A stretch of DNA of 64,000 nt. It comes from Petrimonas sp. Lineage in GTDB: Bacteria > Bacteroidota > Bacteroidia > Bacteroidales > Dysgonomonadaceae. The stretch is taken from NCBI GenBank assembly GCA_012839475.1, contig DUNG01000008.1, forward strand, positions 1-64,000, given 5' to 3'. Positions 1 through 64,000 of the stretch are shown piece after piece. The notes beneath the pieces were generated by a model that did not search any database, was not told the origin of the DNA, and saw nothing but the letters and a program-made list of their open reading frames with translations. Numbering within the stretch: position 1 is the first letter of the stretch; each line of letters begins with the position of its first letter. The position numbers and the translations under genes are program-made.

Positions 1-12
1 GTGTCTTATTAA

Positions 13-168
13 TCACCATGCCAGTCCACCGTCTCCAACGCCGGGTAATACACCATCGCCACTTGCCTGGAGGATGTTTTGTGTCAGTTCAATGTCGATA
101 ATTTCAATGGCGGGAGCAACATAGGGCTCGTCCGCGGCTTTTTGTTGCTTTACTTCTTTTGTTTTCAT
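13..168 (-). CDS. Small 51-aa protein, unknown function
   Basis: This is a complete reading frame from an ATG at 168 to a TGA at 13. It is acidic in the middle (an alternating Ile/Glu/Asp stretch at residues 20-28) and ends in a Gly-rich tail (about 36-51) finishing LAW. There is no signal peptide or membrane segment. Bacteroidales genomes carry many peptides of this size with a Pro-x-Ile-Glu-rich core and a Gly-rich tail, but I cannot name a family. It lies upstream of, and divergent from, the two-component pair at 488-4138. A ribosomally made peptide precursor is possible but unproven. Confidence 0.5.
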   Translation of the reverse strand: MKTKEVKQQKAADEPYVAPAIEIIDIELTQNILQASGDGVLPGVGDGGLAW

Positions 169-317
169 GTTCTTAAAAGTTTAGTTTGTGTTGTTCATCA
201 TTATTATTTGGTCAGTTGGGCAACCGTGAGAGCTCGCGCAACTTGATTATTACCGAAAGGGGCTTATAAAATTTTAATAAAATTAATATATCCCGGGAAG
301 GGGAAAAAGAGGAGAGG

Positions 318-364
318 TGGTCTATTTTGTTATTTGTACAAAATAGACCAGTTTACAGGTAAAC
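318..364. promoter_or_regulatory. Two adjacent palindromes, candidate operator or terminator
   Basis: A perfect 12-bp inverted repeat (TGGTCTATTTTG at 318-329, its complement at 339-350, 9-nt spacer) is followed directly by a second palindrome, GTTTAC-AG-GTAAAC (351-364). They lie in the 319-bp gap between the divergent 51-aa gene and the sensor kinase gene. The 9-nt spacer suits a dimeric DNA-binding protein. No U-run follows the first arm on either strand, so an operator is more likely than a terminator. Apart from these and the -7 element the gap shows nothing clear. Confidence 0.45.
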
Positions 365-446
365 GTTCGTTGCCATAGGAAGAGAGAAGAGATTGAGCAC
401 GCGTGAGAAATAACAGTAAAAAAGAAGTCAAGAAGTTGAAACGTTT

Positions 447-454
447 TATATTTG
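447..454 (+). promoter_or_regulatory. -7 element (TAtaTTTG) of sensor kinase gene
   Basis: TATATTTG matches the Bacteroidota -7 consensus TAnnTTTG and lies 33 nt before the ATG at 488. No clear TTTG is seen at the -33 position. Confidence 0.45.
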
Positions 455-487
455 TAGGGAGAATGTGATCGTGTCAAAGCTTCTTTT

Positions 488-3394
488 ATGTGTAGATTAC
501 GCTTTATTTTACACGCTGTTTTTGCACTGCTTTTTTTCTCCTTTCTGCAAAACGTCTGCGCTCAGGAAAACCTGATCACGTCGGAGTATGCCTATCGGCA
601 TTACACCACCGATGACGGGTTGCTCTCATATTCGCTTGAAACAATTTACCAGGATAGCAGGGGGTTTATCTGGGTGGGATGTAGCGGGGGAATTGCCCGG
701 TACGACGGTTTTACCTTCCATCGGTACATGGAGGGCGAATTCAGCAATATTGTTCGGATTTCAGAAAACAGTCAGCACGAAATCATAGCTTATGGCTTAA
801 ACTTAAACACGATTGACCGTAACACCGATACCGTCCGTTCACGGAAATTTCCCAAGGGATATTACGTCTACAAAAACAATCATGGCGACTTCCCCGCCAG
901 CTACTTCCTGCTGAATAAAAGCTACTCGAAGACAAAGGCACTGTTTCAGCTAACCGATACCGGTTTCGTGAAAAGAGTAGAGCATCCCGATTTTGAGAAA
1001 ACGGACCTGTTTTCAGGGCGGTTGTTTGTTGATGAGGAGAACGATCGAATTTACGTCCCGATGTCCGATGGCATCAGCATCCTCTCTTTGTCGGGGGAGC
1101 GTCTCGCCTTCTGTCCAGGCTATTATGCCTATAACTTTATCCGTTATCGCGATGCCGTTTGGTTTGTAGCTTCCGACGGCATTTACCGTTTTGATCATGA
1201 TACCATCGAGAAAGTAATATCTATTGAGGCTCAACACGACGTTGGCATCATGAAATTGTGTGTCGATGCTAAAGGGAGCTTACTCTTCTGTGACAATTTT
1301 TCGGTTTACAGGCTGTTGAACGACCAAATTGAAACGCTCTTCACCGGCGTCAACCAAATTACCGATATGCTGGTGGACAGCGAAGGCAATCTCTGGGTCG
1401 CTACCTACCAGGGGTTGTATAACCTGTTCCGGCTTCAATTCAAAAACTACTGGTTGAAAAACCGGAGCGACGTGGTGCGCGGCGTTGTGATGGATGGCAG
1501 TAACGACAAAATCATTGGCAGCTACAACGGGGAACTTATTCGATTTAACGATGATTCGAGCGCGAACATAGCTTACCCATCCAATGAGTACGGCAATTCG
1601 TTTAGCGCGTATTTTACGGGGAAGCAGGGGAGTCTCTTCCTTCCCGGGAATGGTAAGATATTGAAAATCAATGGCCGTCAAAGCCGCTGGCTGAATCTTC
1701 CGGTTCAAAGTTATGACTTCGCGTATGCTCTTTCCGATGGAACTGTTGCCGTGGGCGGGATGGATGGGATACATCTTATTTCTGCCGAGGGAAACATAGT
1801 GAAAACATTTCCGGCTGATACGCTTTTGCAGAGTATCCAATCCAACATTGCCGAAGACAGGCAAGGCAATGTATGGTGTGGTGGGGCTCACGGGGTTACT
1901 ATCGTGACAAAAGATGGGATAAAACGGGTAAGCGGCGATCTTTTACAGCCATGCCTGGTTTTCGCGAACGATAACGAAGGTGATATTTGGCTTGCAGCGG
2001 AAAACCGGTTGTTCCGTGCCGCAAGGGACTCGGTGCAACTCATGCACACTTACCGTAATGCCATCGAAACCATTTTCTTTACCCGAAACAACAAGCTGAT
2101 CGTTGGCACCTCCAACGCGATAAACATTTCAGATACCGCGTTGAACCATATCGTCGAATATGATCATCTGAACGGGTTTACCGGGAAAGAGGTGATGCGG
2201 GCCTCTATGACGGAAGATGAAGAGGGAAGGGTATGGATGCCATCGGTTACTTCTCTTGTCAGTTTCAATCCCGATGAACTGCTTACGCGACAACCGGTAC
2301 CGAAGCTCTATATCCTTTCACTTTCCTCCTCTCCCGATAACGTCAATTGGCAGAAAGAGGATCTGGAGGCTCTGCGACTCACGCACGAGAAAAAGAACCT
2401 GCGTTTTTCCTACATCGGGTTATCCTATTCAGCGGCCCAGAACGTGTGCTACCGGTATCGGTTGGTCGGTTTCCAGGATGACTGGTCGCGACCTGTCGCC
2501 GAAAGAGAGGTGACTTTCAACAACTTGAAGCCCGGTAAATATATTTTCGAATTAAAAGCGAATGCCGGAACACCTGAAACACAAACTGATACGGTTTCTT
2601 TACCGGTTTACATCAAACCCGCGTTTTGGCAGACACTGCTTTTTAAGATCTTGGCCTTTGCACTGTTCGTGGGGATAATAGCTTGTCTCGCTATCCGGTA
2701 TCAGCGGCGTAGGCACGAGAAGGAGATCCGCAAGGCCAACCGCGAAAAAGAGATGAACGAGCTCCGCGTGCAATCCGTGCGACTGAAATCCATCCCGCAC
2801 TTCAACAGCAACGTGTTGGCGGGCATCGAGTATTTCATCATGACCAAATCGAAGGAGGAAGCCAACGAACTGCTCACCACCTATTCCCGTTTTACCAACA
2901 TCACCCTTCACGATATCGATAAAGCGCAACGCTCGCTGAAAGATGAGCTGGAGTACCTGTCCATGTACCTCGAGTTGGAAAAAATGCGCTACGGCGACAA
3001 ACTTTCGTATGATATAGACGTTGATAGTGATGTAAGGCAGGAGATTATGATACCGAACATGGTGCTGCACACTTATGCTGAAAATGCTGTAAAACACGGG
3101 ATACGGGGCAAAAAAACGGCCGGTAAAGTAACCATTTCCATCAAAAATGAAGGTAGCGGCGTACGCATTTCGGTGGAAGACGATGGGGTGGGGCGTGCCG
3201 TTTCCGAAGAGAAAAACAGGCAGCAAAACCGCGTTGGACAAGGCTTAAGCATCCTTTCCCGACAAATAGCACTGTACAATCAGCAAAACAGCGAGAAAAT
3301 AGAAGAAAAGGTGGTGGATTTAACGGACGAGCAGGGCAATGCGGCGGGAACACGCTTTGAGCTGTACGTCCCGTATCAATACGAATATATTTAA
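488..3394 (+). CDS. Propeller-type membrane sensor histidine kinase (LytS-like)
   Basis: This is a membrane sensor that should phosphorylate the LytTR regulator encoded next to it. A signal peptide (residues 1-25, ending CAQ) precedes a periplasmic two-component-regulator beta-propeller (to about 600), a Y_Y_Y domain (about 630-705), one transmembrane helix (about 715-738) and a cytoplasmic LytS-type kinase. The phospho-acceptor is probably His771 in PHFNSN, slightly divergent from the usual NPHFLFN. The ATPase domain keeps an N box (ENAVKHG) and a G box (DDGVGR). The 15-nt gap to the next gene indicates an operon. In this family the propeller usually senses a periplasmic ligand, often a glycan; the ligand here is unknown. 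Confidence 0.88.
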   Translation: MCRLRFILHAVFALLFFSFLQNVCAQENLITSEYAYRHYTTDDGLLSYSLETIYQDSRGFIWVGCSGGIARYDGFTFHRYMEGEFSNIVRISENSQHEIIAYGLNLNTIDRNTDTVRSRKFPKGYYVYKNNHGDFPASYFLLNKSYSKTKALFQLTDTGFVKRVEHPDFEKTDLFSGRLFVDEENDRIYVPMSDGISILSLSGERLAFCPGYYAYNFIRYRDAVWFVASDGIYRFDHDTIEKVISIEAQHDVGIMKLCVDAKGSLLFCDNFSVYRLLNDQIETLFTGVNQITDMLVDSEGNLWVATYQGLYNLFRLQFKNYWLKNRSDVVRGVVMDGSNDKIIGSYNGELIRFNDDSSANIAYPSNEYGNSFSAYFTGKQGSLFLPGNGKILKINGRQSRWLNLPVQSYDFAYALSDGTVAVGGMDGIHLISAEGNIVKTFPADTLLQSIQSNIAEDRQGNVWCGGAHGVTIVTKDGIKRVSGDLLQPCLVFANDNEGDIWLAAENRLFRAARDSVQLMHTYRNAIETIFFTRNNKLIVGTSNAINISDTALNHIVEYDHLNGFTGKEVMRASMTEDEEGRVWMPSVTSLVSFNPDELLTRQPVPKLYILSLSSSPDNVNWQKEDLEALRLTHEKKNLRFSYIGLSYSAAQNVCYRYRLVGFQDDWSRPVAEREVTFNNLKPGKYIFELKANAGTPETQTDTVSLPVYIKPAFWQTLLFKILAFALFVGIIACLAIRYQRRRHEKEIRKANREKEMNELRVQSVRLKSIPHFNSNVLAGIEYFIMTKSKEEANELLTTYSRFTNITLHDIDKAQRSLKDELEYLSMYLELEKMRYGDKLSYDIDVDSDVRQEIMIPNMVLHTYAENAVKHGIRGKKTAGKVTISIKNEGSGVRISVEDDGVGRAVSEEKNRQQNRVGQGLSILSRQIALYNQQNSEKIEEKVVDLTDEQGNAAGTRFELYVPYQYEYI

Positions 3395-3409
3395 AAAGAG
3401 GGTAGCAAC

Positions 3410-4138
3410 ATGTATACCTGCATTATCATAGAAGATGAAGAGCTGCCCCGGTTATCGTTGAAGTCGAAGCTGGAGACCTATCATCCCGATATCGAGATTT
3501 TGGCCATGTGCGAAGATGCCGAGTCGGCCCTGGAATGCATATTACGGAACAGACCGCAGATCTTGTTCTTAGACATCCAGCTTCCGGGGCAAAACTCGAT
3601 TTGGCTGTTGCAACAGCTGCAACAAACCGGTAAACTGCCACAAATTATATTCACTACTGCCTATACCGATCCCGAGTACCTGTTGAAGGCCATCAAGTTC
3701 TCGGCAACCGATTACCTGAACAAACCGATCAATATCGTGGAGTTGGCGCAAGCCATCGAAAAGGCAAAAAAGCGGACTCAGGAGGAGAAAGAGATTAAGC
3801 ACGCGTCTCAAAAGAATATCTACTCGTTCCGTATGCTCAACTCGCGGCTCATCGCGTTGGAGGAGGATATCGTCTATATCGAAGCCGATGGTAACTACGC
3901 GCAGATACAACTGCTTCACGACAAGAAAGAGCTGATTTTCGAGCGTCTGGGCGACATCGAAAAAAGGCTGAACAGCCCGGCTTTCATCCGTGCCGGCCGC
4001 AGTTTAATCATCAACAAGAACTACATCCGCAAGCTGAACTCCAAGAGCTCCACCTGTTCACTTGTCACCCCCAACGCTTCTTACCACCTCCCCATTCCAA
4101 AAGGTGTATGCGATACGCTCAAAGCGCAGCTGTCGTGA
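3410..4138 (+). CDS. LytTR-family response regulator
   Basis: This 242-aa DNA-binding regulator is the partner of the upstream sensor kinase. An N-terminal receiver domain (1-120) has the acidic pocket IIEDEE (residues 6-11), phospho-acceptor Asp55 in LFLDIQLPG and the conserved Lys in LNKP near 104. A C-terminal LytTR domain (about 140-240) contains EADGNYAQI and the motif FIRAGRSLIINKNYI. LytTR proteins bind direct repeats upstream of their targets. The likely targets are the next genes or the palindrome-bearing region upstream of the operon, but no clear LytTR half-sites were found. Confidence 0.92.
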   Translation: MYTCIIIEDEELPRLSLKSKLETYHPDIEILAMCEDAESALECILRNRPQILFLDIQLPGQNSIWLLQQLQQTGKLPQIIFTTAYTDPEYLLKAIKFSATDYLNKPINIVELAQAIEKAKKRTQEEKEIKHASQKNIYSFRMLNSRLIALEEDIVYIEADGNYAQIQLLHDKKELIFERLGDIEKRLNSPAFIRAGRSLIINKNYIRKLNSKSSTCSLVTPNASYHLPIPKGVCDTLKAQLS

Positions 4139-4143
4139 AAAAG

Positions 4144-4200
4144 AATGTAACAAGAGGGGGGGTAACCCTTTCAATCAAGCTTGGTTGGGGTTACATTTTG
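4144..4200 (+). terminator. Inverted repeat after the two-component operon
   Basis: AATGTAAC (4144-4151) pairs with GTTACATT (4190-4197) and is followed by TTTTG, directly after the LytTR stop codon. The loop is long (38 nt) and the U-run short, so this is a weak terminator or an operator for the downstream lipoprotein gene. Confidence 0.35.
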
Positions 4201-4257
4201 AAGTGCGCTAAATGTAATACCAACAACGTGAATTGTTTACAATATTCATTTAAAAAG

Positions 4258-5607
4258 ATGGCAGGCATCAAACAAATAAGCGGCATCATCATCATTCTCT
4301 GTCTGTTTTCATCGTGCAAGATTATTTCGAACGTTGAAAAGCCAAAGGCTGGTGGGATGACGGCTGTAAGTGCAAACGACTTTCTCAACAGCATCGGGGT
4401 GGTTTCAAGTATTACCGGTCGTGGTGAAACACTGTCGGGGACGATAGATGCCATCAATTATACCGGGATTCGCTGGATTCGATGTGGACTGGAGGACAAG
4501 ATTTCAATCAAGGATATGATCTCTCTTCATAAAGAGACGGGTGCCAAAATTGTGTTTGGACTGTTAAGCGGAGGGAATGATGTTTCAGCGGTTATTGATA
4601 CCGCCAGGATTCTGGCAAAAGCTGGCGCTCTACTCGCCATTGAAGGGAACAACGAACCCAATAACTGGACCATTGATTACCAAGGCGAGGTGGGGGGAGG
4701 AAAAAAGTCATGGCTGCCGGTCGCTTACCTTCAGAGGGATTTGTACAGGGCTGCAAAGGAAGACCCTATTTTAAAAGATTATCCGGTGTGGAATATTTCA
4801 GAGGGTGGCGCACAAACGGATAACGTGGGACTGCAATTCCTGACTATTCCCGACGGCAGCGGTACCATAATGCCAGCTGGAACGCGATACGCCGACTATG
4901 CCAATTGTCATAATTACATCACACATCCAAGTTGGCCGGGATTGCATGACAACCAGACGTGGTTGAGTGCCAGTCCCGGTTTTGATTGCCCCGTCGATGG
5001 ATTGGCCGGCAATTACGGCGTGACCTGGAGGAAAAAGTTTCCCGGCTACTCGGAGTCAGAGTTTCAAACGCTTCCGAGAGTGACCACCGAGACAGGAATT
5101 GCCATGGGAGGAGAAGTGACTGAAGATATACAGGCGCGTCTGTTTATGAATTTGTATTTATCGCAGTTTAAAAGAGGTTGGAGCTATACCGCCATTTACC
5201 TGCTGCGAACGCGTAGCAATGAACCTGAACACGAGAAATATGCTTTCTACAAAATGGATTACACGCCCAAACTGGCTACCCATTACCTGCATAACTTCAC
5301 GACCATTCTCGCGGATGACGGTAAACTACACTCCCCCGGGAAGATGAATTATTCAATTCAAGATCAGCCGGATACAGTGCATGATCTGTTATTGCAAAAA
5401 AGTAACGGGCATCTCTTTCTGGTTCTATGGGGTGAACGTTTCTTAGGGGGGTCAGATACGATTACGATACATTTAGGCAAAACATACCAGTTGGTGAAGA
5501 TCTATGATCCAACCTCAGGTACTGCCCCCATAGACATCAAAAGGGATGTCGATGCTATTGTTTTAGAAATGACAGACCATCCCGTTATTATTGAGGTTGA
5601 AAAATAG
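4258..5607 (+). CDS. Lipoprotein, putative clan GH-A glycoside hydrolase
   Basis: This is a 449-aa surface or periplasmic lipoprotein. The ATG at 4258 gives a clean signal peptide with lipobox LFSSC (Cys20); a longer frame from 4108 would overlap the LytTR gene. The body looks like a TIM-barrel retaining glycosidase of clan GH-A: EGNNEPNNW holds the candidate acid/base Glu133 and TTETG the candidate nucleophile Glu278, at the spacing expected for barrel strands 4 and 7. A small beta domain follows (about 350-449). The substrate and GH family cannot be told by eye. It may be regulated by the two-component pair just upstream. Confidence 0.65.
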   Translation: MAGIKQISGIIIILCLFSSCKIISNVEKPKAGGMTAVSANDFLNSIGVVSSITGRGETLSGTIDAINYTGIRWIRCGLEDKISIKDMISLHKETGAKIVFGLLSGGNDVSAVIDTARILAKAGALLAIEGNNEPNNWTIDYQGEVGGGKKSWLPVAYLQRDLYRAAKEDPILKDYPVWNISEGGAQTDNVGLQFLTIPDGSGTIMPAGTRYADYANCHNYITHPSWPGLHDNQTWLSASPGFDCPVDGLAGNYGVTWRKKFPGYSESEFQTLPRVTTETGIAMGGEVTEDIQARLFMNLYLSQFKRGWSYTAIYLLRTRSNEPEHEKYAFYKMDYTPKLATHYLHNFTTILADDGKLHSPGKMNYSIQDQPDTVHDLLLQKSNGHLFLVLWGERFLGGSDTITIHLGKTYQLVKIYDPTSGTAPIDIKRDVDAIVLEMTDHPVIIEVEK

Positions 5608-5680
5608 AACGAACGTTATAATTATTACAAAAAGATCTCCATATACCCTATTATCAATAACCCTTTAATTTTTACGACCT

Positions 5681-6715
5681 ATGATTTATACATCCATTAA
5701 AAAAGTCCGGAACCAAGAGGAGAGGAAGAGAATTGTGGAGCGATTGTTGATGTTGCGTAAGCAACTTGACAAAGAGATCCCGGGAAAAACAGCCTCCTCT
5801 TCTTTTCTTTTAGCCACGTGGAATATCAGGGAGTTTGGCAGTGAAAAGCGCAAGATCGAAGACTATTTCTACATTGCTGAGATTATCAGCCGCTTTGACC
5901 TGATCGCGATTCAGGAGGTGCTGGGGAATAAAAAAGCCCTTGATAAGTTGATGCCCATTTTAGGTAGGAGTTGGGATTATATTGCCACGGATGCTACCGA
6001 GGGAACGGCAGGAGGGTCGGAGTGCATGGCCTTTTTGTATGATAAAAGCAAGGTCACTTTTAAAAATGTGGCCGGTGAGATCGTGCTGCCCCCGAACCTG
6101 CTTATCAATGAGTTGCAATTTGCAAGAACGCCATTCTGCGTGATGTTTCAGGTGGGGTGGTTTAAGTTTAACTTAACCACGGTGCATATCATTTTCGGGA
6201 AATCGACCAAGGTGAACCCGCAGCGCTTGAAGGAGATAGAAAGTATCGCTAAGTTTTTGACCAAACGTCAAAAGAAGGAACAAACCAATTATATTTTACT
6301 GGGTGATTTCAATGTCCCATCGGTTGATGACGATTACATGAAAGCGCTCGAAAGCAGTGGTTTTGAAATACCCAATGCCATTAAAGAGCATCCGACGGAC
6401 TTAGGCGGTACGAAACACTACGATCAAATCGCTTTTAATTTAAAGCTGAATAAAACAATGACGCTTTTTAAGGAGAAAATACAAAAAGCGGGGGCTTTTA
6501 ATTTCACGAAATCAGTTTACAAGCCCGACGACTGGAAGATTTACATGTCTGATTTCGACAAGAAATATGTAGAAGGAAAATCGGATGATGATATTCAAAA
6601 ATACTACTTGAAATACCGTACTTTTAGAATGTCGGATCACTTGCCTTTGTGGGTGGAGTTAAACGTTGACTTTAGTGAACAATACCTGGAAGAATTGCTT
6701 GAACATGGGAAATAG
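5681..6715 (+). CDS. Endonuclease/exonuclease/phosphatase family protein
   Basis: This 344-aa protein has a DNase I-like EEP fold. Visible motifs in order are ATWNIREF (about 46-53), the metal-binding IQEV (about 75), LLGDFNVPS (about 206-214) and the C-terminal SDHLPLWVEL (about 319-328). The family cleaves phosphodiester or phosphomonoester bonds in nucleic acids, lipids or sugars with Mg2+. There is no signal peptide, so it is probably cytoplasmic. It is followed by a strong terminator. The substrate is unknown. Confidence 0.82.
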   Translation: MIYTSIKKVRNQEERKRIVERLLMLRKQLDKEIPGKTASSSFLLATWNIREFGSEKRKIEDYFYIAEIISRFDLIAIQEVLGNKKALDKLMPILGRSWDYIATDATEGTAGGSECMAFLYDKSKVTFKNVAGEIVLPPNLLINELQFARTPFCVMFQVGWFKFNLTTVHIIFGKSTKVNPQRLKEIESIAKFLTKRQKKEQTNYILLGDFNVPSVDDDYMKALESSGFEIPNAIKEHPTDLGGTKHYDQIAFNLKLNKTMTLFKEKIQKAGAFNFTKSVYKPDDWKIYMSDFDKKYVEGKSDDDIQKYYLKYRTFRMSDHLPLWVELNVDFSEQYLEELLEHGK

Positions 6716-6793
6716 GCCTTGAATATCAAAGGATAACAATTTGCCGACCTTACCCGTTACTACCGCACCACTTGCTATCCATAACCTACTGCC

Positions 6794-6841
6794 AAACCGA
6801 TGCTTATCGGGTGTAAAAGTGATAAGCATCGGTTTGTTTTC
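6794..6841 (+). terminator. Strong intrinsic terminator
   Basis: A perfect 15-bp stem (6794-6808 with 6821-6835, 12-nt loop) is followed by GTTTTC. It ends the rightward EEP transcription unit; the leftward gene at 6892-8061 converges on it. Confidence 0.85.
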
Positions 6842-6891
6842 TTTATTCTCTTATCCGTCAGTTAAAACTGGCGACAATAGACTGTAACGAT

Positions 6892-8061
6892 TTATTCATT
6901 CCAATTAATCGGTGTTCCTTCAAAGTTGTCCAAGAAACTATCTACCGAGAACAGGTTTTTACCATAACTAGAGCCGTTGGCTTGCTGCGTCAGCGTACAG
7001 CGAGACATATAGTAAGTTTTGTCGGATTTGTCGCGGAGAATAACGGTAAAGTTTTTTCCTCTTCTTAATATTACTCCGAAAGCATTGGTGTCGTACCCCC
7101 ATTCTTTATCAGTCAAAATAACTTTAACTAAATCGCGGTTTTCCCATCGTCCTTTTGCCCAATTTTTTATCTCGGCTTCCAATGCCGGATCATTTACCGC
7201 TGCTTTGGGTATGTATTTGGAGTTTTCTACACGTTGAGCTTCTAATTTGGCTTTATTTTCTGCCACTCTCTTGTGAATATTATCTCCATACTCTTTCATG
7301 GCATCGAATTCAAGGCGAGGGTCAGAGTTAGCGTACTTGGTTTTGAAGGCTTCGTTGAATGAGTCCCAGTAGGGCATAAGTTCGTTATTGATAGCCTCGA
7401 TGTCGGGGTCAAGTTTAGCATCTTTACCGAATGTGTAGTGCATGTAGCGGCGCGATGTGGCATCCGTAACGTAGAATTTTTGTGTAGCCATGTGGTTGCT
7501 TGCCTTTATTTTTTCCATGTCCCATTGCATGCTTGCTTTTGTTTCTGCTGCCGTGGACATACCTTTGAAAGGTAATCCATCGAACAGTACATCGTGAGCT
7601 TTCTTGTAGGCATCGGATTGCCGATTTTTCTCATCGATTGCAAAAGGATTGCCTTTGACGATTAAATCCATACACTCGTCGAGTTGATAGTAGTAAGTGG
7701 TCATCTCGTCAATGTCTTTCTTATCCGTGGCAGCGTTGAGTTTTTCGATTATCTGGTTGAAAGCCTTGTAGAGTTCTCGTTCAGATGAATCTTCGTTGAA
7801 CAACGGCTTTTCCTCATTCTCTGAAGCAGCGCCGGTTACCGCTTCATTACTCTTTTCCGTTACGGTTTGTTTCGCTTCGTCGGTGGTTTCCTTTACGGTT
7901 TGCTCGGTTTTTTTCTCTGCCGATTTCGTTTTCTCTTCAATGGCGTTTTCCACCTTGTTTGTCACGGCTTTTTTTGCCTTGTTGAGCATCCCGCCCAGTT
8001 GTGCCTGTGCAGTACCTTGTACTGCCAAAGCAAGCAGCAAGATTGCAATAATTTTTCTCAT
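6892..8061 (-). CDS. Secreted coiled-coil protein, unknown function
   Basis: This 389-aa protein has a cleavable signal peptide (residues 1-20, ending AQAQ). A Lys/Glu/Thr-rich, helix-forming stretch (about 28-85) contains short irregular repeats of EKT/VTEK type and suggests a periplasmic coiled coil. The C-terminal half is a soluble domain with no motif I recognise. It is the last gene of the leftward envelope cluster and may work with the FISUMP lipoprotein and the OmpA-like protein upstream of it. Confidence 0.7.
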   Translation of the reverse strand: MRKIIAILLLALAVQGTAQAQLGGMLNKAKKAVTNKVENAIEEKTKSAEKKTEQTVKETTDEAKQTVTEKSNEAVTGAASENEEKPLFNEDSSERELYKAFNQIIEKLNAATDKKDIDEMTTYYYQLDECMDLIVKGNPFAIDEKNRQSDAYKKAHDVLFDGLPFKGMSTAAETKASMQWDMEKIKASNHMATQKFYVTDATSRRYMHYTFGKDAKLDPDIEAINNELMPYWDSFNEAFKTKYANSDPRLEFDAMKEYGDNIHKRVAENKAKLEAQRVENSKYIPKAAVNDPALEAEIKNWAKGRWENRDLVKVILTDKEWGYDTNAFGVILRRGKNFTVILRDKSDKTYYMSRCTLTQQANGSSYGKNLFSVDSFLDNFEGTPINWNE

Positions 8062-8108
8062 TGTAATAATTGTTTAATGTTTAAGTGTTGAATCGTGAAA
8101 CCTGAAAT

Positions 8109-8125
8109 CTGCCTGCGGCAGGCAG
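8109..8125. repeat. Short G+C-rich palindrome
   Basis: CTGCCTGC-G-GCAGGCAG is a near-perfect palindrome in an intergenic region. Palindromes of this sequence are widely scattered in Bacteroidota genomes; only one copy was noticed here. Confidence 0.4.
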
Positions 8126-8184
8126 GCGTCTTTGCTCCTTGTTCTTTATTCTTTTTGTCTATTTATATTTTTTGATAGGATTCC

Positions 8185-8207
8185 CCTCCCGCCACGAGAG
8201 CGGGAGG
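8185..8207 (-). terminator. G+C-rich hairpin after the FISUMP gene
   Basis: CCTCCCGC (8185-8192) pairs with GCGGGAGG (8200-8207) across a 7-nt loop, 35 nt past the stop of the leftward gene at 8242. There is no U-run, so it may be an RNA 3'-end stabiliser rather than a Rho-independent terminator. Confidence 0.35.
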
Positions 8208-8241
8208 AGTATAATGCTATGCCCTTGGGGCAAGGCAAATC

Positions 8242-10041
8242 CTATGGGTGGACAGGGCGTATCGGTAACCCATGACAGCGAGATTTTGCGTATACCCTGG
8301 GTTGGTTTTCGGACCAACGTAATGAGAGGTAGCTGCTGTAGTCCTTGTCGTCCGTACTTAACGTACTCGACCAGTAATTGGCCTCCGGGGTGCTATTTCT
8401 GATGTACTCGGTACCCTCGTAGCGGTTGACGGCAGGCAGGAAGATGAAGTTGCCGTTCGGCCCCGTCAATTTGTAGCACCACACGCCGTCCACCGTAATG
8501 AATTCCCAACTGCAGGATTCGATAAGCATTTGCATTTCTGCAATTGTTGGCATGCGCCAAGGTGAGCCGAGCTTGACGGTGGCAGCATCGTCCTCGGGGT
8601 CGAGGATCTTCTTGCCGTCGGTGCCGTTGTACTTGGTCAGAATGCGTGTTAGATCCCACTCGTAGGTCGCCCACTTGTAGGTCTCCCATGAGTAGTCGTT
8701 CTTAGGCTCGGTTTCGCCCCATGCGTAGTAGCCGCCTGATTCCGAAAGCTTGGTGGCGCCAAGGTTGCACGCCGCCCACTTCAAGCCATTTGGCAGACCG
8801 AGGTCAACGTACTCCATCGTGGATGGGTCTGTTCCACCACCCGGGTTTTCTCCGCCACCCGGGTTTTCTCCACCACCCGGGTTTGTGCCACCGCCACCCG
8901 TGTTGATATTGCCGATTGCCGTTTTAAGTTCTTCCAATTTTTGGATGATATCGGCGAGGGCATCGGCAGCATCGGTGTTGCCGTTGTTTACAGCGGCTAT
9001 GAGAGCAGTGATTTCGGCGGTTACCTCGCTAATCTTCGTGGCGATATCGCCCTGTCCAGTTTCTAGTTGTGTCTTAATCAAACCCAGCGCACCAACCACC
9101 GCGTCGAACTTGCTACTGTAATCGGGCAATTCTTTGACAGCGGCGATCAGCAAATCGAATTTATTTCTTAGGGCAATGGTCTGTACCCCGATAGCTGTCC
9201 GTATCAGCTCGAGTTTTTCGCTTAGTTCAAGGGTTTGTGACCTGATAGCTCTCCGTATCAACACGAGTTTTTCGCTTAGCTCAAGGGTCTGTGCCCCGAT
9301 AGCTCCCTGTATCAGCGCGAGCTTGGTGTCAAGCGTGACGTTCACGGAGTTGATGGCATCGTTTATCGCTTGTAGTTTGCCGTTGAGGTCACTGCTCAGG
9401 TTGTCGATAGCAGTAGCCAGTTTGTTAGCCATTTCTTCCTGCTTGATAGTCTGATTGTTGATAGCTTTTGTCAAAATATCGAATTTGCCTTCAAACGAAA
9501 GGGTCTGTGCCTCGATGGCTCCCTGTATCAGTGCGAGTTTGCTTTCAAGGGTGACGTCCACGGAGTTGATGGCATCGTTTATCGCTTGTAGTTTGCCGTT
9601 GAGGTCACTGTTCAGGTTGTCGATGGCGGTTTTGATGTTGCCGGCCAGTTCTTCCTGCTTTAGGGTTTGGTTGTTGATCGCCGTTTCGAGCAGTGCGAGT
9701 TTGCTTTCAAGCGAGAGGGTTTGAGCTTTCACTGCTGCTTCAATAGCTGCGAGCTTGGTATCCAGCGTGTTATTGACATTATTGAGCACGCCGAGAATAG
9801 CCTGCAACTTGGCAGCTTGGTCAACATTCATCTTGTCGATGGCTTCTGTCAACTGCTGGATGGCTTCCTCGTTTTTGAGCGCACCCTTGTTGATGGCATC
9901 CACCACCTGGCTAAAGTCATTAATCACGGTTACGTTCATCGTGTAGTTGATTTCGGGTGCATCTTCCTGACATGATGTGAAGAATGCGGATGTTGCCAAC
10001 AACATGGCGATGGCGAACAAGATTGATTGAATACGTTTCAT
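8242..10041 (-). CDS. Coiled-coil lipoprotein with C-terminal FISUMP domain
   Basis: This 599-aa surface lipoprotein has a signal peptide with lipobox FFTSC (Cys24). Residues 40-380 form a long heptad-like helical stalk with an internal repeat of about 72 residues (AINNQT...KQEE begins at 121 and again at 193), plus shorter repeats of SEKL.LIR (about 256-284). A Gly/Pro/Asn linker (383-407) made of GGGENP units leads to a Fibrobacter succinogenes major paralogous (FISUMP) domain (about 410-599) with YVDLGLPNGLKWA, YYAWGE, WRMPT and YWSS. The architecture is that of a fibre holding a globular tip. FISUMP domains have no firmly known activity. The OmpA-like gene lies 101 nt upstream. Confidence 0.85.
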   Translation of the reverse strand: MKRIQSILFAIAMLLATSAFFTSCQEDAPEINYTMNVTVINDFSQVVDAINKGALKNEEAIQQLTEAIDKMNVDQAAKLQAILGVLNNVNNTLDTKLAAIEAAVKAQTLSLESKLALLETAINNQTLKQEELAGNIKTAIDNLNSDLNGKLQAINDAINSVDVTLESKLALIQGAIEAQTLSFEGKFDILTKAINNQTIKQEEMANKLATAIDNLSSDLNGKLQAINDAINSVNVTLDTKLALIQGAIGAQTLELSEKLVLIRRAIRSQTLELSEKLELIRTAIGVQTIALRNKFDLLIAAVKELPDYSSKFDAVVGALGLIKTQLETGQGDIATKISEVTAEITALIAAVNNGNTDAADALADIIQKLEELKTAIGNINTGGGGTNPGGGENPGGGENPGGGTDPSTMEYVDLGLPNGLKWAACNLGATKLSESGGYYAWGETEPKNDYSWETYKWATYEWDLTRILTKYNGTDGKKILDPEDDAATVKLGSPWRMPTIAEMQMLIESCSWEFITVDGVWCYKLTGPNGNFIFLPAVNRYEGTEYIRNSTPEANYWSSTLSTDDKDYSSYLSLRWSENQPRVYAKSRCHGLPIRPVHP

Positions 10042-10142
10042 AATATTTTTATTTAGTTGTTAGTTGAATATTTGTAAAATTATAGTTTGCTTTTGGCTGT
10101 TAACTTTTAGCACATTTTTCCGGTTTTTTATCTTTTATCTTT

Positions 10143-11480
10143 CTATTCTACGGTAATAGTTACTCTTCGTCCTTCGGCTGCGGGTTTGCCCCTTTGCTCG
10201 CCGATGGCGGTTTGCGGATGCAGGTCTTCCCTGGCGAAGCCTTCTGCCACGAGCACCTCCACCACATGGGCAAGCCTACGTTCAGAAAGCGTTTGGTTGT
10301 AATCTGCCCTGCCGGGCGTGCTGGCTTCGGCTACGAGGATAAGCTTTTTGCCACGTACACTACGGGCAAAGGCTTTCAGTCTGTCGCCCTCCTCACGGCT
10401 AAAGTAGGAGCTGTTGTGGCTGAACTGCACGTAGTGCGAGGGTTGAACCTCCTGCACCACTGTCACAGGCTTGCTTTCGCAGTCGGCAAGACGACGTTGG
10501 AGGTCGGTCTTCTCCTGCTGCATCTTGGCGCGGTCTGCTTCGGTGCGTTTTCTTTCGGTTTCGTTTTCTCGTTGCAAGGCATTGACGCGGTCGTTGAGCG
10601 TGGCGATTTCACCGTCGTAGTACTGTTTTAACGTTTTAGCACGACTCGGAACAAAGTTATAACGCACGGTGGCAAGGGCGAAGATAAGGTTCTTCGGCGC
10701 AATGTCATCCCGCTTAAGGAGCCAATCCATTTCGCCCTTCACTCCTATGGTAAACTGACGGCTGAGATCGGCTTCAATGTGGAGCGAAGCAGGAATGTAG
10801 AACTTGTTAAACTCCTCATGACGGTTGGTGGTGCGTACATTGCCCGTGACGGTCACGACATCGTCGTTGCTGATAGTGGCGCCATCGGTCATCGGAGTAG
10901 TTTGCCCGTTTTCCGTTATGGTGTTATTAATGTACATGCCGTACTCGTTGCCCTTGGCAAAGGAGTAACCTACACCCGTGCTCGCCCAGATGTTGAGCCA
11001 CTGAGCGCCGCGGCGAGGCCACAGTTCCATCAGGTTGAACCCCACGCCTAACTTGGCGTTGTGGAAGTTCATCAGGTAGTTGCCGTACATTTTGACGGGC
11101 ATCGTTTGGGTGTCGAGCGTTGCGAATCGCTGCTCACGGCGGTAGCGCGACCACAAATACTCTGCTCCCATGCGTACCCAAGGACGTATGGTGAAGTCCA
11201 CACCGCCACCCACGGCAGGTGCAAGTTCGTAACTCTTCTTGGCATCCACATTAAGATACCACACATCGGTAGCCCACGACAGTCCGCCCTGGGCATAGAT
11301 GCTCCATGTGCGGGTGCGTAGCTTTTGGTTGTAGTCTCCCGTGCCCTGCGCGGCGCCCCCGTCACCGGTCTGCGCCTGTACGGCGGAGACGGTGACGAAA
11401 GCGAACAAGAGGGAGAGTCCTACTCTTGCTATCCTGCCGCTGAGCAGAGGTAACAGCTTTGTCTTTCGTTTTTTGTCCAT
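10143..11480 (-). CDS. Outer-membrane barrel protein with OmpA-like C-terminus
   Basis: This 445-aa protein has a long N-terminal signal region ending VQAQ (about residue 37). A beta-barrel-like part with alternating aromatic residues (about 55-275) is followed by a coiled coil (about 285-330) and an OmpA-like domain (about 345-445, with TPGRADYNQTLSERRLAHV) expected to bind peptidoglycan. It probably anchors the outer membrane to the cell wall and may pair with the coiled-coil lipoprotein downstream. The start follows a 79-aa gene by 31 nt, consistent with an operon. Confidence 0.78.
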   Translation of the reverse strand: MDKKRKTKLLPLLSGRIARVGLSLLFAFVTVSAVQAQTGDGGAAQGTGDYNQKLRTRTWSIYAQGGLSWATDVWYLNVDAKKSYELAPAVGGGVDFTIRPWVRMGAEYLWSRYRREQRFATLDTQTMPVKMYGNYLMNFHNAKLGVGFNLMELWPRRGAQWLNIWASTGVGYSFAKGNEYGMYINNTITENGQTTPMTDGATISNDDVVTVTGNVRTTNRHEEFNKFYIPASLHIEADLSRQFTIGVKGEMDWLLKRDDIAPKNLIFALATVRYNFVPSRAKTLKQYYDGEIATLNDRVNALQRENETERKRTEADRAKMQQEKTDLQRRLADCESKPVTVVQEVQPSHYVQFSHNSSYFSREEGDRLKAFARSVRGKKLILVAEASTPGRADYNQTLSERRLAHVVEVLVAEGFAREDLHPQTAIGEQRGKPAAEGRRVTITVE

Positions 11481-11511
11481 TGTGTTTTGAATTAAATAGG
11501 TGAATATTTAT

Positions 11512-11751
11512 TTATGAGTTCTTTATACCTTTATTGTGATAGGAGGGAGGAAAGAGACTCAACAGTCGTCGCCAAAGGCCGCGACAAGGTGGTGGATTCA
11601 CGGGGTACACATTGTGATCCCTTTCATGCTCACGGCGTTCGAATTCGGAGTCAATCATTTGGCGAACGGTCTCCAGAAGTTGCACGCGGTCTTCCGAGAA
11701 ATGCAACGCTTCATCTGATTTAAGATGCTGCTTTTGTCGTTTCTGTGCCAT
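11512..11751 (-). CDS. Small 79-aa protein, first gene of envelope operon
   Basis: This is a charged, soluble protein rich in Arg, Glu and His, with an amphipathic helix (about 12-45) and a Trp/Leu-rich segment (about 59-67) that could touch a membrane. No signal peptide or known domain is visible. It lies 31 nt before the OmpA-like gene in the same direction. The 406-bp gap upstream is shared with the divergent hybrid regulator gene. Confidence 0.55.
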   Translation of the reverse strand: MAQKRQKQHLKSDEALHFSEDRVQLLETVRQMIDSEFERREHERDHNVYPVNPPPCRGLWRRLLSLFPPSYHNKGIKNS

Positions 11752-12108
11752 ATCCGATATTCTTTATTTTGTTTGCGGTAAAATTACAGGTGATCTAAGC
11801 CAATCTTGGTGCTTTTATCTGCCAAACAAATGTTCTAAACTGACAATCTTCATCTGTTACGACTGTTTTAAACTGCCATTTTAAGCCTGTAACTAATTGA
11901 TAATTAAATGAAAGTCGCAAACACTTTTACATATTTTAAGGAATACGCTTTTGGAGAGAAAAAGTTGATTTTCGGCTATCGTATTTCGCGATTAGCAGGG
12001 TAAATTCGAGTGTAAATATCTTTCAACGCAAGAGATTCTTGCCTACAAATACAGCAAAATAATCTCAAAATAATGGAGTAATATTTTAGTGCACCCGATA
12101 CAATTTTG

Positions 12109-12116
12109 TATTTTTG
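12109..12116 (+). promoter_or_regulatory. -7 element (TAttTTTG) of hybrid regulator gene
   Basis: TATTTTTG matches the Bacteroidota -7 consensus and lies 42 nt before the ATG at 12158. The rest of the 406-bp gap (11752-12157) is A+T-rich; no matching -7 box was found for the leftward operon. Confidence 0.5.
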
Positions 12117-12157
12117 TAGGCAAATAACGTGAGTTCGACCAATGGCTAATTGCCAAC

Positions 12158-15118
12158 ATGATAAACCATAATAATGAACCGGGTATGGAGAACTCTATCA
12201 AACAGCTCAGGCCATATACATGTGGGGGCCGTAAACGCTATCGGTTGATTATTAATAATCTATTAGCCGCGTTTATTTCAGTCTCTTTTCTATTCATCTC
12301 GTGTGGCAAGAAGCCTGCATCTTTCGTAACCGAAGAGAACGACACCACGAATTTCATCGCGGCCCTTCCATTGATGTCACAAGATGAGGATGGTAACGCC
12401 GATGAGGCGATACGTCGGTTACTCGGCGACTATGACAAACAAAAAGGTGACGAGCGAATAACCACGGCAAACAAAATATTCACGCTGCTCTATAAGGAGG
12501 ATTTTCTTGACGAGAAAATCAGGGTAACCGCTCAAACACCGCCCGACAGCTTAAACCTTTTGGTGTGGTACCAAGCCGGGGTCTATTTCTGGGAAGTGTA
12601 CGACTTTGATGAGGGAATACGCTGTGTCACAAAGGCTCTCCCGTTTGCATACAAGGTGGATGATTTGTTATTGAGAGCCGATTGCGAACACTTGATGGGG
12701 CAGTTCCTTTTTCGTAAGGCTGACTATGTGCAAGCATTAGAACACGTGCATAAGTCTCTCGAAATTTACCGTGAGACCGACGACAAAAGTAATATCAGTA
12801 GTTCGCTCAATTCATTGGCAGCCATTTGTTTAACAATGAAACAACTTGCAGACGGAGAGCGATATATCCTCGAAGCTATCCATTACAGCAAAGAGGCAAA
12901 TGACTCCAACCGCTTTGCCATACAGTGTGGCATGGCATCGGAAATATACCATGGCATGGGCAAGGACGAACATGCTTTGGATTATGCCCGCCAAGCCTAC
13001 TATATGGACTCGATAAAAGGCAACAACGCGAAGTTAGGCATACGACTTTCGCAGATGGCTGTAGCACAAATCGCGTTGAAACAGGATGCAGAAGGGGAAC
13101 GTTCGCTGAGGCGTGCCATTCCGATACTTGAAAAGGCTGGAAACACGCAATCGCTTGCCATCTGTAACAACCAGATGGGCGATCTGCTCAACCGTCGCCA
13201 CGCCCATGCCGAAGCTGCTCAATGTTTTGAGAAAGCAGCGAACGTATTTGCTTCACGGGGCGACATCTATAACGAGAGTCACGCGAGAATTGGACTGTAC
13301 GAGGCGTTGAAGAAGAGCGACCTTGAATCTGCCACCGAACACCTCTATCGCTATACCCAGCTGAAAGACTCTATTTATCTGCGCGATATGGAGCAGGCTG
13401 TGAGCCATTACAACGCCAGATACAAGAATGAAGAATACGCGAGAGAGATAGAAAACAACAAGGCGGAACGAAAGCTGATATTGATTGCCGGTATTTCGAT
13501 GGCATTGGTGTTGGGTTTATTCATCCTTTTCCTGCTTTACACTAATCGCTTGCGAACCCGAAGCAACCGCGCATTGAAACAGATGTCGGCTCTGCGCGAG
13601 AATTTCTTTACCAATATCACCCATGAGTTCCGCACTCCGCTCACTGTAATACTCGGATTGAGCCACGACCTGCAAGCCGTTGAGGCGGAAGGGGTCAAGG
13701 ATAAGGCACAAACTATCGAGCGGCAAGGCAACGGACTACTCACGCTCATTAATCAACTGTTGGACATCTCGAAAGTAAAGTCAGCAGTGGGCAATCAGGA
13801 TTGGTGTAACGGCAATATCACGGCGTACTTCACTATGATAGTTGAAAGTTGGCGTGACTATGCTCGCGGTCGTAACATTGACCTGCAACTCGTCGTCAAG
13901 GAAACAGTGGAGATGGATTTCGTGCCCAACTATGTGAATAAAGTTGCCAACAACTTGCTATCAAACGCCTTCAAGTTTACGCCTGAATACGGGAAAATTA
14001 GTGTATTGGTATGGAGCAAGAACCAACGATTATTTGTTGATGTGCAGGATACAGGTGAAGGGATGGACAAGGAGACTTTGAAACATATCTTCGAGCCGTT
14101 TTATCAGGCAGATAGCGATGCAAGGAACCTCGGTACAGGTATAGGATTGGCTCTCGTCACGCAAATCATCGATGCCGTGGAGGGAAGTATCACTGTGGAA
14201 AGTGAGGTGGGCAAAGGCACGACTTTCCACGTAAGCGTGCCCATCCACAATCGTTACCAACGACAGGTAACTGCCTTTGAGGAAACCTACAAGCTACTGC
14301 CGACTGAAACAGTTGAAATGCCCGCGGACAGCGAGAAAGACGATAACGAATGTCGCCTGCTCATCGTTGAGGATAACCGTGACATCGCCGCCTATATCGG
14401 CTCTCAGTTTACCGACCAGTACGCTATTTTTTACGCTTCCGGCGGAGGGGAAGGATTGGAAAAGACATTGGACCTGGTGCCCGACCTGATTATTACCGAC
14501 CTGATGATGCCCGGCATGGATGGTTTGGAGATGTGCCGACAGATTCGCGGCAACGAAATCGTGAACCACATTCCCATCATCGTGGTAACGGCGAAGATTA
14601 CCGAAGAAGAGCGTATCAAAGGCATAGAAGCCGGAGCAGATGCCTATCTCGCCAAGCCTTTCAACAGCGATGAGTTGCGCACGCGGGTGGAGAAACTACT
14701 TGATCGCCATCGCCGTTTGCGCCGTAAATTTGGAGAGAGTCCCAACACTAACAAGGAGACGGGCAAAGAAGAGCAACTTACAGAAGCAGAGCGTAGATTC
14801 CTTGTGAAAACGGTGGACTTCATATACCTCCTCATGGACAAGCGAAAACTGGAAGTGAATACTTTGGCGGAGAAACTCTGCATGAGTCCCAGGCAACTCC
14901 ATCGGAAAATCATCGCTTTGACAGGAGATACCCCCGCCTCATACATGCTGAAAATAAAGATGCAAAGGGCTCGTTTATTGCTTGAGGGAAAATCTGAACT
15001 GAAGATAGAAGATATCGCCGACCGCTGTGGTTTTGATCATCCTTCCAGCTTCTATCACGCGTTCAAGAAGATGTACGGTGTTACGCCCGCGGAACATAGA
15101 AGAATGAAGAACCTGTAA
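12158..15118 (+). CDS. Hybrid two-component regulator with TPRs and AraC domain
   Basis: This 986-aa protein combines sensor, receiver and transcription factor in one chain. The N-terminal hydrophobic stretch (about 37-49, followed by Cys50) suggests export or lipidation; it precedes a periplasmic TPR domain (about 70-420) and a transmembrane helix (about 437-460). The cytoplasmic part has a HisKA domain with His489 in NITHEFRTPL, an ATPase domain with GTGIGLALV, a receiver with phospho-acceptor Asp781 in IITDLMMPGMDG, and a C-terminal AraC-type helix-turn-helix pair (about 885-986). Starts at 12158 or 12185 are both possible. It probably controls the divergent envelope operon; TPR-type members of this class are less studied than the glycan-sensing propeller type. 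Confidence 0.88.
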   Translation: MINHNNEPGMENSIKQLRPYTCGGRKRYRLIINNLLAAFISVSFLFISCGKKPASFVTEENDTTNFIAALPLMSQDEDGNADEAIRRLLGDYDKQKGDERITTANKIFTLLYKEDFLDEKIRVTAQTPPDSLNLLVWYQAGVYFWEVYDFDEGIRCVTKALPFAYKVDDLLLRADCEHLMGQFLFRKADYVQALEHVHKSLEIYRETDDKSNISSSLNSLAAICLTMKQLADGERYILEAIHYSKEANDSNRFAIQCGMASEIYHGMGKDEHALDYARQAYYMDSIKGNNAKLGIRLSQMAVAQIALKQDAEGERSLRRAIPILEKAGNTQSLAICNNQMGDLLNRRHAHAEAAQCFEKAANVFASRGDIYNESHARIGLYEALKKSDLESATEHLYRYTQLKDSIYLRDMEQAVSHYNARYKNEEYAREIENNKAERKLILIAGISMALVLGLFILFLLYTNRLRTRSNRALKQMSALRENFFTNITHEFRTPLTVILGLSHDLQAVEAEGVKDKAQTIERQGNGLLTLINQLLDISKVKSAVGNQDWCNGNITAYFTMIVESWRDYARGRNIDLQLVVKETVEMDFVPNYVNKVANNLLSNAFKFTPEYGKISVLVWSKNQRLFVDVQDTGEGMDKETLKHIFEPFYQADSDARNLGTGIGLALVTQIIDAVEGSITVESEVGKGTTFHVSVPIHNRYQRQVTAFEETYKLLPTETVEMPADSEKDDNECRLLIVEDNRDIAAYIGSQFTDQYAIFYASGGGEGLEKTLDLVPDLIITDLMMPGMDGLEMCRQIRGNEIVNHIPIIVVTAKITEEERIKGIEAGADAYLAKPFNSDELRTRVEKLLDRHRRLRRKFGESPNTNKETGKEEQLTEAERRFLVKTVDFIYLLMDKRKLEVNTLAEKLCMSPRQLHRKIIALTGDTPASYMLKIKMQRARLLLEGKSELKIEDIADRCGFDHPSSFYHAFKKMYGVTPAEHRRMKNL

Positions 15119-15190
15119 TGGCAATCACCTCGTTTTATGCAAGGGATATTATTTCTTGACTAACCAGTATGTCTTATACTTCCTAAAGGA

Positions 15191-15210
15191 AGCGGATTGC
15201 AAAATCCGCT
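15191..15210. repeat. Intergenic hairpin AGCGGATT-GCAA-AATCCGCT
   Basis: An 8-bp perfect stem closes a GCAA loop (a GNRA-type tetraloop), in the 467-bp gap after the hybrid regulator. There is no U-run. It could be a 3'-end structure of the regulator mRNA or a scattered short palindrome. Confidence 0.4.
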
Positions 15211-15383
15211 AAAAAGGGAAGAAACTGGAATAATATTAGAAAATAAATTTTTTACATCCCCGCTGATTTTTATCTATAATACTCAGCTCGGAGAGGGCAG
15301 GGAAGCATTGACGGTTCACGCAAGTGCACCGACTAGTTGATGGAAATTTCATGAACCCAAATAGAAAAAGGGAAACTTTTTGA

Positions 15384-15485
15384 TTCACTAATCGGGAGAT
15401 AACTCCCGGTTTTAATGAAATAGAATCCCTTAATTTATATCAACAGGGAATGTGCCTGTTCCGCCTGATACCGTGAGCAAAGATA
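15384..15485 (-). ncRNA. Candidate structured RNA, family B copy 1
   Basis: On the minus strand a perfect -7 element TATCTTTG (15478-15485) is followed by a hairpin AACAGG/CCTGTT, then GGATTC...GAATC enclosing CGGGAG-TTAT-CTCCCG. The part at 15384-15430 recurs with about 80% identity on the same strand at 21229-21274. No gene reads from this promoter before the stop of the convergent regulator gene, so a short untranslated transcript is the simplest reading. Confidence 0.4.
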
Positions 15486-15585
15486 AGAAACCCCTATAAA
15501 GCTTGCATGTTGACCCAAAGGAAAATGAAGCAAGGATGCTTTTTCACGCCGTGTGACACGTAAGCCCTAATCCATTTTGATGCCT

Positions 15586-16617
15586 TCAATTTGGTTCAAA
15601 ACTGGTTTCATAATTTAAGCATGCCTGTTTATATTTTTTGCTCATGTAATCAACGAGATGCTTAGGTTGAACAACGGTAACACCGTCGGAAAAGGCAAAA
15701 AGATCACGTTGAAGTTCGTGATTAATGACAACGTTTAGTTCAAATAGCACGCTACCATCCCCACGCCTTTCGACGATTCTTTGACTCTTGTGGATAGGCT
15801 TGGTTTCGATGTAGGGTGCGCTCTGTGGATTTGCAATAAATCTCACGATTTCAGGCTGTGAATTTAACCTTTTGGTCACTCCAACGATATCATCAAAAAA
15901 GGATTCCGGTTCAAAAAAGGTATTTTCAACGAAGGGTTCATCATCGGCAAGCTTAACCTTGGTGAACCTGTCCAGGGCAAGGTTCAACAAATCCAACCCA
16001 TGTTTTTTCACGCCAAACACAAACCACCTGTTACGGTATTCTTTTAACAGGTAAGGATAAAATATTATTTTGGAAACGTGTCTTGCCTTAAACGACTTGT
16101 AATTTATCTTGATGGTTTGCTTGTTAAGGATGGCCTGGTAGATAAAGTCGAGGTGTTCAAGACCTTTCAAGTCATCGTTCTTCTCGAAGTTAATGACAGC
16201 CGGGGATTTACGTTTCATTGCCGCGAGATGCGATTCCAGTTTGCTAACTACATCAGACATATCCGAAAAGTGCGTGAATTGCTTGAATTGACGCAGTACC
16301 TCAACCGCTTCAGACATTTTATTCAAGTCCTGTTCAGTCAATGGCAAGTTAGTAATGCTGTAATCGGGGTCATCGTACTTGTAATACTTGTTATCATACA
16401 CGACAATCGGAGCATTATAGCCAAGTTTTTCACTTCGCATAAGCTGAATATCCATTTGAATGGTTCTTTTGCTTATACCCTTACGGATACCTTCAAATTC
16501 GTACAAAGCATCAGAGCAAGCATCTATTAAATCATCTAACGTCCAACGCCTGTATGGATTTCTCAAGCATTTGTCGATGGTTTTATAGCGTATCAACGCG
16601 TTTTTATTAACAGGCAT
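15586..16617 (-). CDS. WYL-domain transcriptional regulator
   Basis: This 343-aa regulator reads from the ATG at 16617; a start three codons earlier is also possible. It has an N-terminal winged helix-turn-helix (about 5-75), a central WYL domain (about 150-230, with TIKINYKSF and RWFVFGVK) and a C-terminal WCX-like region. WYL proteins are ligand-responsive regulators, and relatives control BREX, CBASS and CRISPR loci as well as RNA- and DNA-repair genes. It is divergent from rtcB with a short shared promoter region, so it most likely controls rtcB, perhaps in response to RNA or DNA ends; control of the BREX island downstream is possible but less direct. Confidence 0.85.
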   Translation of the reverse strand: MPVNKNALIRYKTIDKCLRNPYRRWTLDDLIDACSDALYEFEGIRKGISKRTIQMDIQLMRSEKLGYNAPIVVYDNKYYKYDDPDYSITNLPLTEQDLNKMSEAVEVLRQFKQFTHFSDMSDVVSKLESHLAAMKRKSPAVINFEKNDDLKGLEHLDFIYQAILNKQTIKINYKSFKARHVSKIIFYPYLLKEYRNRWFVFGVKKHGLDLLNLALDRFTKVKLADDEPFVENTFFEPESFFDDIVGVTKRLNSQPEIVRFIANPQSAPYIETKPIHKSQRIVERRGDGSVLFELNVVINHELQRDLFAFSDGVTVVQPKHLVDYMSKKYKQACLNYETSFEPN

Positions 16618-16641
16618 GAAAATCATTTTTTAAATTCCATG

Positions 16642-16703
16642 CAAAAATAGGGAAAATATTTTGAGCTACGCAAAAAGACCGCGCACCCGGTTGAATACCT
16701 TTG
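16642..16703. promoter_or_regulatory. Divergent promoter pair of WYL regulator and rtcB
   Basis: Leftward -7 element: CAAAAATA at 16642-16649, read TATTTTTG on the minus strand. Rightward -7 element: TACCTTTG at 16696-16703, 22 nt before the rtcB ATG. The two promoters sit within 62 bp, so one bound regulator could affect both. Confidence 0.6.
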
Positions 16704-16724
16704 CAGAAAACAAATATAATTGAC

Positions 16725-17897
16725 ATGAAAAGAGTTATTTTATCAGAAAGAATTCCCATAAAGGTCTGGATGGATTCAATTGACGATAAGACGATGGAGC
16801 AAACGGTTAATCTCGCGAACCTTCCTTTCGCTTTCAAGCACGTGAGCTTGATGCCCGATGCCCACTCGGGATACGGGATGCCCATTGGTGGTGTATTAGC
16901 GACTGAAGGGGTGATTGTACCCAATGCCGTTGGTGTTGACATTGGCTGCGGAATGTGTGCGGTTAAATCTGACTTAATGGTGTCAGAGGTTTCAAGAAAA
17001 GAGATGTTGAATATCCTTTCTGAAATTAGAAATAAAATTCCCATTGGTTTTAATCATCACAAAGAAAAACAGGATGAAAGCCTGATGCCACAAGGATACG
17101 ACTTAAACAACTTGCATGTCATAAGCAGGCAGTACACGGCTGCATTAAAACAGATAGGAACGTTGGGTGGCGGAAATCATTTCATCGAGATTCAGAAAGA
17201 TAGTGAAGGCTTCCTTTGGTTAATGATTCATTCGGGTAGCAGGAACCTTGGGAAACAGGTGGCCGATTTTTACAACAAGAAGGCAGGGCAATTGAACGAG
17301 CTTTGGTATTCATCGGTTGACAAAAGCGTGGATTTGGCCTTTCTTCCATTCAGGACAAACGAAGCTCGTCAATACTATGATGAGATGAGGTATTGTGTTG
17401 ACTTTGCTCTTGCCAACAGGAAACTGATGATAGAAAGAGTGCAGGAATCATTTTATGACCATTTTCCAACGATAAAGTTCGGTGACGTCATAAACAAGGC
17501 ACACAATTACGCTGCCTGGGAAAACCACTTCGATAAGGATGTCGTCGTGCATCGCAAGGGTGCTACTTCTGCACGAGAGGGGGAGATTGGCATCATTCCC
17601 GGCTCGCAAGGAACAAACTCCTATATCGTTGAAGGTCTTGGGAACAAGGATAGTTTTAACAGTTGCTCACACGGTGCAGGACGCACGATGGGTAGAAAAG
17701 AAGCTGTTCGGAATTTGGATCTCGAAGAAGAAAAGAGAAAACTGGATGCTCTGGGTATTATTCATGCGGTAAGATCTAAAAGTGACTTGGAAGAGGCACC
17801 TTCTGCATACAAAGACATTGAAGAAGTAATGGCAAATCAGCAGGATTTGGTCAGAATCAAAGTGGAGCTTAGTCCGGTGGCGGTCATTAAGGGATAA
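16725..17897 (+). CDS. rtcB: RtcB-type RNA ligase
   Basis: This GTP-dependent RNA ligase joins 2',3'-cyclic phosphate or 3'-phosphate ends to 5'-OH ends, repairing broken tRNA and rRNA. It is 390 aa from the ATG at 16725; an upstream TTG in the same frame overlaps the -7 element and is rejected. Family motifs are present: PDAHSGYGMPIGG (44-56), GVDIGCGM (70-77, Mn-binding Asp72 and Cys75), GTLGGGNHFIE (145-155), HSGSRNLG (169-176), and HGAGR (316-320) with His316 as the guanylylated residue. No archease gene is adjacent. The divergent WYL regulator and the structured RNAs that follow suggest induced RNA repair. Confidence 0.95.
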   Translation: MKRVILSERIPIKVWMDSIDDKTMEQTVNLANLPFAFKHVSLMPDAHSGYGMPIGGVLATEGVIVPNAVGVDIGCGMCAVKSDLMVSEVSRKEMLNILSEIRNKIPIGFNHHKEKQDESLMPQGYDLNNLHVISRQYTAALKQIGTLGGGNHFIEIQKDSEGFLWLMIHSGSRNLGKQVADFYNKKAGQLNELWYSSVDKSVDLAFLPFRTNEARQYYDEMRYCVDFALANRKLMIERVQESFYDHFPTIKFGDVINKAHNYAAWENHFDKDVVVHRKGATSAREGEIGIIPGSQGTNSYIVEGLGNKDSFNSCSHGAGRTMGRKEAVRNLDLEEEKRKLDALGIIHAVRSKSDLEEAPSAYKDIEEVMANQQDLVRIKVELSPVAVIKG

Positions 17898-17910
17898 AAA
17901 GTATAAGTTT

Positions 17911-17976
17911 AAGCACCTGAAATGGCTGTTGGTTGATCCTTTTTCATTGAAAGAGAGTACGCGGTTTCGGGTGCTT
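17911..17976 (+). ncRNA. Family A hairpin element, copy 1
   Basis: This 66-nt element closes with a 12-bp stem (AAGCACCTGAAA with TTTCGGGTGCTT, one wobble) and holds a 7-bp inner stem (CTTTTTC/GAAAGAG). It is 61/66 identical to the copy at 18474 and about 54/66 to the inverted copy at 21014. It starts 14 nt after the rtcB stop, so it could be the 3' end of the rtcB mRNA; no promoter or U-run of its own is visible. Confidence 0.5.
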
Positions 17977-18177
17977 ACTGGCAATACAGAAAGTGAGCCA
18001 CAAGTAAATATATTTGACAGTTCTTATGATTTAGATTATCTACCTACGGTGGTTGTGCTTGATAAAGAAAGGACCATTTATTAGATGTAAAAGAGAATAT
18101 AATAGCTGATTTTGAATAAATTGATGCTTTATAAAAAATATACTGTTTGAAAATGGCAATATTCTATCAATTTTTGT

Positions 18178-18372
18178 TATCTTCGCAGAAAGTGGACACA
18201 CCGGATTCTGTATAGGCAGATTGCTCAGAGGGTGTTTGACCGGAAACATCGAGTTCTGTGGCTGCAAAAAGCAATTTGCCTGCTCTATGAAGTTATCAGG
18301 AAGATCAGAAAGGACGGCTGACGCACATAGTTGCTTATGAGGACTTGTCCGCCCTCCCTGATAACTTTTTTT
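18178..18372 (+). ncRNA. Candidate structured RNA, two hairpins and U-run
   Basis: A near-consensus -7 element TATCTTCG (18178-18185) precedes an untranslated stretch with two stems: GGCAGATTGC/GCAATTTGCC (18215-18224 with 18271-18280) and AAGTTATCAGG/CCTGATAACTT (18290-18300 with 18357-18367), the latter running into TTTTT (18368-18372). Its size, about 185 nt, is like 6S RNA, but the fold is not the single long interrupted hairpin of 6S. No coding frame of note. Confidence 0.45.
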
Positions 18373-18445
18373 GCATCACTTGATATGACTGTGGCTTTTA
18401 ACGGCAGACTTTGTTTGTCTACTGCGGTATTGAGTGATGCTTTTT
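18373..18445 (+). ncRNA. Candidate hairpin RNA with terminator
   Basis: GCATCACT (18373-18380) pairs with AGTGATGC (18433-18440); six further pairs, three of them wobbles, extend the stem inward. An inner hairpin AGAC/GTCT is enclosed, and TTTTT follows at 18441-18445. It abuts the previous U-run, so it may be a second terminator domain of the same transcript or a separate processed RNA. Confidence 0.4.
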
Positions 18446-18473
18446 AATACAAAATATAGCATCCATACAGCAT

Positions 18474-18552
18474 AAGCACCTGAAACGACTGTTAGTTGAT
18501 CCTTTTTCATTGAAATAGAGTATGCGGTTTCGGGTGCTTACTTTGTTTTTTT
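18474..18552 (+). ncRNA. Family A hairpin element, copy 2
   Basis: The element spans 18474-18539 (66 nt) with the same closing 12-bp stem and central hairpin as copy 1, followed by ACTTTG and a run of seven T (18546-18552), which makes it terminator-like. One inner pair of copy 1 is lost (T opposite T). Confidence 0.5.
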
Positions 18553-18565
18553 GTTCTTTCTGTAT

Positions 18566-18656
18566 TATCTTTGTCTTTATAAAGTGGAGATAAATTGTTT
18601 TGAGATTTTTTCTCATCGATTACCCCTGTATCGGGCTGGAACAATTTAAATCCACT
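18566..18656 (+). ncRNA. Candidate three-way-junction RNA with consensus promoter
   Basis: A perfect -7 element TATCTTTG (18566-18573) is followed at the expected distance by AGTGGA (18583-18588), which pairs with TCCACT (18651-18656); a GA/AA internal loop; then TAAATTGTT/AACAATTTA (18591-18599 with 18640-18648). The closed loop holds two hairpins, TGAGA/TCTCA (18601-18615) and CGAT/ATCG (18617-18633). No U-run follows. Confidence 0.5.
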
Positions 18657-18668
18657 ATTGAAAAAACA

Positions 18669-18720
18669 GTATCCAATCCAAAATTAGCGCAACTTCAGTA
18701 TTATTAGCGTTGGTGCGGAT
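18669..18720 (+). repeat. Spacer repeat C, copy 1
   Basis: A stretch of about 52 nt containing TCCAAAATT, AACTTCA and TTAGCGTTGGTG recurs at 19041-19093 with roughly 75% identity. Each copy lies just downstream of a three-way-junction element, so the pair suggests an ancient tandem duplication. Confidence 0.45.
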
Positions 18721-18798
18721 GCTGACCATACCATTTTTAATTTGTATTTGAGTTTTGTTGCAAGAAGCTATTCTTTTAGGAAGACTTGAAGTAGAAAT

Positions 18799-18865
18799 AA
18801 GTTTTGGGTTAATAGTATGAATGTCTCCAAATAGGGGGACTGTACTTAATTAACTCAAAACTTTT
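18799..18865 (+). ncRNA. Candidate hairpin RNA with 15-bp stem
   Basis: AAGTTTTGGGTTAAT (18799-18813) pairs with ATTAACTCAAAACTT (18849-18863) with a single G-U wobble; an inner hairpin GTCTCC/GGGGAC lies between, and TTTT follows the stem closure. No matching -7 element was found directly upstream. Confidence 0.4.
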
Positions 18866-18919
18866 GTCAGAGATGATATTTCTATTGTTTTTATATAATT
18901 TACTGTATATAAAAATATA

Positions 18920-18994
18920 AACTTCTTTGAGAGTGACAGCCCTGCTCTCATAAACGCCATCAGGGGTTACTCGAGTGATGGCGGAAGAAGTTTT
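18920..18994 (+). ncRNA. Candidate three-way-junction RNA with loop-loop match
   Basis: AACTTCTT (18920-18927) pairs with AAGAAGTT (18985-18992). Inside are TGAGAG/CTCTCA (18928-18933 with 18945-18950) and CGCCATCA/TGATGGCG (18955-18962 with 18976-18983), all perfect. The first loop contains GCCC and the second begins GGGG, so a kissing interaction is possible. This is the most regular fold in the array; it does not match the purine riboswitch core. Confidence 0.5.
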
Positions 18995-19040
18995 CTACCT
19001 GCTTTCTTTTATGTGACTTACATATTTTATTAGATGAAAC

Positions 19041-19093
19041 TGTTTCCAAATCCAAAATTGGAATAACTTCATTGTTTTTAGCGTTGGTGAGGA
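19041..19093 (+). repeat. Spacer repeat C, copy 2
   Basis: Second copy of the spacer repeat found at 18669-18720, again downstream of a three-way-junction element. Confidence 0.45.
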
Positions 19094-19157
19094 GAATGTT
19101 TTTCTCTGTTGCTCAAAATAGTATTCTCCCATAAAGATAGATTATGAATTTTTTTTG

Positions 19158-19242
19158 TACCTTTGAATTCATACAGAGATTAATCTTTTCAGTGCATTGC
19201 TCGTTGGAGAGCCACTTATGATTAGTTTAATCTCTGTTTTTT
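19158..19242 (+). ncRNA. Candidate small RNA with promoter and terminator
   Basis: A perfect -7 element TACCTTTG (19158-19165) precedes a compact unit: ACAGAGATTAA (19173-19183) pairs with TTAATCTCTGT (19227-19237) and runs into six T (19237-19242). Inside, AGTG/CACT and GCTC/GAGC stack with a CATT bulge (19191-19216). Promoter, fold and terminator together span only 85 nt, the clearest single sRNA gene in the array. Confidence 0.6.
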
Positions 19243-19258
19243 CTGAATTTTTTATTTG

Positions 19259-19389
19259 TATCTTGGCACTCTCAATACTCAGACCTCTGTTTTTTAGAGT
19301 TAGGACTATTGAGCTTCATTTCAGAGTTGTTTGTTCGGGTGTGGGTGGCCTTGCCATCTGACAGGTTTCCGGCAAGCAACTCTTTTTTT
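19259..19389 (+). ncRNA. Candidate small RNA, two hairpins and U-run
   Basis: A near-consensus -7 element TATCTTGG (19259-19266) precedes CTCAATA/TATTGAG (19271-19277 with 19307-19313), then AGAGTTGTTTG/CAAGCAACTCT (19323-19333 with 19373-19383, one wobble) enclosing GGTGGC/GCCATC (19344-19358) and followed by seven T (19383-19389). The outer stem sequence recurs at 19867-19929. Confidence 0.5.
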
Positions 19390-19705
19390 GGAACAGCATC
19401 AATCCGTTGACTCGAAAATCCATACTAACAAATTAAATACCAGCTACTTCAAAAAAAATTGTATTTTTTCTAGTGGATACTTTAATACATGATAAACAAT
19501 AAGTTCGCAAAACCATCCAATCCAGTATCAAATGAGTCATCAGGAGAAGCGGAATTACTTTTTATGACACAACGTAACTCAAGCGAAGGAACGATCGTCT
19601 GGAAAGTCGGGGATGGGCTTAAATGAGAGCTGGAGATACAGAATTTACTTGTATATGATTAACAGACCAGAAAGAACAAGGTACACCTACGAGGTTATGA
19701 AAAAA

Positions 19706-19767
19706 CAAGTCCGGTGGGTAACCTTAATTTACGACAAGATGACGTAAATCCCTCGACACCGGACTTG
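19706..19767 (+). repeat. Perfect 11-bp inverted repeat with inner hairpin
   Basis: CAAGTCCGGTG (19706-19716) pairs with CACCGGACTTG (19757-19767), and inside ATTTACG pairs with CGTAAAT (19727-19733 with 19743-19749). No U-run follows. It sits upstream of the kinase-domain ORF and could be part of its leader or another RNA of the array. The rest of 19390-19866 shows only short, unconvincing reading frames. Confidence 0.4.
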
Positions 19768-19866
19768 ATGGATGCGGAAACAACCTCTTACAAGAGCAAA
19801 GATAACGAGGATGGTTTTATAAACCAAGAGGCTATGCTAAACCATACAAGCATGAAGTAACAAATA

Positions 19867-19929
19867 TAGAGTTGCTTTATGGAACACTGCTGAATGACAA
19901 TGCCACTCGCACCCGAAAAAGCAACTCTA
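19867..19929 (+). repeat. Perfect 12-bp inverted repeat related to 19323-19383
   Basis: TAGAGTTGCTTT (19867-19878) pairs with AAAGCAACTCTA (19918-19929) over a 39-nt loop. The stem matches that of the RNA candidate at 19323-19383. It overlaps the first codons of the long frame at 19872, which argues that translation really starts further downstream. Confidence 0.4.
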
Positions 19930-20957
19930 TAAACACAAATACAGAGCTATCAGACGTTCCGATGGCAGGAGAAAAAACTCGCAGTCAACAAATGGATGCT
20001 CTAAATAGCTCTATGATGGAGCTCAAGGCAATAACTCCGCAAGCAAAGGCGGAGGTTTCTCCGTTGAGACCACAAAGTTACTACAAGGAGTCGAGAAATC
20101 CTATAAAAATTTTCCAAAACAAGGAGTGTAAGACGAGGATGGTTACCGGCTCCCCACAAGGAGACATCGCAAATGTGCAAAGAAAACTTGTACCCACTAA
20201 AGACGAACTTACGAAAGAAGGAAAAAAGCAAGCAAAGAATAATCGTATCAGATTTGTGGTGGCAGAAATAAACAGTAATTTTGTAAAAAGTAAAGAACAT
20301 GAGCAAAGAACTGAAATACTTGAACCAATTTCACAAGGAATCGACGGAGCGATGCATGAAAGAGATAGAGGGGTGGGCGAAAAACCCGGTGCCTTCCAAA
20401 GAGGCTGCGAGGCAAGCGTTCGAGATGCACAGAAAAATAAGGGAGGCCTATCCAAACGAGAGGTAGCGGATATCGCAGAAGCCTACTCGAAAGAGAGAGG
20501 CGCATGGGTTCCTTTGGCCAATCAAGCCCAATTAGGAGAGCCGTTCCCAAGCGGTATGGAAAACGAGGTTTACTACAACGAGTGCGACAGCGCAGTTTAC
20601 AAGGTAAACAACCTTAGCCTTAACGAAAGCAGCATCCTTTCGCTTCTTGAAAGAGTAAAGGATCATAATAGGCTTTTCCCAAACACGGCTTACGAACTCG
20701 TGGGCTTTTCAGGCTTCGGGAATGGCAGCGTGTACCCAGTTTTAAAGCAGGGCCATATAGCTTATGCCACCTTTGCTACATACGAGGAAATTGATTCCTA
20801 CATGTGTTCGCTTGACTTTGAACCAACGGGGAAAGACGCTGAATACACGAATGGCGAATACATCGTTTTCGACTTACACCCAAGGAACGTCCTAAAATCA
20901 GAAGAAGGCAATATTTACGTGATCGATGCGGTGGTAACCAAACGGTTTGAGAAATAA
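19872..20957 (+). CDS. Orphan polyvalent-type protein kinase domain protein
   Basis: This frame is open for 361 aa, but only the C-terminal part (about 200-361) looks conserved. It resembles the kinase domain found in polyvalent proteins of phages and conjugative elements: AVYKVNN holds the candidate ATP-binding Lys, FDLHPRNVLK the catalytic Asp and Asn, and YVIDAVV the metal-binding Asp. The first 200 residues are low in complexity, overlap a hairpin at 19867-19929 and cover a separate small frame at 20299-20466, so the true start is uncertain, perhaps near 20352. In mobile elements this domain is part of very large proteins; here it is alone, suggesting a relic or a domesticated kinase. Confidence 0.55.
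   Translation: MLYGTLLNDNATRTRKSNSINTNTELSDVPMAGEKTRSQQMDALNSSMMELKAITPQAKAEVSPLRPQSYYKESRNPIKIFQNKECKTRMVTGSPQGDIANVQRKLVPTKDELTKEGKKQAKNNRIRFVVAEINSNFVKSKEHEQRTEILEPISQGIDGAMHERDRGVGEKPGAFQRGCEASVRDAQKNKGGLSKREVADIAEAYSKERGAWVPLANQAQLGEPFPSGMENEVYYNECDSAVYKVNNLSLNESSILSLLERVKDHNRLFPNTAYELVGFSGFGNGSVYPVLKQGHIAYATFATYEEIDSYMCSLDFEPTGKDAEYTNGEYIVFDLHPRNVLKSEEGNIYVIDAVVTKRFEK
20299..20466 (+). CDS. Small 55-aa helical protein overlapping kinase frame
   Basis: An ATG at 20299 opens a 55-codon frame (+1 relative to the kinase frame) ending TAG at 20464-20466. Its product is well formed: charged, helical, rich in Lys, Glu and Ala (it begins MSKELKYLNQFHKE), whereas the overlapping kinase frame is irregular over the same bases. 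It ends just before the conserved part of the kinase begins, so the two may be translationally coupled, or a frameshift may separate parts of one ancestral protein. No family recognised. Confidence 0.45.
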   Translation: MSKELKYLNQFHKESTERCMKEIEGWAKNPVPSKEAARQAFEMHRKIREAYPNER

Positions 20958-21006
20958 TAAAAGGGTAGGAGGCAAGCCCTGACAGCCGTTTAGCGAGACG
21001 AGGAAT

Positions 21007-21093
21007 AAAAAAGAAGCACCTGAAACCGCCTACTCCCTTTCAGAGAAAGAGTATCAACAGACCGTCATTTCAAGTGCTTCTACCGCAAAGATA
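21007..21093 (-). ncRNA. Family A small RNA, copy 3, with promoter and terminator
   Basis: On the minus strand a perfect -7 element TATCTTTG (21086-21093) precedes the 66-nt element (21079 to 21014), which ends in C and six T (21012-21007). Relative to copies 1 and 2, paired bases have changed in ways that keep pairing: in the outer stem C-G to T-G and T-G to T-A, in the inner stem T-G to C-G and T-A to T-G. That supports selection on RNA structure. It lies between the kinase ORF and the defence island. Confidence 0.6.
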
Positions 21094-21228
21094 CTACAAA
21101 GTATAGACGATTTGAAAGAAAAAATTTTAAATCTTTCAAGTCAACCGAAAACTGTTATCGGTGATGTCGCTTTTGGTTTGGAAATAAATAAAAACGTATA
21201 TGCATAAACAGAAAAAAGCACCACTTGT

Positions 21229-21290
21229 TTCACTAATCGAGACAACTCCAAGTATTAATCAAACAGAATCCCTTTTTCGATAATTCTGGA
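21229..21290 (-). ncRNA. Candidate structured RNA, family B copy 2
   Basis: On the minus strand this matches the family B element at 15384-15430 (shared GGGATTCT, GGAGTT and GATTAGTGAA blocks), followed by GTGCTTTTTT, a U-rich end near 21215. The small hairpin of copy 1 is degraded here (GGAGTTGTCTC). It lies beyond the end of the leftward kinase/HExxH operon. The rest of the 398-bp gap 20958-21355 holds the family A copy and nothing else clear. Confidence 0.35.
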
Positions 21291-21355
21291 TTTTGGTTTT
21301 CATAATTTGGATTCCGCCGATTTCTCAACAGGCAGAACATTTTTTTAAAAAACAA

Positions 21356-22063
21356 TTAAGTTGAAAGGATCAGACGACTTAGAGTGTTAGTCTCACGAAG
21401 TAGTTTGTCCGGGACACAATCTTGAAGCGACAACAACCATTGACGAGGAGACGTGTAACTCTTTAAATCTCCAAAATACGGGAGAAGAAGCCACAAGCGA
21501 GGGTTTTCAAGGAAAGCGTGAAGCATGGCACGAGCCATACTCGAGAATAAGTCTCGATGGTATTCTTTCGAGTAAAGAGCAAGAGAGTGGTGATTTATGT
21601 ATTCCTCGAGAGGCAATGGACTTACCGGGACCTTACTTGTTGTCGTTTCAAAGTAATCTTCCACGTGGACTTTGTAGTGGGGAAAGCTTGGGCATATTGA
21701 ACACCACTGTGATTTCATGTGGTAGAGGACGAAATAAGAGGCAAGTTCACATATTGTTTCCTCGAGCCAGTAAATTCCCTTTTTCTCCCCGGTCATAGTC
21801 CCGTTAATCTGCCAATGGCAAAACTCGTGTGCGAACTGGTATGCGTATTGAGACCAGAGATCATTTGTCGCAGATAGAAATATCACGCATGTGCTCGATG
21901 AAACACGGCTACACATAGGGCCTTCCGCTCTTGGCTGAATAAAAATTATTTCATTCCTCGGGATTTCATTTTGAAGGATCTCGCTGGTTGCAAAGGAGAA
22001 GATGGAGATGACTACGTCTCCCCATTTGCAATTGAATGAATCTGGATTGAAGTTAAGTCTCAT
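21356..22063 (-). CDS. Putative zinc metallopeptidase-like protein (HEFCH)
   Basis: This 235-aa protein has HEFCH at 79-83, a classic HExxH zinc site, with Glu101/Glu102 about 19 residues later as a possible third ligand (gluzincin pattern). There is no signal peptide, so it would act in the cytoplasm. It is the last gene of the operon that begins with the VWA protein and starts 22 nt after the kinase gene. No exact family recognised. In a defence context such peptidases can be effectors activated by cleavage or phosphorylation, but that is inference. Confidence 0.6.
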   Translation of the reverse strand: MRLNFNPDSFNCKWGDVVISIFSFATSEILQNEIPRNEIIFIQPRAEGPMCSRVSSSTCVIFLSATNDLWSQYAYQFAHEFCHWQINGTMTGEKKGIYWLEETICELASYFVLYHMKSQWCSICPSFPHYKVHVEDYFETTTSKVPVSPLPLEEYINHHSLALYSKEYHRDLFSSMARAMLHAFLENPRLWLLLPYFGDLKSYTSPRQWLLSLQDCVPDKLLRETNTLSRLILST

Positions 22064-22085
22064 GATGATTATCTGAATTTTCCCC

Positions 22086-23789
22086 CTAAAACAACTTCGT
22101 TTTATCTACATTCAACTCGATAATATGTCCTCCCAGTTCAATATCATGCTTAAAGTATAGACGCTTTCTTCTTTCTAATTTTTCGCCATCAACATACACA
22201 TCTAATCCATTGAGCGGATAAATCCAGTTTTCGTTTTCCGTCAAAATCAATATAGCTTGTTTCCGGCTGATATGGTTGCCGGGGAATTCGATATCGTTAT
22301 CATATCCCGACCGTCCAATTGAAATAAAAAGCAAATTGTTGTTCCTGTATTCTTTTCCATCTACCGTAATTTGATACATCTTGTTCAGTGTAAGCGATTT
22401 TGAAATTGAATAATGGCAAAACATCAATTTGTCATTCAGTGTATTATGATTACCCAAAATAGAGTCACTGTTTAGAATGACCCATTTGTTGTATTCCGAA
22501 ATGACATTGTCTTCATTAAAAGGCAGTAAAAGCTTTACATAGTCTAAATCATCCAGATTGTTCAGCATGTAAAACAAGTCGTTATTGATTTTGAAGCAAA
22601 GTTCTCTCTGAAATATAGTCATTAATTTGTCACTTAGTTTTAACCCATCGGATAACCTATCTGATTTGAAATAACACTCTAAAAGCAAATTATAAGCTTC
22701 ACAATCTTCGGGATGTATCAGCAGGTATTCAGTGAGGTGCTTTATAGCTAATCCTGTTGACCCGGCATCAATGTATATCTGCCCCATTTCTTTATTGATA
22801 TTGATTGATGGTACTTTTTTCTTCAATGCCAAAAATATATCTTTTGCATTTTTGTAATCAGCAATGGAAACATAGTATCTGCCAAGAACTTCGAGAATGG
22901 ATGAATGATTCATATATTCGGGCTTTAGCATTTTTATAGATTGTAGAAGTGTATTGTATTTTTTGCGTTTTAGTAAGTTATTCAGTTTTTTTGCTTCATA
23001 TGATGCCGAGATGCTTTCCTCATCAATCTCAAAAGGGATGTTGCGGGTTTCAATTGCCTGAACAATCTCGCTCATGGTTTTAAAACGATACTCGGGATTG
23101 ACCGACAACATTTTCATTATCACTTCCTGTAACCACAATGGCAGATCTTTGATGTCCAAATCACCGGATATTATTTTGTCGGCCCTTTGGTCAGAAGTTA
23201 AATTTCCAAATATTTTTTTGTTTTGAATGAGTTCGATAAAAGTAATGCCCAACGCAAATATATCACGATGATATGCCGGGTGATGAACCGAGTTCAACAG
23301 TTTTTCAGGAGGCAGGTACTTGCTTGTAGCTATAGCAGAGTTTGCACATCCAAAATCACCAACTTTTACTTCGTTGTTTTCCCCCAGAAGCAAATTTTCA
23401 GGCTTAATGTCCCCGTGAATTATTCCTTTCTGATGAATGACCTGAAGCGCTTTTGCAATGGTTAGTACCGTATCGATGGCTTTATTTAAATCGAATTCTT
23501 TTCTATGGAAAGCATTTGCAAGACTTCCACCCACACAGTATTCCATTACAAAATAGAGATCATCTTCTTTTACAAAAGCGACATGATATTGGACAATATT
23601 CGGATGATTGAACTGACTGATTGTTCTTATTTCCTTCAGGATAAAATCTCTGTCTTTAAGCAAATTGTTACGTATCTTTTTAATGGCAACCTTCTTTCCC
23701 GACAATTCTTCTTCACCAACATAGACATTACCAAAACCTCCCGATCCGAGTTCCGATATGTTCTTATATCCGTCTAGTTTAATTTGCAT
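22086..23789 (-). CDS. Ser/Thr protein kinase with TPR and FHA domains
   Basis: This 567-aa kinase reads from the ATG at 23789, which has a GGAGG ribosome site 8 nt upstream; the frame is open nine codons further. The kinase domain (1-265) has the Gly loop GSGGFGNV (15-22), Lys37, HGDIKPEN (125-132, Gly in place of the usual Arg of HRD) and DFG (145-147). Helical TPR-like repeats (about 290-420) follow. An FHA domain (about 480-560, with GRSGYDNDI and NHISRKQA) binds phosphothreonine. Type 2 BREX uses a kinase, PglW; type 1 normally does not, so this kinase beside a type 1 locus is notable. Likely partners are the VWA, NTF2-like and HExxH proteins. Confidence 0.9.
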   Translation of the reverse strand: MQIKLDGYKNISELGSGGFGNVYVGEEELSGKKVAIKKIRNNLLKDRDFILKEIRTISQFNHPNIVQYHVAFVKEDDLYFVMEYCVGGSLANAFHRKEFDLNKAIDTVLTIAKALQVIHQKGIIHGDIKPENLLLGENNEVKVGDFGCANSAIATSKYLPPEKLLNSVHHPAYHRDIFALGITFIELIQNKKIFGNLTSDQRADKIISGDLDIKDLPLWLQEVIMKMLSVNPEYRFKTMSEIVQAIETRNIPFEIDEESISASYEAKKLNNLLKRKKYNTLLQSIKMLKPEYMNHSSILEVLGRYYVSIADYKNAKDIFLALKKKVPSININKEMGQIYIDAGSTGLAIKHLTEYLLIHPEDCEAYNLLLECYFKSDRLSDGLKLSDKLMTIFQRELCFKINNDLFYMLNNLDDLDYVKLLLPFNEDNVISEYNKWVILNSDSILGNHNTLNDKLMFCHYSISKSLTLNKMYQITVDGKEYRNNNLLFISIGRSGYDNDIEFPGNHISRKQAILILTENENWIYPLNGLDVYVDGEKLERRKRLYFKHDIELGGHIIELNVDKTKLF

Positions 23790-23857
23790 GAAAATACCTC
23801 CACTTATATAGTACAACTAACGATTATTACGTTAAATTTAAGTCGGCTATTGGTTCT

Positions 23858-24265
23858 TCACCTTGGCTTATAATCAAACCTCACAGCTCCTTCGGGGCTT
23901 GGGATACCGATCATGTTTGCTTTCGTGATTTTACCGTTTTTAGTTTCGATGATAATACTGCATTGGTTCTCTTTTTGTGTAAGCACGATACATCCCTTAT
24001 CGATTTCCGAATAACAATATTTGAAGTAGGCTATTTCGGCTCTTGGAATTGATGAAATGTTTTCCAAAATGGAATTGAACTTTCCACGCAGATAATTGAT
24101 GTAATTCCATTTGCCATGCATGGTATCAAAAACCCATTGCGAGTTATACTCGAAATCATCGTCCAAGATATCGTGTAGATAGCTTACATCAAGATTGTTC
24201 CATGCCTTAGCATATTCAATAAGCAATTGCGCTTCATTCATAGGTTTGCATTTTACATTACTCAT
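23858..24265 (-). CDS. NTF2-like (SnoaL-type) small protein
   Basis: This 135-aa protein resembles the NTF2-like fold: an N-terminal helix pair (AQLLIEYAKAWNNLD), a DDDFEYNSQ strand, and four C-terminal strands. Its ATG overlaps the VWA stop as ATGA, showing translational coupling. NTF2-like domains bind small ligands or act as scaffolds, and are linked to kinases in some eukaryotic and bacterial systems; here it probably assists the kinase or VWA protein. No catalytic residues can be assigned. Confidence 0.55.
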   Translation of the reverse strand: MSNVKCKPMNEAQLLIEYAKAWNNLDVSYLHDILDDDFEYNSQWVFDTMHGKWNYINYLRGKFNSILENISSIPRAEIAYFKYCYSEIDKGCIVLTQKENQCSIIIETKNGKITKANMIGIPSPEGAVRFDYKPR

Positions 24266-24906
24266 TCGTCATCCAGTTTATTCAGATCACTCATTAAGTT
24301 TTCTAAAATAGCCTTTTCATCTTTTTTGCCGGCAATTCTAAACAGGAGACTACTATCAGATACCCTTTCCATAGCTGTCGCAAACTGCTTTTTGGATGTT
24401 CTGGCCCTGTATTTTGCACCCATAACATCGGCATCAACAAAATTATCCAGCCCACTTCCCAGGAAGATGAAATTCCAACCTAGCAGCTCTTCATGCGACG
24501 AAATAATAGCCCTGATGGCTGTTCCTGAATAAAATTTTGACGCGTTTTCCTCTCCATCCGTGATTATTACTGTCATCACCTTGTTGGGTCTTTCTGCCTC
24601 CGGGATGAGTGCTATCTGCTTGTCTGTCTCATGGATTGCCTGCCCAACAGCATCGTAGAGTGCAGTGAAATTGTTTGGGTTGTAATCCTCGAGGGTTAAT
24701 GTACGCACTTCAGATGCGGGTTGGTTATTGATTACACGGTTTACCTGGTCGTTAAATTTGTAGAGCGAAACGTCAATCTTTCCATAATCCTCTCTCTTTT
24801 GTTTCTCTACAAAATTATTGAATCCACCGATCACGTCTCGTTCGCTACCTGCCATAGAGCCACTTTCATCAATCACGAAAATGATTTTCAAATAATTGTT
24901 TTCCAT
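24262..24906 (-). CDS. von Willebrand factor A (VWA) domain protein
   Basis: This 214-aa cytoplasmic protein is a single VWA domain, similar to TerY-type proteins. The metal-ion-dependent adhesion site is intact: DESGSM (Asp13, Ser15, Ser17), Thr81 in FTALYDAVG, and Asp117 in IITDGEE. Such proteins assemble multi-protein complexes and occur with kinases and phosphatases in TerY-P triads, although no phosphatase gene is seen here. It has its own promoter and heads the VWA, NTF2-like, kinase, HExxH operon. Confidence 0.88.
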   Translation of the reverse strand: MENNYLKIIFVIDESGSMAGSERDVIGGFNNFVEKQKREDYGKIDVSLYKFNDQVNRVINNQPASEVRTLTLEDYNPNNFTALYDAVGQAIHETDKQIALIPEAERPNKVMTVIITDGEENASKFYSGTAIRAIISSHEELLGWNFIFLGSGLDNFVDADVMGAKYRARTSKKQFATAMERVSDSSLLFRIAGKKDEKAILENLMSDLNKLDDE

Positions 24907-24937
24907 AACCTTGAGTTTTTAAAGATGAGTAATGGCA

Positions 24938-24945
24938 CAAAGTTA
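24938..24945 (-). promoter_or_regulatory. -7 element (TAacTTTG) of VWA-kinase operon
   Basis: CAAAGTTA on the plus strand reads TAACTTTG on the minus strand, a full match to the -7 consensus 32 nt before the VWA start. It implies the kinase module can be expressed separately from brxL. Confidence 0.6.
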
Positions 24946-25003
24946 TGCTGTAAAACAATCGGTTTTGGGTTTTGCAAGGCTTGCAAACTATTTTATCCCG
25001 GAT

Positions 25004-26152
25004 CTAAGGTCTGGTTTTTTGGTGTTCTGACTGAAAACTAACCAATTCACGATTTAAAGTTATTCTCTTGGGCTCACCTCTTTTACCCGTGATGTAGTAA
25101 TTTTTGGCCAGATCGTCGGTTATCACTTCGAGAAATGCCGAACGGATGCGGGAGCATTTTTCATTTACCGAGTTGTTTAGCGGATCGGTCATTGCCTTTA
25201 TACTTTCCATCACAGCGTCAATATTCTCACGCAGCGTGATGTTACGGTAAATCGACAGCAGTTCATCGTGATGATTGCCCAACTCCTTGAAGAGGATGCC
25301 TTCGGGATGATTGAGAAAAAGTAGGAACAAACTTTTGGGAAGGGGAGACATTACAACCTCTTTCATGCCATAGTCCTTGAGAAAAAGACGGAAATCATTG
25401 GTAATGAACAGCGAGCTTATCTTTTTTTTCGTTCCCTGTATTTCTTCTATTATGTCACCGAGCAACGACAACGCCCCGTGTTCCTTCAATAACTTGAGAC
25501 GCTCACGAATTTCGTCTGCAAGCTGGAAGGCTTCTGTTTCAAATGTTGCATCTGCATCTTTAACGGTTCTGAATAATACTGCATCTTCTTTACATGAAAA
25601 CACATCTGTTGTTGTCTCCTCCAAGATATTTCCATACATCTCGCTCATGCTGACGTCGCGGATATACTCTTTTTCATCAGGATCACCTATTCTGAACAAC
25701 ACCCGAGGGGGTTCAAAACGATCAAAACAGTCAGAAATTTTCAGGGAAATGTTTTCGAAAGAGTTCAAGGACGCATCTTTCTCGATTAGCGTGAAAACAG
25801 GAAGGGACCTTGAAAATGCATTATTGGACGAAAGCAATAAAGCTCCATTTATGACTTCAGAACCTTGTCTTTTGATGAGGATATTATAAACTTGCTGAAC
25901 TTCATCGATTACAGAAACAGGGTGAACGTAAGGACGGTTGTAATGTACAATATTCCAATATCTTTTGTCTTTTAGTAAAATAGGAAGATAGTAAAAATTC
26001 AAGCTTGATGAATCAAACAATCTCACCAGTTTCGAGTAATTCTTCCGGATAAATCGGTTTAATTCAGGTTGATATTCCGTTTCAACATAGAAAACAGAAT
26101 TCACATGGTCAAATAACGGTGTTTTGTGATTTTTGAAAATATGAAGTGACAT
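25004..26152 (-). CDS. Unrecognised 382-aa protein in the defence island
   Basis: This is a soluble protein with no signal peptide or membrane segment. The N-terminal half (1-190) is mixed alpha/beta; a helical stretch (about 205-250) follows; the C-terminal part (about 265-370, SPLPKSLFLLFLNHPEGI then a long helical run) resembles C-terminal regions I have seen in other Bacteroidota conserved hypothetical proteins, possibly winged-helix-like. It lies between the ASCH-like gene and the VWA gene and could belong to either module. No motif supports a specific activity. Confidence 0.7.
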   Translation of the reverse strand: MSLHIFKNHKTPLFDHVNSVFYVETEYQPELNRFIRKNYSKLVRLFDSSSLNFYYLPILLKDKRYWNIVHYNRPYVHPVSVIDEVQQVYNILIKRQGSEVINGALLLSSNNAFSRSLPVFTLIEKDASLNSFENISLKISDCFDRFEPPRVLFRIGDPDEKEYIRDVSMSEMYGNILEETTTDVFSCKEDAVLFRTVKDADATFETEAFQLADEIRERLKLLKEHGALSLLGDIIEEIQGTKKKISSLFITNDFRLFLKDYGMKEVVMSPLPKSLFLLFLNHPEGILFKELGNHHDELLSIYRNITLRENIDAVMESIKAMTDPLNNSVNEKCSRIRSAFLEVITDDLAKNYYITGKRGEPKRITLNRELVSFQSEHQKTRP

Positions 26153-26200
26153 ATTATAAAATAAAATAGCAATATTACTGAGCCGTCAAGAGTGTTGTAA

Positions 26201-26677
26201 TCATCTCTCTGATTTCAGATTTTTTTCAACAATATTACCCAGATGATAAACAATATTCCAAATGGCGCTGTTCCCATTTTCATCAGCTCTGAATCCATTC
26301 TCTTCATCCCAGAAAAAACGCACTGTTTTTCCATTCTTGTCTTTTGCAAGTTCAAAGCTAATGTCCGTGACTTCGACAACCGCGGTATCACGATCTTTTC
26401 CATATCCAACGGCAAGATTTAGAAATTTGTACTCAATGGGGAAAAAGGGATATACTCCATTGTTGTACATCATGATATCAAGTTCTTGATCAGGACTAAC
26501 CTTATCTTCATCAAAAATATATCCTTCCTCTCCGCCCTCTTTCCATGTCTCAATGTACTTTTTGAAAGTAGTGTCCTTGATTTCGCGATACTCCTCCTTT
26601 TTTGTTCCTGCGAGGATGGCGTCAAAATGAATTTGCTTAATCGGTAAATAGAGAGTGTTTTCTTTTGTTGGTTTCAT
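26201..26677 (-). CDS. ASCH-like (PUA-fold) protein
   Basis: The product is 158 aa from the ATG at 26677; an in-frame start seven codons earlier is possible. The N-terminus LPIKQIHFDAILAGTKKEEYR (about 11-31) matches the pattern of ASCH domains, in which a hydrophobic helix is followed by G-x-K-x-x-E-x-R. ASCH proteins bind or process RNA or modified nucleosides; some are ribonucleases or deacylases. It follows brxL by 162 nt in the same direction. The role in BREX is unknown. Confidence 0.55.
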   Translation of the reverse strand: MKPTKENTLYLPIKQIHFDAILAGTKKEEYREIKDTTFKKYIETWKEGGEEGYIFDEDKVSPDQELDIMMYNNGVYPFFPIEYKFLNLAVGYGKDRDTAVVEVTDISFELAKDKNGKTVRFFWDEENGFRADENGNSAIWNIVYHLGNIVEKNLKSER

Positions 26678-26838
26678 AATGTTGGGTGTAATAGTCAAAA
26701 GTGATGCTTTTTTACATAAGAAAATACACTAATGTTGAAAAATTATATTGTATTCAATGTTCTTGTTTCTTCAAAAGACACGTTGTATCCACCGTTATAT
26801 AAATGATCCAAATATGTTTCACATCATTCAGCAGCACG

Positions 26839-28887
26839 TTATTCCCCGAAAACTGACTTCTGCAACAACATCTGACTGTTCGCGTAGAAAGGAACATCTG
26901 TTTTGCCCAGAATGGCGGGAGGCAGTGTGGAAATTTCCATTAGGTTATCCATGGGTGCAAGGATGATTTTTGCTCCATTTTCAGAGAGCAGGCTGATCTT
27001 GTCTGCAAAATATAATGCTCTTTCAACTGCACCCCCTATTGAGATATTACCCAATATGGCCAATCCACCTTTCAGGTTTTTCTTGTAGATAGCTGATAAA
27101 ATAGCAACGAATACCGCGCTTCCTATTCCACCTCCCGAAGTAGTCCCCATCAAATTACTTATTTGTACATTCAGGTCAAAGTTAGATAGCGAGTGCTTTT
27201 CGTGCAGAATACTTTTCTCGTTAGCACGCAGGTAATTGTATGTGTTTTTGATATCTTCTTTTATTTCCTGCGAATTTGTGCCGGTAACACTTATTTTCCC
27301 GTTTCCTTTCAAGACTACAACTTCTATTTTTATCAGCGTGTTGTTTGATCCGTCACTTGTGGCGGAATAGCAAACTCCGGGAGATAGCGGATTCGCTTCA
27401 ATGAGTGCTGAGCCTTTTTCTTCGGGGAGTCCCACGAAAATTTCCTCCTGTGTTTCTTTATCGATATAGGAGAAATTGGTATCCCAAAACTCCATTCCAC
27501 CGATACGTTTCAGCTGTTCCTTAACCCTTCTTCTCATCTCCATGGCTAAAACCAAGTACTCCCGAACATCTTCTTTCGTGTAGTTACCATCAGGATGAAG
27601 CAGTTTTATCATACCTGAAACGATCTTTCTCACCGATTTGGAATCACGTTGTTTTAAGTGGCTTCCAAGCGTAAAGTATTTGTCGATAGCTTCGTAGTAG
27701 GTGGTTTTACGCTGAGACTTTAATATTTCTGAAAAGAAATCGGTGCTAAATCCGAAGTGTTTTGTGAAGTTCTGCGGACTGAATTTTGATATTTCCCATC
27801 CGGGCAGATACAGATTTATACGATCGAGGAATGCAGTATCGCTGTTTACTTCGTCTGATAGCGGACTAAACAGGTGCGATGTCTGCAATACTGTTTCTAC
27901 GGGTTGGTTGATGTTACCATTCAGAATCACGGAAGCTGATCCGGTGATTTCGCCACCTTTTGCCCGTGAAAATGACCCACTTTCCATGTAGTCTTTCATT
28001 AGTGGAATAGCATCACGGTCTTTGAATAGTTTATCGGTACTTTCGTCAAAACAAATGGCGTCCCATAGACCAACAGCACCCACCCTTCCGGTGGTGTTGT
28101 TTACGAACAACTGCGCAACTGTTCCTTGACCACCTGAAATCAGAATGGCGTAGGGCGTGATTTCCTTGTAAATGTAAGACTTTCCGGATGAGCGCGGTCC
28201 AAGCTCCACCATATTGAAATTGGCTTCCACCAGGGGGATTAAACGGCACAGCAAGAGATCCAGTATCCGATCATTAAAGCCTTCACTGCTTGGTTCATAC
28301 CCTGCACTTCTAAGCAATAAGGTTTTCCATTCATCCTTGGTGAACTCGGCTCTTTTTTCGATTACTCTCGTATTATCGAAATTTGAAAGCTGAATAGGTT
28401 TAATATCTTTCACAACAAATGGGAAAACTGTTGCTCCGATTGTAATCATCGGATCATACTCCATCTCAATTATTGCCCAAATACCTCCTAAAAGCAGCTT
28501 CTCGTGTGCCGTCACCAAATCATCACTTATATTCGCCTTTTTTATGTTGCTGTTGCTTATATTCGCCCAGTATCGGTCTCTTTGTGGATCAAGCTCAACC
28601 GATATTTTGTCAATGATCTTATACCGCCCTTTTTCACGTAGTTTGGACTGGATGAGCGAGCTCTCCTCGGGATTGACATAGTGATTGCGAAGGATGGTTT
28701 TCACGTTCTCCATACCTTCCTGCAACTTCTGTTCGTCTTCTGTGCTTGTGGTATTGGCCAAGAGAAATTCCAACACGAAAGCGGGTACGTTCGCTCCTCC
28801 TTTAATTATCCCCACAAGGTCTTTTTTTACTACAAACCCTCTGAAAAGGTCTAATGCTTTTTTATCTAAATCATCTAAAACTATCAT
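26839..28887 (-). CDS. brxL: BREX protein BrxL (Lon-like AAA+ ATPase)
   Basis: This 682-aa protein is the type 1 BREX Lon-like component, a DNA-stimulated AAA+ ring protein needed for defence. A Walker A-like motif GPRSSGKS lies near residue 229, followed by a Walker B candidate AICFDE. The C-terminal Lon-like domain (about 530-660) contains TSGGGIGSAVFVAIL, but at the positions of the Lon catalytic Ser and Lys I read Gly and Ala, so peptidase activity is doubtful. It is the last core BREX gene and starts 31 nt after pglZ. Confidence 0.92.
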   Translation of the reverse strand: MIVLDDLDKKALDLFRGFVVKKDLVGIIKGGANVPAFVLEFLLANTTSTEDEQKLQEGMENVKTILRNHYVNPEESSLIQSKLREKGRYKIIDKISVELDPQRDRYWANISNSNIKKANISDDLVTAHEKLLLGGIWAIIEMEYDPMITIGATVFPFVVKDIKPIQLSNFDNTRVIEKRAEFTKDEWKTLLLRSAGYEPSSEGFNDRILDLLLCRLIPLVEANFNMVELGPRSSGKSYIYKEITPYAILISGGQGTVAQLFVNNTTGRVGAVGLWDAICFDESTDKLFKDRDAIPLMKDYMESGSFSRAKGGEITGSASVILNGNINQPVETVLQTSHLFSPLSDEVNSDTAFLDRINLYLPGWEISKFSPQNFTKHFGFSTDFFSEILKSQRKTTYYEAIDKYFTLGSHLKQRDSKSVRKIVSGMIKLLHPDGNYTKEDVREYLVLAMEMRRRVKEQLKRIGGMEFWDTNFSYIDKETQEEIFVGLPEEKGSALIEANPLSPGVCYSATSDGSNNTLIKIEVVVLKGNGKISVTGTNSQEIKEDIKNTYNYLRANEKSILHEKHSLSNFDLNVQISNLMGTTSGGGIGSAVFVAILSAIYKKNLKGGLAILGNISIGGAVERALYFADKISLLSENGAKIILAPMDNLMEISTLPPAILGKTDVPFYANSQMLLQKSVFGE

Positions 28888-28918
28888 AACTTTTTTACTT
28901 ATTGGCTTTGGTTAAATA

Positions 28919-31159
28919 CTACAACAACCCTCCAAGGTCTCTTGCTTTTGACTTCTTAATAACAACGCTGTCCAGTTGTTCTGCCGTATCTACATCAATC
29001 AGGGAAGCTGTAACACGTTCGTTGTCACCAAATGAAAACTCTACTGTAAATGATCCACAAGCATTAATTGTATGAATACTGCTTGTGCTGATCTGTTTGT
29101 TATTTGCAAACAGCAACAGTTGCACTTTCCGACTTGCCGAAAAAAGATCTCCTTTTGTCTTGGATGCTTTCGTTTTGATTGCAAATATATTTCCCGTTAC
29201 TTCTTTTAAATCCTGTTTATTGACTATTTTAACTTCCAGGCCGGGAATAGTCTCTTTTATTTTAGAGAACCTGAAGTTAGGAATTATCACTTCCTGTGGT
29301 GTAAACCCGCCGTGTGAGTAGCCGTAAACACCTTTCGACTTGAAAGGCCTGTGATTTTTGGCTACTACAACATAATTATACTCTTCGTACTTCCTGTTGA
29401 AATTAATCCAATCGGTATTCGATTGTTTTTCCACGGTGCGAATAAATCTTTCGCCTACTTTATTCTTTCCGGTAACCTTCGGATCTATTTTATCCGCTTC
29501 GTCCAGCAATCCGGTAAGTACATATCCATGATCTGTTATTAAATGAACTTCTCTGTATCCAGTTTTCAACAACAAACTGATTGTATCAATAATTTTCTTT
29601 TCAAACTCGCTGAAAACCTTGATGGCCCCTTGCTGTAATTTTTCTCCAACACTATCAATATCTCTATAGGTCAAAATCAGATAATCTGCTTTATATCCGT
29701 AGTGAACTGCTTCTAAACTATCGAAAGTGATCTCTTTTCCCGATAGCTCAGCCAATTTCTTTTCCCGGTCTTTGTGAAGCTTCAATACTTCGTTGTTGCC
29801 CACATAAAGAGCCGACATGTTATGTTCGGTTTCCGAAGGGATATCGGCAAGCATTGTATTTCTTTTAACTTTGAAATTCTTTTCTAATGTGTTTGCAATG
29901 AAATCAGCCATTTCATACCTGATACCATCACCAACAATAACTGCTATTCCGGGTTTGGCATTCTTGAATAAATCAACTAAATAGCCTTGCTGCCCGGGTT
30001 TATATTCAGAAGTATATTCAAACCATTTGTCTAACAATTCTCGGTTAAGATTTTCGTAATATTCTTGTAGCGGACGAATTATCTCTTCTTCTTGCAAAAA
30101 CGATGCATACAGGTTGCGTATTGCTCTGTCAACCTTCGAAAAATCTCGTGTGTAGAAATCAATTACTTCTTCCAGATTTGTACAAGCGGACAGACCTTTG
30201 CCGTCAAACTCCAGCAGTGTAATTACATCCTGCCACCACACCGGTACAAACTTTTTAACTTTGTAAGCGGATGCTCGTTGTCTTACTTTCAGAAGTTTCT
30301 CAGACACGTAAGATCTGTTTCGTAAGTTGGCTGAAATCTGCCTTAACGCTTCTCTGTCGATAGCATTAAAGCAGTGATTGGGATTTACAGCCCACACGTT
30401 AGTGTCACTATCAATCTTATACTGCGAAACGTACTGTTCCAGCGAACTGCTGTACGTGCTGCTGTCCACCCATTTTAGATAAACATTCATCAGCTCTTCT
30501 GAAATAGAGCTGTTGATCAAACCGTTGAATAGGTAATTGGCTACTTCTGTTGCCAAGGTTTTAGGCGGTTTTTGAATAAAAGGCTGACCGATAAGATTAA
30601 AAATTTTCTCTTGTATCAATCGGCTGATATCTTTGTCTTTCGAATTCAGATAGCTTTCAGGTTCGTGAAGGAAAGGCAACAATTCTTCTTCGATGGAAAT
30701 AAGTTCTTCCAGTCCTTGCAAAATTTTCTTCCACCATTCCAGGCTTTTCCCAATTCCAATTTTAGCAGCAACCATCAGCAAAGGTGTGTCCAAGGGTACC
30801 TGCAGACCGGTAGCTTTGAACAGTTTTGTTTTCAGCCACTCTACCGGGTTACTTAAATCTACACAGCCATGAGTAAAGCAGTAATCGAACAGGAAGCTTA
30901 ACTTGTTCTGTTCACGCACCATATAGAACACCACAGGTGTATCCTTATACTCTGTTTCGGCCTCGTAACGGAATTGCAGCTCTTCCTGCACTTTCTGCCA
31001 TTGTTCGGTATAGTTTACATTGTTTTTGAACAGTTTATATCCCTTCTTTTCGAGTAAAGGCAATAAAAAGCTGCACTTTCCTTTCGGGTCTAAAATAACC
31101 GCTCTATTCCGATGTTTTAGTTGCTGTTCCAGCTCCTGTAAAAACCATTTGTCTGTCAT
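28919..31159 (-). CDS. pglZ: BREX protein PglZ (alkaline phosphatase superfamily)
   Basis: This 746-aa protein has an N-terminal helical region (1-390) and a PglZ domain of the alkaline phosphatase superfamily: IVGDGIRYEMADF (about 408-420) holds the metal-binding Asp and LITDHGYV (about 538-545) the second metal site. PglZ is required for both methylation and restriction in type 1 BREX and interacts with PglX and the other core proteins. It lies 57 nt after abiEii and 32 nt before brxL. Confidence 0.94.
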   Translation of the reverse strand: MTDKWFLQELEQQLKHRNRAVILDPKGKCSFLLPLLEKKGYKLFKNNVNYTEQWQKVQEELQFRYEAETEYKDTPVVFYMVREQNKLSFLFDYCFTHGCVDLSNPVEWLKTKLFKATGLQVPLDTPLLMVAAKIGIGKSLEWWKKILQGLEELISIEEELLPFLHEPESYLNSKDKDISRLIQEKIFNLIGQPFIQKPPKTLATEVANYLFNGLINSSISEELMNVYLKWVDSSTYSSSLEQYVSQYKIDSDTNVWAVNPNHCFNAIDREALRQISANLRNRSYVSEKLLKVRQRASAYKVKKFVPVWWQDVITLLEFDGKGLSACTNLEEVIDFYTRDFSKVDRAIRNLYASFLQEEEIIRPLQEYYENLNRELLDKWFEYTSEYKPGQQGYLVDLFKNAKPGIAVIVGDGIRYEMADFIANTLEKNFKVKRNTMLADIPSETEHNMSALYVGNNEVLKLHKDREKKLAELSGKEITFDSLEAVHYGYKADYLILTYRDIDSVGEKLQQGAIKVFSEFEKKIIDTISLLLKTGYREVHLITDHGYVLTGLLDEADKIDPKVTGKNKVGERFIRTVEKQSNTDWINFNRKYEEYNYVVVAKNHRPFKSKGVYGYSHGGFTPQEVIIPNFRFSKIKETIPGLEVKIVNKQDLKEVTGNIFAIKTKASKTKGDLFSASRKVQLLLFANNKQISTSSIHTINACGSFTVEFSFGDNERVTASLIDVDTAEQLDSVVIKKSKARDLGGLL

Positions 31160-31215
31160 ATCTTGTTACGATATAGTCTGTCTTGTTTATTTTGCGTCAA
31201 GCATATACTGTCATA

Positions 31216-32289
31216 TTACTTTTTAATTGAGAAATCAAACTCAAATATCCAATCCAGCGAATTTATCTTGTCGTTCAATTGCTTCAACTCTTTTATCAGT
31301 TTATCAAACGATGGCGCATTTTCATCATAGATCATCTGTTCGAGCATTATCTCATAATCTGCTTTCCACTTTGCAATTACCGGCTCCGGTGGAATTATGC
31401 TGATGGTTAGGGGCTGATGTAAATTGTAATCGATATGCCCGATCCGATTAAATTTGTACCGATGCTCCACAATTGTCTGATACAACTCGGGATCACCAAA
31501 TGCTTTTTCTGCGTAAGGTGATTGTGAAAGCTTGAAAATATCGTATAGATGACGGCTCAGTCGATTCACTCTCATCCTTTCGGCAGGGCGTTGAAACTCC
31601 TCGTGAAGCAGGAATATTTTTTCTAAAAACGTGCGTTCCGGATTTACCGTAGGTACTTGAAATGGATCTTGTGCAAAATCACTTTCTTGATAAACCTCAT
31701 CCACAAGCGATGAAATGGGTTGAAGCGAAAATGGTTCTTTAAGTGAACGACTACCGATTTCCAGCTGTATCTTCGGTTCCAAATAGCCGGGTGAAGCAAT
31801 TACATTTGGATAGAAAATTTTGATAGTACGGTCTTTATCGCTTTCAACTTCTTCAACCAATTCGACCCTGACGTTATGAAATCCTTTTTCCTTAAATTTT
31901 CCTTTCAAGTCCGGATAAAATACCTCATCCACGTACTTTCCCGATGCTTTTCTTAACCTTTCTCTTGCTTTTCTGCCAAGTACTCCGGTAAAGCCAAAGT
32001 ACCCACGATCCACGGCCAGATCTATATCTTCCGAAAATCGCTCTATCAGATTAAAAGCTTTACTCAACGATGTGCCACCTTTAAAAATAAGATGTTGACC
32101 GATTTCCATCTCAAAGATAATGGATAGGGTTTGTGTAACCCACCAGTCTTTTTCCACGGCAAAAGGAGACATGCCGACTTTTTCAGCTATCTGAATATAA
32201 GCCTTCCTCTTTGTTTCATCCGATTCAGCTATCCACCTATTCATCTGTTTCTTTATTTTATTGCTTGGCGCATAATTTTTCTTATCCAT
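31216..32289 (-). CDS. abiEii: AbiEii-type nucleotidyltransferase toxin
   Basis: This 357-aa toxin of the AbiEii/AbiGii family shows the nucleotidyltransferase signature GGTSLSK (71-77) and SEDIDL (86-91, the catalytic Asp pair). Related toxins (MenT) add nucleotides to tRNA acceptor ends and stop translation. The start at 32289 overlaps the antitoxin gene by 37 bp; a start at 32244 would remove the overlap and also fits. It lies between pglX and pglZ, a slot often used by extra defence genes in type 1 BREX loci. Confidence 0.9.
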   Translation of the reverse strand: MDKKNYAPSNKIKKQMNRWIAESDETKRKAYIQIAEKVGMSPFAVEKDWWVTQTLSIIFEMEIGQHLIFKGGTSLSKAFNLIERFSEDIDLAVDRGYFGFTGVLGRKARERLRKASGKYVDEVFYPDLKGKFKEKGFHNVRVELVEEVESDKDRTIKIFYPNVIASPGYLEPKIQLEIGSRSLKEPFSLQPISSLVDEVYQESDFAQDPFQVPTVNPERTFLEKIFLLHEEFQRPAERMRVNRLSRHLYDIFKLSQSPYAEKAFGDPELYQTIVEHRYKFNRIGHIDYNLHQPLTISIIPPEPVIAKWKADYEIMLEQMIYDENAPSFDKLIKELKQLNDKINSLDWIFEFDFSIKK

Positions 32290-32849
32290 TCCGGAGCGAG
32301 AAGGATGTCGTGTTCTAATCTATATTGATCTTCTTTTTCTAATTGTTTTAAGATAATTTGAATTTCTTCTTCTGTAACATTATCTCTCCCAATTGTTTTC
32401 AGTGCCTGAATAGCCAAACCACTAATCCTTCCTATTGCAGAAAGATTTTTAGGTGAAGCTTTCTTGAAAATAATTTTCCTCTTTCCTAAATTTATTGTTC
32501 GTGGAGAACCATCTGTTAAGTAAACCACATTCATAGGTACTTGCGTGGATAAGCCAAGAGCATTGAGTGCTAACGCCCCGGTCGGCATTATGCGTGCTTT
32601 GTCCCGCTTACTGATTGCTTCGGCTATTGCCTCTGTGCTTGGAGCTAATTCTCCTAAAACCGGATGTATTTCAAGACGTGCATAAATTCCACGGGCTACT
32701 CTCGATATTTTATCTTCCGCCACCATTCTTTCCAAAGATTTTGACACTGACTTTGCAGTACCAAAACTCAGAAAATCATCTGTAAAAAATAGCGTACCCC
32801 TCCTCGCTTTTTTTATTTTTGTAAATATCTTTTCTTCAATACTTTTCAT
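32253..32849 (-). CDS. abiEi: AbiEi-type antitoxin/repressor (DUF6088)
   Basis: This 198-aa protein starts at the ATG at 32849; 18 further codons upstream would run over the promoter and operator. An N-terminal winged helix (about 1-60, with VSKSLERMVAEDKISRVARGIY) is followed by a C-terminal antitoxin domain (LSTQVPMNVVYLTDGSPRTI). AbiEi proteins silence the toxin by repressing the operon through inverted repeats; two matching repeats lie directly upstream. Confidence 0.88.
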   Translation of the reverse strand: MKSIEEKIFTKIKKARRGTLFFTDDFLSFGTAKSVSKSLERMVAEDKISRVARGIYARLEIHPVLGELAPSTEAIAEAISKRDKARIMPTGALALNALGLSTQVPMNVVYLTDGSPRTINLGKRKIIFKKASPKNLSAIGRISGLAIQALKTIGRDNVTEEEIQIILKQLEKEDQYRLEHDILLAPEWIRKIMRQAIK

Positions 32850-32868
32850 TTGCTTTTTTAATAGAATA

Positions 32869-32897
32869 TGTCGCAAATGTAGTAAATATTTGCGACA
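32869..32897 (-). promoter_or_regulatory. abiE promoter overlapped by operator repeat 1
   Basis: TGTCGCAAAT-N9-ATTTGCGACA is a perfect 10-bp inverted repeat 20 nt before the antitoxin start. A minus-strand -7 element TACATTTG (plus-strand CAAATGTA, 32874-32881) lies inside it, so bound repressor would block transcription. Confidence 0.72.
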
Positions 32898-32972
32898 AAG
32901 CAAGCATTAGTAAATTATAATATAATTCTTTTTATTCAGGTAAATGTCCACGCTTTAAAAAGTCGATTATTT

Positions 32973-33001
32973 TATCACAAATCTAATCTGAATTTGTGAC
33001 A
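32973..33001 (-). promoter_or_regulatory. abiE operator repeat 2
   Basis: TATCACAAAT-N9-ATTTGTGACA has the same arm length, spacer and core (CAAAT-N9-ATTTG) as repeat 1, centred 104 bp upstream. It differs in the outer bases and has one arm mismatch. It lies directly after the pglX stop. Confidence 0.6.
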
Positions 33002-33020
33002 AAAAATACAATCTCACCCT

Positions 33021-36000
33021 CTACCAATCCGCGTTTAAGTATTTCTCCAACTGCGATTTTCTGCCTGTTGATTTCAGCACCTCGGCTTTCAGCATTCCTT
33101 TCTTTTGCAGCGGTGCAATATTTTTACCCACACCATCATCCAGAATCGGATTGTAGCCTTCGGCTATTAGTTCGTCAACCTTGGCAGTGAAAAGTTCTAT
33201 TTCCCGAAGCTGCAAGTGAATTAGCTCACGCTCGTTTTGTGCCTGTGCCGTTTCTGCGCCTTGAAGCTGAATAAGTCGGTACTCCAAATTCTCTTTACGC
33301 TTGCTGATGTAGTTAGATTTCAGCTTAAACAGGCTGTCACGGTTCCACTTGTAGATAATGACATACGCCTCGAAGCCCTGATTAACGCCACTGCTCAAAT
33401 GCCAGATAAACGGCGTTTTAGGCAGGTACATAAACAGGTTTAAACGATCCGATAGATCACGGAAAAAATGTTGTTCGATATACTCATTCAGCGGACGACC
33501 GAGCAGACCATCCAACTGCGTAAACTGCGCCGATGTAAAACCCTGCGACATACAGTGTTGCTCCAAACGATCCAGCAGGCGTGTTTCCCCCGGCAAACCA
33601 ACCAATGGCACAATACCGTCATCATCCTGCATCAGGATAGTGCGGAATGCATCTGCCAAAAATTCCAACGCTATCTGTGCGGCACGTGCCCGCGGAACCA
33701 CTTTATGTTGGTTAAACCATAGCGTAACATCCAGCGGATTTACTTGGTTGCGGATACAGAACTCTTCCAGATTATTATTAGTCAGATAGAGCGATGCCAT
33801 TTCTGCAAGTATATTCCGCTTAAATTCCTCATCGTAGCTTATTTCACTTAGTCCGGCGATATGCTTATTTAATATTTCACGGATTTCTTCCGAAATTCCT
33901 AATTCCTCGTTACTAAGCGACTGCCAAAGTGCCCGAGCCTCTGCAGTAATAGGAAGTGCACCCACAGCCAATCCCATTTTAGCTTCCACCTGCCGGCGGT
34001 CTTCCTCGCTTAGCTCATACACTTCATAGATCAGTTCATCTATTACGGCTTCATTAAGCAGCACAAGCGACAACTGCCTATTTTCGTAGTTTAAGTAGGC
34101 ATGTACACGATCTTGTAGAGTGTTACCGGAAAATGCGATTAGCGGATTTTTATCAAAATTGGTTTCAATAATTGAATAGGTACATAATTCTTTTTTTATG
34201 TCAATATTAATTGAAGCCAATAAAGATATATTTTCTTCTAATTCTTTTGAAGGGATAACAAAAGGTATTCTTTGAAGATCACCGACTTGTGTGTTGACAG
34301 TTGGATTTAAACAGCCTAAAATATAAAAAGATAAATTGGAATTTAATAAAGCAATCGTATATCTAATATTAAAAAAATCTTTTGTTGGAAAAATACAAGA
34401 ACCACCCACATCAAATAAGGAATTTGTTGGATGTATCCTAAAAGAAGCACCTTTCGAACCACTTGCCGTATATGTTATACCTTCTTTTAAGTAAAATCTT
34501 TCATTTTGTGGACGTGATCGTTGTTTGCCATTTTCATCTTTAATGTTTTTTATTTCAAAACCATTATTTTCCCAATTTACTACAATCCAATTATTTCCAA
34601 GCCATTTATTATAAGGTCCTCCTTTTGAATAATTGAACCATTTGTTTCTACCATCATCACTTTTTGTTTCCCACCAAAATCTTAAAAACCTATCATTATT
34701 TGCTGTTGCAAGCCCTTGAGCGATATTAAATTTATCGCTTAATGCATTTCCCTTAAACTTTTCTCTAAACTCATCACTAATCCAATAGATAAAGGGCCAT
34801 CCGTCAATAATTTTAAGTTTCGATTGGGGAAGGGAAATATTGTGTTTATTGGGGCGGTTTTTTATATAATCATCCAATGCTTTCAAACAAAAATCCATCT
34901 TGTACTTTTCGTTTGGTGTTCGTGTATATTGATTTAAAGAGATGAACCAAGCAGTGTCATTTGTTTTTGTTTTTTCTAAAACATAAAATGCAGGATCAAC
35001 CATTATTAATCCAAATAAATTGCTTAATCCATAATCCACAAAAACATTGATATGCAAATGTTCAATAATATATTTTCGTACATCTTCAAATGATTTGATA
35101 TACATAAATGTCAAAGGATGAATTAAGGCAAGTTTCCCTTGTTCATCAACTATTTCGATACATCTTTTAATAAACGAAGCATAAAGATTGGTATTGAATT
35201 TATACGGTTGCCTGTAATTAGCATCGATAAACTTTTTCAATTCGGGTCCAAAATCACTGCTATCGGTATAAGGCGGGTTGGCCACTGCCACATCATATTT
35301 CTGTGTCAGTATTTGTAGAAAAGTAATGGCATCCTGCGCCTGTATATTCAGGAATGTGTGTCCCTGCTTGTCAGCATATCGGGTTACGGCACGTTGCAGG
35401 TTTGTGAAAAAATCATCACGAAATTTTTCATAACTTTCTATCTCTTGCTCGGCAAATAGGGTAATGCGGTCTTTTTGTAATCCGTGCAAATGGATGTTTA
35501 ATTTCTCTTCCAACCGTATCAGCGAACCAAATTTATAGGCTTGCTGCAAGTCTGTCCAGATATTTTGGATAATCTCTTTCTGTTTGGAGTCCATTCCGTT
35601 GCCATTTTCAAACATCTCTTTTACCTGCTCGTATTCGGGCAGCCAGAAGTCGGAACTCACCACGTTGAAATGCTCAATGCGAATGCTTCGTTTTCGCCGT
35701 TTGGCTTTGATGTATAAGCCGAGTTGCGCCAATTGCACGGCACGATTATCCAGATCAATACCGTATAGGTTGTTTTCTATTATCAGTTTGGCTATTTGGT
35801 TTTCGTCGTAATCGGCTCCGTAGTTTTCTATCTGATCCAGGTAGAGATCGTAAAATAGATCGAAAGCGTATAGCAGGAAGTTCCCCGATCCGGTTGCAGG
35901 GTCTATCAGATGTATTTCGGTGAGCGGTTTTGGTTCACGTATCTGTTTTTCGGGAGCACGTGCTATTTTGTATTCCTTTTTTATCTCGCTATCGGGATAC

Positions 36001-36731
36001 ATTTCCAGATAGAGTTTTCCCAGACTGTTGTCCACCAAGAACTTTACCACCCAGCGCGGCGTGTAAACTTGGCTTTGAATGCTTACTTTGTTGTATTCGG
36101 TTTTTTCGCCGCTTGCCTTGTGGTCGGCTTTTTTCCGGTTGTTGTAGCTTTCATAGAGCCAGCCCATCACATCGTCGCTCTGCCAGATATTTTCTTCCAC
36201 TTGTGGGTCGGTTTCCACGGCGTTGAAAGCAGAAATAATATCTTTCAGTTCAATGGAAGTGGGTAGCAGATGAAAAGGGTATGAGATGCTAAACAAGGGG
36301 ATTTCATTGGCTAATTTTTCAAATTCATATTCGATAAAAGGAATTAATCCTTCGTTCTCTTCTTGTCGTTGCTCGGGATATTGCTCCAACCAAGCCAGAT
36401 GCGAGAATGAACGCCCGCCGTGCATTTCACGCCGTGTGATGATTTCGGGAAACAGCGTATGCGCTTCCATCATCTTGATAGCAGTTAATCTATTGAAAAG
36501 GGTAAAAGTGAGTTCTTCCACCATTTTTTCATAGGCAGCCTCGTGCGTTCCGGTTTCCAAACGAAACACCTCGAAAATGCCATCCATCCGTTGGCGGTCG
36601 GTTTTATACTCTCGCGGAATAAGATCAGCATCCACCAATCGGTCTGCGTGAATACCCATTCTGCCCAATCGGTTTCTAAATGCACGGTCTATTAATAGAC
36701 GAATATGTTCGGTATGTTCTGATAGTTTCAT
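33021..36731 (-). CDS. pglX: BREX adenine-specific DNA methyltransferase PglX
   Basis: This 1236-aa N6-adenine methyltransferase marks host DNA at an asymmetric BREX site. Motif I is LIDPATGSGNFLL (about 275-287) and motif IV VANPPYTD (483-490, NPPY at 485-488). A large C-terminal target-recognition region (about 620-1000) and a helical tail follow. Length and layout are standard for type 1. The lower G+C look of the target-recognition part (34.2-35.2 kb, A/T-rich codons) suggests exchange of specificity modules. Confidence 0.95.
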   Translation of the reverse strand: MKLSEHTEHIRLLIDRAFRNRLGRMGIHADRLVDADLIPREYKTDRQRMDGIFEVFRLETGTHEAAYEKMVEELTFTLFNRLTAIKMMEAHTLFPEIITRREMHGGRSFSHLAWLEQYPEQRQEENEGLIPFIEYEFEKLANEIPLFSISYPFHLLPTSIELKDIISAFNAVETDPQVEENIWQSDDVMGWLYESYNNRKKADHKASGEKTEYNKVSIQSQVYTPRWVVKFLVDNSLGKLYLEMYPDSEIKKEYKIARAPEKQIREPKPLTEIHLIDPATGSGNFLLYAFDLFYDLYLDQIENYGADYDENQIAKLIIENNLYGIDLDNRAVQLAQLGLYIKAKRRKRSIRIEHFNVVSSDFWLPEYEQVKEMFENGNGMDSKQKEIIQNIWTDLQQAYKFGSLIRLEEKLNIHLHGLQKDRITLFAEQEIESYEKFRDDFFTNLQRAVTRYADKQGHTFLNIQAQDAITFLQILTQKYDVAVANPPYTDSSDFGPELKKFIDANYRQPYKFNTNLYASFIKRCIEIVDEQGKLALIHPLTFMYIKSFEDVRKYIIEHLHINVFVDYGLSNLFGLIMVDPAFYVLEKTKTNDTAWFISLNQYTRTPNEKYKMDFCLKALDDYIKNRPNKHNISLPQSKLKIIDGWPFIYWISDEFREKFKGNALSDKFNIAQGLATANNDRFLRFWWETKSDDGRNKWFNYSKGGPYNKWLGNNWIVVNWENNGFEIKNIKDENGKQRSRPQNERFYLKEGITYTASGSKGASFRIHPTNSLFDVGGSCIFPTKDFFNIRYTIALLNSNLSFYILGCLNPTVNTQVGDLQRIPFVIPSKELEENISLLASINIDIKKELCTYSIIETNFDKNPLIAFSGNTLQDRVHAYLNYENRQLSLVLLNEAVIDELIYEVYELSEEDRRQVEAKMGLAVGALPITAEARALWQSLSNEELGISEEIREILNKHIAGLSEISYDEEFKRNILAEMASLYLTNNNLEEFCIRNQVNPLDVTLWFNQHKVVPRARAAQIALEFLADAFRTILMQDDDGIVPLVGLPGETRLLDRLEQHCMSQGFTSAQFTQLDGLLGRPLNEYIEQHFFRDLSDRLNLFMYLPKTPFIWHLSSGVNQGFEAYVIIYKWNRDSLFKLKSNYISKRKENLEYRLIQLQGAETAQAQNERELIHLQLREIELFTAKVDELIAEGYNPILDDGVGKNIAPLQKKGMLKAEVLKSTGRKSQLEKYLNADW

Positions 36732-36772
36732 AGATACTCCTAATTTCTTGGAAGGAAATCGTAGTGGATAAT

Positions 36773-39700
36773 TTAATTGATTTCTATTTCGTCGTTATCG
36801 GATAGGGATGCCAGTTTTTGAAGTTCCTTCTGTAACCAATGCTTGTAAACCGAAACTTTGACTTTTCTGCCCGGTAATTTGGAATTAAATACTTTAGGCG
36901 CACTAATGGGCATTTCCGCAACACCCCCGATTGTCGGAATTTCTGTTTTTGTTGGCGCTTCCCTGACAAGTCCTGCCCGGATAATGTCGACTTCGATGCT
37001 TTTGCTGCTGTACAACTCGATAAACGACAGCACTTCGGAATAGGTGAACAGGCTGTTTTTATCCTTCACATCAAAATCGAGTGAAACAGTTGTATTAGCG
37101 CGTTGGGATGCGTATTGGTGCAATGCGTTGGCTTTCTGTAATGCTTGTGTGTTTAATCCCTCGGGGAGTAAGTTTATTTCACTGATCAAAGCTTCTACAT
37201 CGGCTTTTAATTGGATGTATTTCTTGGAAAGTTCATCAACTGATTTTGAAAACAAGCTGTGGTATTCATCTTTGATTTTCTGCGTAGTTTGTTGCAAAGA
37301 TGCAAAATTGCCCACGATATTTTGAGAGTAGAGATTGTCAAAAACAGAAGTGTGCTGTGCAATGGTATCGTTGGTTTGAGCCGCTTTATTCAACTCTTCC
37401 GCCACATCCGATACAAATAATTTCCAGCCCTTTACCTTCGGCAGGTTGTTTTTGATGAATTTTTCTACTTTTTCAATCGCGCGAATATGATCAACAAAAA
37501 CCGTCTTGTTGCTCAAAAAATCATTAGCACGATCGATGTAATTATTTTCGCTAATGGCTCCTGTATAGTTGAGAAGGAATTCTCTCTTTTCTTCCATATC
37601 CGGAAAAAGTTTGTCGAACTCTTTTTCCATATCCTTCAACAGTTTTACTTTGTCGGTGAAATGCTTTGCCAGATCACGAACGGCATTCATCAACTCAAAA
37701 TCGTTGGTGTTGTAATTCACCTTTCTGTTGATGTACTTCTCTACTTCAATATCAAGCAAGCATTGAGCTAATTCTTGTTTTTCTAAAGTGGAGAGTGTTT
37801 TCGATACTTCTTTAAATGAAGCTTTACGAAATTCCCTTGCAGCACCGAAAATACTTTGTACACCTGGATCTCTCCACGAGAATATGTTGTTCCCGTTATA
37901 TTTGGCGATCACTCTGCCTGCCCGCAGCAATGCAGCCATCGTAGAGCTTACCGTACCGAAGGTATAGCCGGTTGGCGGCATTTCCAGCTCTTTCTCAATG
38001 GTTGCACCATCCACAAAGGTGTTTCGTATCTTGTTAATAATCTCTTCCACTACTACAAGATTATTGCCCACAAAATTGCCATGCGCATCGAAAAATTGGA
38101 AATCGGGACCGTTGAAATAGTTGCGTAGTTTGGCATTATTTGTTTCTCTTACTACGCTTAATGCTACCTTTTCGTCCAGTTGTGATGACAACCGTTTGTA
38201 AAAAACGTTTTGGATAATCTGTCTCTGCTGTGCTTGAAGAGTTGTTTGCCAGTTTTCATCGTTTAATTGGAAAGTGTTGTATAGGTAAACAGCTATGGAG
38301 TTTATCAACGCTTCATCTATCAACTTGTTGATCCGGTTCTCTTTCTCGGCTTTGGAAGCTAAAAAGTTCAACATTATACGCCCTTCTTCAGAGTTGGGAT
38401 CCGTGTAACGCTCCTCCAAATAACCAATTCGCTCCACCTCGTCTATAAGCTTGTCCAATTCCCTGAAATCTTTATTGTCAGGAACAATCCACATCAGATC
38501 TTTGTCGTTTTGGTGTTGCATTTTCAAATTCTCCACTTCTGTACTTCGGTCATCAAAACTGTACAAGGTTTTTATCTTAATTTTTAACTGTTTCATTGGT
38601 GGCGAAGTCAGTTCATCGTCATTTTCCGTGGTGATGTAGAAACTGTACTGCAAGCCGTTATCATTCACTCTTGAGAGCTGACTGACAAATGAAGAGCTTT
38701 TATAAGCTTTTACCGCACGGTTCTTCTTGACAAACTGTTGTACAGTGTAGCCTTTCATTTCATCCAACAATCGTTGTTCAATATCGGATGTAATTCGATA
38801 CATTTTATTTGTATCGAGCAATACCTTGGCTTCCGTGAGAATGTCTAAAGCTTCTTCAATATCACCCTGATAATTATGGTATTGTTCTGGATCGGTGGAG
38901 TAGGACTTCACGATATTTGGCAAAGTGGTTGGCACCATTTCAGCCACATAAAGAAAGTTGATTGTTTCCAGCAGTTTGCGACCGGATATATTCAGACCTT
39001 CTTCCCTTAAAATTCTTTCCGCATTCTCATACTTGTTCGATAGCCTCACATCAACATTATTGTCTGCATGAGATGCAATCTGCCATCCCGCGGCCACGTG
39101 AAATAAATCGTTATTTTGAAGCGTGTTTTTTAGAATATCGTAAGTGGTGATGATCATTCCACGATTGGCAACTTTTGTAGATGTAAGTCCTTTTTTACCA
39201 AACAAGAAGTTTTGAAGCAGATCGAACTGAGATTTATAAAATGGATAATAGGTCGAATAGGTTTCCAAACTGTCTGTTTTGGAAACTCCCGCGCCTATCA
39301 GTGCAGCATGCTCGGCAATAGCCCCGGAATGATTATCGTAATTATCGCTTAAGGCTTTTAATCCTTCATCCGTTTTCTTTAAGAGCCTGTTTTTAATGAT
39401 TATATCTACTTCCGTGGATTCAAGGTGAATTTTTGTTTTGAAACGATCGGTTACTTTCGTTAATTGAGCTTTATTAAGGCCTGAATTGCTGATTACTTCA
39501 TCCAATCGTTGCTGAGCAATGGCAATAGTCCATACTTTATTTCCTAACGAAGTAAGCGACTCGCTAACCCCTTCCAGATCAAGCAATGTAAACTTCTTCT
39601 GTCCTATGGCTTCACTAGCTTCATCGAAAATAAACACCACTCTTTCGTCTTTTACGATTTGCAGGTACTTACTTAACTCCTCACTCAATCGGGTAGAACT

Positions 39701-40381
39701 AAACTGATCTATATCCCTGCGGATAGATGTAAGCAGGTTGTTGTAATCAGTTTCACTATTTCCTTCTTTAATGTAAATCTCTTTGATGGTTTTGGTGTAT
39801 TGAATAAAATCATGTCTGATTTCTTCCCAGTTAAGTCCCAACCGCCTGTCCACAAATTCATAGACATTCATAATGTTTGCGTTGACCATCAACTGATAAA
39901 GGAATATTCCATAGTCATTAGCAGGGATATCCAACGTGCTTAAAAAGCTGTTGTACAAGGTATAGGCAAGTCCTTTCGTTGTGTCTTGCTTAGCAACATC
40001 CAGAAATACAACCCGACAGTTGTAAGCGTTTAAACTGCGTATATTGTTTATAATCAGGGCTTCATCGTCAATACCTGTGAAACGTTGCAATATTCGGTCT
40101 CTTGCGGGTGTTCCTGCAAGCATTCGGTTGTTCAATAAATAGCCGAGCAGTTTCCCAAAATAGGATTTCCCCGATCCGTAAAAACCGGAAATCCAAACAC
40201 CTGTTTCAAGAATGTTGGATGTGAATGTAGAAACAAATTTAGAATACTCTCTTGCTAAACCATCGGTGATGATGTAGTTATCGATTTCTTGTATAATTTC
40301 TGTTTCCGAAAACTGCTGAATATCAATTACACTCTTTATGTCTTCGGACAGGTCGATGGATAGTATATCTTTAATCTTCAT
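36773..40381 (-). CDS. brxC: BREX ATPase BrxC
   Basis: This 1202-aa P-loop ATPase (PglY-related) has Walker A GFYGSGKS (66-73) and Walker B VVFIFDEASE (248-257). The rest is a long, mostly helical protein with a coiled coil near 1040-1110. BrxC is an essential core component that probably organises PglX and PglZ on DNA. It starts 23 nt after brxB and ends 41 nt before pglX. Confidence 0.94.
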   Translation of the reverse strand: MKIKDILSIDLSEDIKSVIDIQQFSETEIIQEIDNYIITDGLAREYSKFVSTFTSNILETGVWISGFYGSGKSYFGKLLGYLLNNRMLAGTPARDRILQRFTGIDDEALIINNIRSLNAYNCRVVFLDVAKQDTTKGLAYTLYNSFLSTLDIPANDYGIFLYQLMVNANIMNVYEFVDRRLGLNWEEIRHDFIQYTKTIKEIYIKEGNSETDYNNLLTSIRRDIDQFSSTRLSEELSKYLQIVKDERVVFIFDEASEAIGQKKFTLLDLEGVSESLTSLGNKVWTIAIAQQRLDEVISNSGLNKAQLTKVTDRFKTKIHLESTEVDIIIKNRLLKKTDEGLKALSDNYDNHSGAIAEHAALIGAGVSKTDSLETYSTYYPFYKSQFDLLQNFLFGKKGLTSTKVANRGMIITTYDILKNTLQNNDLFHVAAGWQIASHADNNVDVRLSNKYENAERILREEGLNISGRKLLETINFLYVAEMVPTTLPNIVKSYSTDPEQYHNYQGDIEEALDILTEAKVLLDTNKMYRITSDIEQRLLDEMKGYTVQQFVKKNRAVKAYKSSSFVSQLSRVNDNGLQYSFYITTENDDELTSPPMKQLKIKIKTLYSFDDRSTEVENLKMQHQNDKDLMWIVPDNKDFRELDKLIDEVERIGYLEERYTDPNSEEGRIMLNFLASKAEKENRINKLIDEALINSIAVYLYNTFQLNDENWQTTLQAQQRQIIQNVFYKRLSSQLDEKVALSVVRETNNAKLRNYFNGPDFQFFDAHGNFVGNNLVVVEEIINKIRNTFVDGATIEKELEMPPTGYTFGTVSSTMAALLRAGRVIAKYNGNNIFSWRDPGVQSIFGAAREFRKASFKEVSKTLSTLEKQELAQCLLDIEVEKYINRKVNYNTNDFELMNAVRDLAKHFTDKVKLLKDMEKEFDKLFPDMEEKREFLLNYTGAISENNYIDRANDFLSNKTVFVDHIRAIEKVEKFIKNNLPKVKGWKLFVSDVAEELNKAAQTNDTIAQHTSVFDNLYSQNIVGNFASLQQTTQKIKDEYHSLFSKSVDELSKKYIQLKADVEALISEINLLPEGLNTQALQKANALHQYASQRANTTVSLDFDVKDKNSLFTYSEVLSFIELYSSKSIEVDIIRAGLVREAPTKTEIPTIGGVAEMPISAPKVFNSKLPGRKVKVSVYKHWLQKELQKLASLSDNDEIEIN

Positions 40382-40404
40382 AGCAATTAAAAACTAATGT
40401 CTGA

Positions 40405-40968
40405 TTAATAGTCGTTTATAATGTGACAACGGTATTTTGACGCGGGTCTTTTCGATAAAAAAAGCAGGTTTTCGCCATCGTATGTTGCCGGGTATAGAAC
40501 GATCAATGGCAAAGATGACTTCATTACAACCTCGTGCTCCATTATATGTATGTTCTCAATACCGCTACCGTAAAGTGCTCCCGTATTGATTAGCACAGGT
40601 ATTTTACCATCATCAAAACTGTTTTTTATCGCTTCAATGATTGTTCTGAATAAATCATTTCCAACTTCGTGATCGGGTAGTTTGAAAATATGAGGAAGCG
40701 AACTTTGCCTTAACTCGAAAAGTGTGGGCAGATTACTTCTGTTGTCTTCTACGAATTGCACCAACAGGCTATTCAGATCAATAATATTATAGTTCTCGTC
40801 ATTCATATTAGCATAAATAGACTTTATGAATTCGAGTTCCTTGGCGGGATTGCAAACAATCAATATAGAGTTCCCGCCATTGGCTTTCTGTGTTATTTCA
40901 GAGCCTTTTGCCGTATTTATAAATTGCTTGGTGTCGAAAATGACCTGATCAGGATTTTGTAAGCTCAT
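40405..40968 (-). CDS. brxB: BREX protein BrxB (DUF1788)
   Basis: This 187-aa protein of the DUF1788 family has a RecA-like alpha/beta pattern (ILIVCNPAKELEF, IPVLINTGALYGSG, LPLIVLYPATYDG) without a Walker A motif. It is an essential small component in type 1 BREX and contacts PglZ. Its start overlaps the brxA stop by 20 bp, showing translational coupling. Confidence 0.92.
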   Translation of the reverse strand: MSLQNPDQVIFDTKQFINTAKGSEITQKANGGNSILIVCNPAKELEFIKSIYANMNDENYNIIDLNSLLVQFVEDNRSNLPTLFELRQSSLPHIFKLPDHEVGNDLFRTIIEAIKNSFDDGKIPVLINTGALYGSGIENIHIMEHEVVMKSSLPLIVLYPATYDGENLLFLSKRPASKYRCHIINDY

Positions 40969-41707
40969 GATAAATTTGTTGATATGATTTTATTGGCTCG
41001 ATTCTTAATTGCTCTCCGTTGTAGTACAAATTATAATATTTGGAATATTTTTTCTGCATAACTCTTTCTAAAAACAGGTCCCGATCTAAATAAAAGTACT
41101 CTAACCAGTCGCTTTTCATCAAGTTAGCTGCTCCTTCAATTGCAACTAGCCAGTAAATATATAATACAAATACCTTGTCATTTAAAAATATACGCTTGAT
41201 CGATTTGTTTTTTGATCCTTCGAGCAGGTTAAATTTTTTCAACAGAGTAAGGTACTTTGACGCGGTTGTTTTGATTGTTGTATCAGACCAGCTTTGAAGG
41301 GCAGGCTCTCTACTTTTCAGGTCATTGAGACATGCTGTCACCTCCTCTGTCTTAATGCCTATTCTTCCACTATATAAGGCAGGAAAGAATACAGACTTAT
41401 TCAGGTAATGAAGGAGGTCGTTATTTCGTGAAGAATTCAAGAAAAGAAGATGAAGGCTGTCCGCGGTAATACCTTCTGAGCGAAGGCATGTAGTCAGCAT
41501 TGATTTAACTTCATCGTTCTTATAATGAAGTATTGTACCGATTATAGCGCTTTCAAAACGTTTTACGGCTCTATCTGTCCTGATCGAGGTGAAAGACCTA
41601 TGTCCGCCTGCTGAATCCAAAGGGGCAGGTGTATCTTCGAGAAACACATTAATTAGGTTGATATCAGGCAATCCGCCCAATATATTAATATCAGTATTTA
41701 TTATCAT
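40949..41707 (-). CDS. brxA: BREX protein BrxA (DUF1819)
   Basis: This 252-aa DUF1819 protein, all-helical and NusB-like in known structures, binds DNA. The ATG at 41707 is chosen because a perfect promoter -7 element lies at 41733-41740, inside the longer frame that opens at 41779. First gene of the BREX operon. Confidence 0.92.
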   Translation of the reverse strand: MIINTDINILGGLPDINLINVFLEDTPAPLDSAGGHRSFTSIRTDRAVKRFESAIIGTILHYKNDEVKSMLTTCLRSEGITADSLHLLFLNSSRNNDLLHYLNKSVFFPALYSGRIGIKTEEVTACLNDLKSREPALQSWSDTTIKTTASKYLTLLKKFNLLEGSKNKSIKRIFLNDKVFVLYIYWLVAIEGAANLMKSDWLEYFYLDRDLFLERVMQKKYSKYYNLYYNGEQLRIEPIKSYQQIYHELTKS

Positions 41708-41732
41708 GAAACGTTTAAAAAAGGCTGTCTCG

Positions 41733-41740
41733 CAAAGATA
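41733..41740 (-). promoter_or_regulatory. -7 element (TAtcTTTG) of the BREX operon
   Basis: CAAAGATA on the plus strand reads TATCTTTG on the minus strand, 26 nt before the brxA start. No divergent regulator gene is adjacent; an IS30 remnant begins 127 bp further upstream. Confidence 0.68.
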
Positions 41741-41866
41741 AACTAAAATGTTTAATGTCTTAGAAAGATTTCCGGACAATAAGAGAAAGTAAAATTATCC
41801 GTGAATTCTACTAAGAAGTGTAAATGATTCGAGGCTATAAAGCCAGGATCATGAAAAACACTCGGG

Positions 41867-42056
41867 GAACATCGTAGGAAAAATGGCAAGGGTGCCATCG
41901 TCACCCTCGTGGAGAGAAGCAAGGATTACCTGCTGATGAGGAAGCTGAAAAAAGGGAAGAACGCTGAAGGCCTGGCCAAAAGTCGTGGCCATGATGACGC
42001 CCTTCATGGGTGCCATAAAAAGTATCACGACCGACAACGGGAAAGAGCTAACCTTA
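41867..42056 (+). pseudogene. IS30-family transposase remnant
   Basis: The plus strand encodes KNGKGAIVTLVERSKDYLL then, after a +1 shift near 41980, VVAMMTPFMGAIKSITTDNG, which is the central DDE region of an IS30 transposase (GAIVTLVER and TTDNGKE are typical). Both ends are missing, so it is dead. It marks past insertion at the promoter-proximal end of the BREX operon. Confidence 0.75.
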
Positions 42057-42123
42057 ACGTTGTATCTATTAATTAAACTTGCAAAGGTTTCGTTACAATT
42101 GTCATTGTCTGACTGATTTTCGG

Positions 42124-42151
42124 TAAAAAAAGAGAGGTTTTACCCTCTCTT
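42124..42151 (-). terminator. Intrinsic terminator of the 76-aa gene
   Basis: AGAGAGG (42131-42137) pairs with CCTCTCT (42144-42150); on the minus strand the stem runs into seven U (42131-42125). It lies 74 nt past the stop of the leftward gene at 42225. Confidence 0.72.
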
Positions 42152-42202
42152 CAAAACATCTGGTCAGCCACACGCATCCCACCACCTTGTTTCATGTGCT
42201 AA

Positions 42203-42257
42203 CAGCCTTGTCCGCTGCGATGTTTTAATATCGTTCGTATTCCGCTTTTGTCATTAT
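42203..42257. repeat. Duplicated gene-end segment, copy 1
   Basis: This 55-nt segment, covering the end of the 76-aa gene and 22 nt beyond it, recurs at 43017-43071 at the end of the 72-aa paralogue with about 85% identity. Confidence 0.65.
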
Positions 42258-42455
42258 AGTACCGCCCATGTCGGCCCTCGCCACCACATTGGAGTGTTCG
42301 GATATTTTATACTCTGCTTCTCCTTTAAATTTGGCATAACATTCATAGCCATCTTTAGTCGGAGCATACCGAACAGCTATATCTTCGAGATCATCCATGA
42401 TGTAAATCTCATTTCCCTCTTCGTAGTTTTTGACTATGTAATCTAAGTTGCTCAT
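42225..42455 (-). CDS. Small 76-aa protein, paralogue of the 72-aa protein
   Basis: This is an acidic, beta-rich protein with the C-terminus GGTIMTKAEYERY, shared (GGEIITKEEYERY) with the protein at 43039-43257. Both are short, soluble, Tyr/Asp-rich and of unknown function. Anti-toxin-like or immunity roles are possible for such small duplicated proteins, but nothing visible proves it. Confidence 0.6.
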   Translation of the reverse strand: MSNLDYIVKNYEEGNEIYIMDDLEDIAVRYAPTKDGYECYAKFKGEAEYKISEHSNVVARADMGGTIMTKAEYERY

Positions 42456-42544
42456 TTGAATTTGCTGTAGGCAAGACTTATGTTTATTTATCTCCGTAAA
42501 GTTACTGTTTTTCCTGATATATTTTAAAACAAATTTTTAGATGG

Positions 42545-42703
42545 AAAAACAAGAGGTAAGTTGTAAAACCTACCTCTTACTCCCGCAATAAGCATTTCAG
42601 CTTATCTTGTATTCTCACGAGCTTTAAAGCCCCGACAGTGCGTTAAGAGAATTGGTGGTCAAAGACCAGTACAAAAATACAAATTTGTTTAGAATTCTAC
42701 AAA
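42545..42703 (-). ncRNA. Candidate small RNA with full promoter and terminator
   Basis: On the minus strand a TTTG (42703-42700) stands 20 nt from a -7 element TATTTTTG (42679-42672), an almost ideal promoter. The transcript (about 42665 to 42545) would hold TGGTC-TTT-GACCA, AAGC/GCTT, and a terminal stem AAGAGGTA/TACCTCTT with an extra GTT/AAC pairing (42551-42578), followed by GTTTTT. No reading frame of note. Confidence 0.58.
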
Positions 42704-42728
42704 ACAAAATAATTGTCGGAAAATATTG

Positions 42729-42808
42729 TATATTTGCCGTGCGGGGGTGTCCGTAATGATTAAGTACGGCCCGCCGTTCCAGCCGGTAGAGATGCCGGCT
42801 TATTTTTT
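42729..42808 (+). ncRNA. Candidate small RNA, divergent from the previous one
   Basis: A perfect -7 element TATATTTG (42729-42736) is followed by GCGGG/CCCGC (42741-42745 with 42770-42774) enclosing CCGTA/TACGG (42751-42755 with 42765-42769), then a terminator AGCCGG/CCGGCT (42781-42800) with TATTTTTT. The unit is about 68 nt and much richer in G+C than its surroundings. Confidence 0.62.
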
Positions 42809-42852
42809 GCGGAAGTTTGCCTGTTTTATTTTGTTAATGGTATTACTTTCAA

Positions 42853-42860
42853 TACCTTTG
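42853..42860 (+). promoter_or_regulatory. -7 element (TAccTTTG) of the hybrid 66-aa ORF
   Basis: TACCTTTG lies 23 nt before the ATG at 42883, which also has an AAGG ribosome site (42873-42878 region). Confidence 0.5.
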
Positions 42861-42882
42861 TGAGACGCTAATCAAGGTGAAG

Positions 42883-43083
42883 ATGAAATATTCTGAAATT
42901 CAGAAAAAAATAGATGTAATAGTTGAAACTAGTGAAGGTAAACGCTTTGAAGCAGTGATAGATCCGGATAAGGACTACGGTTTGACTTTCGGTTTATTCA
43001 GTGAAGGTAGTTCTGTCAGCCTTGTCCGTTGCGATGTTTCAGTATCGTTCGTATTCCTCTTTCGTGATAATCTCCCCTCCTAA
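42883..43083 (+). CDS. Chimeric 66-aa ORF, probably a truncated gene
   Basis: The first 43 residues look like real protein (MKYSEIQKKIDVIVETSEG, then FEAVIDPDKDYGLTFGLF), with promoter and ribosome site. The last 22 residues are the antisense of the duplicated gene-end segment at 43017-43071. The duplication therefore seems to have replaced the original 3' part. Original function unknown. Confidence 0.45.
   Translation: MKYSEIQKKIDVIVETSEGKRFEAVIDPDKDYGLTFGLFSEGSSVSLVRCDVSVSFVFLFRDNLPS
43017..43071. repeat. Duplicated gene-end segment, copy 2
   Basis: Second copy of the 55-nt segment at 42203-42257; here it also supplies the 3' end of the rightward chimeric ORF. Confidence 0.65.
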
Positions 43084-43257
43084 ATACGCTTGTGTTGCTA
43101 TATCGGTCGTACATTCTGCTTTATACGGTTTTTCACCCCTGAATTTTATCTCACAGTAATTTCCTTTACCCATTCCCGTGAACTTGAAAACGGCTTCCTC
43201 GTAATCATCATAAATATACAAAACACCGTTCTTGACTAAAATATCATCTTGTTTCAT
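43039..43257 (-). CDS. Small 72-aa protein, paralogue of the 76-aa protein
   Basis: This is a soluble, acidic protein (MKQDDILVKNGVLYIYDDYEE) with the same C-terminal motif as its paralogue at 42225-42455. Its last 45 bp overlap the end of the chimeric ORF on the other strand. Function unknown. Confidence 0.6.
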   Translation of the reverse strand: MKQDDILVKNGVLYIYDDYEEAVFKFTGMGKGNYCEIKFRGEKPYKAECTTDIATQAYLGGEIITKEEYERY

Positions 43258-43324
43258 CTATTTTGTCTTTATGTCCGTGCAATTTTACTATATTTACACG
43301 TACAACAATTGAATTGTTACAAAT

Positions 43325-43582
43325 ATGGATGCCAAACTAACATTAAAGCTTAATGCGAACGTAATTGAACGTGCTAAAAAATATGCCTCCAAAAGGAAGG
43401 TGAGTTTATCTAAAGTCGTTGAAAATCAGCTTGATTTAATAACACGAGATGAACCGTCCGCGGATATAAAAATCTCTCCTTTCGTCAGTAGCATCGCTGA
43501 TGGTAAAGCCCTAAATGATACCCGCGATTGGAAAGAGTTGCGCTCTGACTATATCGATTATTTGGACGAAAAACATCATTAA
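43325..43582 (+). CDS. DUF6364-like ribbon-helix-helix antitoxin
   Basis: This 85-aa protein has an N-terminal ribbon-helix-helix-like part (LTLKLNANVIERAKKYASKRKVSLSKVVE) and a C-terminal toxin-binding tail. In intact modules it neutralises a PIN-domain ribonuclease encoded a few bases downstream. Here the partner is broken, so the antitoxin is an orphan. Confidence 0.8.
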   Translation: MDAKLTLKLNANVIERAKKYASKRKVSLSKVVENQLDLITRDEPSADIKISPFVSSIADGKALNDTRDWKELRSDYIDYLDEKHH

Positions 43583-43585
43583 GCT

Positions 43586-43699
43586 ATGCAAAAAGTGTTT
43601 TTAGACACCAATTTTTTGCTCGATTTTCCCACTCATTGCGATATTATTATTTCTCGCATTACACGGCAACCTTTTACTAAATGTTTAACCTATGTTTAA
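43586..43699 (+). pseudogene. Truncated PIN-domain toxin
   Basis: The ATG 4 nt after the antitoxin stop opens MQKVFLDTNFLLDF, the start of a PIN ribonuclease with its first catalytic Asp, but the frame ends after 37 codons, against about 135 in intact toxins. The later acidic residues are missing, so it must be inactive. Confidence 0.75.
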
Positions 43700-43706
43700 T
43701 CCAAAC

Positions 43707-43738
43707 AAAAAAGCACCTACCGAAACCTCGATAAGTGC
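43707..43738 (-). terminator. Terminator of tRNA-Val
   Basis: On the minus strand GCACTTATCG (43738-43729) pairs with CGGTAGGTGC (43722-43713) using two wobbles, then six U follow. It lies 15 nt past the tRNA 3' end. Confidence 0.75.
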
Positions 43739-43752
43739 CTGATTTTCAACCG

Positions 43753-43827
43753 TGGGCGTTGACGGATTTGAACCGCCGACCCCCTGCTTGTAAGGCAGGT
43801 GCTCTGAACCAGCTGAGCTAAACGCCC
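43753..43827 (-). tRNA. tRNA-Val (anticodon TAC)
   Basis: The minus strand folds into a 75-nt cloverleaf: acceptor GGGCGTT/AACGCCC with discriminator A, D-arm with AGCTGG loop, anticodon stem CCTGC/GCAGG with loop CTTACAA, and T-arm GGCGG-TTCAAAT-CCGTC. CCA is not encoded. It separates the accessory island from the core genes. Confidence 0.97.
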
Positions 43828-43906
43828 GGGAAATTTGGGATGCCATTTCGGTTGGATGCCTTGCTTTGAGAACACTTTCCCTGGGATGCCTCCCAAAATT
43901 GCGGTG

Positions 43907-43937
43907 CAAAGATAACCTCTTTTTGATTCACTCCAAA
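43907..43937 (-). promoter_or_regulatory. Promoter of tRNA-Val
   Basis: On the minus strand TTTG (43937-43934), a 19-nt spacer and TATCTTTG (43914-43907) form a textbook Bacteroidota promoter. The gap 43828-44166 also carries the purB promoter and nothing else clear. Confidence 0.85.
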
Positions 43938-43987
43938 ATTTTCGGCAAATATTTTACTATAAATTTTCAAGACTCTTTTATTATCGC

Positions 43988-43995
43988 TATTTTTG
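43988..43995 (+). promoter_or_regulatory. -7 element (TAttTTTG) of purB
   Basis: TATTTTTG lies 171 nt before the purB start, leaving a leader of about 160 nt with no obvious riboswitch fold. Confidence 0.5.
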
Positions 43996-44166
43996 TAGCT
44001 TGAAAAAAGTGCCACCCGCGGGAGGACTTGCTTCGCTTAACATGAAATCGATTGAGACAACGAGAAAAATCGAGTAACCGGACACGGATATAATCATCGA
44101 GAGATGCTATCGGTTGGGTAGTTACGGCAAAAGATTGAATAAGCGGGTGGAGATACAAGAACAATC

Positions 44167-45510
44167 ATGATGTTGAATCAACTGACAGCCATTTCGCCCG
44201 TTGATGGGCGGTATAGGGACAAAACGGTCGATTTACACCCTTACTTTTCTGAATGCGCGCTCATCAAGTACCGGGTTCAGGTAGAGGTGGAGTATTTTAT
44301 CGCCCTCCGGGAGGCGGGAATACCATCGTTGAGCGGGATGAAAGAGGAGGTGTACGGACGGCTTAGGAACTTGTACCTCGATTTTAACATGACTGACGCG
44401 GAGCGGATCAAGGAGATCGAACGGGTTACGAACCACGACGTGAAGGCGGTAGAGTATTTCCTCAAAGAGAGGTTCGATGAGCTTGGTCTGGAACCGTACA
44501 AGGAGTTCATCCACTTTGGGCTCACCTCGCAAGATATCAACAATACGGCCATGCCGATGATGTGGAGGGATGCGCTGGAGCAGTGTTATATCCCGGCGAT
44601 AGAGGAGGTGCTGAAAAAACTGAATAAGCTGGCCGACGAGTGGGAGACGGTTCCTATGTTGGCGCGTACACACGGACAACCGGCATCGCCCACACGCCTC
44701 GGGAAAGAGGTGAAGGTGTTCGCCTATCGGCTGGAAAACCAGCTGGAGGTGCTGAAACATATCCCGGCGAAAGGGAAGTTCGGCGGGGCTACCGGTAACT
44801 TTAACGCCCATAACGTGGCTTACCCGAATATCGACTGGCAAGCGTTTGGGAACCGGTTCCTGAAAGAGAAGCTGAACCTGCAAAGGGAGCAGTACACGAC
44901 GCAGATTTCAAACTACGACGCGCTTGCGGCTTCATTCGACGCGATGAAACGTCTGCACACGATACTGATTGACCTTACCCGCGACATGTGGCAATATATA
45001 TCGATGGACTACTTTAAGCAGAAGATTAAAGAGGGTGAGGTGGGCTCATCGGCCATGCCGCACAAGGTAAACCCGATCGACTTTGAAAACGCGGAGGGGA
45101 ACCTGGGAATCGCTAACGCGCTGCTGGAGCACCTTGCTTCCAAGCTGCCCATCTCGCGCCTGCAGCGTGACCTAACCGACTCCACGGTGACCCGCAACAT
45201 AGGGATGCCCATGGCGCACGGGCTTATCGCGATAAAAAGTACAACAAAAGGGCTCGATAAATTGTTAATAAACCGAGAGGCTATCAACAAGGATTTGGAG
45301 AACAACTGGGCGGTTGTGGCCGAGGGAATACAGACCATTTTACGCCGCGAGGGCTACCCTGAGCCTTACGAGGCACTGAAAGCGTTAACGCGTACAAATG
45401 AACGGATCACGAAAGAAAGCATCGGGCAGTTTATAGATACACTGGAGGTAAACGAACAGGTAAAAGAGGAATTGAAAAGAATCACACCCCACAATTACAT
45501 GGGAATATAG
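44167..45510 (+). CDS. purB: Adenylosuccinate lyase
   Basis: This 447-aa enzyme cleaves SAICAR and adenylosuccinate, releasing fumarate, in purine synthesis. Family features are LTAISPVDGRYRDK at the N-terminus, MLARTHGQPASPT and the signature GSSAMPHKVNPIDFENAEG with the catalytic Ser loop. Full length; two adjacent ATG codons make the start uncertain by one residue. Confidence 0.96.
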   Translation: MMLNQLTAISPVDGRYRDKTVDLHPYFSECALIKYRVQVEVEYFIALREAGIPSLSGMKEEVYGRLRNLYLDFNMTDAERIKEIERVTNHDVKAVEYFLKERFDELGLEPYKEFIHFGLTSQDINNTAMPMMWRDALEQCYIPAIEEVLKKLNKLADEWETVPMLARTHGQPASPTRLGKEVKVFAYRLENQLEVLKHIPAKGKFGGATGNFNAHNVAYPNIDWQAFGNRFLKEKLNLQREQYTTQISNYDALAASFDAMKRLHTILIDLTRDMWQYISMDYFKQKIKEGEVGSSAMPHKVNPIDFENAEGNLGIANALLEHLASKLPISRLQRDLTDSTVTRNIGMPMAHGLIAIKSTTKGLDKLLINREAINKDLENNWAVVAEGIQTILRREGYPEPYEALKALTRTNERITKESIGQFIDTLEVNEQVKEELKRITPHNYMGI

Positions 45511-45586
45511 ACTAATTGTAAATCAAAACTTTAGTGATGATAAAAAACCGTGAGGTTTTAAGTGTAAATAAAAAGTTAATAGAACA

Positions 45587-47008
45587 ATGACAACAAACAA
45601 CGACGAGTCGCGTCCCAAAAGAAGTTATAACGACGCGAACAATGAGAGACACACTTCTTCGAACAAGAACTATGACAATGGTCGAAGAATACAACAGGAA
45701 GGTTATCAACCTGAAAGGCCTTATCGCCAGAATAATCCCAACCAAAGGAATCAGCAGGAGAGGGGATATTATGGCAATCAAGAAAGGAGAAACTATAACG
45801 AAAACGAGCGGGTTTCTTTTGGTAACCAAGACCGGGGACGTTATGGTAACCAGGAGAGAAGGAGCTACGGCAACCAAGAGCGGGGACGCTATAGTAACCA
45901 GCAAGACCGGGGAGGATATGGCGGAAGCGAAAGAGACGCTTATGGCAACCAGGAAAGAAGGCCGTACGGTAATCAACAGAGAGGAGCTTACGGTAACCAA
46001 CAGAGAGGAACGTATGGTGCTCCCAATAGGGGTTCTTATAACGATAGGGGTGACTACGGGAATCGAGAAGCAGGCGCTTACGAGGGTGGGGTCCCTACGA
46101 GGAAACGTCGCCCAAGAGTGGGAGAGCGTACCCAATCAGGCCAAAGGAGCCAGGGTGGAGGGTATAACCGAAACTGGGGAAATCAACCTCAGTACCCTGG
46201 TAACAGGCCGCAACAGGGAGACCCCAGGAAAAAGGTGAAGAAGAGAAAACCGTTCAAGCAGATCAAGTACAAGGAGAATGCTGATCCCAACGCACCCATC
46301 AGACTGAATAAGTACCTGGCCAACGCGGGCATCTGCTCTCGCCGGGAGGCTGATGAGTTTATCCAGGCTGGCGTGGTGAAAGTGAACGGGGAGGTTATTA
46401 GCGAACTGGGTACTAAGATAACCAGGGCCGACGAGGTGCTGTTCAATAACCAGCCGGTTCAACTGGAGAGCAAGGTGTACGTCCTGCTGAATAAGCCGAA
46501 AGGATTCGTGACGACCACCGATGACCCGGAAAATCGCAAGACGGTGATGGAACTGGTGAAAAGCGCGGCCACGGAGCGGATTTACCCGGTTGGGAGACTT
46601 GATAGGGCTACGACCGGGGTGTTGTTGCTCACCAACGATGGCGACCTGGCATCGAAGTTAACGCATCCCAAGTACGAGAAAAGAAAAATCTACCAGGTGT
46701 GGCTCGATAAGCCGGTGACGATGGAGCATATGCAGATGATCGCAGATGGTATCGAACTGGAAGATGGGGAGATCCACGCGGATGCAATCAGCTACGTTAC
46801 GGAGGAGGACCTTACGCAGGTGGGTATCGAGCTTCATTCTGGAAAAAATCGCATCGTGCGGCGCATCTTCGAGAAGCTGGGGTACAGGGTGCTGAAACTG
46901 GACCGGGTCTACTTCGCGGGTCTGACCAAGAAAAAGCTGTCACGCGGCAAGTGGCGCTACCTCACTGAACAAGAGGTGAACATGCTTAGAATGGGGGCTT
47001 TCGACTAA
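45587..47008 (+). CDS. rluB: Pseudouridine synthase (RluB-like) with disordered N-terminus
   Basis: The C-terminal half (about 235-473) is a 23S rRNA pseudouridine synthase: an S4 RNA-binding domain (IRLNKYLANAGICSRREADEF), then the catalytic motif GRLDRATTGVLLLTNDG with the nucleophilic Asp. The first 225 residues are a low-complexity tail rich in Tyr, Gly, Asn, Gln and Arg with many YGNQ/RGxY units, likely disordered and RNA-binding. Such tails are usual for Bacteroidota members. A frame on the opposite strand here is only a shadow of this tail. Confidence 0.9.
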   Translation: MTTNNDESRPKRSYNDANNERHTSSNKNYDNGRRIQQEGYQPERPYRQNNPNQRNQQERGYYGNQERRNYNENERVSFGNQDRGRYGNQERRSYGNQERGRYSNQQDRGGYGGSERDAYGNQERRPYGNQQRGAYGNQQRGTYGAPNRGSYNDRGDYGNREAGAYEGGVPTRKRRPRVGERTQSGQRSQGGGYNRNWGNQPQYPGNRPQQGDPRKKVKKRKPFKQIKYKENADPNAPIRLNKYLANAGICSRREADEFIQAGVVKVNGEVISELGTKITRADEVLFNNQPVQLESKVYVLLNKPKGFVTTTDDPENRKTVMELVKSAATERIYPVGRLDRATTGVLLLTNDGDLASKLTHPKYEKRKIYQVWLDKPVTMEHMQMIADGIELEDGEIHADAISYVTEEDLTQVGIELHSGKNRIVRRIFEKLGYRVLKLDRVYFAGLTKKKLSRGKWRYLTEQEVNMLRMGAFD

Positions 47009-47153
47009 CAGTCGGCAATGGCGCTCAACGAGAGAGAAACAATCAACAGGGGAACGGTTGGTTCATATTATTGGGTAATACCGTTCTCCTGAAACAGAAA
47101 TATTATAAACAAATGGTATAGCAAACTTCCGTAAGAGGTTGTGCCATAGTATT

Positions 47154-48551
47154 ATGAAACAGATTAAAAGAACGAAAATAGTAGAGGCTTTACAGCTGAA
47201 GAACTTTGGTGAAGAGGTGAACGTGAAGGGGTGGGTACGCACCCGCAGGGGCAACAAGAACGTGGGATTCGTGGCGCTAAACGATGGTTCCACGATTCAT
47301 AACATGCAGGTCGTCATCGATGTAGCTAGGTTTGGTGAAGAGTTCCTTAAACCTATCACGACTGGCGCGTGCATCAACGTGAACGGGAAGCTGGTGGAAT
47401 CGATGGGTAAAGGACAGTCAGTAGAGATACAGGCCACCGAGATAGAGATCTACGGGGAGGCCGATCCAACTACCTACCCGTTGCAGAAGAAGGGACACTC
47501 GCTGGAGTTCTTGCGCGAGATCGCACACCTGCGACCCCGGACCAACACGTTCGGTGCTGTCTTCAGGATCAGGCACCATATGTCGTACGCGATCCACAAG
47601 TACTTTAACGACAGGGGCTTCTTCTACTTTCACACCCCCATCATCACGGCATCGGATGCCGAAGGGGCCGGCTCGATGTTCGAGGTGACCACGCTCGACG
47701 TGAACAACCCTCCCAGGGATGAGAGCGGGAAGGTCGACTTCAAGGAGGATTTCTTTGGACGACAAACCAACCTGACCGTTTCGGGCCAACTGGAAGGGGA
47801 GATGGGGGCCATGGCGCTGGGAGCCATATATACCTTTGGACCTACCTTCAGGGCGGAGAACTCGAATACGCCGCGCCACCTGGCGGAGTTCTGGATGATT
47901 GAGCCTGAGGTGGCATTCAACGACAATAACGACAACATGGACCTGGCGGAGGACTTCCTGAAGTACCTGATTGGCTACGCGTTGGAGCACTGTAAAGATG
48001 ATATCGAGTTCCTGGCAAAGATGTACGATAAAGAGCTGGTAGAGCGGCTGCATTTCGTGCTTGATAACGACTTCGTACGGCTGAGCTATACCGAAGGGGT
48101 GAAAATCTTGGAGGAGTCGGGACAGAAGTTCGAGTTTCCCGTCTTCTGGGGAGCCGACCTGCAGTCGGAACATGAGCGGTACCTGGTGGAGAAACACTTC
48201 AAGCGCCCGGTGATATTGAGCGATTACCCCAAAGAGATCAAGTCGTTTTACATGAAACAGAACGACGACGGGAAAACGGTGCGTGCGATGGACGTGCTTT
48301 TCCCAAAGATCGGGGAGATCATCGGGGGCTCAGAACGAGAGACCGATTACGATAAGCTGATGAACTGGGTAAATAAGATCGGTATGGACACCAAACCCAT
48401 CTGGTGGTATATCGAGTCCCGCAAGTTCGGTACCGCACCGCACTCGGGTTTTGGACTGGGCTTCGAACGGCTGATGCTCTTTATCACCGGCATGGCCAAC
48501 ATACGGGATGTGATTCCGTTCCCGCGCACACCCGGTAACGCGGAATTTTAA
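47154..48551 (+). CDS. asnS: Asparaginyl-tRNA synthetase
   Basis: This 465-aa class II synthetase charges tRNA-Asn. The ATG at 47154 is preferred to an upstream TTG. An OB-fold anticodon-binding domain (1-110, [10 protein letters not shown]) precedes the catalytic core with motif 2 [16 protein letters not shown] and motif 3 GFGLGFERL. Complete. Confidence 0.96.
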
Positions 48552-48646
48552 ATGGGAGCCCGCCCACAACTGGTAACTGGGTTTTTGTAGTAAAACCCGT
48601 GTGCCCGGCAATAGGGTAATTTAAACGAGAAGAGGAGTTACATGAG

Positions 48647-50434
48647 ATGAAGAATATACGTAATTTTTGCATTATAGCACATATCGACCATGGCAAGAGC
48701 ACGTTGGCGGATCGCCTGTTGGAGTTCACAGAAACCGTCGAGGGGGATGACTTGCAGTCGCAGCTACTCGACAGCATGGATCTGGAACGAGAACGGGGTA
48801 TCACCATCAAGAGCCATGCCGTGCAGATGGAGTATGAGCTAAATGGCGAAACATACACGCTTAACCTGATCGATACACCGGGACACGTGGACTTCTCGTA
48901 CGAGGTATCCCGCTCCATCGCGGCGTGCGAAGGTGCACTGCTGGTGGTCGATGCGGCACAAGGGATTCAGGCCCAGACCATCTCTAACCTCTACATGGCT
49001 ATCGAGAACGACCTGGAGATCATCCCGGTGCTAAACAAAGTGGACCTGGAAAGTGCCATGCCGGAGGAGGTGGAGGACCAGATCATCGAGTTGCTGGGCG
49101 TTGAAAGGGCGGAGATTATCCGTGCCAGCGGCAAGACCGGCTTCGGAATAGAGGATATCCTGCAGGCGATCATCGAGCGGGTACCCGCCCCGAAAGGCGA
49201 CCCTGACGCACCGTTGCAAGCACTGATATTCGACTCGGTATTTAACTCGTTCCGGGGGATTATCGCGTACTTCAAGATCGAGAACGGCTCCATCCGGAAG
49301 GGCGACCTGGTGAAGTTCATCAACACGGGTAAAGAGTATAACGCCGACGAGGTGGGCATACTTAGGCTCGATATGGTGCCGAGAGAGGAGGTCACCTGCG
49401 GCGACGTGGGCTATATCATCTCCGGCATCAAGACGTCGAAAGAGGTGAAGGTGGGCGATACCATCACCCACGTGAAACGCCCTGCCAAAGAGGCTATCGC
49501 GGGCTTCGAGGAGGTGAAGCCGATGGTTTTCGCTGGGGTATACCCGATCGAGAGCGAGGATTTTGAGAACCTGCGGGCATCGCTGGAGAAACTACAGCTG
49601 AACGATGCCTCCCTCACCTTCCAGCCGGAGTCGTCGATCGCGCTCGGCTTTGGGTTCAGGTGCGGCTTCCTGGGGCTGCTCCATATGGAGATCGTGCAGG
49701 AGCGACTGGAGAGGGAGTTCAATATGGACGTGATTACCACGGTACCCAACGTGTCGTACCACGTGTTCGATAAGAAAGGAAATATGAAGGTGGTGGACAA
49801 CCCGGGAGGACTGCCCGACATCACGCTGATCGAACGCATCGAGGAGCCGTTTATCCGGGCCTCGATCATTACCCGTACTACCTATATTGGCCCTATCATG
49901 ACGCTCTGCCTGGGGAAGAGGGGAGAGTTGATTCGACAGGATTATATCTCGGGCGACCGGATAGAAATCACCTTCGATATGCCGCTTGGGGAGATCGTAA
50001 TCGACTTTTACGACAAGCTAAAGAGCGTATCGAGGGGTTACGCCTCGTTTGATTACCATATGCATGACTACCGACCCTCCAGGCTGGTGAAGCTGGATAT
50101 CTTGCTGAACGGTGAACCGGTAGACGCGCTCTCCACGCTGACGCATGCCGACAACGCGCAGAGCTTCGGACGACGCATGTGCGAGAAGCTGAAAGAGTTG
50201 ATTCCCCGGCAGCAGTTCGATATCGCTATCCAGGCGGCCATCGGGGCCAAAATCATCGCCAGGGAGACGGTGAAAGCGCTTCGCAAGGACGTGACGGCCA
50301 AGTGTTACGGGGGAGATATTTCGCGGAAACGCAAGCTGCTGGAGAAGCAGAAAGAGGGCAAGAAGCGGATGAAACAGGTGGGCAACGTGGAGGTGCCGCA
50401 AAAGGCGTTCCTCGCGGTGCTAAAGCTGGATTAA
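48647..50434 (+). CDS. lepA: Elongation factor 4 (LepA)
   Basis: This 595-aa translational GTPase acts on stalled or misplaced ribosomes. The G1 motif [22 protein letters not shown], the EF-G-like domains and the LepA-specific C-terminal domain ([11 protein letters not shown] onward) are all present. Complete. Confidence 0.97.
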
Positions 50435-50557
50435 CCGGGTATCCCTGAATGTATATCAACGTAAGCGATCACACCGGCCGTAACCAGTATGATTGAAAAC
50501 GGTCTGTCAGGAACAGAAAACACTGTAAATAATACAATTAACTCAAAGAAACTAGCT

Positions 50558-50935
50558 ATGAAATCGAAAATTCTTCTTATCGCGCTGTTCCTCCTCGGGG
50601 GGGTAACGTTGGTCAACGCACAGTACGTGGACCAAAAGAAAATCGGCGAGCTGGATACCGATTACATACGTGTATGGTCTGATTCGGGACCCCTGCTCAG
50701 CTCCAAGATCACGGTGAGGGTGGACTATGGCCAGGGTGGTCGTATATCCCAGATATCGGACGACCGCCGTCGCCCCATATCCTTCGATGGGATGATCGCC
50801 GTGCTTAACCTGTTGAGCAAGGAGGGGTTCGAGCTAATCGAGGTAGTTCGGGATTCGAAGGATGAGACCGAGATTTTCTACTTGAAACGAAAGCCTGGAT
50901 TTATCCCTCCAAAGGAATCCACCGAAGGGAACTAA
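50558..50935 (+). CDS. Small secreted protein, unknown function
   Basis: This 125-aa protein reads from the ATG at 50558, which gives a clean signal peptide (1-21, ending NAQ); the frame opens 23 codons earlier without one. The mature part is a small alpha/beta domain (VDYGQGGR, FDGMIAVLNLLSKEGFELIEVV, IFYLKRK), common in Bacteroidales hypothetical periplasmic proteins. Function unknown. Confidence 0.75.
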   Translation: MKSKILLIALFLLGGVTLVNAQYVDQKKIGELDTDYIRVWSDSGPLLSSKITVRVDYGQGGRISQISDDRRRPISFDGMIAVLNLLSKEGFELIEVVRDSKDETEIFYLKRKPGFIPPKESTEGN

Positions 50936-51009
50936 CAAATTAACCTTTATAGTTTCCTAACGTGATATTTGTTGTCTTCTAAGGGAACCAGTGAAGGGAA
51001 CTAACCGAA

Positions 51010-51828
51010 TCATTTCCGGCTCTCCAGGTATCGGATCAGTACTTCACTTTTCTCTTTCTCCAGCTTGAGCTGCTCGATGTTGAGCAGAAGGGTAGAGAGC
51101 TCGTATGACTCACTGATGCCCCGCTTCGCACCGCGGGTCAAGGTGGTTGTTACCGTCCGGTTACCTATGAAATGCACGGTGAGCGGTTGGTCCTGCATGG
51201 TATGAATAAACTGGGCCAACCCCTTCGCATCGTCACCAATGTAGCGCACGATCTCGTAGGAACGGACGGACGTGTTAAAACGGTAGTTCATCCCATCGGC
51301 GGTAACCGCATTGGTCTCCGCGAAGGTGTCATCTTGAGCGGTCACCTTCACCCGGTTATGCTTCACGTTTGAAACACCCAGGATACTTTCGATAAAGAGG
51401 GCCCCTTTTTCACGAACACCGGCACGCAAACCATTCCTGTCCAGGGAAGCGCTGTGCGGGTACGCCTTTGAGTAATATTCGCCAAACTCTTGGTAGCGGT
51501 CGTCCCGAATGTAATCGAACTTCGTGAGCATCGCTTTGAGTTCGTCATACTGCACACGCAGCATGGAGTCACAAAAGACGATGTTCCGACGGTTTTCGGC
51601 CAAGCGTACCTCTTGCATCAAGGAGAAACCGGCGTTGATTTCATCAAAAGCTTTAGGAAAAACCAGTTTTATACTGTCAATCTTTAATTTAGCCAAAGCG
51701 TAGTTGCTTTCCTCGTAAGCAATTCTCGCTTCCGAAAGGTACTCCTTCGCCCCGCGGTTTTTTCCCGAACAGGAGAAAAACAGAAGGGCAATAATGAACA
51801 GAATCGCGGTTTGAACAGAAAAACGCAT
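51010..51828 (-). CDS. Lipoprotein with helical N-terminal part
   Basis: This 272-aa lipoprotein (lipobox LLFFSC, Cys20) has a TPR-like start (SEARIAYEESNYALAKLKIDSI) and a C-terminal beta part ending in a coiled coil. It is divergent from cca, with a 155-bp gap. The family is not recognised; a periplasmic scaffold is possible. Confidence 0.72.
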   Translation of the reverse strand: MRFSVQTAILFIIALLFFSCSGKNRGAKEYLSEARIAYEESNYALAKLKIDSIKLVFPKAFDEINAGFSLMQEVRLAENRRNIVFCDSMLRVQYDELKAMLTKFDYIRDDRYQEFGEYYSKAYPHSASLDRNGLRAGVREKGALFIESILGVSNVKHNRVKVTAQDDTFAETNAVTADGMNYRFNTSVRSYEIVRYIGDDAKGLAQFIHTMQDQPLTVHFIGNRTVTTTLTRGAKRGISESYELSTLLLNIEQLKLEKEKSEVLIRYLESRK

Positions 51829-51915
51829 GTCAGAAATAGCCTATTTAAAAACCATACTTCTTTACAAATTTACAAATATATTCATCATAAAATCGCTTTT
51901 GAGGTACAATTATTG

Positions 51916-51923
51916 TAATTTTG
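51916..51923 (+). promoter_or_regulatory. -7 element (TAatTTTG) of cca
   Basis: TAATTTTG lies 60 nt before the cca start in the divergent gap. Confidence 0.45.
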
Positions 51924-51983
51924 CAATTAGTAACAGATAAAATGCGTTTTCTAGGAGGAGTTTAGCAAAGTACGTGTAAAAGA

Positions 51984-53423
51984 ATGAATATATCGCGGGA
52001 AGAGATAATAAGATATTTAGAGAAGCCCATATTTAGCACAATAGGTGAAGCGGCCGATGAGTTGAAGTTAGAATGCTACCTGATAGGGGGGGCGGTTCGT
52101 GACTTCTTCCTTTACCGACCATCAACCGATTTGGATATCGTGGCGGTGGGAAGCGGTATTGAACTAGCCGAGCGTGTAGCTGCAAAAATGGGTAGGGAGA
52201 AAGGCAAGAAAATTCCCGTCCAGCTCTTTAAAACGTTTGGTACGGCTCAACTCAAACATGGCGGCTACGAGATCGAGTTCGTGGGCGCCAGAAAGGAGTC
52301 TTACCGGCACGACTCGCGTAAACCGTTGGTGGAAGATGGTACACTGCAAGAAGACCAGGAACGGAGGGACTTCACGATTAACGCCATGGCCTTCTGCCTC
52401 AACCAGGAGCGATACGGTGAACTGCTCGACCCGTTTAACGGCCTGGAGGATTTGCAGGATCTCATTATCCGCACACCCAGGGAGCCGGGCATCACCTTTA
52501 GCGATGACCCGCTACGGATGATGCGCGCCGTACGGTTCGCCTCGCAGCTGGGCTTCGATATTCACCCCGACACATTTGACGCCATTCGGGATAACCGGGC
52601 GCGGATAGAGATCGTTTCGATGGAGCGGGTAACGGATGAGCTGAACAAGATCATCCTATCGCCCAGGCCCTCCATCGGTTTTGTACTGCTGGAGAAGACG
52701 GGACTGCTGGAGATCATCTTCCCGGAACTCTACGCCTTGAAAGGGGCGGAGACCAAAGATGGGGTGGGCCACAAGGATAACTTTTACCACACGTTGGCCG
52801 TGCTTGACAACATCGCCAAGAAGAGCGACGACCTCTGGCTTCGCTGGTCAGCGATACTGCACGATATAGGGAAACCGGCCACCAAGCGGTGGGATCCCCG
52901 GCTGGGGTGGACTTTCCACAACCATAACTACGTGGGAGAGAAGATGGTGCCGAAGATTTTCAGGCGCCTGAAGCTGCCGCTGAACGACAAGATGAAGTAC
53001 ACCCGGAAGATGGTTTCGCTGCACATGCGGCCCATGCAACTGGTGGAGGAGGAGGTGACCGACTCCGCGGTGAGGCGGCTGCTGTTTGACGCGGGCGATG
53101 ATATCGAGGACCTGATGACGCTATGCGAGGCTGATATCACCTCGAAGAACCCGGTCAAGGTGCGTCGCTTTATACATAACTTCTGGATTGTACGCCGGAA
53201 GCTGAAAGAGATTGAAGAGAAAGACCGAATCAGGAACTTTCAGCCCCCCGTGGATGGAAATGAGATCATGGAACTATTTAACCTGCCACCGGGGCGAGAG
53301 GTGGGACTGCTAAAATCTGCTATTAAGGACGCGATTCTCGATGGGGTGATTCCCAACGAGCGCGACGCCGCGTACCAATTCATGCTGGAGAAGGCAAAGG
53401 AGATGAACCTAACGCCTAATTAA
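51984..53423 (+). CDS. cca: tRNA nucleotidyltransferase (CCA-adding) with HD domain
   Basis: This 479-aa enzyme adds or repairs the tRNA 3' CCA end; the tRNA gene in this window does not encode CCA. Nucleotidyltransferase motif GGAVRDFFL...STDLDIV (about 35-55), RRDFTINAMAF and the RNA-binding domain precede a C-terminal HD domain (LHDIGKP) typical of this bacterial subgroup. Confidence 0.94.
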   Translation: MNISREEIIRYLEKPIFSTIGEAADELKLECYLIGGAVRDFFLYRPSTDLDIVAVGSGIELAERVAAKMGREKGKKIPVQLFKTFGTAQLKHGGYEIEFVGARKESYRHDSRKPLVEDGTLQEDQERRDFTINAMAFCLNQERYGELLDPFNGLEDLQDLIIRTPREPGITFSDDPLRMMRAVRFASQLGFDIHPDTFDAIRDNRARIEIVSMERVTDELNKIILSPRPSIGFVLLEKTGLLEIIFPELYALKGAETKDGVGHKDNFYHTLAVLDNIAKKSDDLWLRWSAILHDIGKPATKRWDPRLGWTFHNHNYVGEKMVPKIFRRLKLPLNDKMKYTRKMVSLHMRPMQLVEEEVTDSAVRRLLFDAGDDIEDLMTLCEADITSKNPVKVRRFIHNFWIVRRKLKEIEEKDRIRNFQPPVDGNEIMELFNLPPGREVGLLKSAIKDAILDGVIPNERDAAYQFMLEKAKEMNLTPN

Positions 53424-53515
53424 GTTTTTTTGCCTTATTATTTCCGGTTAAATCCCGTTTTCTGGGATAATTTTCATTACTTTGCAAGTTCATTTGGAAA
53501 AAGGCTTTCAACCCC

Positions 53516-54409
53516 ATGGCAGGCAAAAGAAAATCAGGTATAAGAAAAATATCCGCCGTCCGCTTTTTAAACGCGAAGATCACCTCCACGATTAGTATAT
53601 CGCTCGTGCTGGTACTTTTGGGTATTACCCTCCTGATCCTTTTCATGGGGAATGGCCTGTCGAGGTTCGTCAAGGAGAACATGAGCTTCAACGTGATGCT
53701 CTCCTCCAGCGTGAGCGATGCCGAGATTGCCCGTGTCCGTAAGAAGCTGGATGCGCAGCCGTTTGTCTTGTCGTCCCGCTACATCAGTAAGGAGGAGGCG
53801 AAAGAGCAACTGATCAAGGATTTGGGGGAGGACCCGGAAGAACTGCTGGGCTACAACCCGGCGCAGGACTGCATCGAGATCTTCTTGCACTCGGAGTACG
53901 CGAACAGCGACAGCATTGTCATGATCAACCAGGTAATCCGACAGGAGAACAACGTGGCCGACTTGCTGTATCAACAGGAGGCCATCGACCTGATCAACGA
54001 CAACCTCTCCAAGGTGATGGTGGTGCTGCTCGTTTTAGCGGCCGTGTTGCTCTTTATCTCGTTCACGCTTATCCGGAATACCATTCGGTTGAGCGTTTAC
54101 GCGAAACGGTTTCTTATCAACACGATGAAGCTGGTGGGAGCGACCAGCGGATTCATCCGGAAACCCTTCGTGGTGAACAATATCGTCACGGGTATCGTGG
54201 CCGGGGTGATTGCCGACCTGGTGATTCTCGGGCTGCTACTTATCTTTAATAAGGAGTACGCCGATATCCGGTTAATTGTCTCGGACATCTACCTCGCGAT
54301 TACCTTCGTCCTGGTTATCGTGTTGGGCGTTGTGATCTCGATGATTGCTACTGCCTTCGCGGTGAACCGGTACCTGAAGATGGATTCGGATAACCTCTAT
54401 TACGTGTAA
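53516..54409 (+). CDS. ftsX: Cell-division permease FtsX
   Basis: This 297-aa inner-membrane protein has one N-terminal transmembrane helix (about 22-45), a periplasmic domain (50-160) and three C-terminal helices (about 170-290). With FtsE it controls peptidoglycan hydrolases at the septum. No ftsE is adjacent. A DUF3098 gene follows after 16 nt. Confidence 0.92.
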   Translation: MAGKRKSGIRKISAVRFLNAKITSTISISLVLVLLGITLLILFMGNGLSRFVKENMSFNVMLSSSVSDAEIARVRKKLDAQPFVLSSRYISKEEAKEQLIKDLGEDPEELLGYNPAQDCIEIFLHSEYANSDSIVMINQVIRQENNVADLLYQQEAIDLINDNLSKVMVVLLVLAAVLLFISFTLIRNTIRLSVYAKRFLINTMKLVGATSGFIRKPFVVNNIVTGIVAGVIADLVILGLLLIFNKEYADIRLIVSDIYLAITFVLVIVLGVVISMIATAFAVNRYLKMDSDNLYYV

Positions 54410-54425
54410 TTAATTGCATATAGAT

Positions 54426-54692
54426 ATGTCTCAAAAAAGTTTCGCTTTAGGAAAAACAAACCTTATCATTTGCGCTGTCGCCGTGCTACTGATTGTAGTA
54501 GGCTTCGTGCTGATGGCGGGACCCGGCACCACCTTTGAGGGTGGCTTTGAACCGGATATCTTTAGCACCCGACGGATTAAAGTGGCACCCGTCGTCTGCC
54601 TGGCAGGTTTCGTCCTGATGGTGGCAGGCATCCTGTACCCCTCGAAAGAGAAAACGGAAGAGCCGGGGAAATCGGAGAAACCGGAGAAATAA
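54426..54692 (+). CDS. DUF3098 membrane protein
   Basis: This 88-aa protein (ATG at 54426) has two transmembrane helices (about 14-33 and 53-72) around a short loop with FEPDIFSTRRIKVAP. It is usually found between ftsX and uppP in Bacteroidota, as here, so it may take part in wall synthesis or division; function unknown. Confidence 0.85.
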   Translation: MSQKSFALGKTNLIICAVAVLLIVVGFVLMAGPGTTFEGGFEPDIFSTRRIKVAPVVCLAGFVLMVAGILYPSKEKTEEPGKSEKPEK

Positions 54693-54721
54693 CCTTACGC
54701 CATCCCTTCAAACTGTTCTGA

Positions 54722-55537
54722 ATGAGTATTATCGAGGCGATTATCCTTGGGATCGTACAAGGGTTAACGGAATACCTCCCTGTGAGTAGCAGCGGCCACC
54801 TGACCATCGGCTCCGCGCTGTTTGGCATTGATGCCGAGGAGAACCTCACGTTTGCCGTGGTGGTGCATATCGCCACGGTGTTTAGTACGCTAACCGTACT
54901 ATGGAGTGAGGTGGTGAGACTCGTAAAAGGGTTTTTCAAGGGGCTTTTCAGCTGGGTGATGAACAGCGAGATGCGTTACGTGATCAACATCATCATCTCG
55001 ATGATACCGATAGCCATCGTTGGTTTCTTTTTTAAAGAGCAGGTGGAGACGATCTTTAGCTCCGGGCTACTTATCGTGGGGTGTATGCTGCTGCTGACAG
55101 CCTTTCTTTTATCGTTCTCCTACTACTACCGGCCTCGTGTGAAAGAGACAATCAGGTGGTCGGATGCCCTGATCATCGGGATATCGCAAGCCATCGCGGT
55201 TATCCCGGGCTTGTCTCGGTCGGGGACGACCATCGCTACCGGCTTGCTGTTGGGTAATAAGAAGGAGCAGCTGGCACAGTTCTCGTTCCTGATGGTCATT
55301 CCACCCATCCTTGGGGAGGCGCTGCTGGACACCATCGTGGTCGCGCAAGGAGGTGATGTGTTGGGAGGCATTCCTCCCGCTTCACTAATAGCCGGGTTTG
55401 TCGCTGCTTTCGTGGCAGGAGCCATCGCCTGCAGGTGGATGATCAATATCGTGAAGAGGGGCAAGTTGATCTACTTTGCCATCTATTGTGCCGTAGTGGG
55501 ACTGGCGACGGTGCTTTTCACACTCTTTTCGAACTGA
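54722..55537 (+). CDS. uppP: Undecaprenyl-diphosphatase
   Basis: This 271-aa integral membrane enzyme recycles the lipid carrier of cell-wall synthesis and confers bacitracin tolerance. Motifs [11 protein letters not shown] (about 17-27) and [10 protein letters not shown] (about 160-169) with the catalytic Glu/Arg/Ser set are present. The truB start follows after 4 nt. Confidence 0.95.
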
Positions 55538-55541
55538 GAGA

Positions 55542-56243
55542 ATGGATTTTATTGGGGGAGAGATTTTATACATTAACAAGCCGCTCACCTGGACATCGTT
55601 CCAGTTGGTGCGGGTAATACGGGCCAAGATTCGCCAGAGGCTGAAAGTTAAAAAGCTAAAGGTAGGACACGCGGGTACACTCGATCCGCTTGCTACCGGC
55701 GTGATGATCCTTTGTACCGGTAAGAAGACCAAGCAGATAGAGGAGTTACAGGCCCTCACCAAAGAGTACGTGGCCGAGATCCAGCTGGGAGCTACCACCC
55801 CCTCCTATGACCTCGAGACAGAGATCGATGCGCTTTACCCCGTTGAACATATCACGGAAGCGATGGTGAGAGAGGTACTCAGTCAATTCATCGGCACCAT
55901 CGAACAGGTACCCCCCGTTTACTCGGCGGTGAAGGTCGACGGAAAACGGGCCTATCAGTATGCCCGTAAAAACGAGGAGATTGAACTAAAACCTAAATTA
56001 TTGGTTATAGATAATGTTGAACTGATTGCCTGCGATCTTCCAAGGATAACCATCCGTGTAACGTGCAGTAAAGGCACGTATATCAGGGCTCTGGCAAGGG
56101 ATATCGGTGAAGCACTCAACTCGGGCGCCCATCTTGTTGGCCTTACGCGAACGAGGATAGGAGAGGTAACGCTGGATCAATGTTTGGAAATGGACGAGAT
56201 GGATCACTTTTTGGATAAGGCTATCTCTGGTAATGGCTGTTAA
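55542..56243 (+). CDS. truB: tRNA pseudouridine-55 synthase
   Basis: This 233-aa enzyme makes the T-loop pseudouridine in tRNAs. GHAGTLDPLATGVMI contains the catalytic Asp; KEYVAEIQLG and GTYIRALARDIG follow. The C-terminal PUA domain of longer members is absent, as usual in Bacteroidota. Confidence 0.95.
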   Translation: MDFIGGEILYINKPLTWTSFQLVRVIRAKIRQRLKVKKLKVGHAGTLDPLATGVMILCTGKKTKQIEELQALTKEYVAEIQLGATTPSYDLETEIDALYPVEHITEAMVREVLSQFIGTIEQVPPVYSAVKVDGKRAYQYARKNEEIELKPKLLVIDNVELIACDLPRITIRVTCSKGTYIRALARDIGEALNSGAHLVGLTRTRIGEVTLDQCLEMDEMDHFLDKAISGNGC

Positions 56244-56336
56244 GAGAATAACGGTCACGGGAGTAACAGTCACAGCATGACAAGGCTGTAAAACATAAAT
56301 GGATAGAAGATTTTGAAACACAGGATTACAAAAAGT

Positions 56337-57389
56337 ATGAAGCTTTCACAATTTAAATTTGATCTACCTGACGAGCTTATCGCGAAGTATCCCACGAGAC
56401 ATCGCGATGAATCTCGATTAATGGTCGTACATAAGCAGTCCGACAAGGTAGAGCACCGTATCTTCAAGGATGTATTGGATTACTTTGATACGAAGGATTT
56501 CTTTATCTTCAATGACACCCTGGTGTTTCCGGCTCGCCTGTTCGGGAACAAGGAGAAAACGGGTGCGAAAATTGAAGTCTTCCTGTTGAGGGAACTGAAT
56601 CCCGATCAACACCTGTGGGACGTGCTGGTGAACCCTGCAAGGAAGATTAGAATTGGGAACAAGCTTTATTTTGGTGAAAACGAGGAGCTGGTGGCCGAGG
56701 TTATCGATAACACCACTTCTAGGGGCCGCACCCTGCGGTTTTTGTACGATGGGCCGTACGAGGAGTTCAAAGAACAGCTGTTCCAGGTGGGGCAAACGCC
56801 CATCCCCGAGTACCTGGAGCGACCGGCGGAACCGGAGGACTTGGAACGCTACCAGAATATCTTCGCGAAGAATGAGGGAGCCGTAGTTGCTCCGGCCGCG
56901 GGGCTGCACTTCAGCCGGGAGTTGATGAAGCGGATGCAAATCAAAGATATCGATTTCGGCTTCCTCACCCTGCATAACGGGCTGGGTGCCTACCGGATGA
57001 TCGACGTGGAGGACCTGACCAAGCATAAGATGGAGTCGGAACAGATGATCATCACGCAGGAGTTGTGTGATCAGGTGAACCGGGCGAAAGAGGGACAACA
57101 TAACATCTGCGCCGTGGGTACCTCCGTGTTGCGTGCCGTGGAGACGGCGGTAAGCACGGACGGGCAAATCAAGCCGAGGGAGGGATGGACCAACAAGTTC
57201 ATTTTCCCGCCGTATGAGTTCACGCTTACCAATAGCTTGATCTCCAACTTTCAACTGCCTTACTCCACGCTGCTGATGATGGTTTGCGCTTTTGGTGGTT
57301 ACGAGCGGATAATGGACCTTTACCAGTTGGCCATCAAAGAGAAATACCGGTTTGGCGCCTATGGCGACGCGATGCTGATCATCGATTAA
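56337..57389 (+). CDS. queA: S-adenosylmethionine:tRNA ribosyltransferase-isomerase
   Basis: This 350-aa enzyme makes epoxyqueuosine from preQ1 in tRNA. The ATG at 56337 begins the conserved [19 protein letters not shown]; an upstream TTG is rejected. [21 protein letters not shown] and the C-terminal GDAMLI are typical. folK follows after 2 nt. Confidence 0.96.
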
Positions 57390-57391
57390 CC

Positions 57392-57895
57392 ATGTCTGAA
57401 AATGGGATGACTGTCCACTTGGCGCTAGGTTCCAACCTGGGTGACAGGCGACAAAATATTGAGTCAGCCTACAAGCTAATTGAAGAGCGGGTGGGGAGGG
57501 TAACCTCCTCTTCCGCTTTTTATTATTCCAAGCCGGTCGGCTTTGCATCGGAACACGACTTCGTGAACTCCGTATGTGAGGTGAGAACTGACCTGGAGGC
57601 GGAGGATCTCTTAGAGGTGATTCAAGAGATCGAGCGGGAGATGGGGAGGGTTCAGAAGAGCGATTTGGGTGGCTACGCAGACCGGATTATCGATATCGAT
57701 TGGATATTGGCGGGTGACAGGGTGATCAACACTCCCCGACTGGTGGTTCCGCATCCTCGGATGCACGAACGGGACTTCGTCTTACTCCCCCTGGACGAGA
57801 TCGCCCCCGACGTGATCCACCCGTTGTTACAAAAGAGCGCACGGGAGTTAGCGAGGGAATTAAAAGAGCACAATACCACCCGGAAGGTAATGTAG
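57392..57895 (+). CDS. folK: Hydroxymethyl-dihydropterin pyrophosphokinase
   Basis: This 167-aa folate-pathway enzyme reads from the ATG at 57392, directly after queA. LALGSNLGDRRQNIE, the loop FYYSKPVGF and the signature DRIIDIDWILAGD with PHPRMHERDFVLLPL are present. Confidence 0.94.
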   Translation: MSENGMTVHLALGSNLGDRRQNIESAYKLIEERVGRVTSSSAFYYSKPVGFASEHDFVNSVCEVRTDLEAEDLLEVIQEIEREMGRVQKSDLGGYADRIIDIDWILAGDRVINTPRLVVPHPRMHERDFVLLPLDEIAPDVIHPLLQKSARELARELKEHNTTRKVM

Positions 57896-57917
57896 GGCTA
57901 CATTACACTTTTTCATC

Positions 57918-57925
57918 TATTTTTG
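57918..57925 (+). promoter_or_regulatory. -7 element (TAttTTTG) of patatin gene
   Basis: TATTTTTG lies 29 nt before the ATG at 57955. Confidence 0.5.
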
Positions 57926-57954
57926 TAGTAGTAAACAGAAAAAAAGGATAGATC

Positions 57955-58830
57955 ATGGCTGTTTTTGGAAAAGGGTACGACCATTTTTTAGGGTACGCGT
58001 TAAGTGGGGGCGGAGCCAAGGGGTTCGCACATCTTGGAGCTTTAAAAGTGCTGGAGAAGTGCGGGTTGAAACCCGATGTGATCGCGGGTACGAGCGCTGG
58101 CTCACTGGCGGGCGTGTTTTACGCGGATGGTTACCACCCTGAAGAGATCCTTGACCTTTTCCGTGAGAAGGAGTTCAGGGAGTTCGCGGAGCTGGCTATC
58201 CCAAAGACGGGACTATTTAAAAGCACTGGGTTGCACGGCTTCCTCAAGAAGAACTTGAGGGCACGTAGTTTCGAGGAGCTACAGGTTCCTTTTTACGCGG
58301 TGGCGACCGATTGGAATAGGGCGCAGACCGTGGTCTTCTCGGAAGGCGACGAGCTGGTAGACGCGGTGGTCGCTTCCTGTTCGGTTCCCATCGTCTTTCA
58401 ACCGCAGTACATTCACGGTGTGCCGTACGTAGACGGGGGACTGCTGAAAAACTTCCCGGTTTCGGTGATTCGCGAACAATGCAGGTACGTGATTGGCGTG
58501 AACGTGGCACCAATTATCCCGGTCGCTGAGAAGGATACCATCCGCACCATGGCCGAACGGACCTTTAACCTGATGTCCAATTCCAATACCCTCATCGATA
58601 AAACCCATTGCGATATCTTGATAGAGTCCAAGGGGGTAGAACGGTACGCCATGTTCGACTTGGACAACATGGATAAGATTACCGAGACGGGGTACCACCA
58701 CGCGGCCATCAAGATGAGTGAAAAGGAGTCATGGACCATCGTGGAAAAATGTCATAAACACTACCAACGGCAAGAGAAGGTAAGAAAGCATATCCAACGG
58801 TTGAGGGAGCGGGGAATTGGAGGAAATTAA
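57955..58830 (+). CDS. Patatin-like phospholipase family protein
   Basis: This 291-aa lipid acyl hydrolase of the RssA type has the oxyanion loop SGGGAKG (17-23), nucleophile Ser47 in GTSAG and the catalytic Asp160 in DGG. No signal peptide, so cytoplasmic or membrane-peripheral. Substrate unknown. Confidence 0.92.
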   Translation: MAVFGKGYDHFLGYALSGGGAKGFAHLGALKVLEKCGLKPDVIAGTSAGSLAGVFYADGYHPEEILDLFREKEFREFAELAIPKTGLFKSTGLHGFLKKNLRARSFEELQVPFYAVATDWNRAQTVVFSEGDELVDAVVASCSVPIVFQPQYIHGVPYVDGGLLKNFPVSVIREQCRYVIGVNVAPIIPVAEKDTIRTMAERTFNLMSNSNTLIDKTHCDILIESKGVERYAMFDLDNMDKITETGYHHAAIKMSEKESWTIVEKCHKHYQRQEKVRKHIQRLRERGIGGN

Positions 58831-58888
58831 GCGCACAGTCGTTCCACCTGATCAACTCGGCCAACCTAATTATAACTCTATCAACTCA

Positions 58889-60607
58889 ATGATAACCCAA
58901 ACAACAAGGATGCAAAACGAAAAGCTGTTTATTTATCAATTGCTGCCCCGATTGTTCGGTAATCAAAACCCCACCAATCAACGGGATGGGAGTATTGAAG
59001 AGAACGGGTGCGGCACCTTCAACGATATAACGACGAGCCTGTTGGAGAAAATCAAGGAGAGCGGGTACACACACGTATGGTATATTGGTGTTCTGGCTCA
59101 CGCTTCTGCAACCGATTACTCGGCTTACGGTATTCCTAAACAATGCCCGGAAATCGTCAAGGGCAAGGCGGGCTCCCCCTACGCGGTACGGGATTATTAC
59201 GATGTGGATCCGGACTTGGCGGAAGATGTGCCCAACCGGATGAAAGAGTTCGAGGAGCTGGTGGTACGCACGCACGCCGCCGGATTGAAGGTAATTATCG
59301 ATAACGTGCCAAATCACGTGGCACGGGAGTACCGGTCGATCGGGAAACCCGATGGCATTAAAGACTTTGGGGAGGGGGACGATTCAACGACCTCCTTCGC
59401 ACCCAATAATAATTTTTATTACCTGCCGGAACAGGAGCTGGAAATTTCGTTCCGCGATAGCGACTACCGGGAATACCCCGCTAAGGCGACGGGTAACGAC
59501 TGTTTCACGAACCAACCCTCCATCAACGATTGGTACGAGACGGTAAAATTGAATTACGGGGTGGACTACCTTGATAATCGTGTCACCCATTTCAATCCCA
59601 TACCGGATACTTGGCTGAAAATGAGGGATATATTTATGTTTTGGGCCGAGAAAAAGGTGGATGGATTCCGGTGCGACATGGCAGAGATGGTACCCCTCGC
59701 TTTCTGGCGTTGGTTGATTCCGCAAGTGAAGAAGCGGTTCCCTGGCACCCTTTTCATTGCCGAGATCTATAACCAGGCTGCCTACAGGGACTTTTTAGGA
59801 GCGGATGGTTTTGATTATCTGTACGATAAGGTGGGACTTTACGATACGGTACGTGATGTTGCGTGCGGATATCGCCCTGCGTCTGATATCTCGTTTGCTT
59901 TAAACAGGGTGGGGGATATCCAGCACAGGATGTTGAACTTCCTTGAGAACCACGATGAGCAAAGGGTGGCATCGGATTTTTTCTTGGGCGATGGGCAGAA
60001 AGCACGTGCTGCCATGGTGGTTACGGCATGCGTCAATAGCAACCCGGTGATGATCTACGCTGGACAGGAGTTGAGTGAACGGGGGATGGATGAAGAGGGT
60101 TTCAGCGGGAGGGATGGACGCACCACGATCTTCGACTACTGGTCGCCCGATACATTGAGGCGATGGAACAACGGGGGTAAATGGGATGATACCTTGTTAA
60201 CCCCCGAAGAGGTGCGATTAAAGGATTTTTATAACCGCTTAATACGCTTATGTAACCGCGAAGAGGCACTTGCCTCCGGACAGTTTTACGACCTCATGCC
60301 GCCCAATTACCCCAATGAGGCGTATGACTCCACCTCGCTCTTCTCTTTCTTGCGGGGTAACGATAAGCGGTTGTTGCTGATCGCGGCCAACTTTAGTGAC
60401 CGGGATCAACCGGTTTCCATCCATATCCCGCCTCACGCGTACCAGTTTTTTAACCGTGAGCCATTCATGGATCAGGGGGTTAGGTTGACGCCCTTGTTGG
60501 GAGAGAAAAACGAAGGGTTAACCTTCCGACCAATGGAGCCCGTAAACATCACACTTCGTGCAAATGATGGGGAGGTATTTGAGATTTCTTTCGTTTATAG
60601 TTCTTAA
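58889..60607 (+). CDS. Alpha-amylase family (GH13) glycosidase
   Basis: This 572-aa enzyme has no signal peptide and should act on cytoplasmic alpha-glucans. The GH13 regions are IDNVPNH (I), FRCDMAE with the nucleophile Asp (II), FIAEIY with the acid Glu (III) and LENHDEQ (IV). A C-terminal beta domain follows. Starts at 58889 or 58910 are both plausible; the longer frame opens at a TTG inside the patatin gene. Confidence 0.9.
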   Translation: MITQTTRMQNEKLFIYQLLPRLFGNQNPTNQRDGSIEENGCGTFNDITTSLLEKIKESGYTHVWYIGVLAHASATDYSAYGIPKQCPEIVKGKAGSPYAVRDYYDVDPDLAEDVPNRMKEFEELVVRTHAAGLKVIIDNVPNHVAREYRSIGKPDGIKDFGEGDDSTTSFAPNNNFYYLPEQELEISFRDSDYREYPAKATGNDCFTNQPSINDWYETVKLNYGVDYLDNRVTHFNPIPDTWLKMRDIFMFWAEKKVDGFRCDMAEMVPLAFWRWLIPQVKKRFPGTLFIAEIYNQAAYRDFLGADGFDYLYDKVGLYDTVRDVACGYRPASDISFALNRVGDIQHRMLNFLENHDEQRVASDFFLGDGQKARAAMVVTACVNSNPVMIYAGQELSERGMDEEGFSGRDGRTTIFDYWSPDTLRRWNNGGKWDDTLLTPEEVRLKDFYNRLIRLCNREEALASGQFYDLMPPNYPNEAYDSTSLFSFLRGNDKRLLLIAANFSDRDQPVSIHIPPHAYQFFNREPFMDQGVRLTPLLGEKNEGLTFRPMEPVNITLRANDGEVFEISFVYSS

Positions 60608-60615
60608 ATGAAGTT

Positions 60616-60631
60616 TATTTTTGTATTTTTG
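60616..60631 (+). promoter_or_regulatory. Tandem -7 elements of prs
   Basis: Two TATTTTTG boxes (60616-60623 and 60624-60631) stand head to tail 29 nt before the prs start. Confidence 0.55.
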
Positions 60632-60659
60632 TTGAAACGTTAATAACAAGGAGTTACCC

Positions 60660-61601
60660 ATGCAGAATAGACCGTTTAAAATCTTCTCGGGGACTAATTC
60701 GCGCTACTTTGCCGAGAAGGTGTGCGCCAGTTTAGAATGTCCCCTCGGGAACATGATTATTGAACATTTTGCCGATGGCGAGTTTTCCGTCTCTTATGAG
60801 GAATCGATACGAGGCAGACAGGTGTTCTTGATTCAATCCACCTTTCCCAATTCAGATAACCTGATGGAGTTGTTGTTAATGATCGATGCGGCCAAGCGTG
60901 CATCCGCACAATCTATCGTGGCTGTCATACCTTACTTTGGCTGGGCAAGGCAGGATAGGAAGGATAAACCGCGGGTGAGCATCGGGGCCAAACTGATTGC
61001 TGACATGTTGAGCGCGGCTGGAATAAACCGACTGATAACCATGGATTTGCATGCTGATCAGATACAGGGCTTCTTCGACGTGCCGGTGGATCACCTTTAC
61101 GCGTCCCGGGTTTTCGTGGACTACTTGAACGAGTTGAAGAGTGAATCCAACAACTTGGTCATCGCGGCACCCGATGTGGGAGGCACCAAGCGTGCCAGCG
61201 CGTATTCAAAATATTTAGGTTGCCCCATGGTTATCTGTTACAAGATTCGGAAGAAGGCTAATGTGGTGTCGGATATGCAGATCATTGGTGACGTGGAGGG
61301 TATGGACGTGCTGCTTATCGATGATATCGTGGATACGGCCGGTACCATCACGAAAGCCGCCGACTTGATAACGGAGAATGGTGCCAACTCAGTGCGGGCC
61401 ATCGCAAGCCACGCGGTAATGTCGGATCCCGCATCCGAAAGGGTCAATAATTCGAGCCTGAAAGAGATTATCTTTACCGACAGCATTCCCTATTCGAAAA
61501 AATCAGAAAAAGTGAAGATCCTTTCCGTTGCCCCCATGTTTGCCGAATCGATTATGCGGGTCTGCAACAACGAATCAATCAGCTCCCTTTACGTGATTTA
61601 G
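60660..61601 (+). CDS. prs: Ribose-phosphate pyrophosphokinase
   Basis: This 313-aa enzyme makes PRPP for nucleotide, His and Trp synthesis. DLHADQIQGFFDVPVDHL and the PRPP-binding loop VLLIDDIVDTAGTI are intact; ATP-binding and flexible-loop residues look normal. Followed by a strong terminator. Confidence 0.96.
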   Translation: MQNRPFKIFSGTNSRYFAEKVCASLECPLGNMIIEHFADGEFSVSYEESIRGRQVFLIQSTFPNSDNLMELLLMIDAAKRASAQSIVAVIPYFGWARQDRKDKPRVSIGAKLIADMLSAAGINRLITMDLHADQIQGFFDVPVDHLYASRVFVDYLNELKSESNNLVIAAPDVGGTKRASAYSKYLGCPMVICYKIRKKANVVSDMQIIGDVEGMDVLLIDDIVDTAGTITKAADLITENGANSVRAIASHAVMSDPASERVNNSSLKEIIFTDSIPYSKKSEKVKILSVAPMFAESIMRVCNNESISSLYVI

Positions 61602-61622
61602 GAGTCAATTCGTTTCATTAAA

Positions 61623-61664
61623 AAAGAGCAAGATGGATAGCGTTATCGGTCTTGCTCTTTTCCT
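61623..61664 (+). terminator. Intrinsic terminator of prs
   Basis: AAAGAGCAAGA (61623-61633) pairs with TCTTGCTCTTT (61650-61660) and T-rich sequence follows; an inner GATA/TATC stem shortens the loop. Confidence 0.82.
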
Positions 61665-61775
61665 TTAAATGCAGCTTTTTACGGTCGGTGCTTTCTTGTT
61701 TTTTAACAACCATGGAATTTTTCCCCACTTTTCGTTTTTTACCGAGAAAATCAGGGAGTATGACATTAATTTTTA

Positions 61776-61783
61776 TAGGTTTG
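61776..61783 (+). promoter_or_regulatory. -7 element (TAggTTTG) of DUF4332 gene
   Basis: TAGGTTTG lies 33 nt before the ATG at 61817. Confidence 0.45.
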
Positions 61784-61816
61784 TGGAACTACTATTGTTA
61801 AACTAATATTTTTGTT

Positions 61817-62224
61817 ATGGCTTATAAAATAGAAGAGATTGAAGGTATTGGTCCCGTTTATGGAGAGAAGTTAAAGGCTGCCGGTGTGAACAAAGTAGAT
61901 GAGCTGCTCGAGAAGTGTGCCGCGAAAGCGGGCAGGGTAGCCCTTTCCAAGGAGACCGGTATCGATGAGAAGTTGATCCTGAAGTGGACCAATCACGCGG
62001 ACTTGTTCCGTATACCTGGTGTGGGGCCCCAGTTCTCAGAACTGCTGGAGGCAGCCGGTGTAGACACCGTGAAGGAGATGCGCAACAGGAACCCCGAAAA
62101 CCTGTATGCCAAGATTCAAGAGGTAAACGAAGAGAAGAAGTTGGTTCGTCGCTTACCTTCACAAGATCAGGTAGCGGAAATGATTGCCGAAGCGGGCAAA
62201 CTGGAACCGAAAATGACCTATTAG
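61817..62224 (+). CDS. DUF4332 helix-hairpin-helix protein
   Basis: This 135-aa protein has two helix-hairpin-helix-like repeats (IEEIEGIGPVYGEKLKAAG and FRIPGVGPQFSELLEAAG), a non-specific DNA- or protein-binding fold. DUF4332 proteins are small and often adjacent to DNA-related genes; exact role unknown. Confidence 0.85.
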   Translation: MAYKIEEIEGIGPVYGEKLKAAGVNKVDELLEKCAAKAGRVALSKETGIDEKLILKWTNHADLFRIPGVGPQFSELLEAAGVDTVKEMRNRNPENLYAKIQEVNEEKKLVRRLPSQDQVAEMIAEAGKLEPKMTY

Positions 62225-62254
62225 TAGCGTAAGAAGCTACTTGATTTTTGAGAG

Positions 62255-62286
62255 GGAGAAGCCATTTTTGATAGGCTTCTCCTTTT
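62255..62286 (+). terminator. Terminator of DUF4332 gene
   Basis: GGAGAAGCC (62255-62263) pairs with GGCTTCTCC (62274-62282), then TTTTC. A second stem GTAGC/GCTAC precedes it. Confidence 0.78.
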
Positions 62287-62330
62287 CTCTGTTCTAAAAT
62301 CTGAAAAATATACGCCTGCTTGGCAGGATT

Positions 62331-62858
62331 TTAGGCAAAAGCGTGTTTTTCCTTGATGGCTTGTAGCAATCCCTCGGTCGCATCTTCGAGAAGGTCAAGT
62401 ACCAGCTCAAAGCCAGATGCGCCGCCATAGTAGGGGTCGGGAACGTGGTCGTGGTTATATTGTTGGGAATAGTCGGTCATCATATGGATCTTGTCCAGCT
62501 GTTCTTTGGTAGAAGCCAGCGACTTCACATTGGTGTAGTTGCTGCTGTCCATCACGATGATATAATCAAACTTGTCGAGGTCTCTTTTCCGGAACCGGCG
62601 TGCCCTGCTGAGGAAGTCGTAGCCTCTTTTTGCACCGTGTGCCCGCATACGCTCATCCGGCAGGTCGCCTTCGTGCCAACCAGAGGTCCCCGCGGAGTCT
62701 ACCTCAATGAAATCCTGTAGCTCATGATCCTCTATTAATTGTTTCATAATGCCCTCGGCGCCCGGTGAACGGCATATGTTCCCAAGGCAGACAAAGAGCA
62801 CACGTACCTTCTTACCTTCTCTATTATTGGAATCTTTTATTTTATTGGAATGTTTCAT
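62331..62858 (-). CDS. Low-molecular-weight protein-tyrosine phosphatase
   Basis: This 175-aa phosphatase has the P-loop VCLGNICRSP (Cys-x5-Arg) about 25 residues in and the acid loop DPYYGG near 140. The N-terminus is slightly longer than usual (about 17 Lys/Asn-rich residues). Often linked to capsule or exopolysaccharide control, but no such genes are here. Confidence 0.92.
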   Translation of the reverse strand: MKHSNKIKDSNNREGKKVRVLFVCLGNICRSPGAEGIMKQLIEDHELQDFIEVDSAGTSGWHEGDLPDERMRAHGAKRGYDFLSRARRFRKRDLDKFDYIIVMDSSNYTNVKSLASTKEQLDKIHMMTDYSQQYNHDHVPDPYYGGASGFELVLDLLEDATEGLLQAIKEKHAFA

Positions 62859-62919
62859 TTTTTATGGGATCTCCTTAAAATATAACCCTTAACAACTTAA
62901 TAACCTTGACAATTTCCCG

Positions 62920-62994
62920 CAAAGATAGCGGAATTACACGAAGTCCCCAAAACTTATTCCCACCGAATGATTTTTAATTATTTGCTTATCTTCG
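62920..62994. promoter_or_regulatory. Divergent promoters of phosphatase and DUF454 genes
   Basis: A leftward -7 element TATCTTTG (plus-strand CAAAGATA, 62920-62927) and a rightward near-match TATCTTCG (62987-62994) lie in the 175-bp divergent gap. Confidence 0.5.
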
Positions 62995-63033
62995 CGGTTC
63001 AGAACTGTTTTTGCGTGAAAATCATCCAATAGA

Positions 63034-63483
63034 ATGAGAAGTAGGGGTAATGCGGTTGTCACCATACCAAATGAGGAGAAGGGGAGCCTTGAGCTGAAAA
63101 GGAGCAAGGTGGCCCGATTGCTGTACGCGATAGGGGGTACTGTTGCGCTGGTATTGGCCATGCTGGGCATCGTGGTACCGGGTCTGCCGGTTACCCCGTT
63201 TGCCCTGCTATCGGCGTTCCTTTACGCGAAGAGCTCTAAGCGGATGTACGATTGGCTGTTGAATAACCGGGTGTTGGGCCCGAGAATAAAGAATTACCAA
63301 CGTCGGAAAGGGTTGACCCGAAAAGGGAAAGCCGGGGTTATCGTTGTTATGTCGCTCATGGTACTCTTTTCATCGTTCGTGGTTATCCGTGATAACCTTA
63401 CCGTTAGGGGGATTATTCTTTTGCTGGGAGTTATAGGATCGCTGGTGGTATGGTTTGTAGTGCCCACGGCACGGGAGGAGTGA
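63034..63483 (+). CDS. DUF454 (YbaN-like) inner-membrane protein
   Basis: This 149-aa protein has two N-terminal transmembrane helices around GLPVTPFALLSAFLYAKSSKRMYDWLLN, the DUF454 signature, and two more at the C-terminus. Function unknown. Confidence 0.88.
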   Translation: MRSRGNAVVTIPNEEKGSLELKRSKVARLLYAIGGTVALVLAMLGIVVPGLPVTPFALLSAFLYAKSSKRMYDWLLNNRVLGPRIKNYQRRKGLTRKGKAGVIVVMSLMVLFSSFVVIRDNLTVRGIILLLGVIGSLVVWFVVPTAREE

Positions 63484-63484
63484 T

Positions 63485-64000
63485 TTAAACCCGCAAGTAC
63501 GCGAAGTAATGTTTTTCTACCCTCTTCGATAGCAACTCGATATTGAGCATATCAGAAGCTTTGGAGATATCTTTCACCGTGCCATCCTTGTAGAGGATCC
63601 CGATGCTGTCATCTTCTTTATTGTACATATCGGTCGCCATGCAATCCGATGCCAGGAAGTAGCCGGCTTCATGTTCCGAAACGTTAAACTTCCGCGTATA
63701 GTATTCCAGCTGTTGTTTAACCCTCTCTGGTTCAACCTCATCTTCTGTTATCTCGATTTTAAAGAGTTTCCGGTTTATCATCCCCTCGCTCAACACCCGA
63801 AGGACTGTGTCGCCGTGTGATGCCCATACCTTTAGGGCCGACCAGAGGTCGTTGTCATCGAGGAGGGCGAAGTGCTGCAACGCTTCACCGTGGTTCTCGA
63901 AGTCGGCCAAGGTGGTCTCTTTCTTCAAGAAGTAGGATAGGGCAGGGGAGGCGAAGAGGCGTTCTCCATTCATACTCAGCTCTTTGGCCCGTTTTAGCGT
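63485..64000 (-). CDS. HD-domain phosphohydrolase, partial (C-terminal part)
   Basis: The frame stays open to the window edge, so the ATG at 63971 is not the start. The 172 visible residues (SEGMINRKLFKIEI, YYTRKFNVSEHEAGYFLASD) resemble the C-terminal part of HD-superfamily phosphohydrolases related to dNTPases. The HD motif itself would lie outside the window. Confidence 0.6.
   Translation of the reverse strand, partial: TLKRAKELSMNGERLFASPALSYFLKKETTLADFENHGEALQHFALLDDNDLWSALKVWASHGDTVLRVLSEGMINRKLFKIEITEDEVEPERVKQQLEYYTRKFNVSEHEAGYFLASDCMATDMYNKEDDSIGILYKDGTVKDISKASDMLNIELLSKRVEKHYFAYLRV

Follow-up and report, generated by a model that had tools for sequence, protein, structure and literature searches.

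Candidate antisense-type RNA genes in a chromosomal array behind rtcB, with families shared by giant polyvalent genes of phages

The window, the 64,000-nt stretch of Petrimonas sp. DNA analysed here, carries behind rtcB a dense run of hairpin units, two families of which, F1 and F6, recur in viral contigs within giant genes for polyvalent proteins. We think it probable (roughly 0.58) that this array represents a cluster of chromosomal genes for small, structured RNAs of the antisense type, with F1 and F6 shared with phages. The shared set points to previously undescribed RNA genes that lie antisense in giant polyvalent genes near module junctions.

The hairpin array beside rtcB

Hairpin units crowd the 17.9–19.4 kb region far above shuffle level, and at least 15 small hairpin RNA candidates, predicted from the sequence, form a cluster adjoining rtcB (Table 1). 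A detector requiring a stem of at least 11 bp and then a T-rich tail found seven stems on the plus strand and five on the minus strand of 17,898–19,450, compared with means of 0.80 and 0.47 (maxima 3 and 4) in 30 dinucleotide shuffles. In a 90-nt scan of the plus strand, folding z-scores fell below −3 in 15 of 97 scan windows of the array versus 2 of 147 across WYL/rtcB. Twelve of the 16 units scored individually had z ≤ −3.0, the exceptions being 18284–18369, 18667–18724, 19037–19101 and 21224–21282; the three named as clearest in the original prediction gave −4.10, −4.29 and −3.01. Further units extend the array along the minus strand to ~21.3 kb, at 19704–19769, 19865–19931, 21009–21084 and probably ~21205–21282, the last of which has a relative at 15360–15480. 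Eight open reading frames of at least 40 aa lie within 17,898–19,492, the longest of 75 aa, and none of them matched Pfam. The detector, shuffles and z-scores thus bear out the prediction of a dense structured array at 17911–19389, and the region indeed holds no convincing gene.

The common architecture that had been described, with −7 boxes and terminator-like ends, was likewise found. TAnnTT[TC]G boxes occur four times on the plus strand of 17,891–19,450 (18009, 18178, 18566 and 19158) and once on the minus strand; those at 18178, 18566 and 19158 stand ahead of units, as proposed for the TAnnTTTG-type element, but the units at 17907 and 18470 have none just upstream. The statement that the folds differ in sequence proved only partly right, because several units form sequence families (17907/18370/18470 and 18667/19037).

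Table 1 Features of the array and its neighbourhood (z, folding z-score; R1, model score)
Feature	Position	Strand	Remarks
F3a	15360..15480	−	Hairpin unit behind TATCTTTG box; sequence relative of F3b (repeat pair D7) at the locus's other end; segment 15370–15440, folded on + strand, z −3.79
WYL/WCX regulator	15586..16626	−	Pfam WYL, WCX; divergent from rtcB
rtcB	16725..17897	+	Pfam RtcB 3.6e-114; stop codon ends 9 nt before F1-1
F1-1	17907..17982	+	Directly after rtcB; R1 87.2 bits; z −4.62; no box just upstream
−7 box TATCTTCG	18178..18185	+	Precedes next three hairpins
Two hairpins (18215–18280, 18289–18368)	18215..18369	+	Stems; z only −1.71 for 18284–18369
F1-2	18370..18445	+	R1 79.1 bits; z −4.78; core near unit of viral contig L201 (8881–8954; blastn 73% over 77 columns, E 9e-4, 12-locus database)
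F1-3	18470..18545	+	93% identity to F1-1; z −3.66
F5, hairpin unit with −7 box TATCTTTG	18566..18660	+	z −4.29
F6-1	18667..18724	+	Core common to units of viral contigs L163, L196; z −2.73
Hairpin unit	18798..18868	+	16-bp stem; z −4.49 for 18764–18870
F7	18918..18997	+	Closing stem and two inner hairpins; z −3.96
F6-2	19037..19101	+	Core retained, closing stem weak; z −0.83
F4, unit with −7 box TACCTTTG	19158..19240	+	Relative in G240, closing stem partly different
Two hairpins, second F2-1 (19318–19392)	19256..19392	+	z −3.01
F10 (19704–19769) and −7 box TATCTTTG (from 19804)	19704..19804	−	z −4.01
F2-2	19848..19932	−	73% inverted-repeat match to F2-1; z −4.91 for 19848–19935
Kinase-PolyVal domain	20463..20936	+	Pfam 1.1e-27, residues 198–355; C-terminal part of open frame from 19872
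Polyvalent-segment fragment (start of domain X)	20983..21204	+	In viral contigs this segment carries F1
F1-4	21008..21093	−	Own −7 box TATCTTTG (21093–21086); R1 85.7 bits; z −4.60; antisense to fragment 20983..21204
F3b, probable unit	21205..21282	−	Related to F3a (D7); fold; z −0.35 for 21224–21282

Against the Rfam 15 covariance models the array gave no family at gathering score (two sub-threshold matches at a permissive threshold, best E 1), and the whole window gave only a tRNA-Val outside the array; loci L113, L199 and L196 contained no Rfam family. Plasmid and phage collections queried with 17890–21360 returned no match. Among the 18 genomes with a match, those besides the window's own and G240 (E 2e-6 to 1e-3) were taken as chance. 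Integron attC sites have conserved R-box ends with gene cassettes between the sites; on inspection, the stem ends here vary between families and no open reading frame above 75 aa lies between the units of 17.9–19.4 kb.

The units had been proposed to serve as substrates, inducers or decoys for the RtcB/WYL pair. The array does stand directly behind rtcB, and in other bacteria, as described in PMC7790460, rtcB has neighbouring genes for Y RNAs and YrlA, which are likewise structured. We now hold this role to be highly improbable, as no score above 18.5 bits was obtained with the F1 model in any of 80 other rtcB neighbourhoods (43 + 37) and the suggested co-occurrence with rtcB, checked with that model, did not appear. 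F1, F4 and F6 are found away from rtcB: F1 in polyvalent genes as well as in G547, where it follows a tRNA-Pro gene, and in G249, where repeats border the array that contains it; F4 between unrelated genes in G240. A Y RNA or YrlA carries a tRNA-like domain or matches Rfam, and its gene stays beside rtcB or rsr; this identity was rejected for the units, the array having no tRNA-like gene and no Rfam match to a Y RNA, not being conserved with rtcB (F1) and having relatives in viral genes. A strong WYL relative (E < 1e-40) occurs in 12 of the 80 other rtcB loci, and a weak one in a 13th.

Pairing and spread of the F1 family

F1 is the best-defined family of the array. Over 11 members its closing stem is paired in 132 of 132 cells, a count tilted to paired stems because all of these members were found by structure model, DNA pattern or as repeats; five pairs changed on both sides, and the covariation score was reached by none of 500 shuffles. 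The drift without compensatory change that would speak against the original prediction was therefore not what F1 displayed. Across 14 members the closing stem comprises 149 Watson–Crick, 12 G-U, 1 A-C and 6 other cells, and members found by protein alone are paired at 12 of 12 (L197, same as L198), 11 of 12 (L201) and 9 of 12 (L200) positions. A box stands just upstream in 10 of the 14 and is absent there from three of the four window copies and from the G547 copy. Plain intrinsic terminators, which consist of a stem and U-run but lack a conserved core, were rejected on this count and on the conservation of the F1, F6 and F4 cores between elements.

Carriers of F1 are few, numbering 2 of 295 genomes of the order, one of them the window's own, and 5 of 150 in the family of G249, with G249 included and one doubtful. 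Of the viral contigs matched by F1-like DNA patterns the majority do not carry F1, only 1 of 8 and 2 of 21 exceeding 40 bits with the model, and a stricter F1 pattern gave none. A 48-nt match in G520 was judged a chance terminator, not F1; it was left out of F1 set A7, together with weak or reverse-strand A5 rows. The window, even with up to 3 mismatches allowed, lacked the xer/dif-like repeat of G249, and so did viral contigs.

Polyvalent debris lies beside the array, in the form of the Kinase-PolyVal piece and the polyvalent-segment fragment, the latter aligning by tblastn to L171 (45% over 66 aa) and L163 (49% over 61 aa) in an 8-locus database. It is conceivable, if somewhat unlikely, that the array itself is the remains of at least one polyvalent gene in a decaying mobile element, with hairpins that do nothing in the host and owe their retention solely to the conserved look of palindromes and terminators. 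Three F1 copies without a box and F6-2 without a good stem fit such decay. However, the units sit close together across 17.9–19.4 kb, whose six-frame segments match polyvalent loci (8 compared) only at F1 (E < 1e-3); all twelve closing pairs are kept in the four window F1 copies, and in G249 and G547 F1 is likewise present where no intact polyvalent frame encloses it.

Antisense units in giant polyvalent genes

Iyer et al. 2017 (PMC5512222) describe the polyvalent proteins that phages and conjugative elements encode. Genes of this kind, with modules such as MuF_C, PBECR, ART, InPase and LPD, are the hosts of the units; the main text of that paper makes no mention of 'antisense', 'noncoding', 'linker', 'palindrom', 'promoter' or 'terminator'. 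F1 also occurs in polyvalent genes of Bacteroidales genomes. Units in polyvalent genes are on the antisense strand of the gene and show a promoter box of Bacteroidota type, the closing stem and then a U-run. Over nine loci the stem detector found 22 antisense units and 1 sense unit (summed shuffle mean 1.05), or 20 and 1 (0.80) without L198, which repeats the units of L197; L199 alone has 9, compared with a shuffle mean of 0.35. MuF_C genes found without any RNA gave 6 antisense and 0 sense (shuffle mean 0.90). In L199, 7 of the 9 detected units begin within 1–7 residues of the end of a MuF_C, PBECR3 or LPD13 domain, on a map in which two of the six Pfam-counted MuF_C stretches, in the second part, have no location; units 2056 and 5111 have no matched domain end. 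Some genes are sparse, L200 having 1 antisense unit in a 6,276-aa frame, and Watson–Crick-only palindromes in polyvalent genes number 8 versus 3.8 in shuffles, a count too small to use. MuF_C had no match in the window's own genome or in 14 control genomes. Judged by their sequence signals, which are opposite strand, predicted promoter and predicted terminator, the polyvalent-gene units have the makings of cis-antisense RNAs.

Synonymous codons are constrained at F1 and hardly in the adjoining domain X. Among eight polyvalent genes, 77 of 77 codon pairs are identical in the F1 promoter box versus 27.1 expected, 163 of 239 in the hairpin versus 70.8, and 874 of 2,162 in the rest of X versus 790.1 (1.11-fold); the best 30-codon window reaches 2.41-fold at F1 and at most 1.29 beyond it. 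F1 is tied to this one downstream domain, preceding X in all eight genes (five of them found without X), and the protein upstream is mostly unrelated among them. For the hairpin-encoded peptide, disorder is predicted. Domain X has no Pfam family, and its weak AlphaFold model (mean pLDDT 66.7) matches no viral fold at E ≤ 0.001.

Units at domain ends, and an F1 that accompanies X behind mostly different upstream proteins, might also be marks of module exchange, the junction palindrome being a cut-and-join site, perhaps with local antisense transcription, that spreads F1 together with X. The reported mosaic nature of polyvalent proteins (PMC5512222) and the presence of F1 in the repeat-bordered array of G249 would suit this explanation. 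We nonetheless find it unlikely: no stem-end sequence is fixed between families, the F6 closing stems differ completely, and a site acting at the DNA level needs no promoter box, terminator or one-strand excess of G-U over A-C.

Alternatively, the RNA of each unit could restrain the adjoining effector module, making the array a set of orphan RNA antidotes, comparable to clusters of orphan immunity genes. Units do adjoin the predicted nuclease modules PBECR1, PBECR3 and MuF_C, F1 has a single domain as its partner, a few kb separate the array from BREX genes, and Bacteroidales are reported to have orphan immunity genes. Against this distinctly unlikely arrangement, domain X lacks both a viral fold match (in the weak model) and a Pfam family, and one unit adjoins LPD13, a domain of no known function. 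Type III toxin–antitoxin RNAs are tandem-repeat RNAs directly upstream of the toxin gene on the same strand, and were rejected here, the units being on the strand opposite the module genes. The BREX type I island that adjoins the array comprises brxA, brxB, brxC, pglX, pglZ and brxL, five of the six with PADLOC matches and brxC (36773–40381) assigned by size and place only.

The antisense-gene reading would work as follows. A typical unit would consist of a TAnnTTTG box and an RNA of ~60–90 nt, its two ends paired in a long stem that encloses a core specific to the family, the U-run making the closing stem an intrinsic terminator. Such signals suggest that the units are transcribed. By analogy, they may act like stem-loop cis-antisense RNAs of the CopA or IS10 RNA-OUT type, pairing at module junctions with the polyvalent mRNA, which they would damp or process; the copies in the window, detached from host genes, would represent remnants or trans-acting forms of these RNAs.

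CopA, RNAI and IS10 RNA-OUT are short, stable stem-loop RNAs with their own promoter and terminator, opposite a mobile-element gene, and the units resemble them in predicted form, signals and placement. The known cis-antisense RNAs of plasmids and transposons are single per gene and map to a translation start or a replication leader, whereas many of the present units lie deep in one giant open frame, close to module junctions, and two families have places in a chromosomal array as well. Rickettsia palindromic elements are palindromic DNA within coding frames, spread by transfer. PARCELs, too, are palindromic DNA inside coding frames that spreads by transfer (PMC2996958), and the available part of that description contains no antisense promoter or terminator; unlike both kinds of element, the units favour one RNA strand in their pairing and have copies outside frames. 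Bacteroidales orphan immunity genes are reported to form clusters too, of small units that lie near defence genes and are akin to parts of mobile effector genes, but the array would consist of RNA genes, with a putative antidote role.

If the antisense-gene reading is correct, polyvalent effectors, a large class of phage genes, hold nested antisense RNA genes missed by protein-centred annotation. The antisense TAnnTTTG box, long stem, U-run and synonymous constraint near module junctions would then give a signature searchable in all phages; polyvalent regulation and module exchange would become testable, and noncoding arrays of Bacteroidota chromosomes would be partly explained. As a speculation that we rate quite unlikely, hidden antisense RNA genes at the module junctions of giant effector genes in Bacteroidales phages might travel with their modules, and bacteria might gather free copies of the RNAs into chromosomal arrays near defence genes, to act in trans against the mRNAs or effectors of incoming elements; the same long shot would make such arrays the RNA equivalent of clustered orphan immunity genes.

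F6, F4 and the remaining families

A tie to viral genes was found only for F1 and F6, and not for F2, F3, F4, F5, F7, F8 or F10. F6 units of the window and of viral contigs have a common core and completely different closing stems that align out of register; at one inner pair the two window copies have A-U and the two viral copies G-C. F6-2 folds no better than shuffles. The F4 core is conserved between elements, and its exact pattern was absent from viral contigs. The F4 model, run on 43 of the 80 rtcB loci and 19 other loci, returned its source L112 and a weak match in L057 (21.2 bits). Weak F4 matches were also seen in G165 and G118.

Hairpins and rtcB

The dense run of hairpins behind rtcB described in the original prediction was borne out: a strand-specific stem detector found 7 stems on the plus and 5 on the minus strand of 17,898–19,450, against shuffle means of 0.80 and 0.47, and 12 of 16 scored window units had z scores of −3.0 or lower (the others being 18284–18369, −1.71; 21224–21282, −0.35; 18667–18724, −2.73; and 19037–19101, −0.83). 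The array extends past 19.4 kb, and 18 hairpins were counted at the locus in total. No Rfam family reached threshold anywhere in the array, and the eight small ORFs of 17.9–19.5 kb had no Pfam match. F1, the best defined of the candidate small RNA families (F1–F8 and F10), was seen at this locus only within its 3.39-Mb genome (window on contig 60); the RNAalifold consensus of the four window copies has 23 pairs, 10 with changes on both sides.

The same prediction suggested that the units may be substrates, inducers or decoys of the RtcB/WYL pair. Apart from the position of copy F1-1, 9 nt behind rtcB, where it may simply end the rtcB mRNA, nothing found links the array to RtcB; in 80 further rtcB loci the F1 model scored no higher than 18.5 bits. 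The closest named RtcB relatives are from Bacteroidales MAGs. Y RNAs in rtcB operons are covered by PMC7790460, and titles and abstract starts in the open-licence PMC literature revealed no RtcB-linked small-RNA arrays. Another rtcB of the window's genome, at G000:C18:7994-9163 (L013), shares 69% identity with the gene in the window; its surroundings (L117) were covered by the F1 search. In a relative (L113 of genome G021; genes 5504–6274 and 6287–7459), the rtcB locus also comprises genes for WYL and a Band_7 protein, and its leader (5250–5420) contains a T-arm-like GGTTCGAATC that may belong to a YrlA-like RNA; neither ARAGORN nor Rfam found a match there.

Table. Features of the window array, of the F1-bearing frames and of domain ends
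Locus	Feature	Position	Strand	Basis, modules or unit starts
Window	WYL regulator/rtcB, divergent	16.6–16.7 kb		Pfam
Window	F1, three of four copies	17907, 18370, 18470	+	
Window	F1, fourth copy (F1-4)	21008	−	
Window	F2, two copies	19318 (+), 19932 (−)		
Window	F3, two copies: related elements bracketing locus	15.4 and 21.2 kb		repeat match and fold
Window	F6, two copies	18667, 19037		
Window	Hairpin unit	19704–19769	−	stem detection
Window	Hairpin unit	19865–19931 (minus-strand F2 copy)	−	stem detection
Window	Hairpin unit	21009–21084 (F1-4)	−	stem detection
L163	F1-bearing frame			MuF_C, PBECR1, PBECR3, InPase, ART-PolyVal
L195	F1-bearing frame			LPD38, MuF_C
L173	F1-bearing frame			LPD3, LPD38, ART-PolyVal
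L171	F1-bearing frame			LPD3
L174	F1-bearing frame			LPD23
L199	MuF_C ends (residues)	2383, 3747, 3935, 4131, 4315		2381, 3746, 3933, 4129, 4312
L199	PBECR3 end	3180		3176
L199	LPD13 end	4642		4635

F1 within polyvalent genes and its relatives elsewhere

F1 and its −7 box lie on the antisense strand within one long frame in two IMG/VR viral contigs (L163 and L195/L196, L196 being the contig of L195) and in three loci from genomes of the window's order (L171, L173 and L174). These frames are polyvalent genes, giant phage or mobile-element genes of many protein modules, whose mosaicism is described in PMC5512222. The window itself holds a fragment of such an F1-bearing segment (20,983–21,204; protein 45–49% identical to L171 and L163) adjoining a Kinase-PolyVal piece; copy F1-4, preceded by a −7 box of its own, sits on the strand opposite this fragment. 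F1 goes with the module that follows it: domain X, the protein domain behind F1, comes next in 8 of 8 genes (44–70% identity; five found without using X), and the segments upstream are alike in only 3 of 28 pairs. In six viral loci collected by homology to that domain, the F1 model located F1 at the equivalent place every time, scoring 26.1 bits in L200 and at least 36.9 in the other five.

Across genomes F1 was rare: it occurred in 2 of 295 genomes of the order (the window's own and G249), and a second model (R3, five members) detected it in 5 of the 150 genomes from the family of G249, a count that includes G249 itself; one of the five matches, in G520, is 48 nt long and was taken for a chance terminator. 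The F1 copy at 18370 (F1-2) has its core in common with a unit of L201 (73% over 77 columns). The F6 core, AAATCCRAAAT...TTAGCGTYGGTG, is common to the window copies (that at 18667 differs by one base at the core start) and to antisense units of L163 and L196; the closing stems differ in sequence, and an inner A-U pair of the two window copies corresponds to G-C in the two viral units. A core pattern scan of viral contigs matched the L196 contig only. A single good relative of F4, preserving the core but with a partly different closing stem, was located in G240, where unrelated genes flank it. F2, F3, F5, F7, F8 and F10 had no accepted relative outside the window in the comparisons made.

Near the F4 relative, further long-stem hairpins were seen by eye (L112, 8160–8360 and 9199–9260), one deeply nested. 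The lepA–ribBA interval of G249 (L153, 7407–8920) has six copies of a ~34-bp repeat, which we take to resemble a XerCD dif site, bordering short segments: one with an F1 RNA, another apparently with a further hairpin element, and others with small ORFs, of which three were scanned and had no Pfam match.

RNA or protein signal at F1

Three tests, of pairing, synonymous sites and disorder of the encoded peptide, favour an RNA on the antisense strand. The 12-bp closing stem was paired in 132 of 132 cells across 11 members found by model, by pattern or as repeats; five pairs had changes on both sides, and none of 500 shuffles reached the covariation score. Members found by protein alone had 12 of 12 (L197), 11 of 12 (L201) and 9 of 12 (L200) pairs. 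All 14 members together gave 149 Watson–Crick, 12 G-U, 1 A-C and 6 other pairs, and the excess of G-U over A-C favours one strand because G-U here is A-C on the opposite strand. Same-residue codon pairs in the eight polyvalent genes were identical in 77 of 77 cases at the three −7 box codons (27.1 expected from codon usage), 163 of 239 in the hairpin (70.8) and 874 of 2162 across the remainder of domain X (790.1), counts that are inflated by relatedness. The five viral loci alone gave 26 of 26 (9.3 expected), 51 of 83 (26.2) and 310 of 760 (276.9), L196 and L199 having first been met via a DNA pattern covering part of F1 and the box. The best 30-codon window, with 2.41-fold synonymous constraint, lay at F1; away from F1 no window exceeded 1.29. 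The encoded peptide (model residues 1–22) is predicted to be disordered (pLDDT about 33, five-sequence alignment).

Further antisense units and their possible origin

The antisense pattern extends beyond F1, yet is uneven. A detector requiring a TAnnTT[TC]G box, a stem of 11 bp or more within 60 nt and a T-rich tail found 22 antisense versus 1 sense unit in nine loci (summed synonymous-shuffle mean 1.05), or 20 and 1 (0.80) with L198 left out, L197 and L198 having identical ORF coordinates and units. L199, the contig of L163, alone gave 9 and 0 (mean 0.35, maximum 2). Background, counted on both strands across the 1.26 Mb of the 80 rtcB loci, was 38 units. In five genomes reached through MuF_C only (5 of 198), the MuF_C frames contained six antisense units and no sense unit, against a shuffle mean of 0.90; one further 880-aa frame in these genomes held 1 sense unit. 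In L200 the 6,276 codons yielded a single unit. Exact TTTG-N19-TAnnTTTG promoters in L163 number five antisense and none on the other strand; with a spacing of 18–20 nt allowed, L171, L173 and L195 each carry a single such promoter, on one strand, and L174 lacks one. The polyvalent gene of L171 contains a further unit (4578–4617; z −9.41), a perfect 15-bp antisense hairpin preceded by a TACCTTTG box.

Seven of the nine detected L199 units begin within 1–7 residues of a domain end (Table), two of the MuF_C ends coming from Pfam and three from blastp with one of those as query; of the six MuF_C stretches that Pfam reports for the second part of the protein, four were located. Units 2056 (F1) and 5111 were not assigned to a domain end, and the PBECR1 end (2982) is near a weaker unit from the L163 promoter scan. 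Less probably than the reading given below, units so placed serve module exchange or act as RNA antitoxins. The terms antisense, noncoding, linker, palindrom, promoter and terminator are absent from the main text of PMC5512222; coding palindromes (PARCELs) are described in PMC2996958; and titles and abstract starts in the open-licence PMC literature yielded neither polyvalent proteins with antisense or small RNA nor nested antisense RNA genes of this kind in phage.

The units are most likely stem-loop antisense RNAs of the kind of CopA and RNA-OUT. Their transcription is inferred, as are base pairing to the sense mRNA and any resulting effect. Such RNAs would have originated close to the junctions between modules in polyvalent genes, and the window array would consist of RNA genes freed from their modules when a mobile element within a defence island decayed or transposed; less probably, the array is plain debris. 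The island, BREX type I with an internal AbiEi/AbiEii pair, spans 26839–41779. Between it and the array (21356–26698) lie minus-strand genes encoding an FHA-domain Ser/Thr kinase, a VWA protein and four proteins that gave no Pfam match when scanned.
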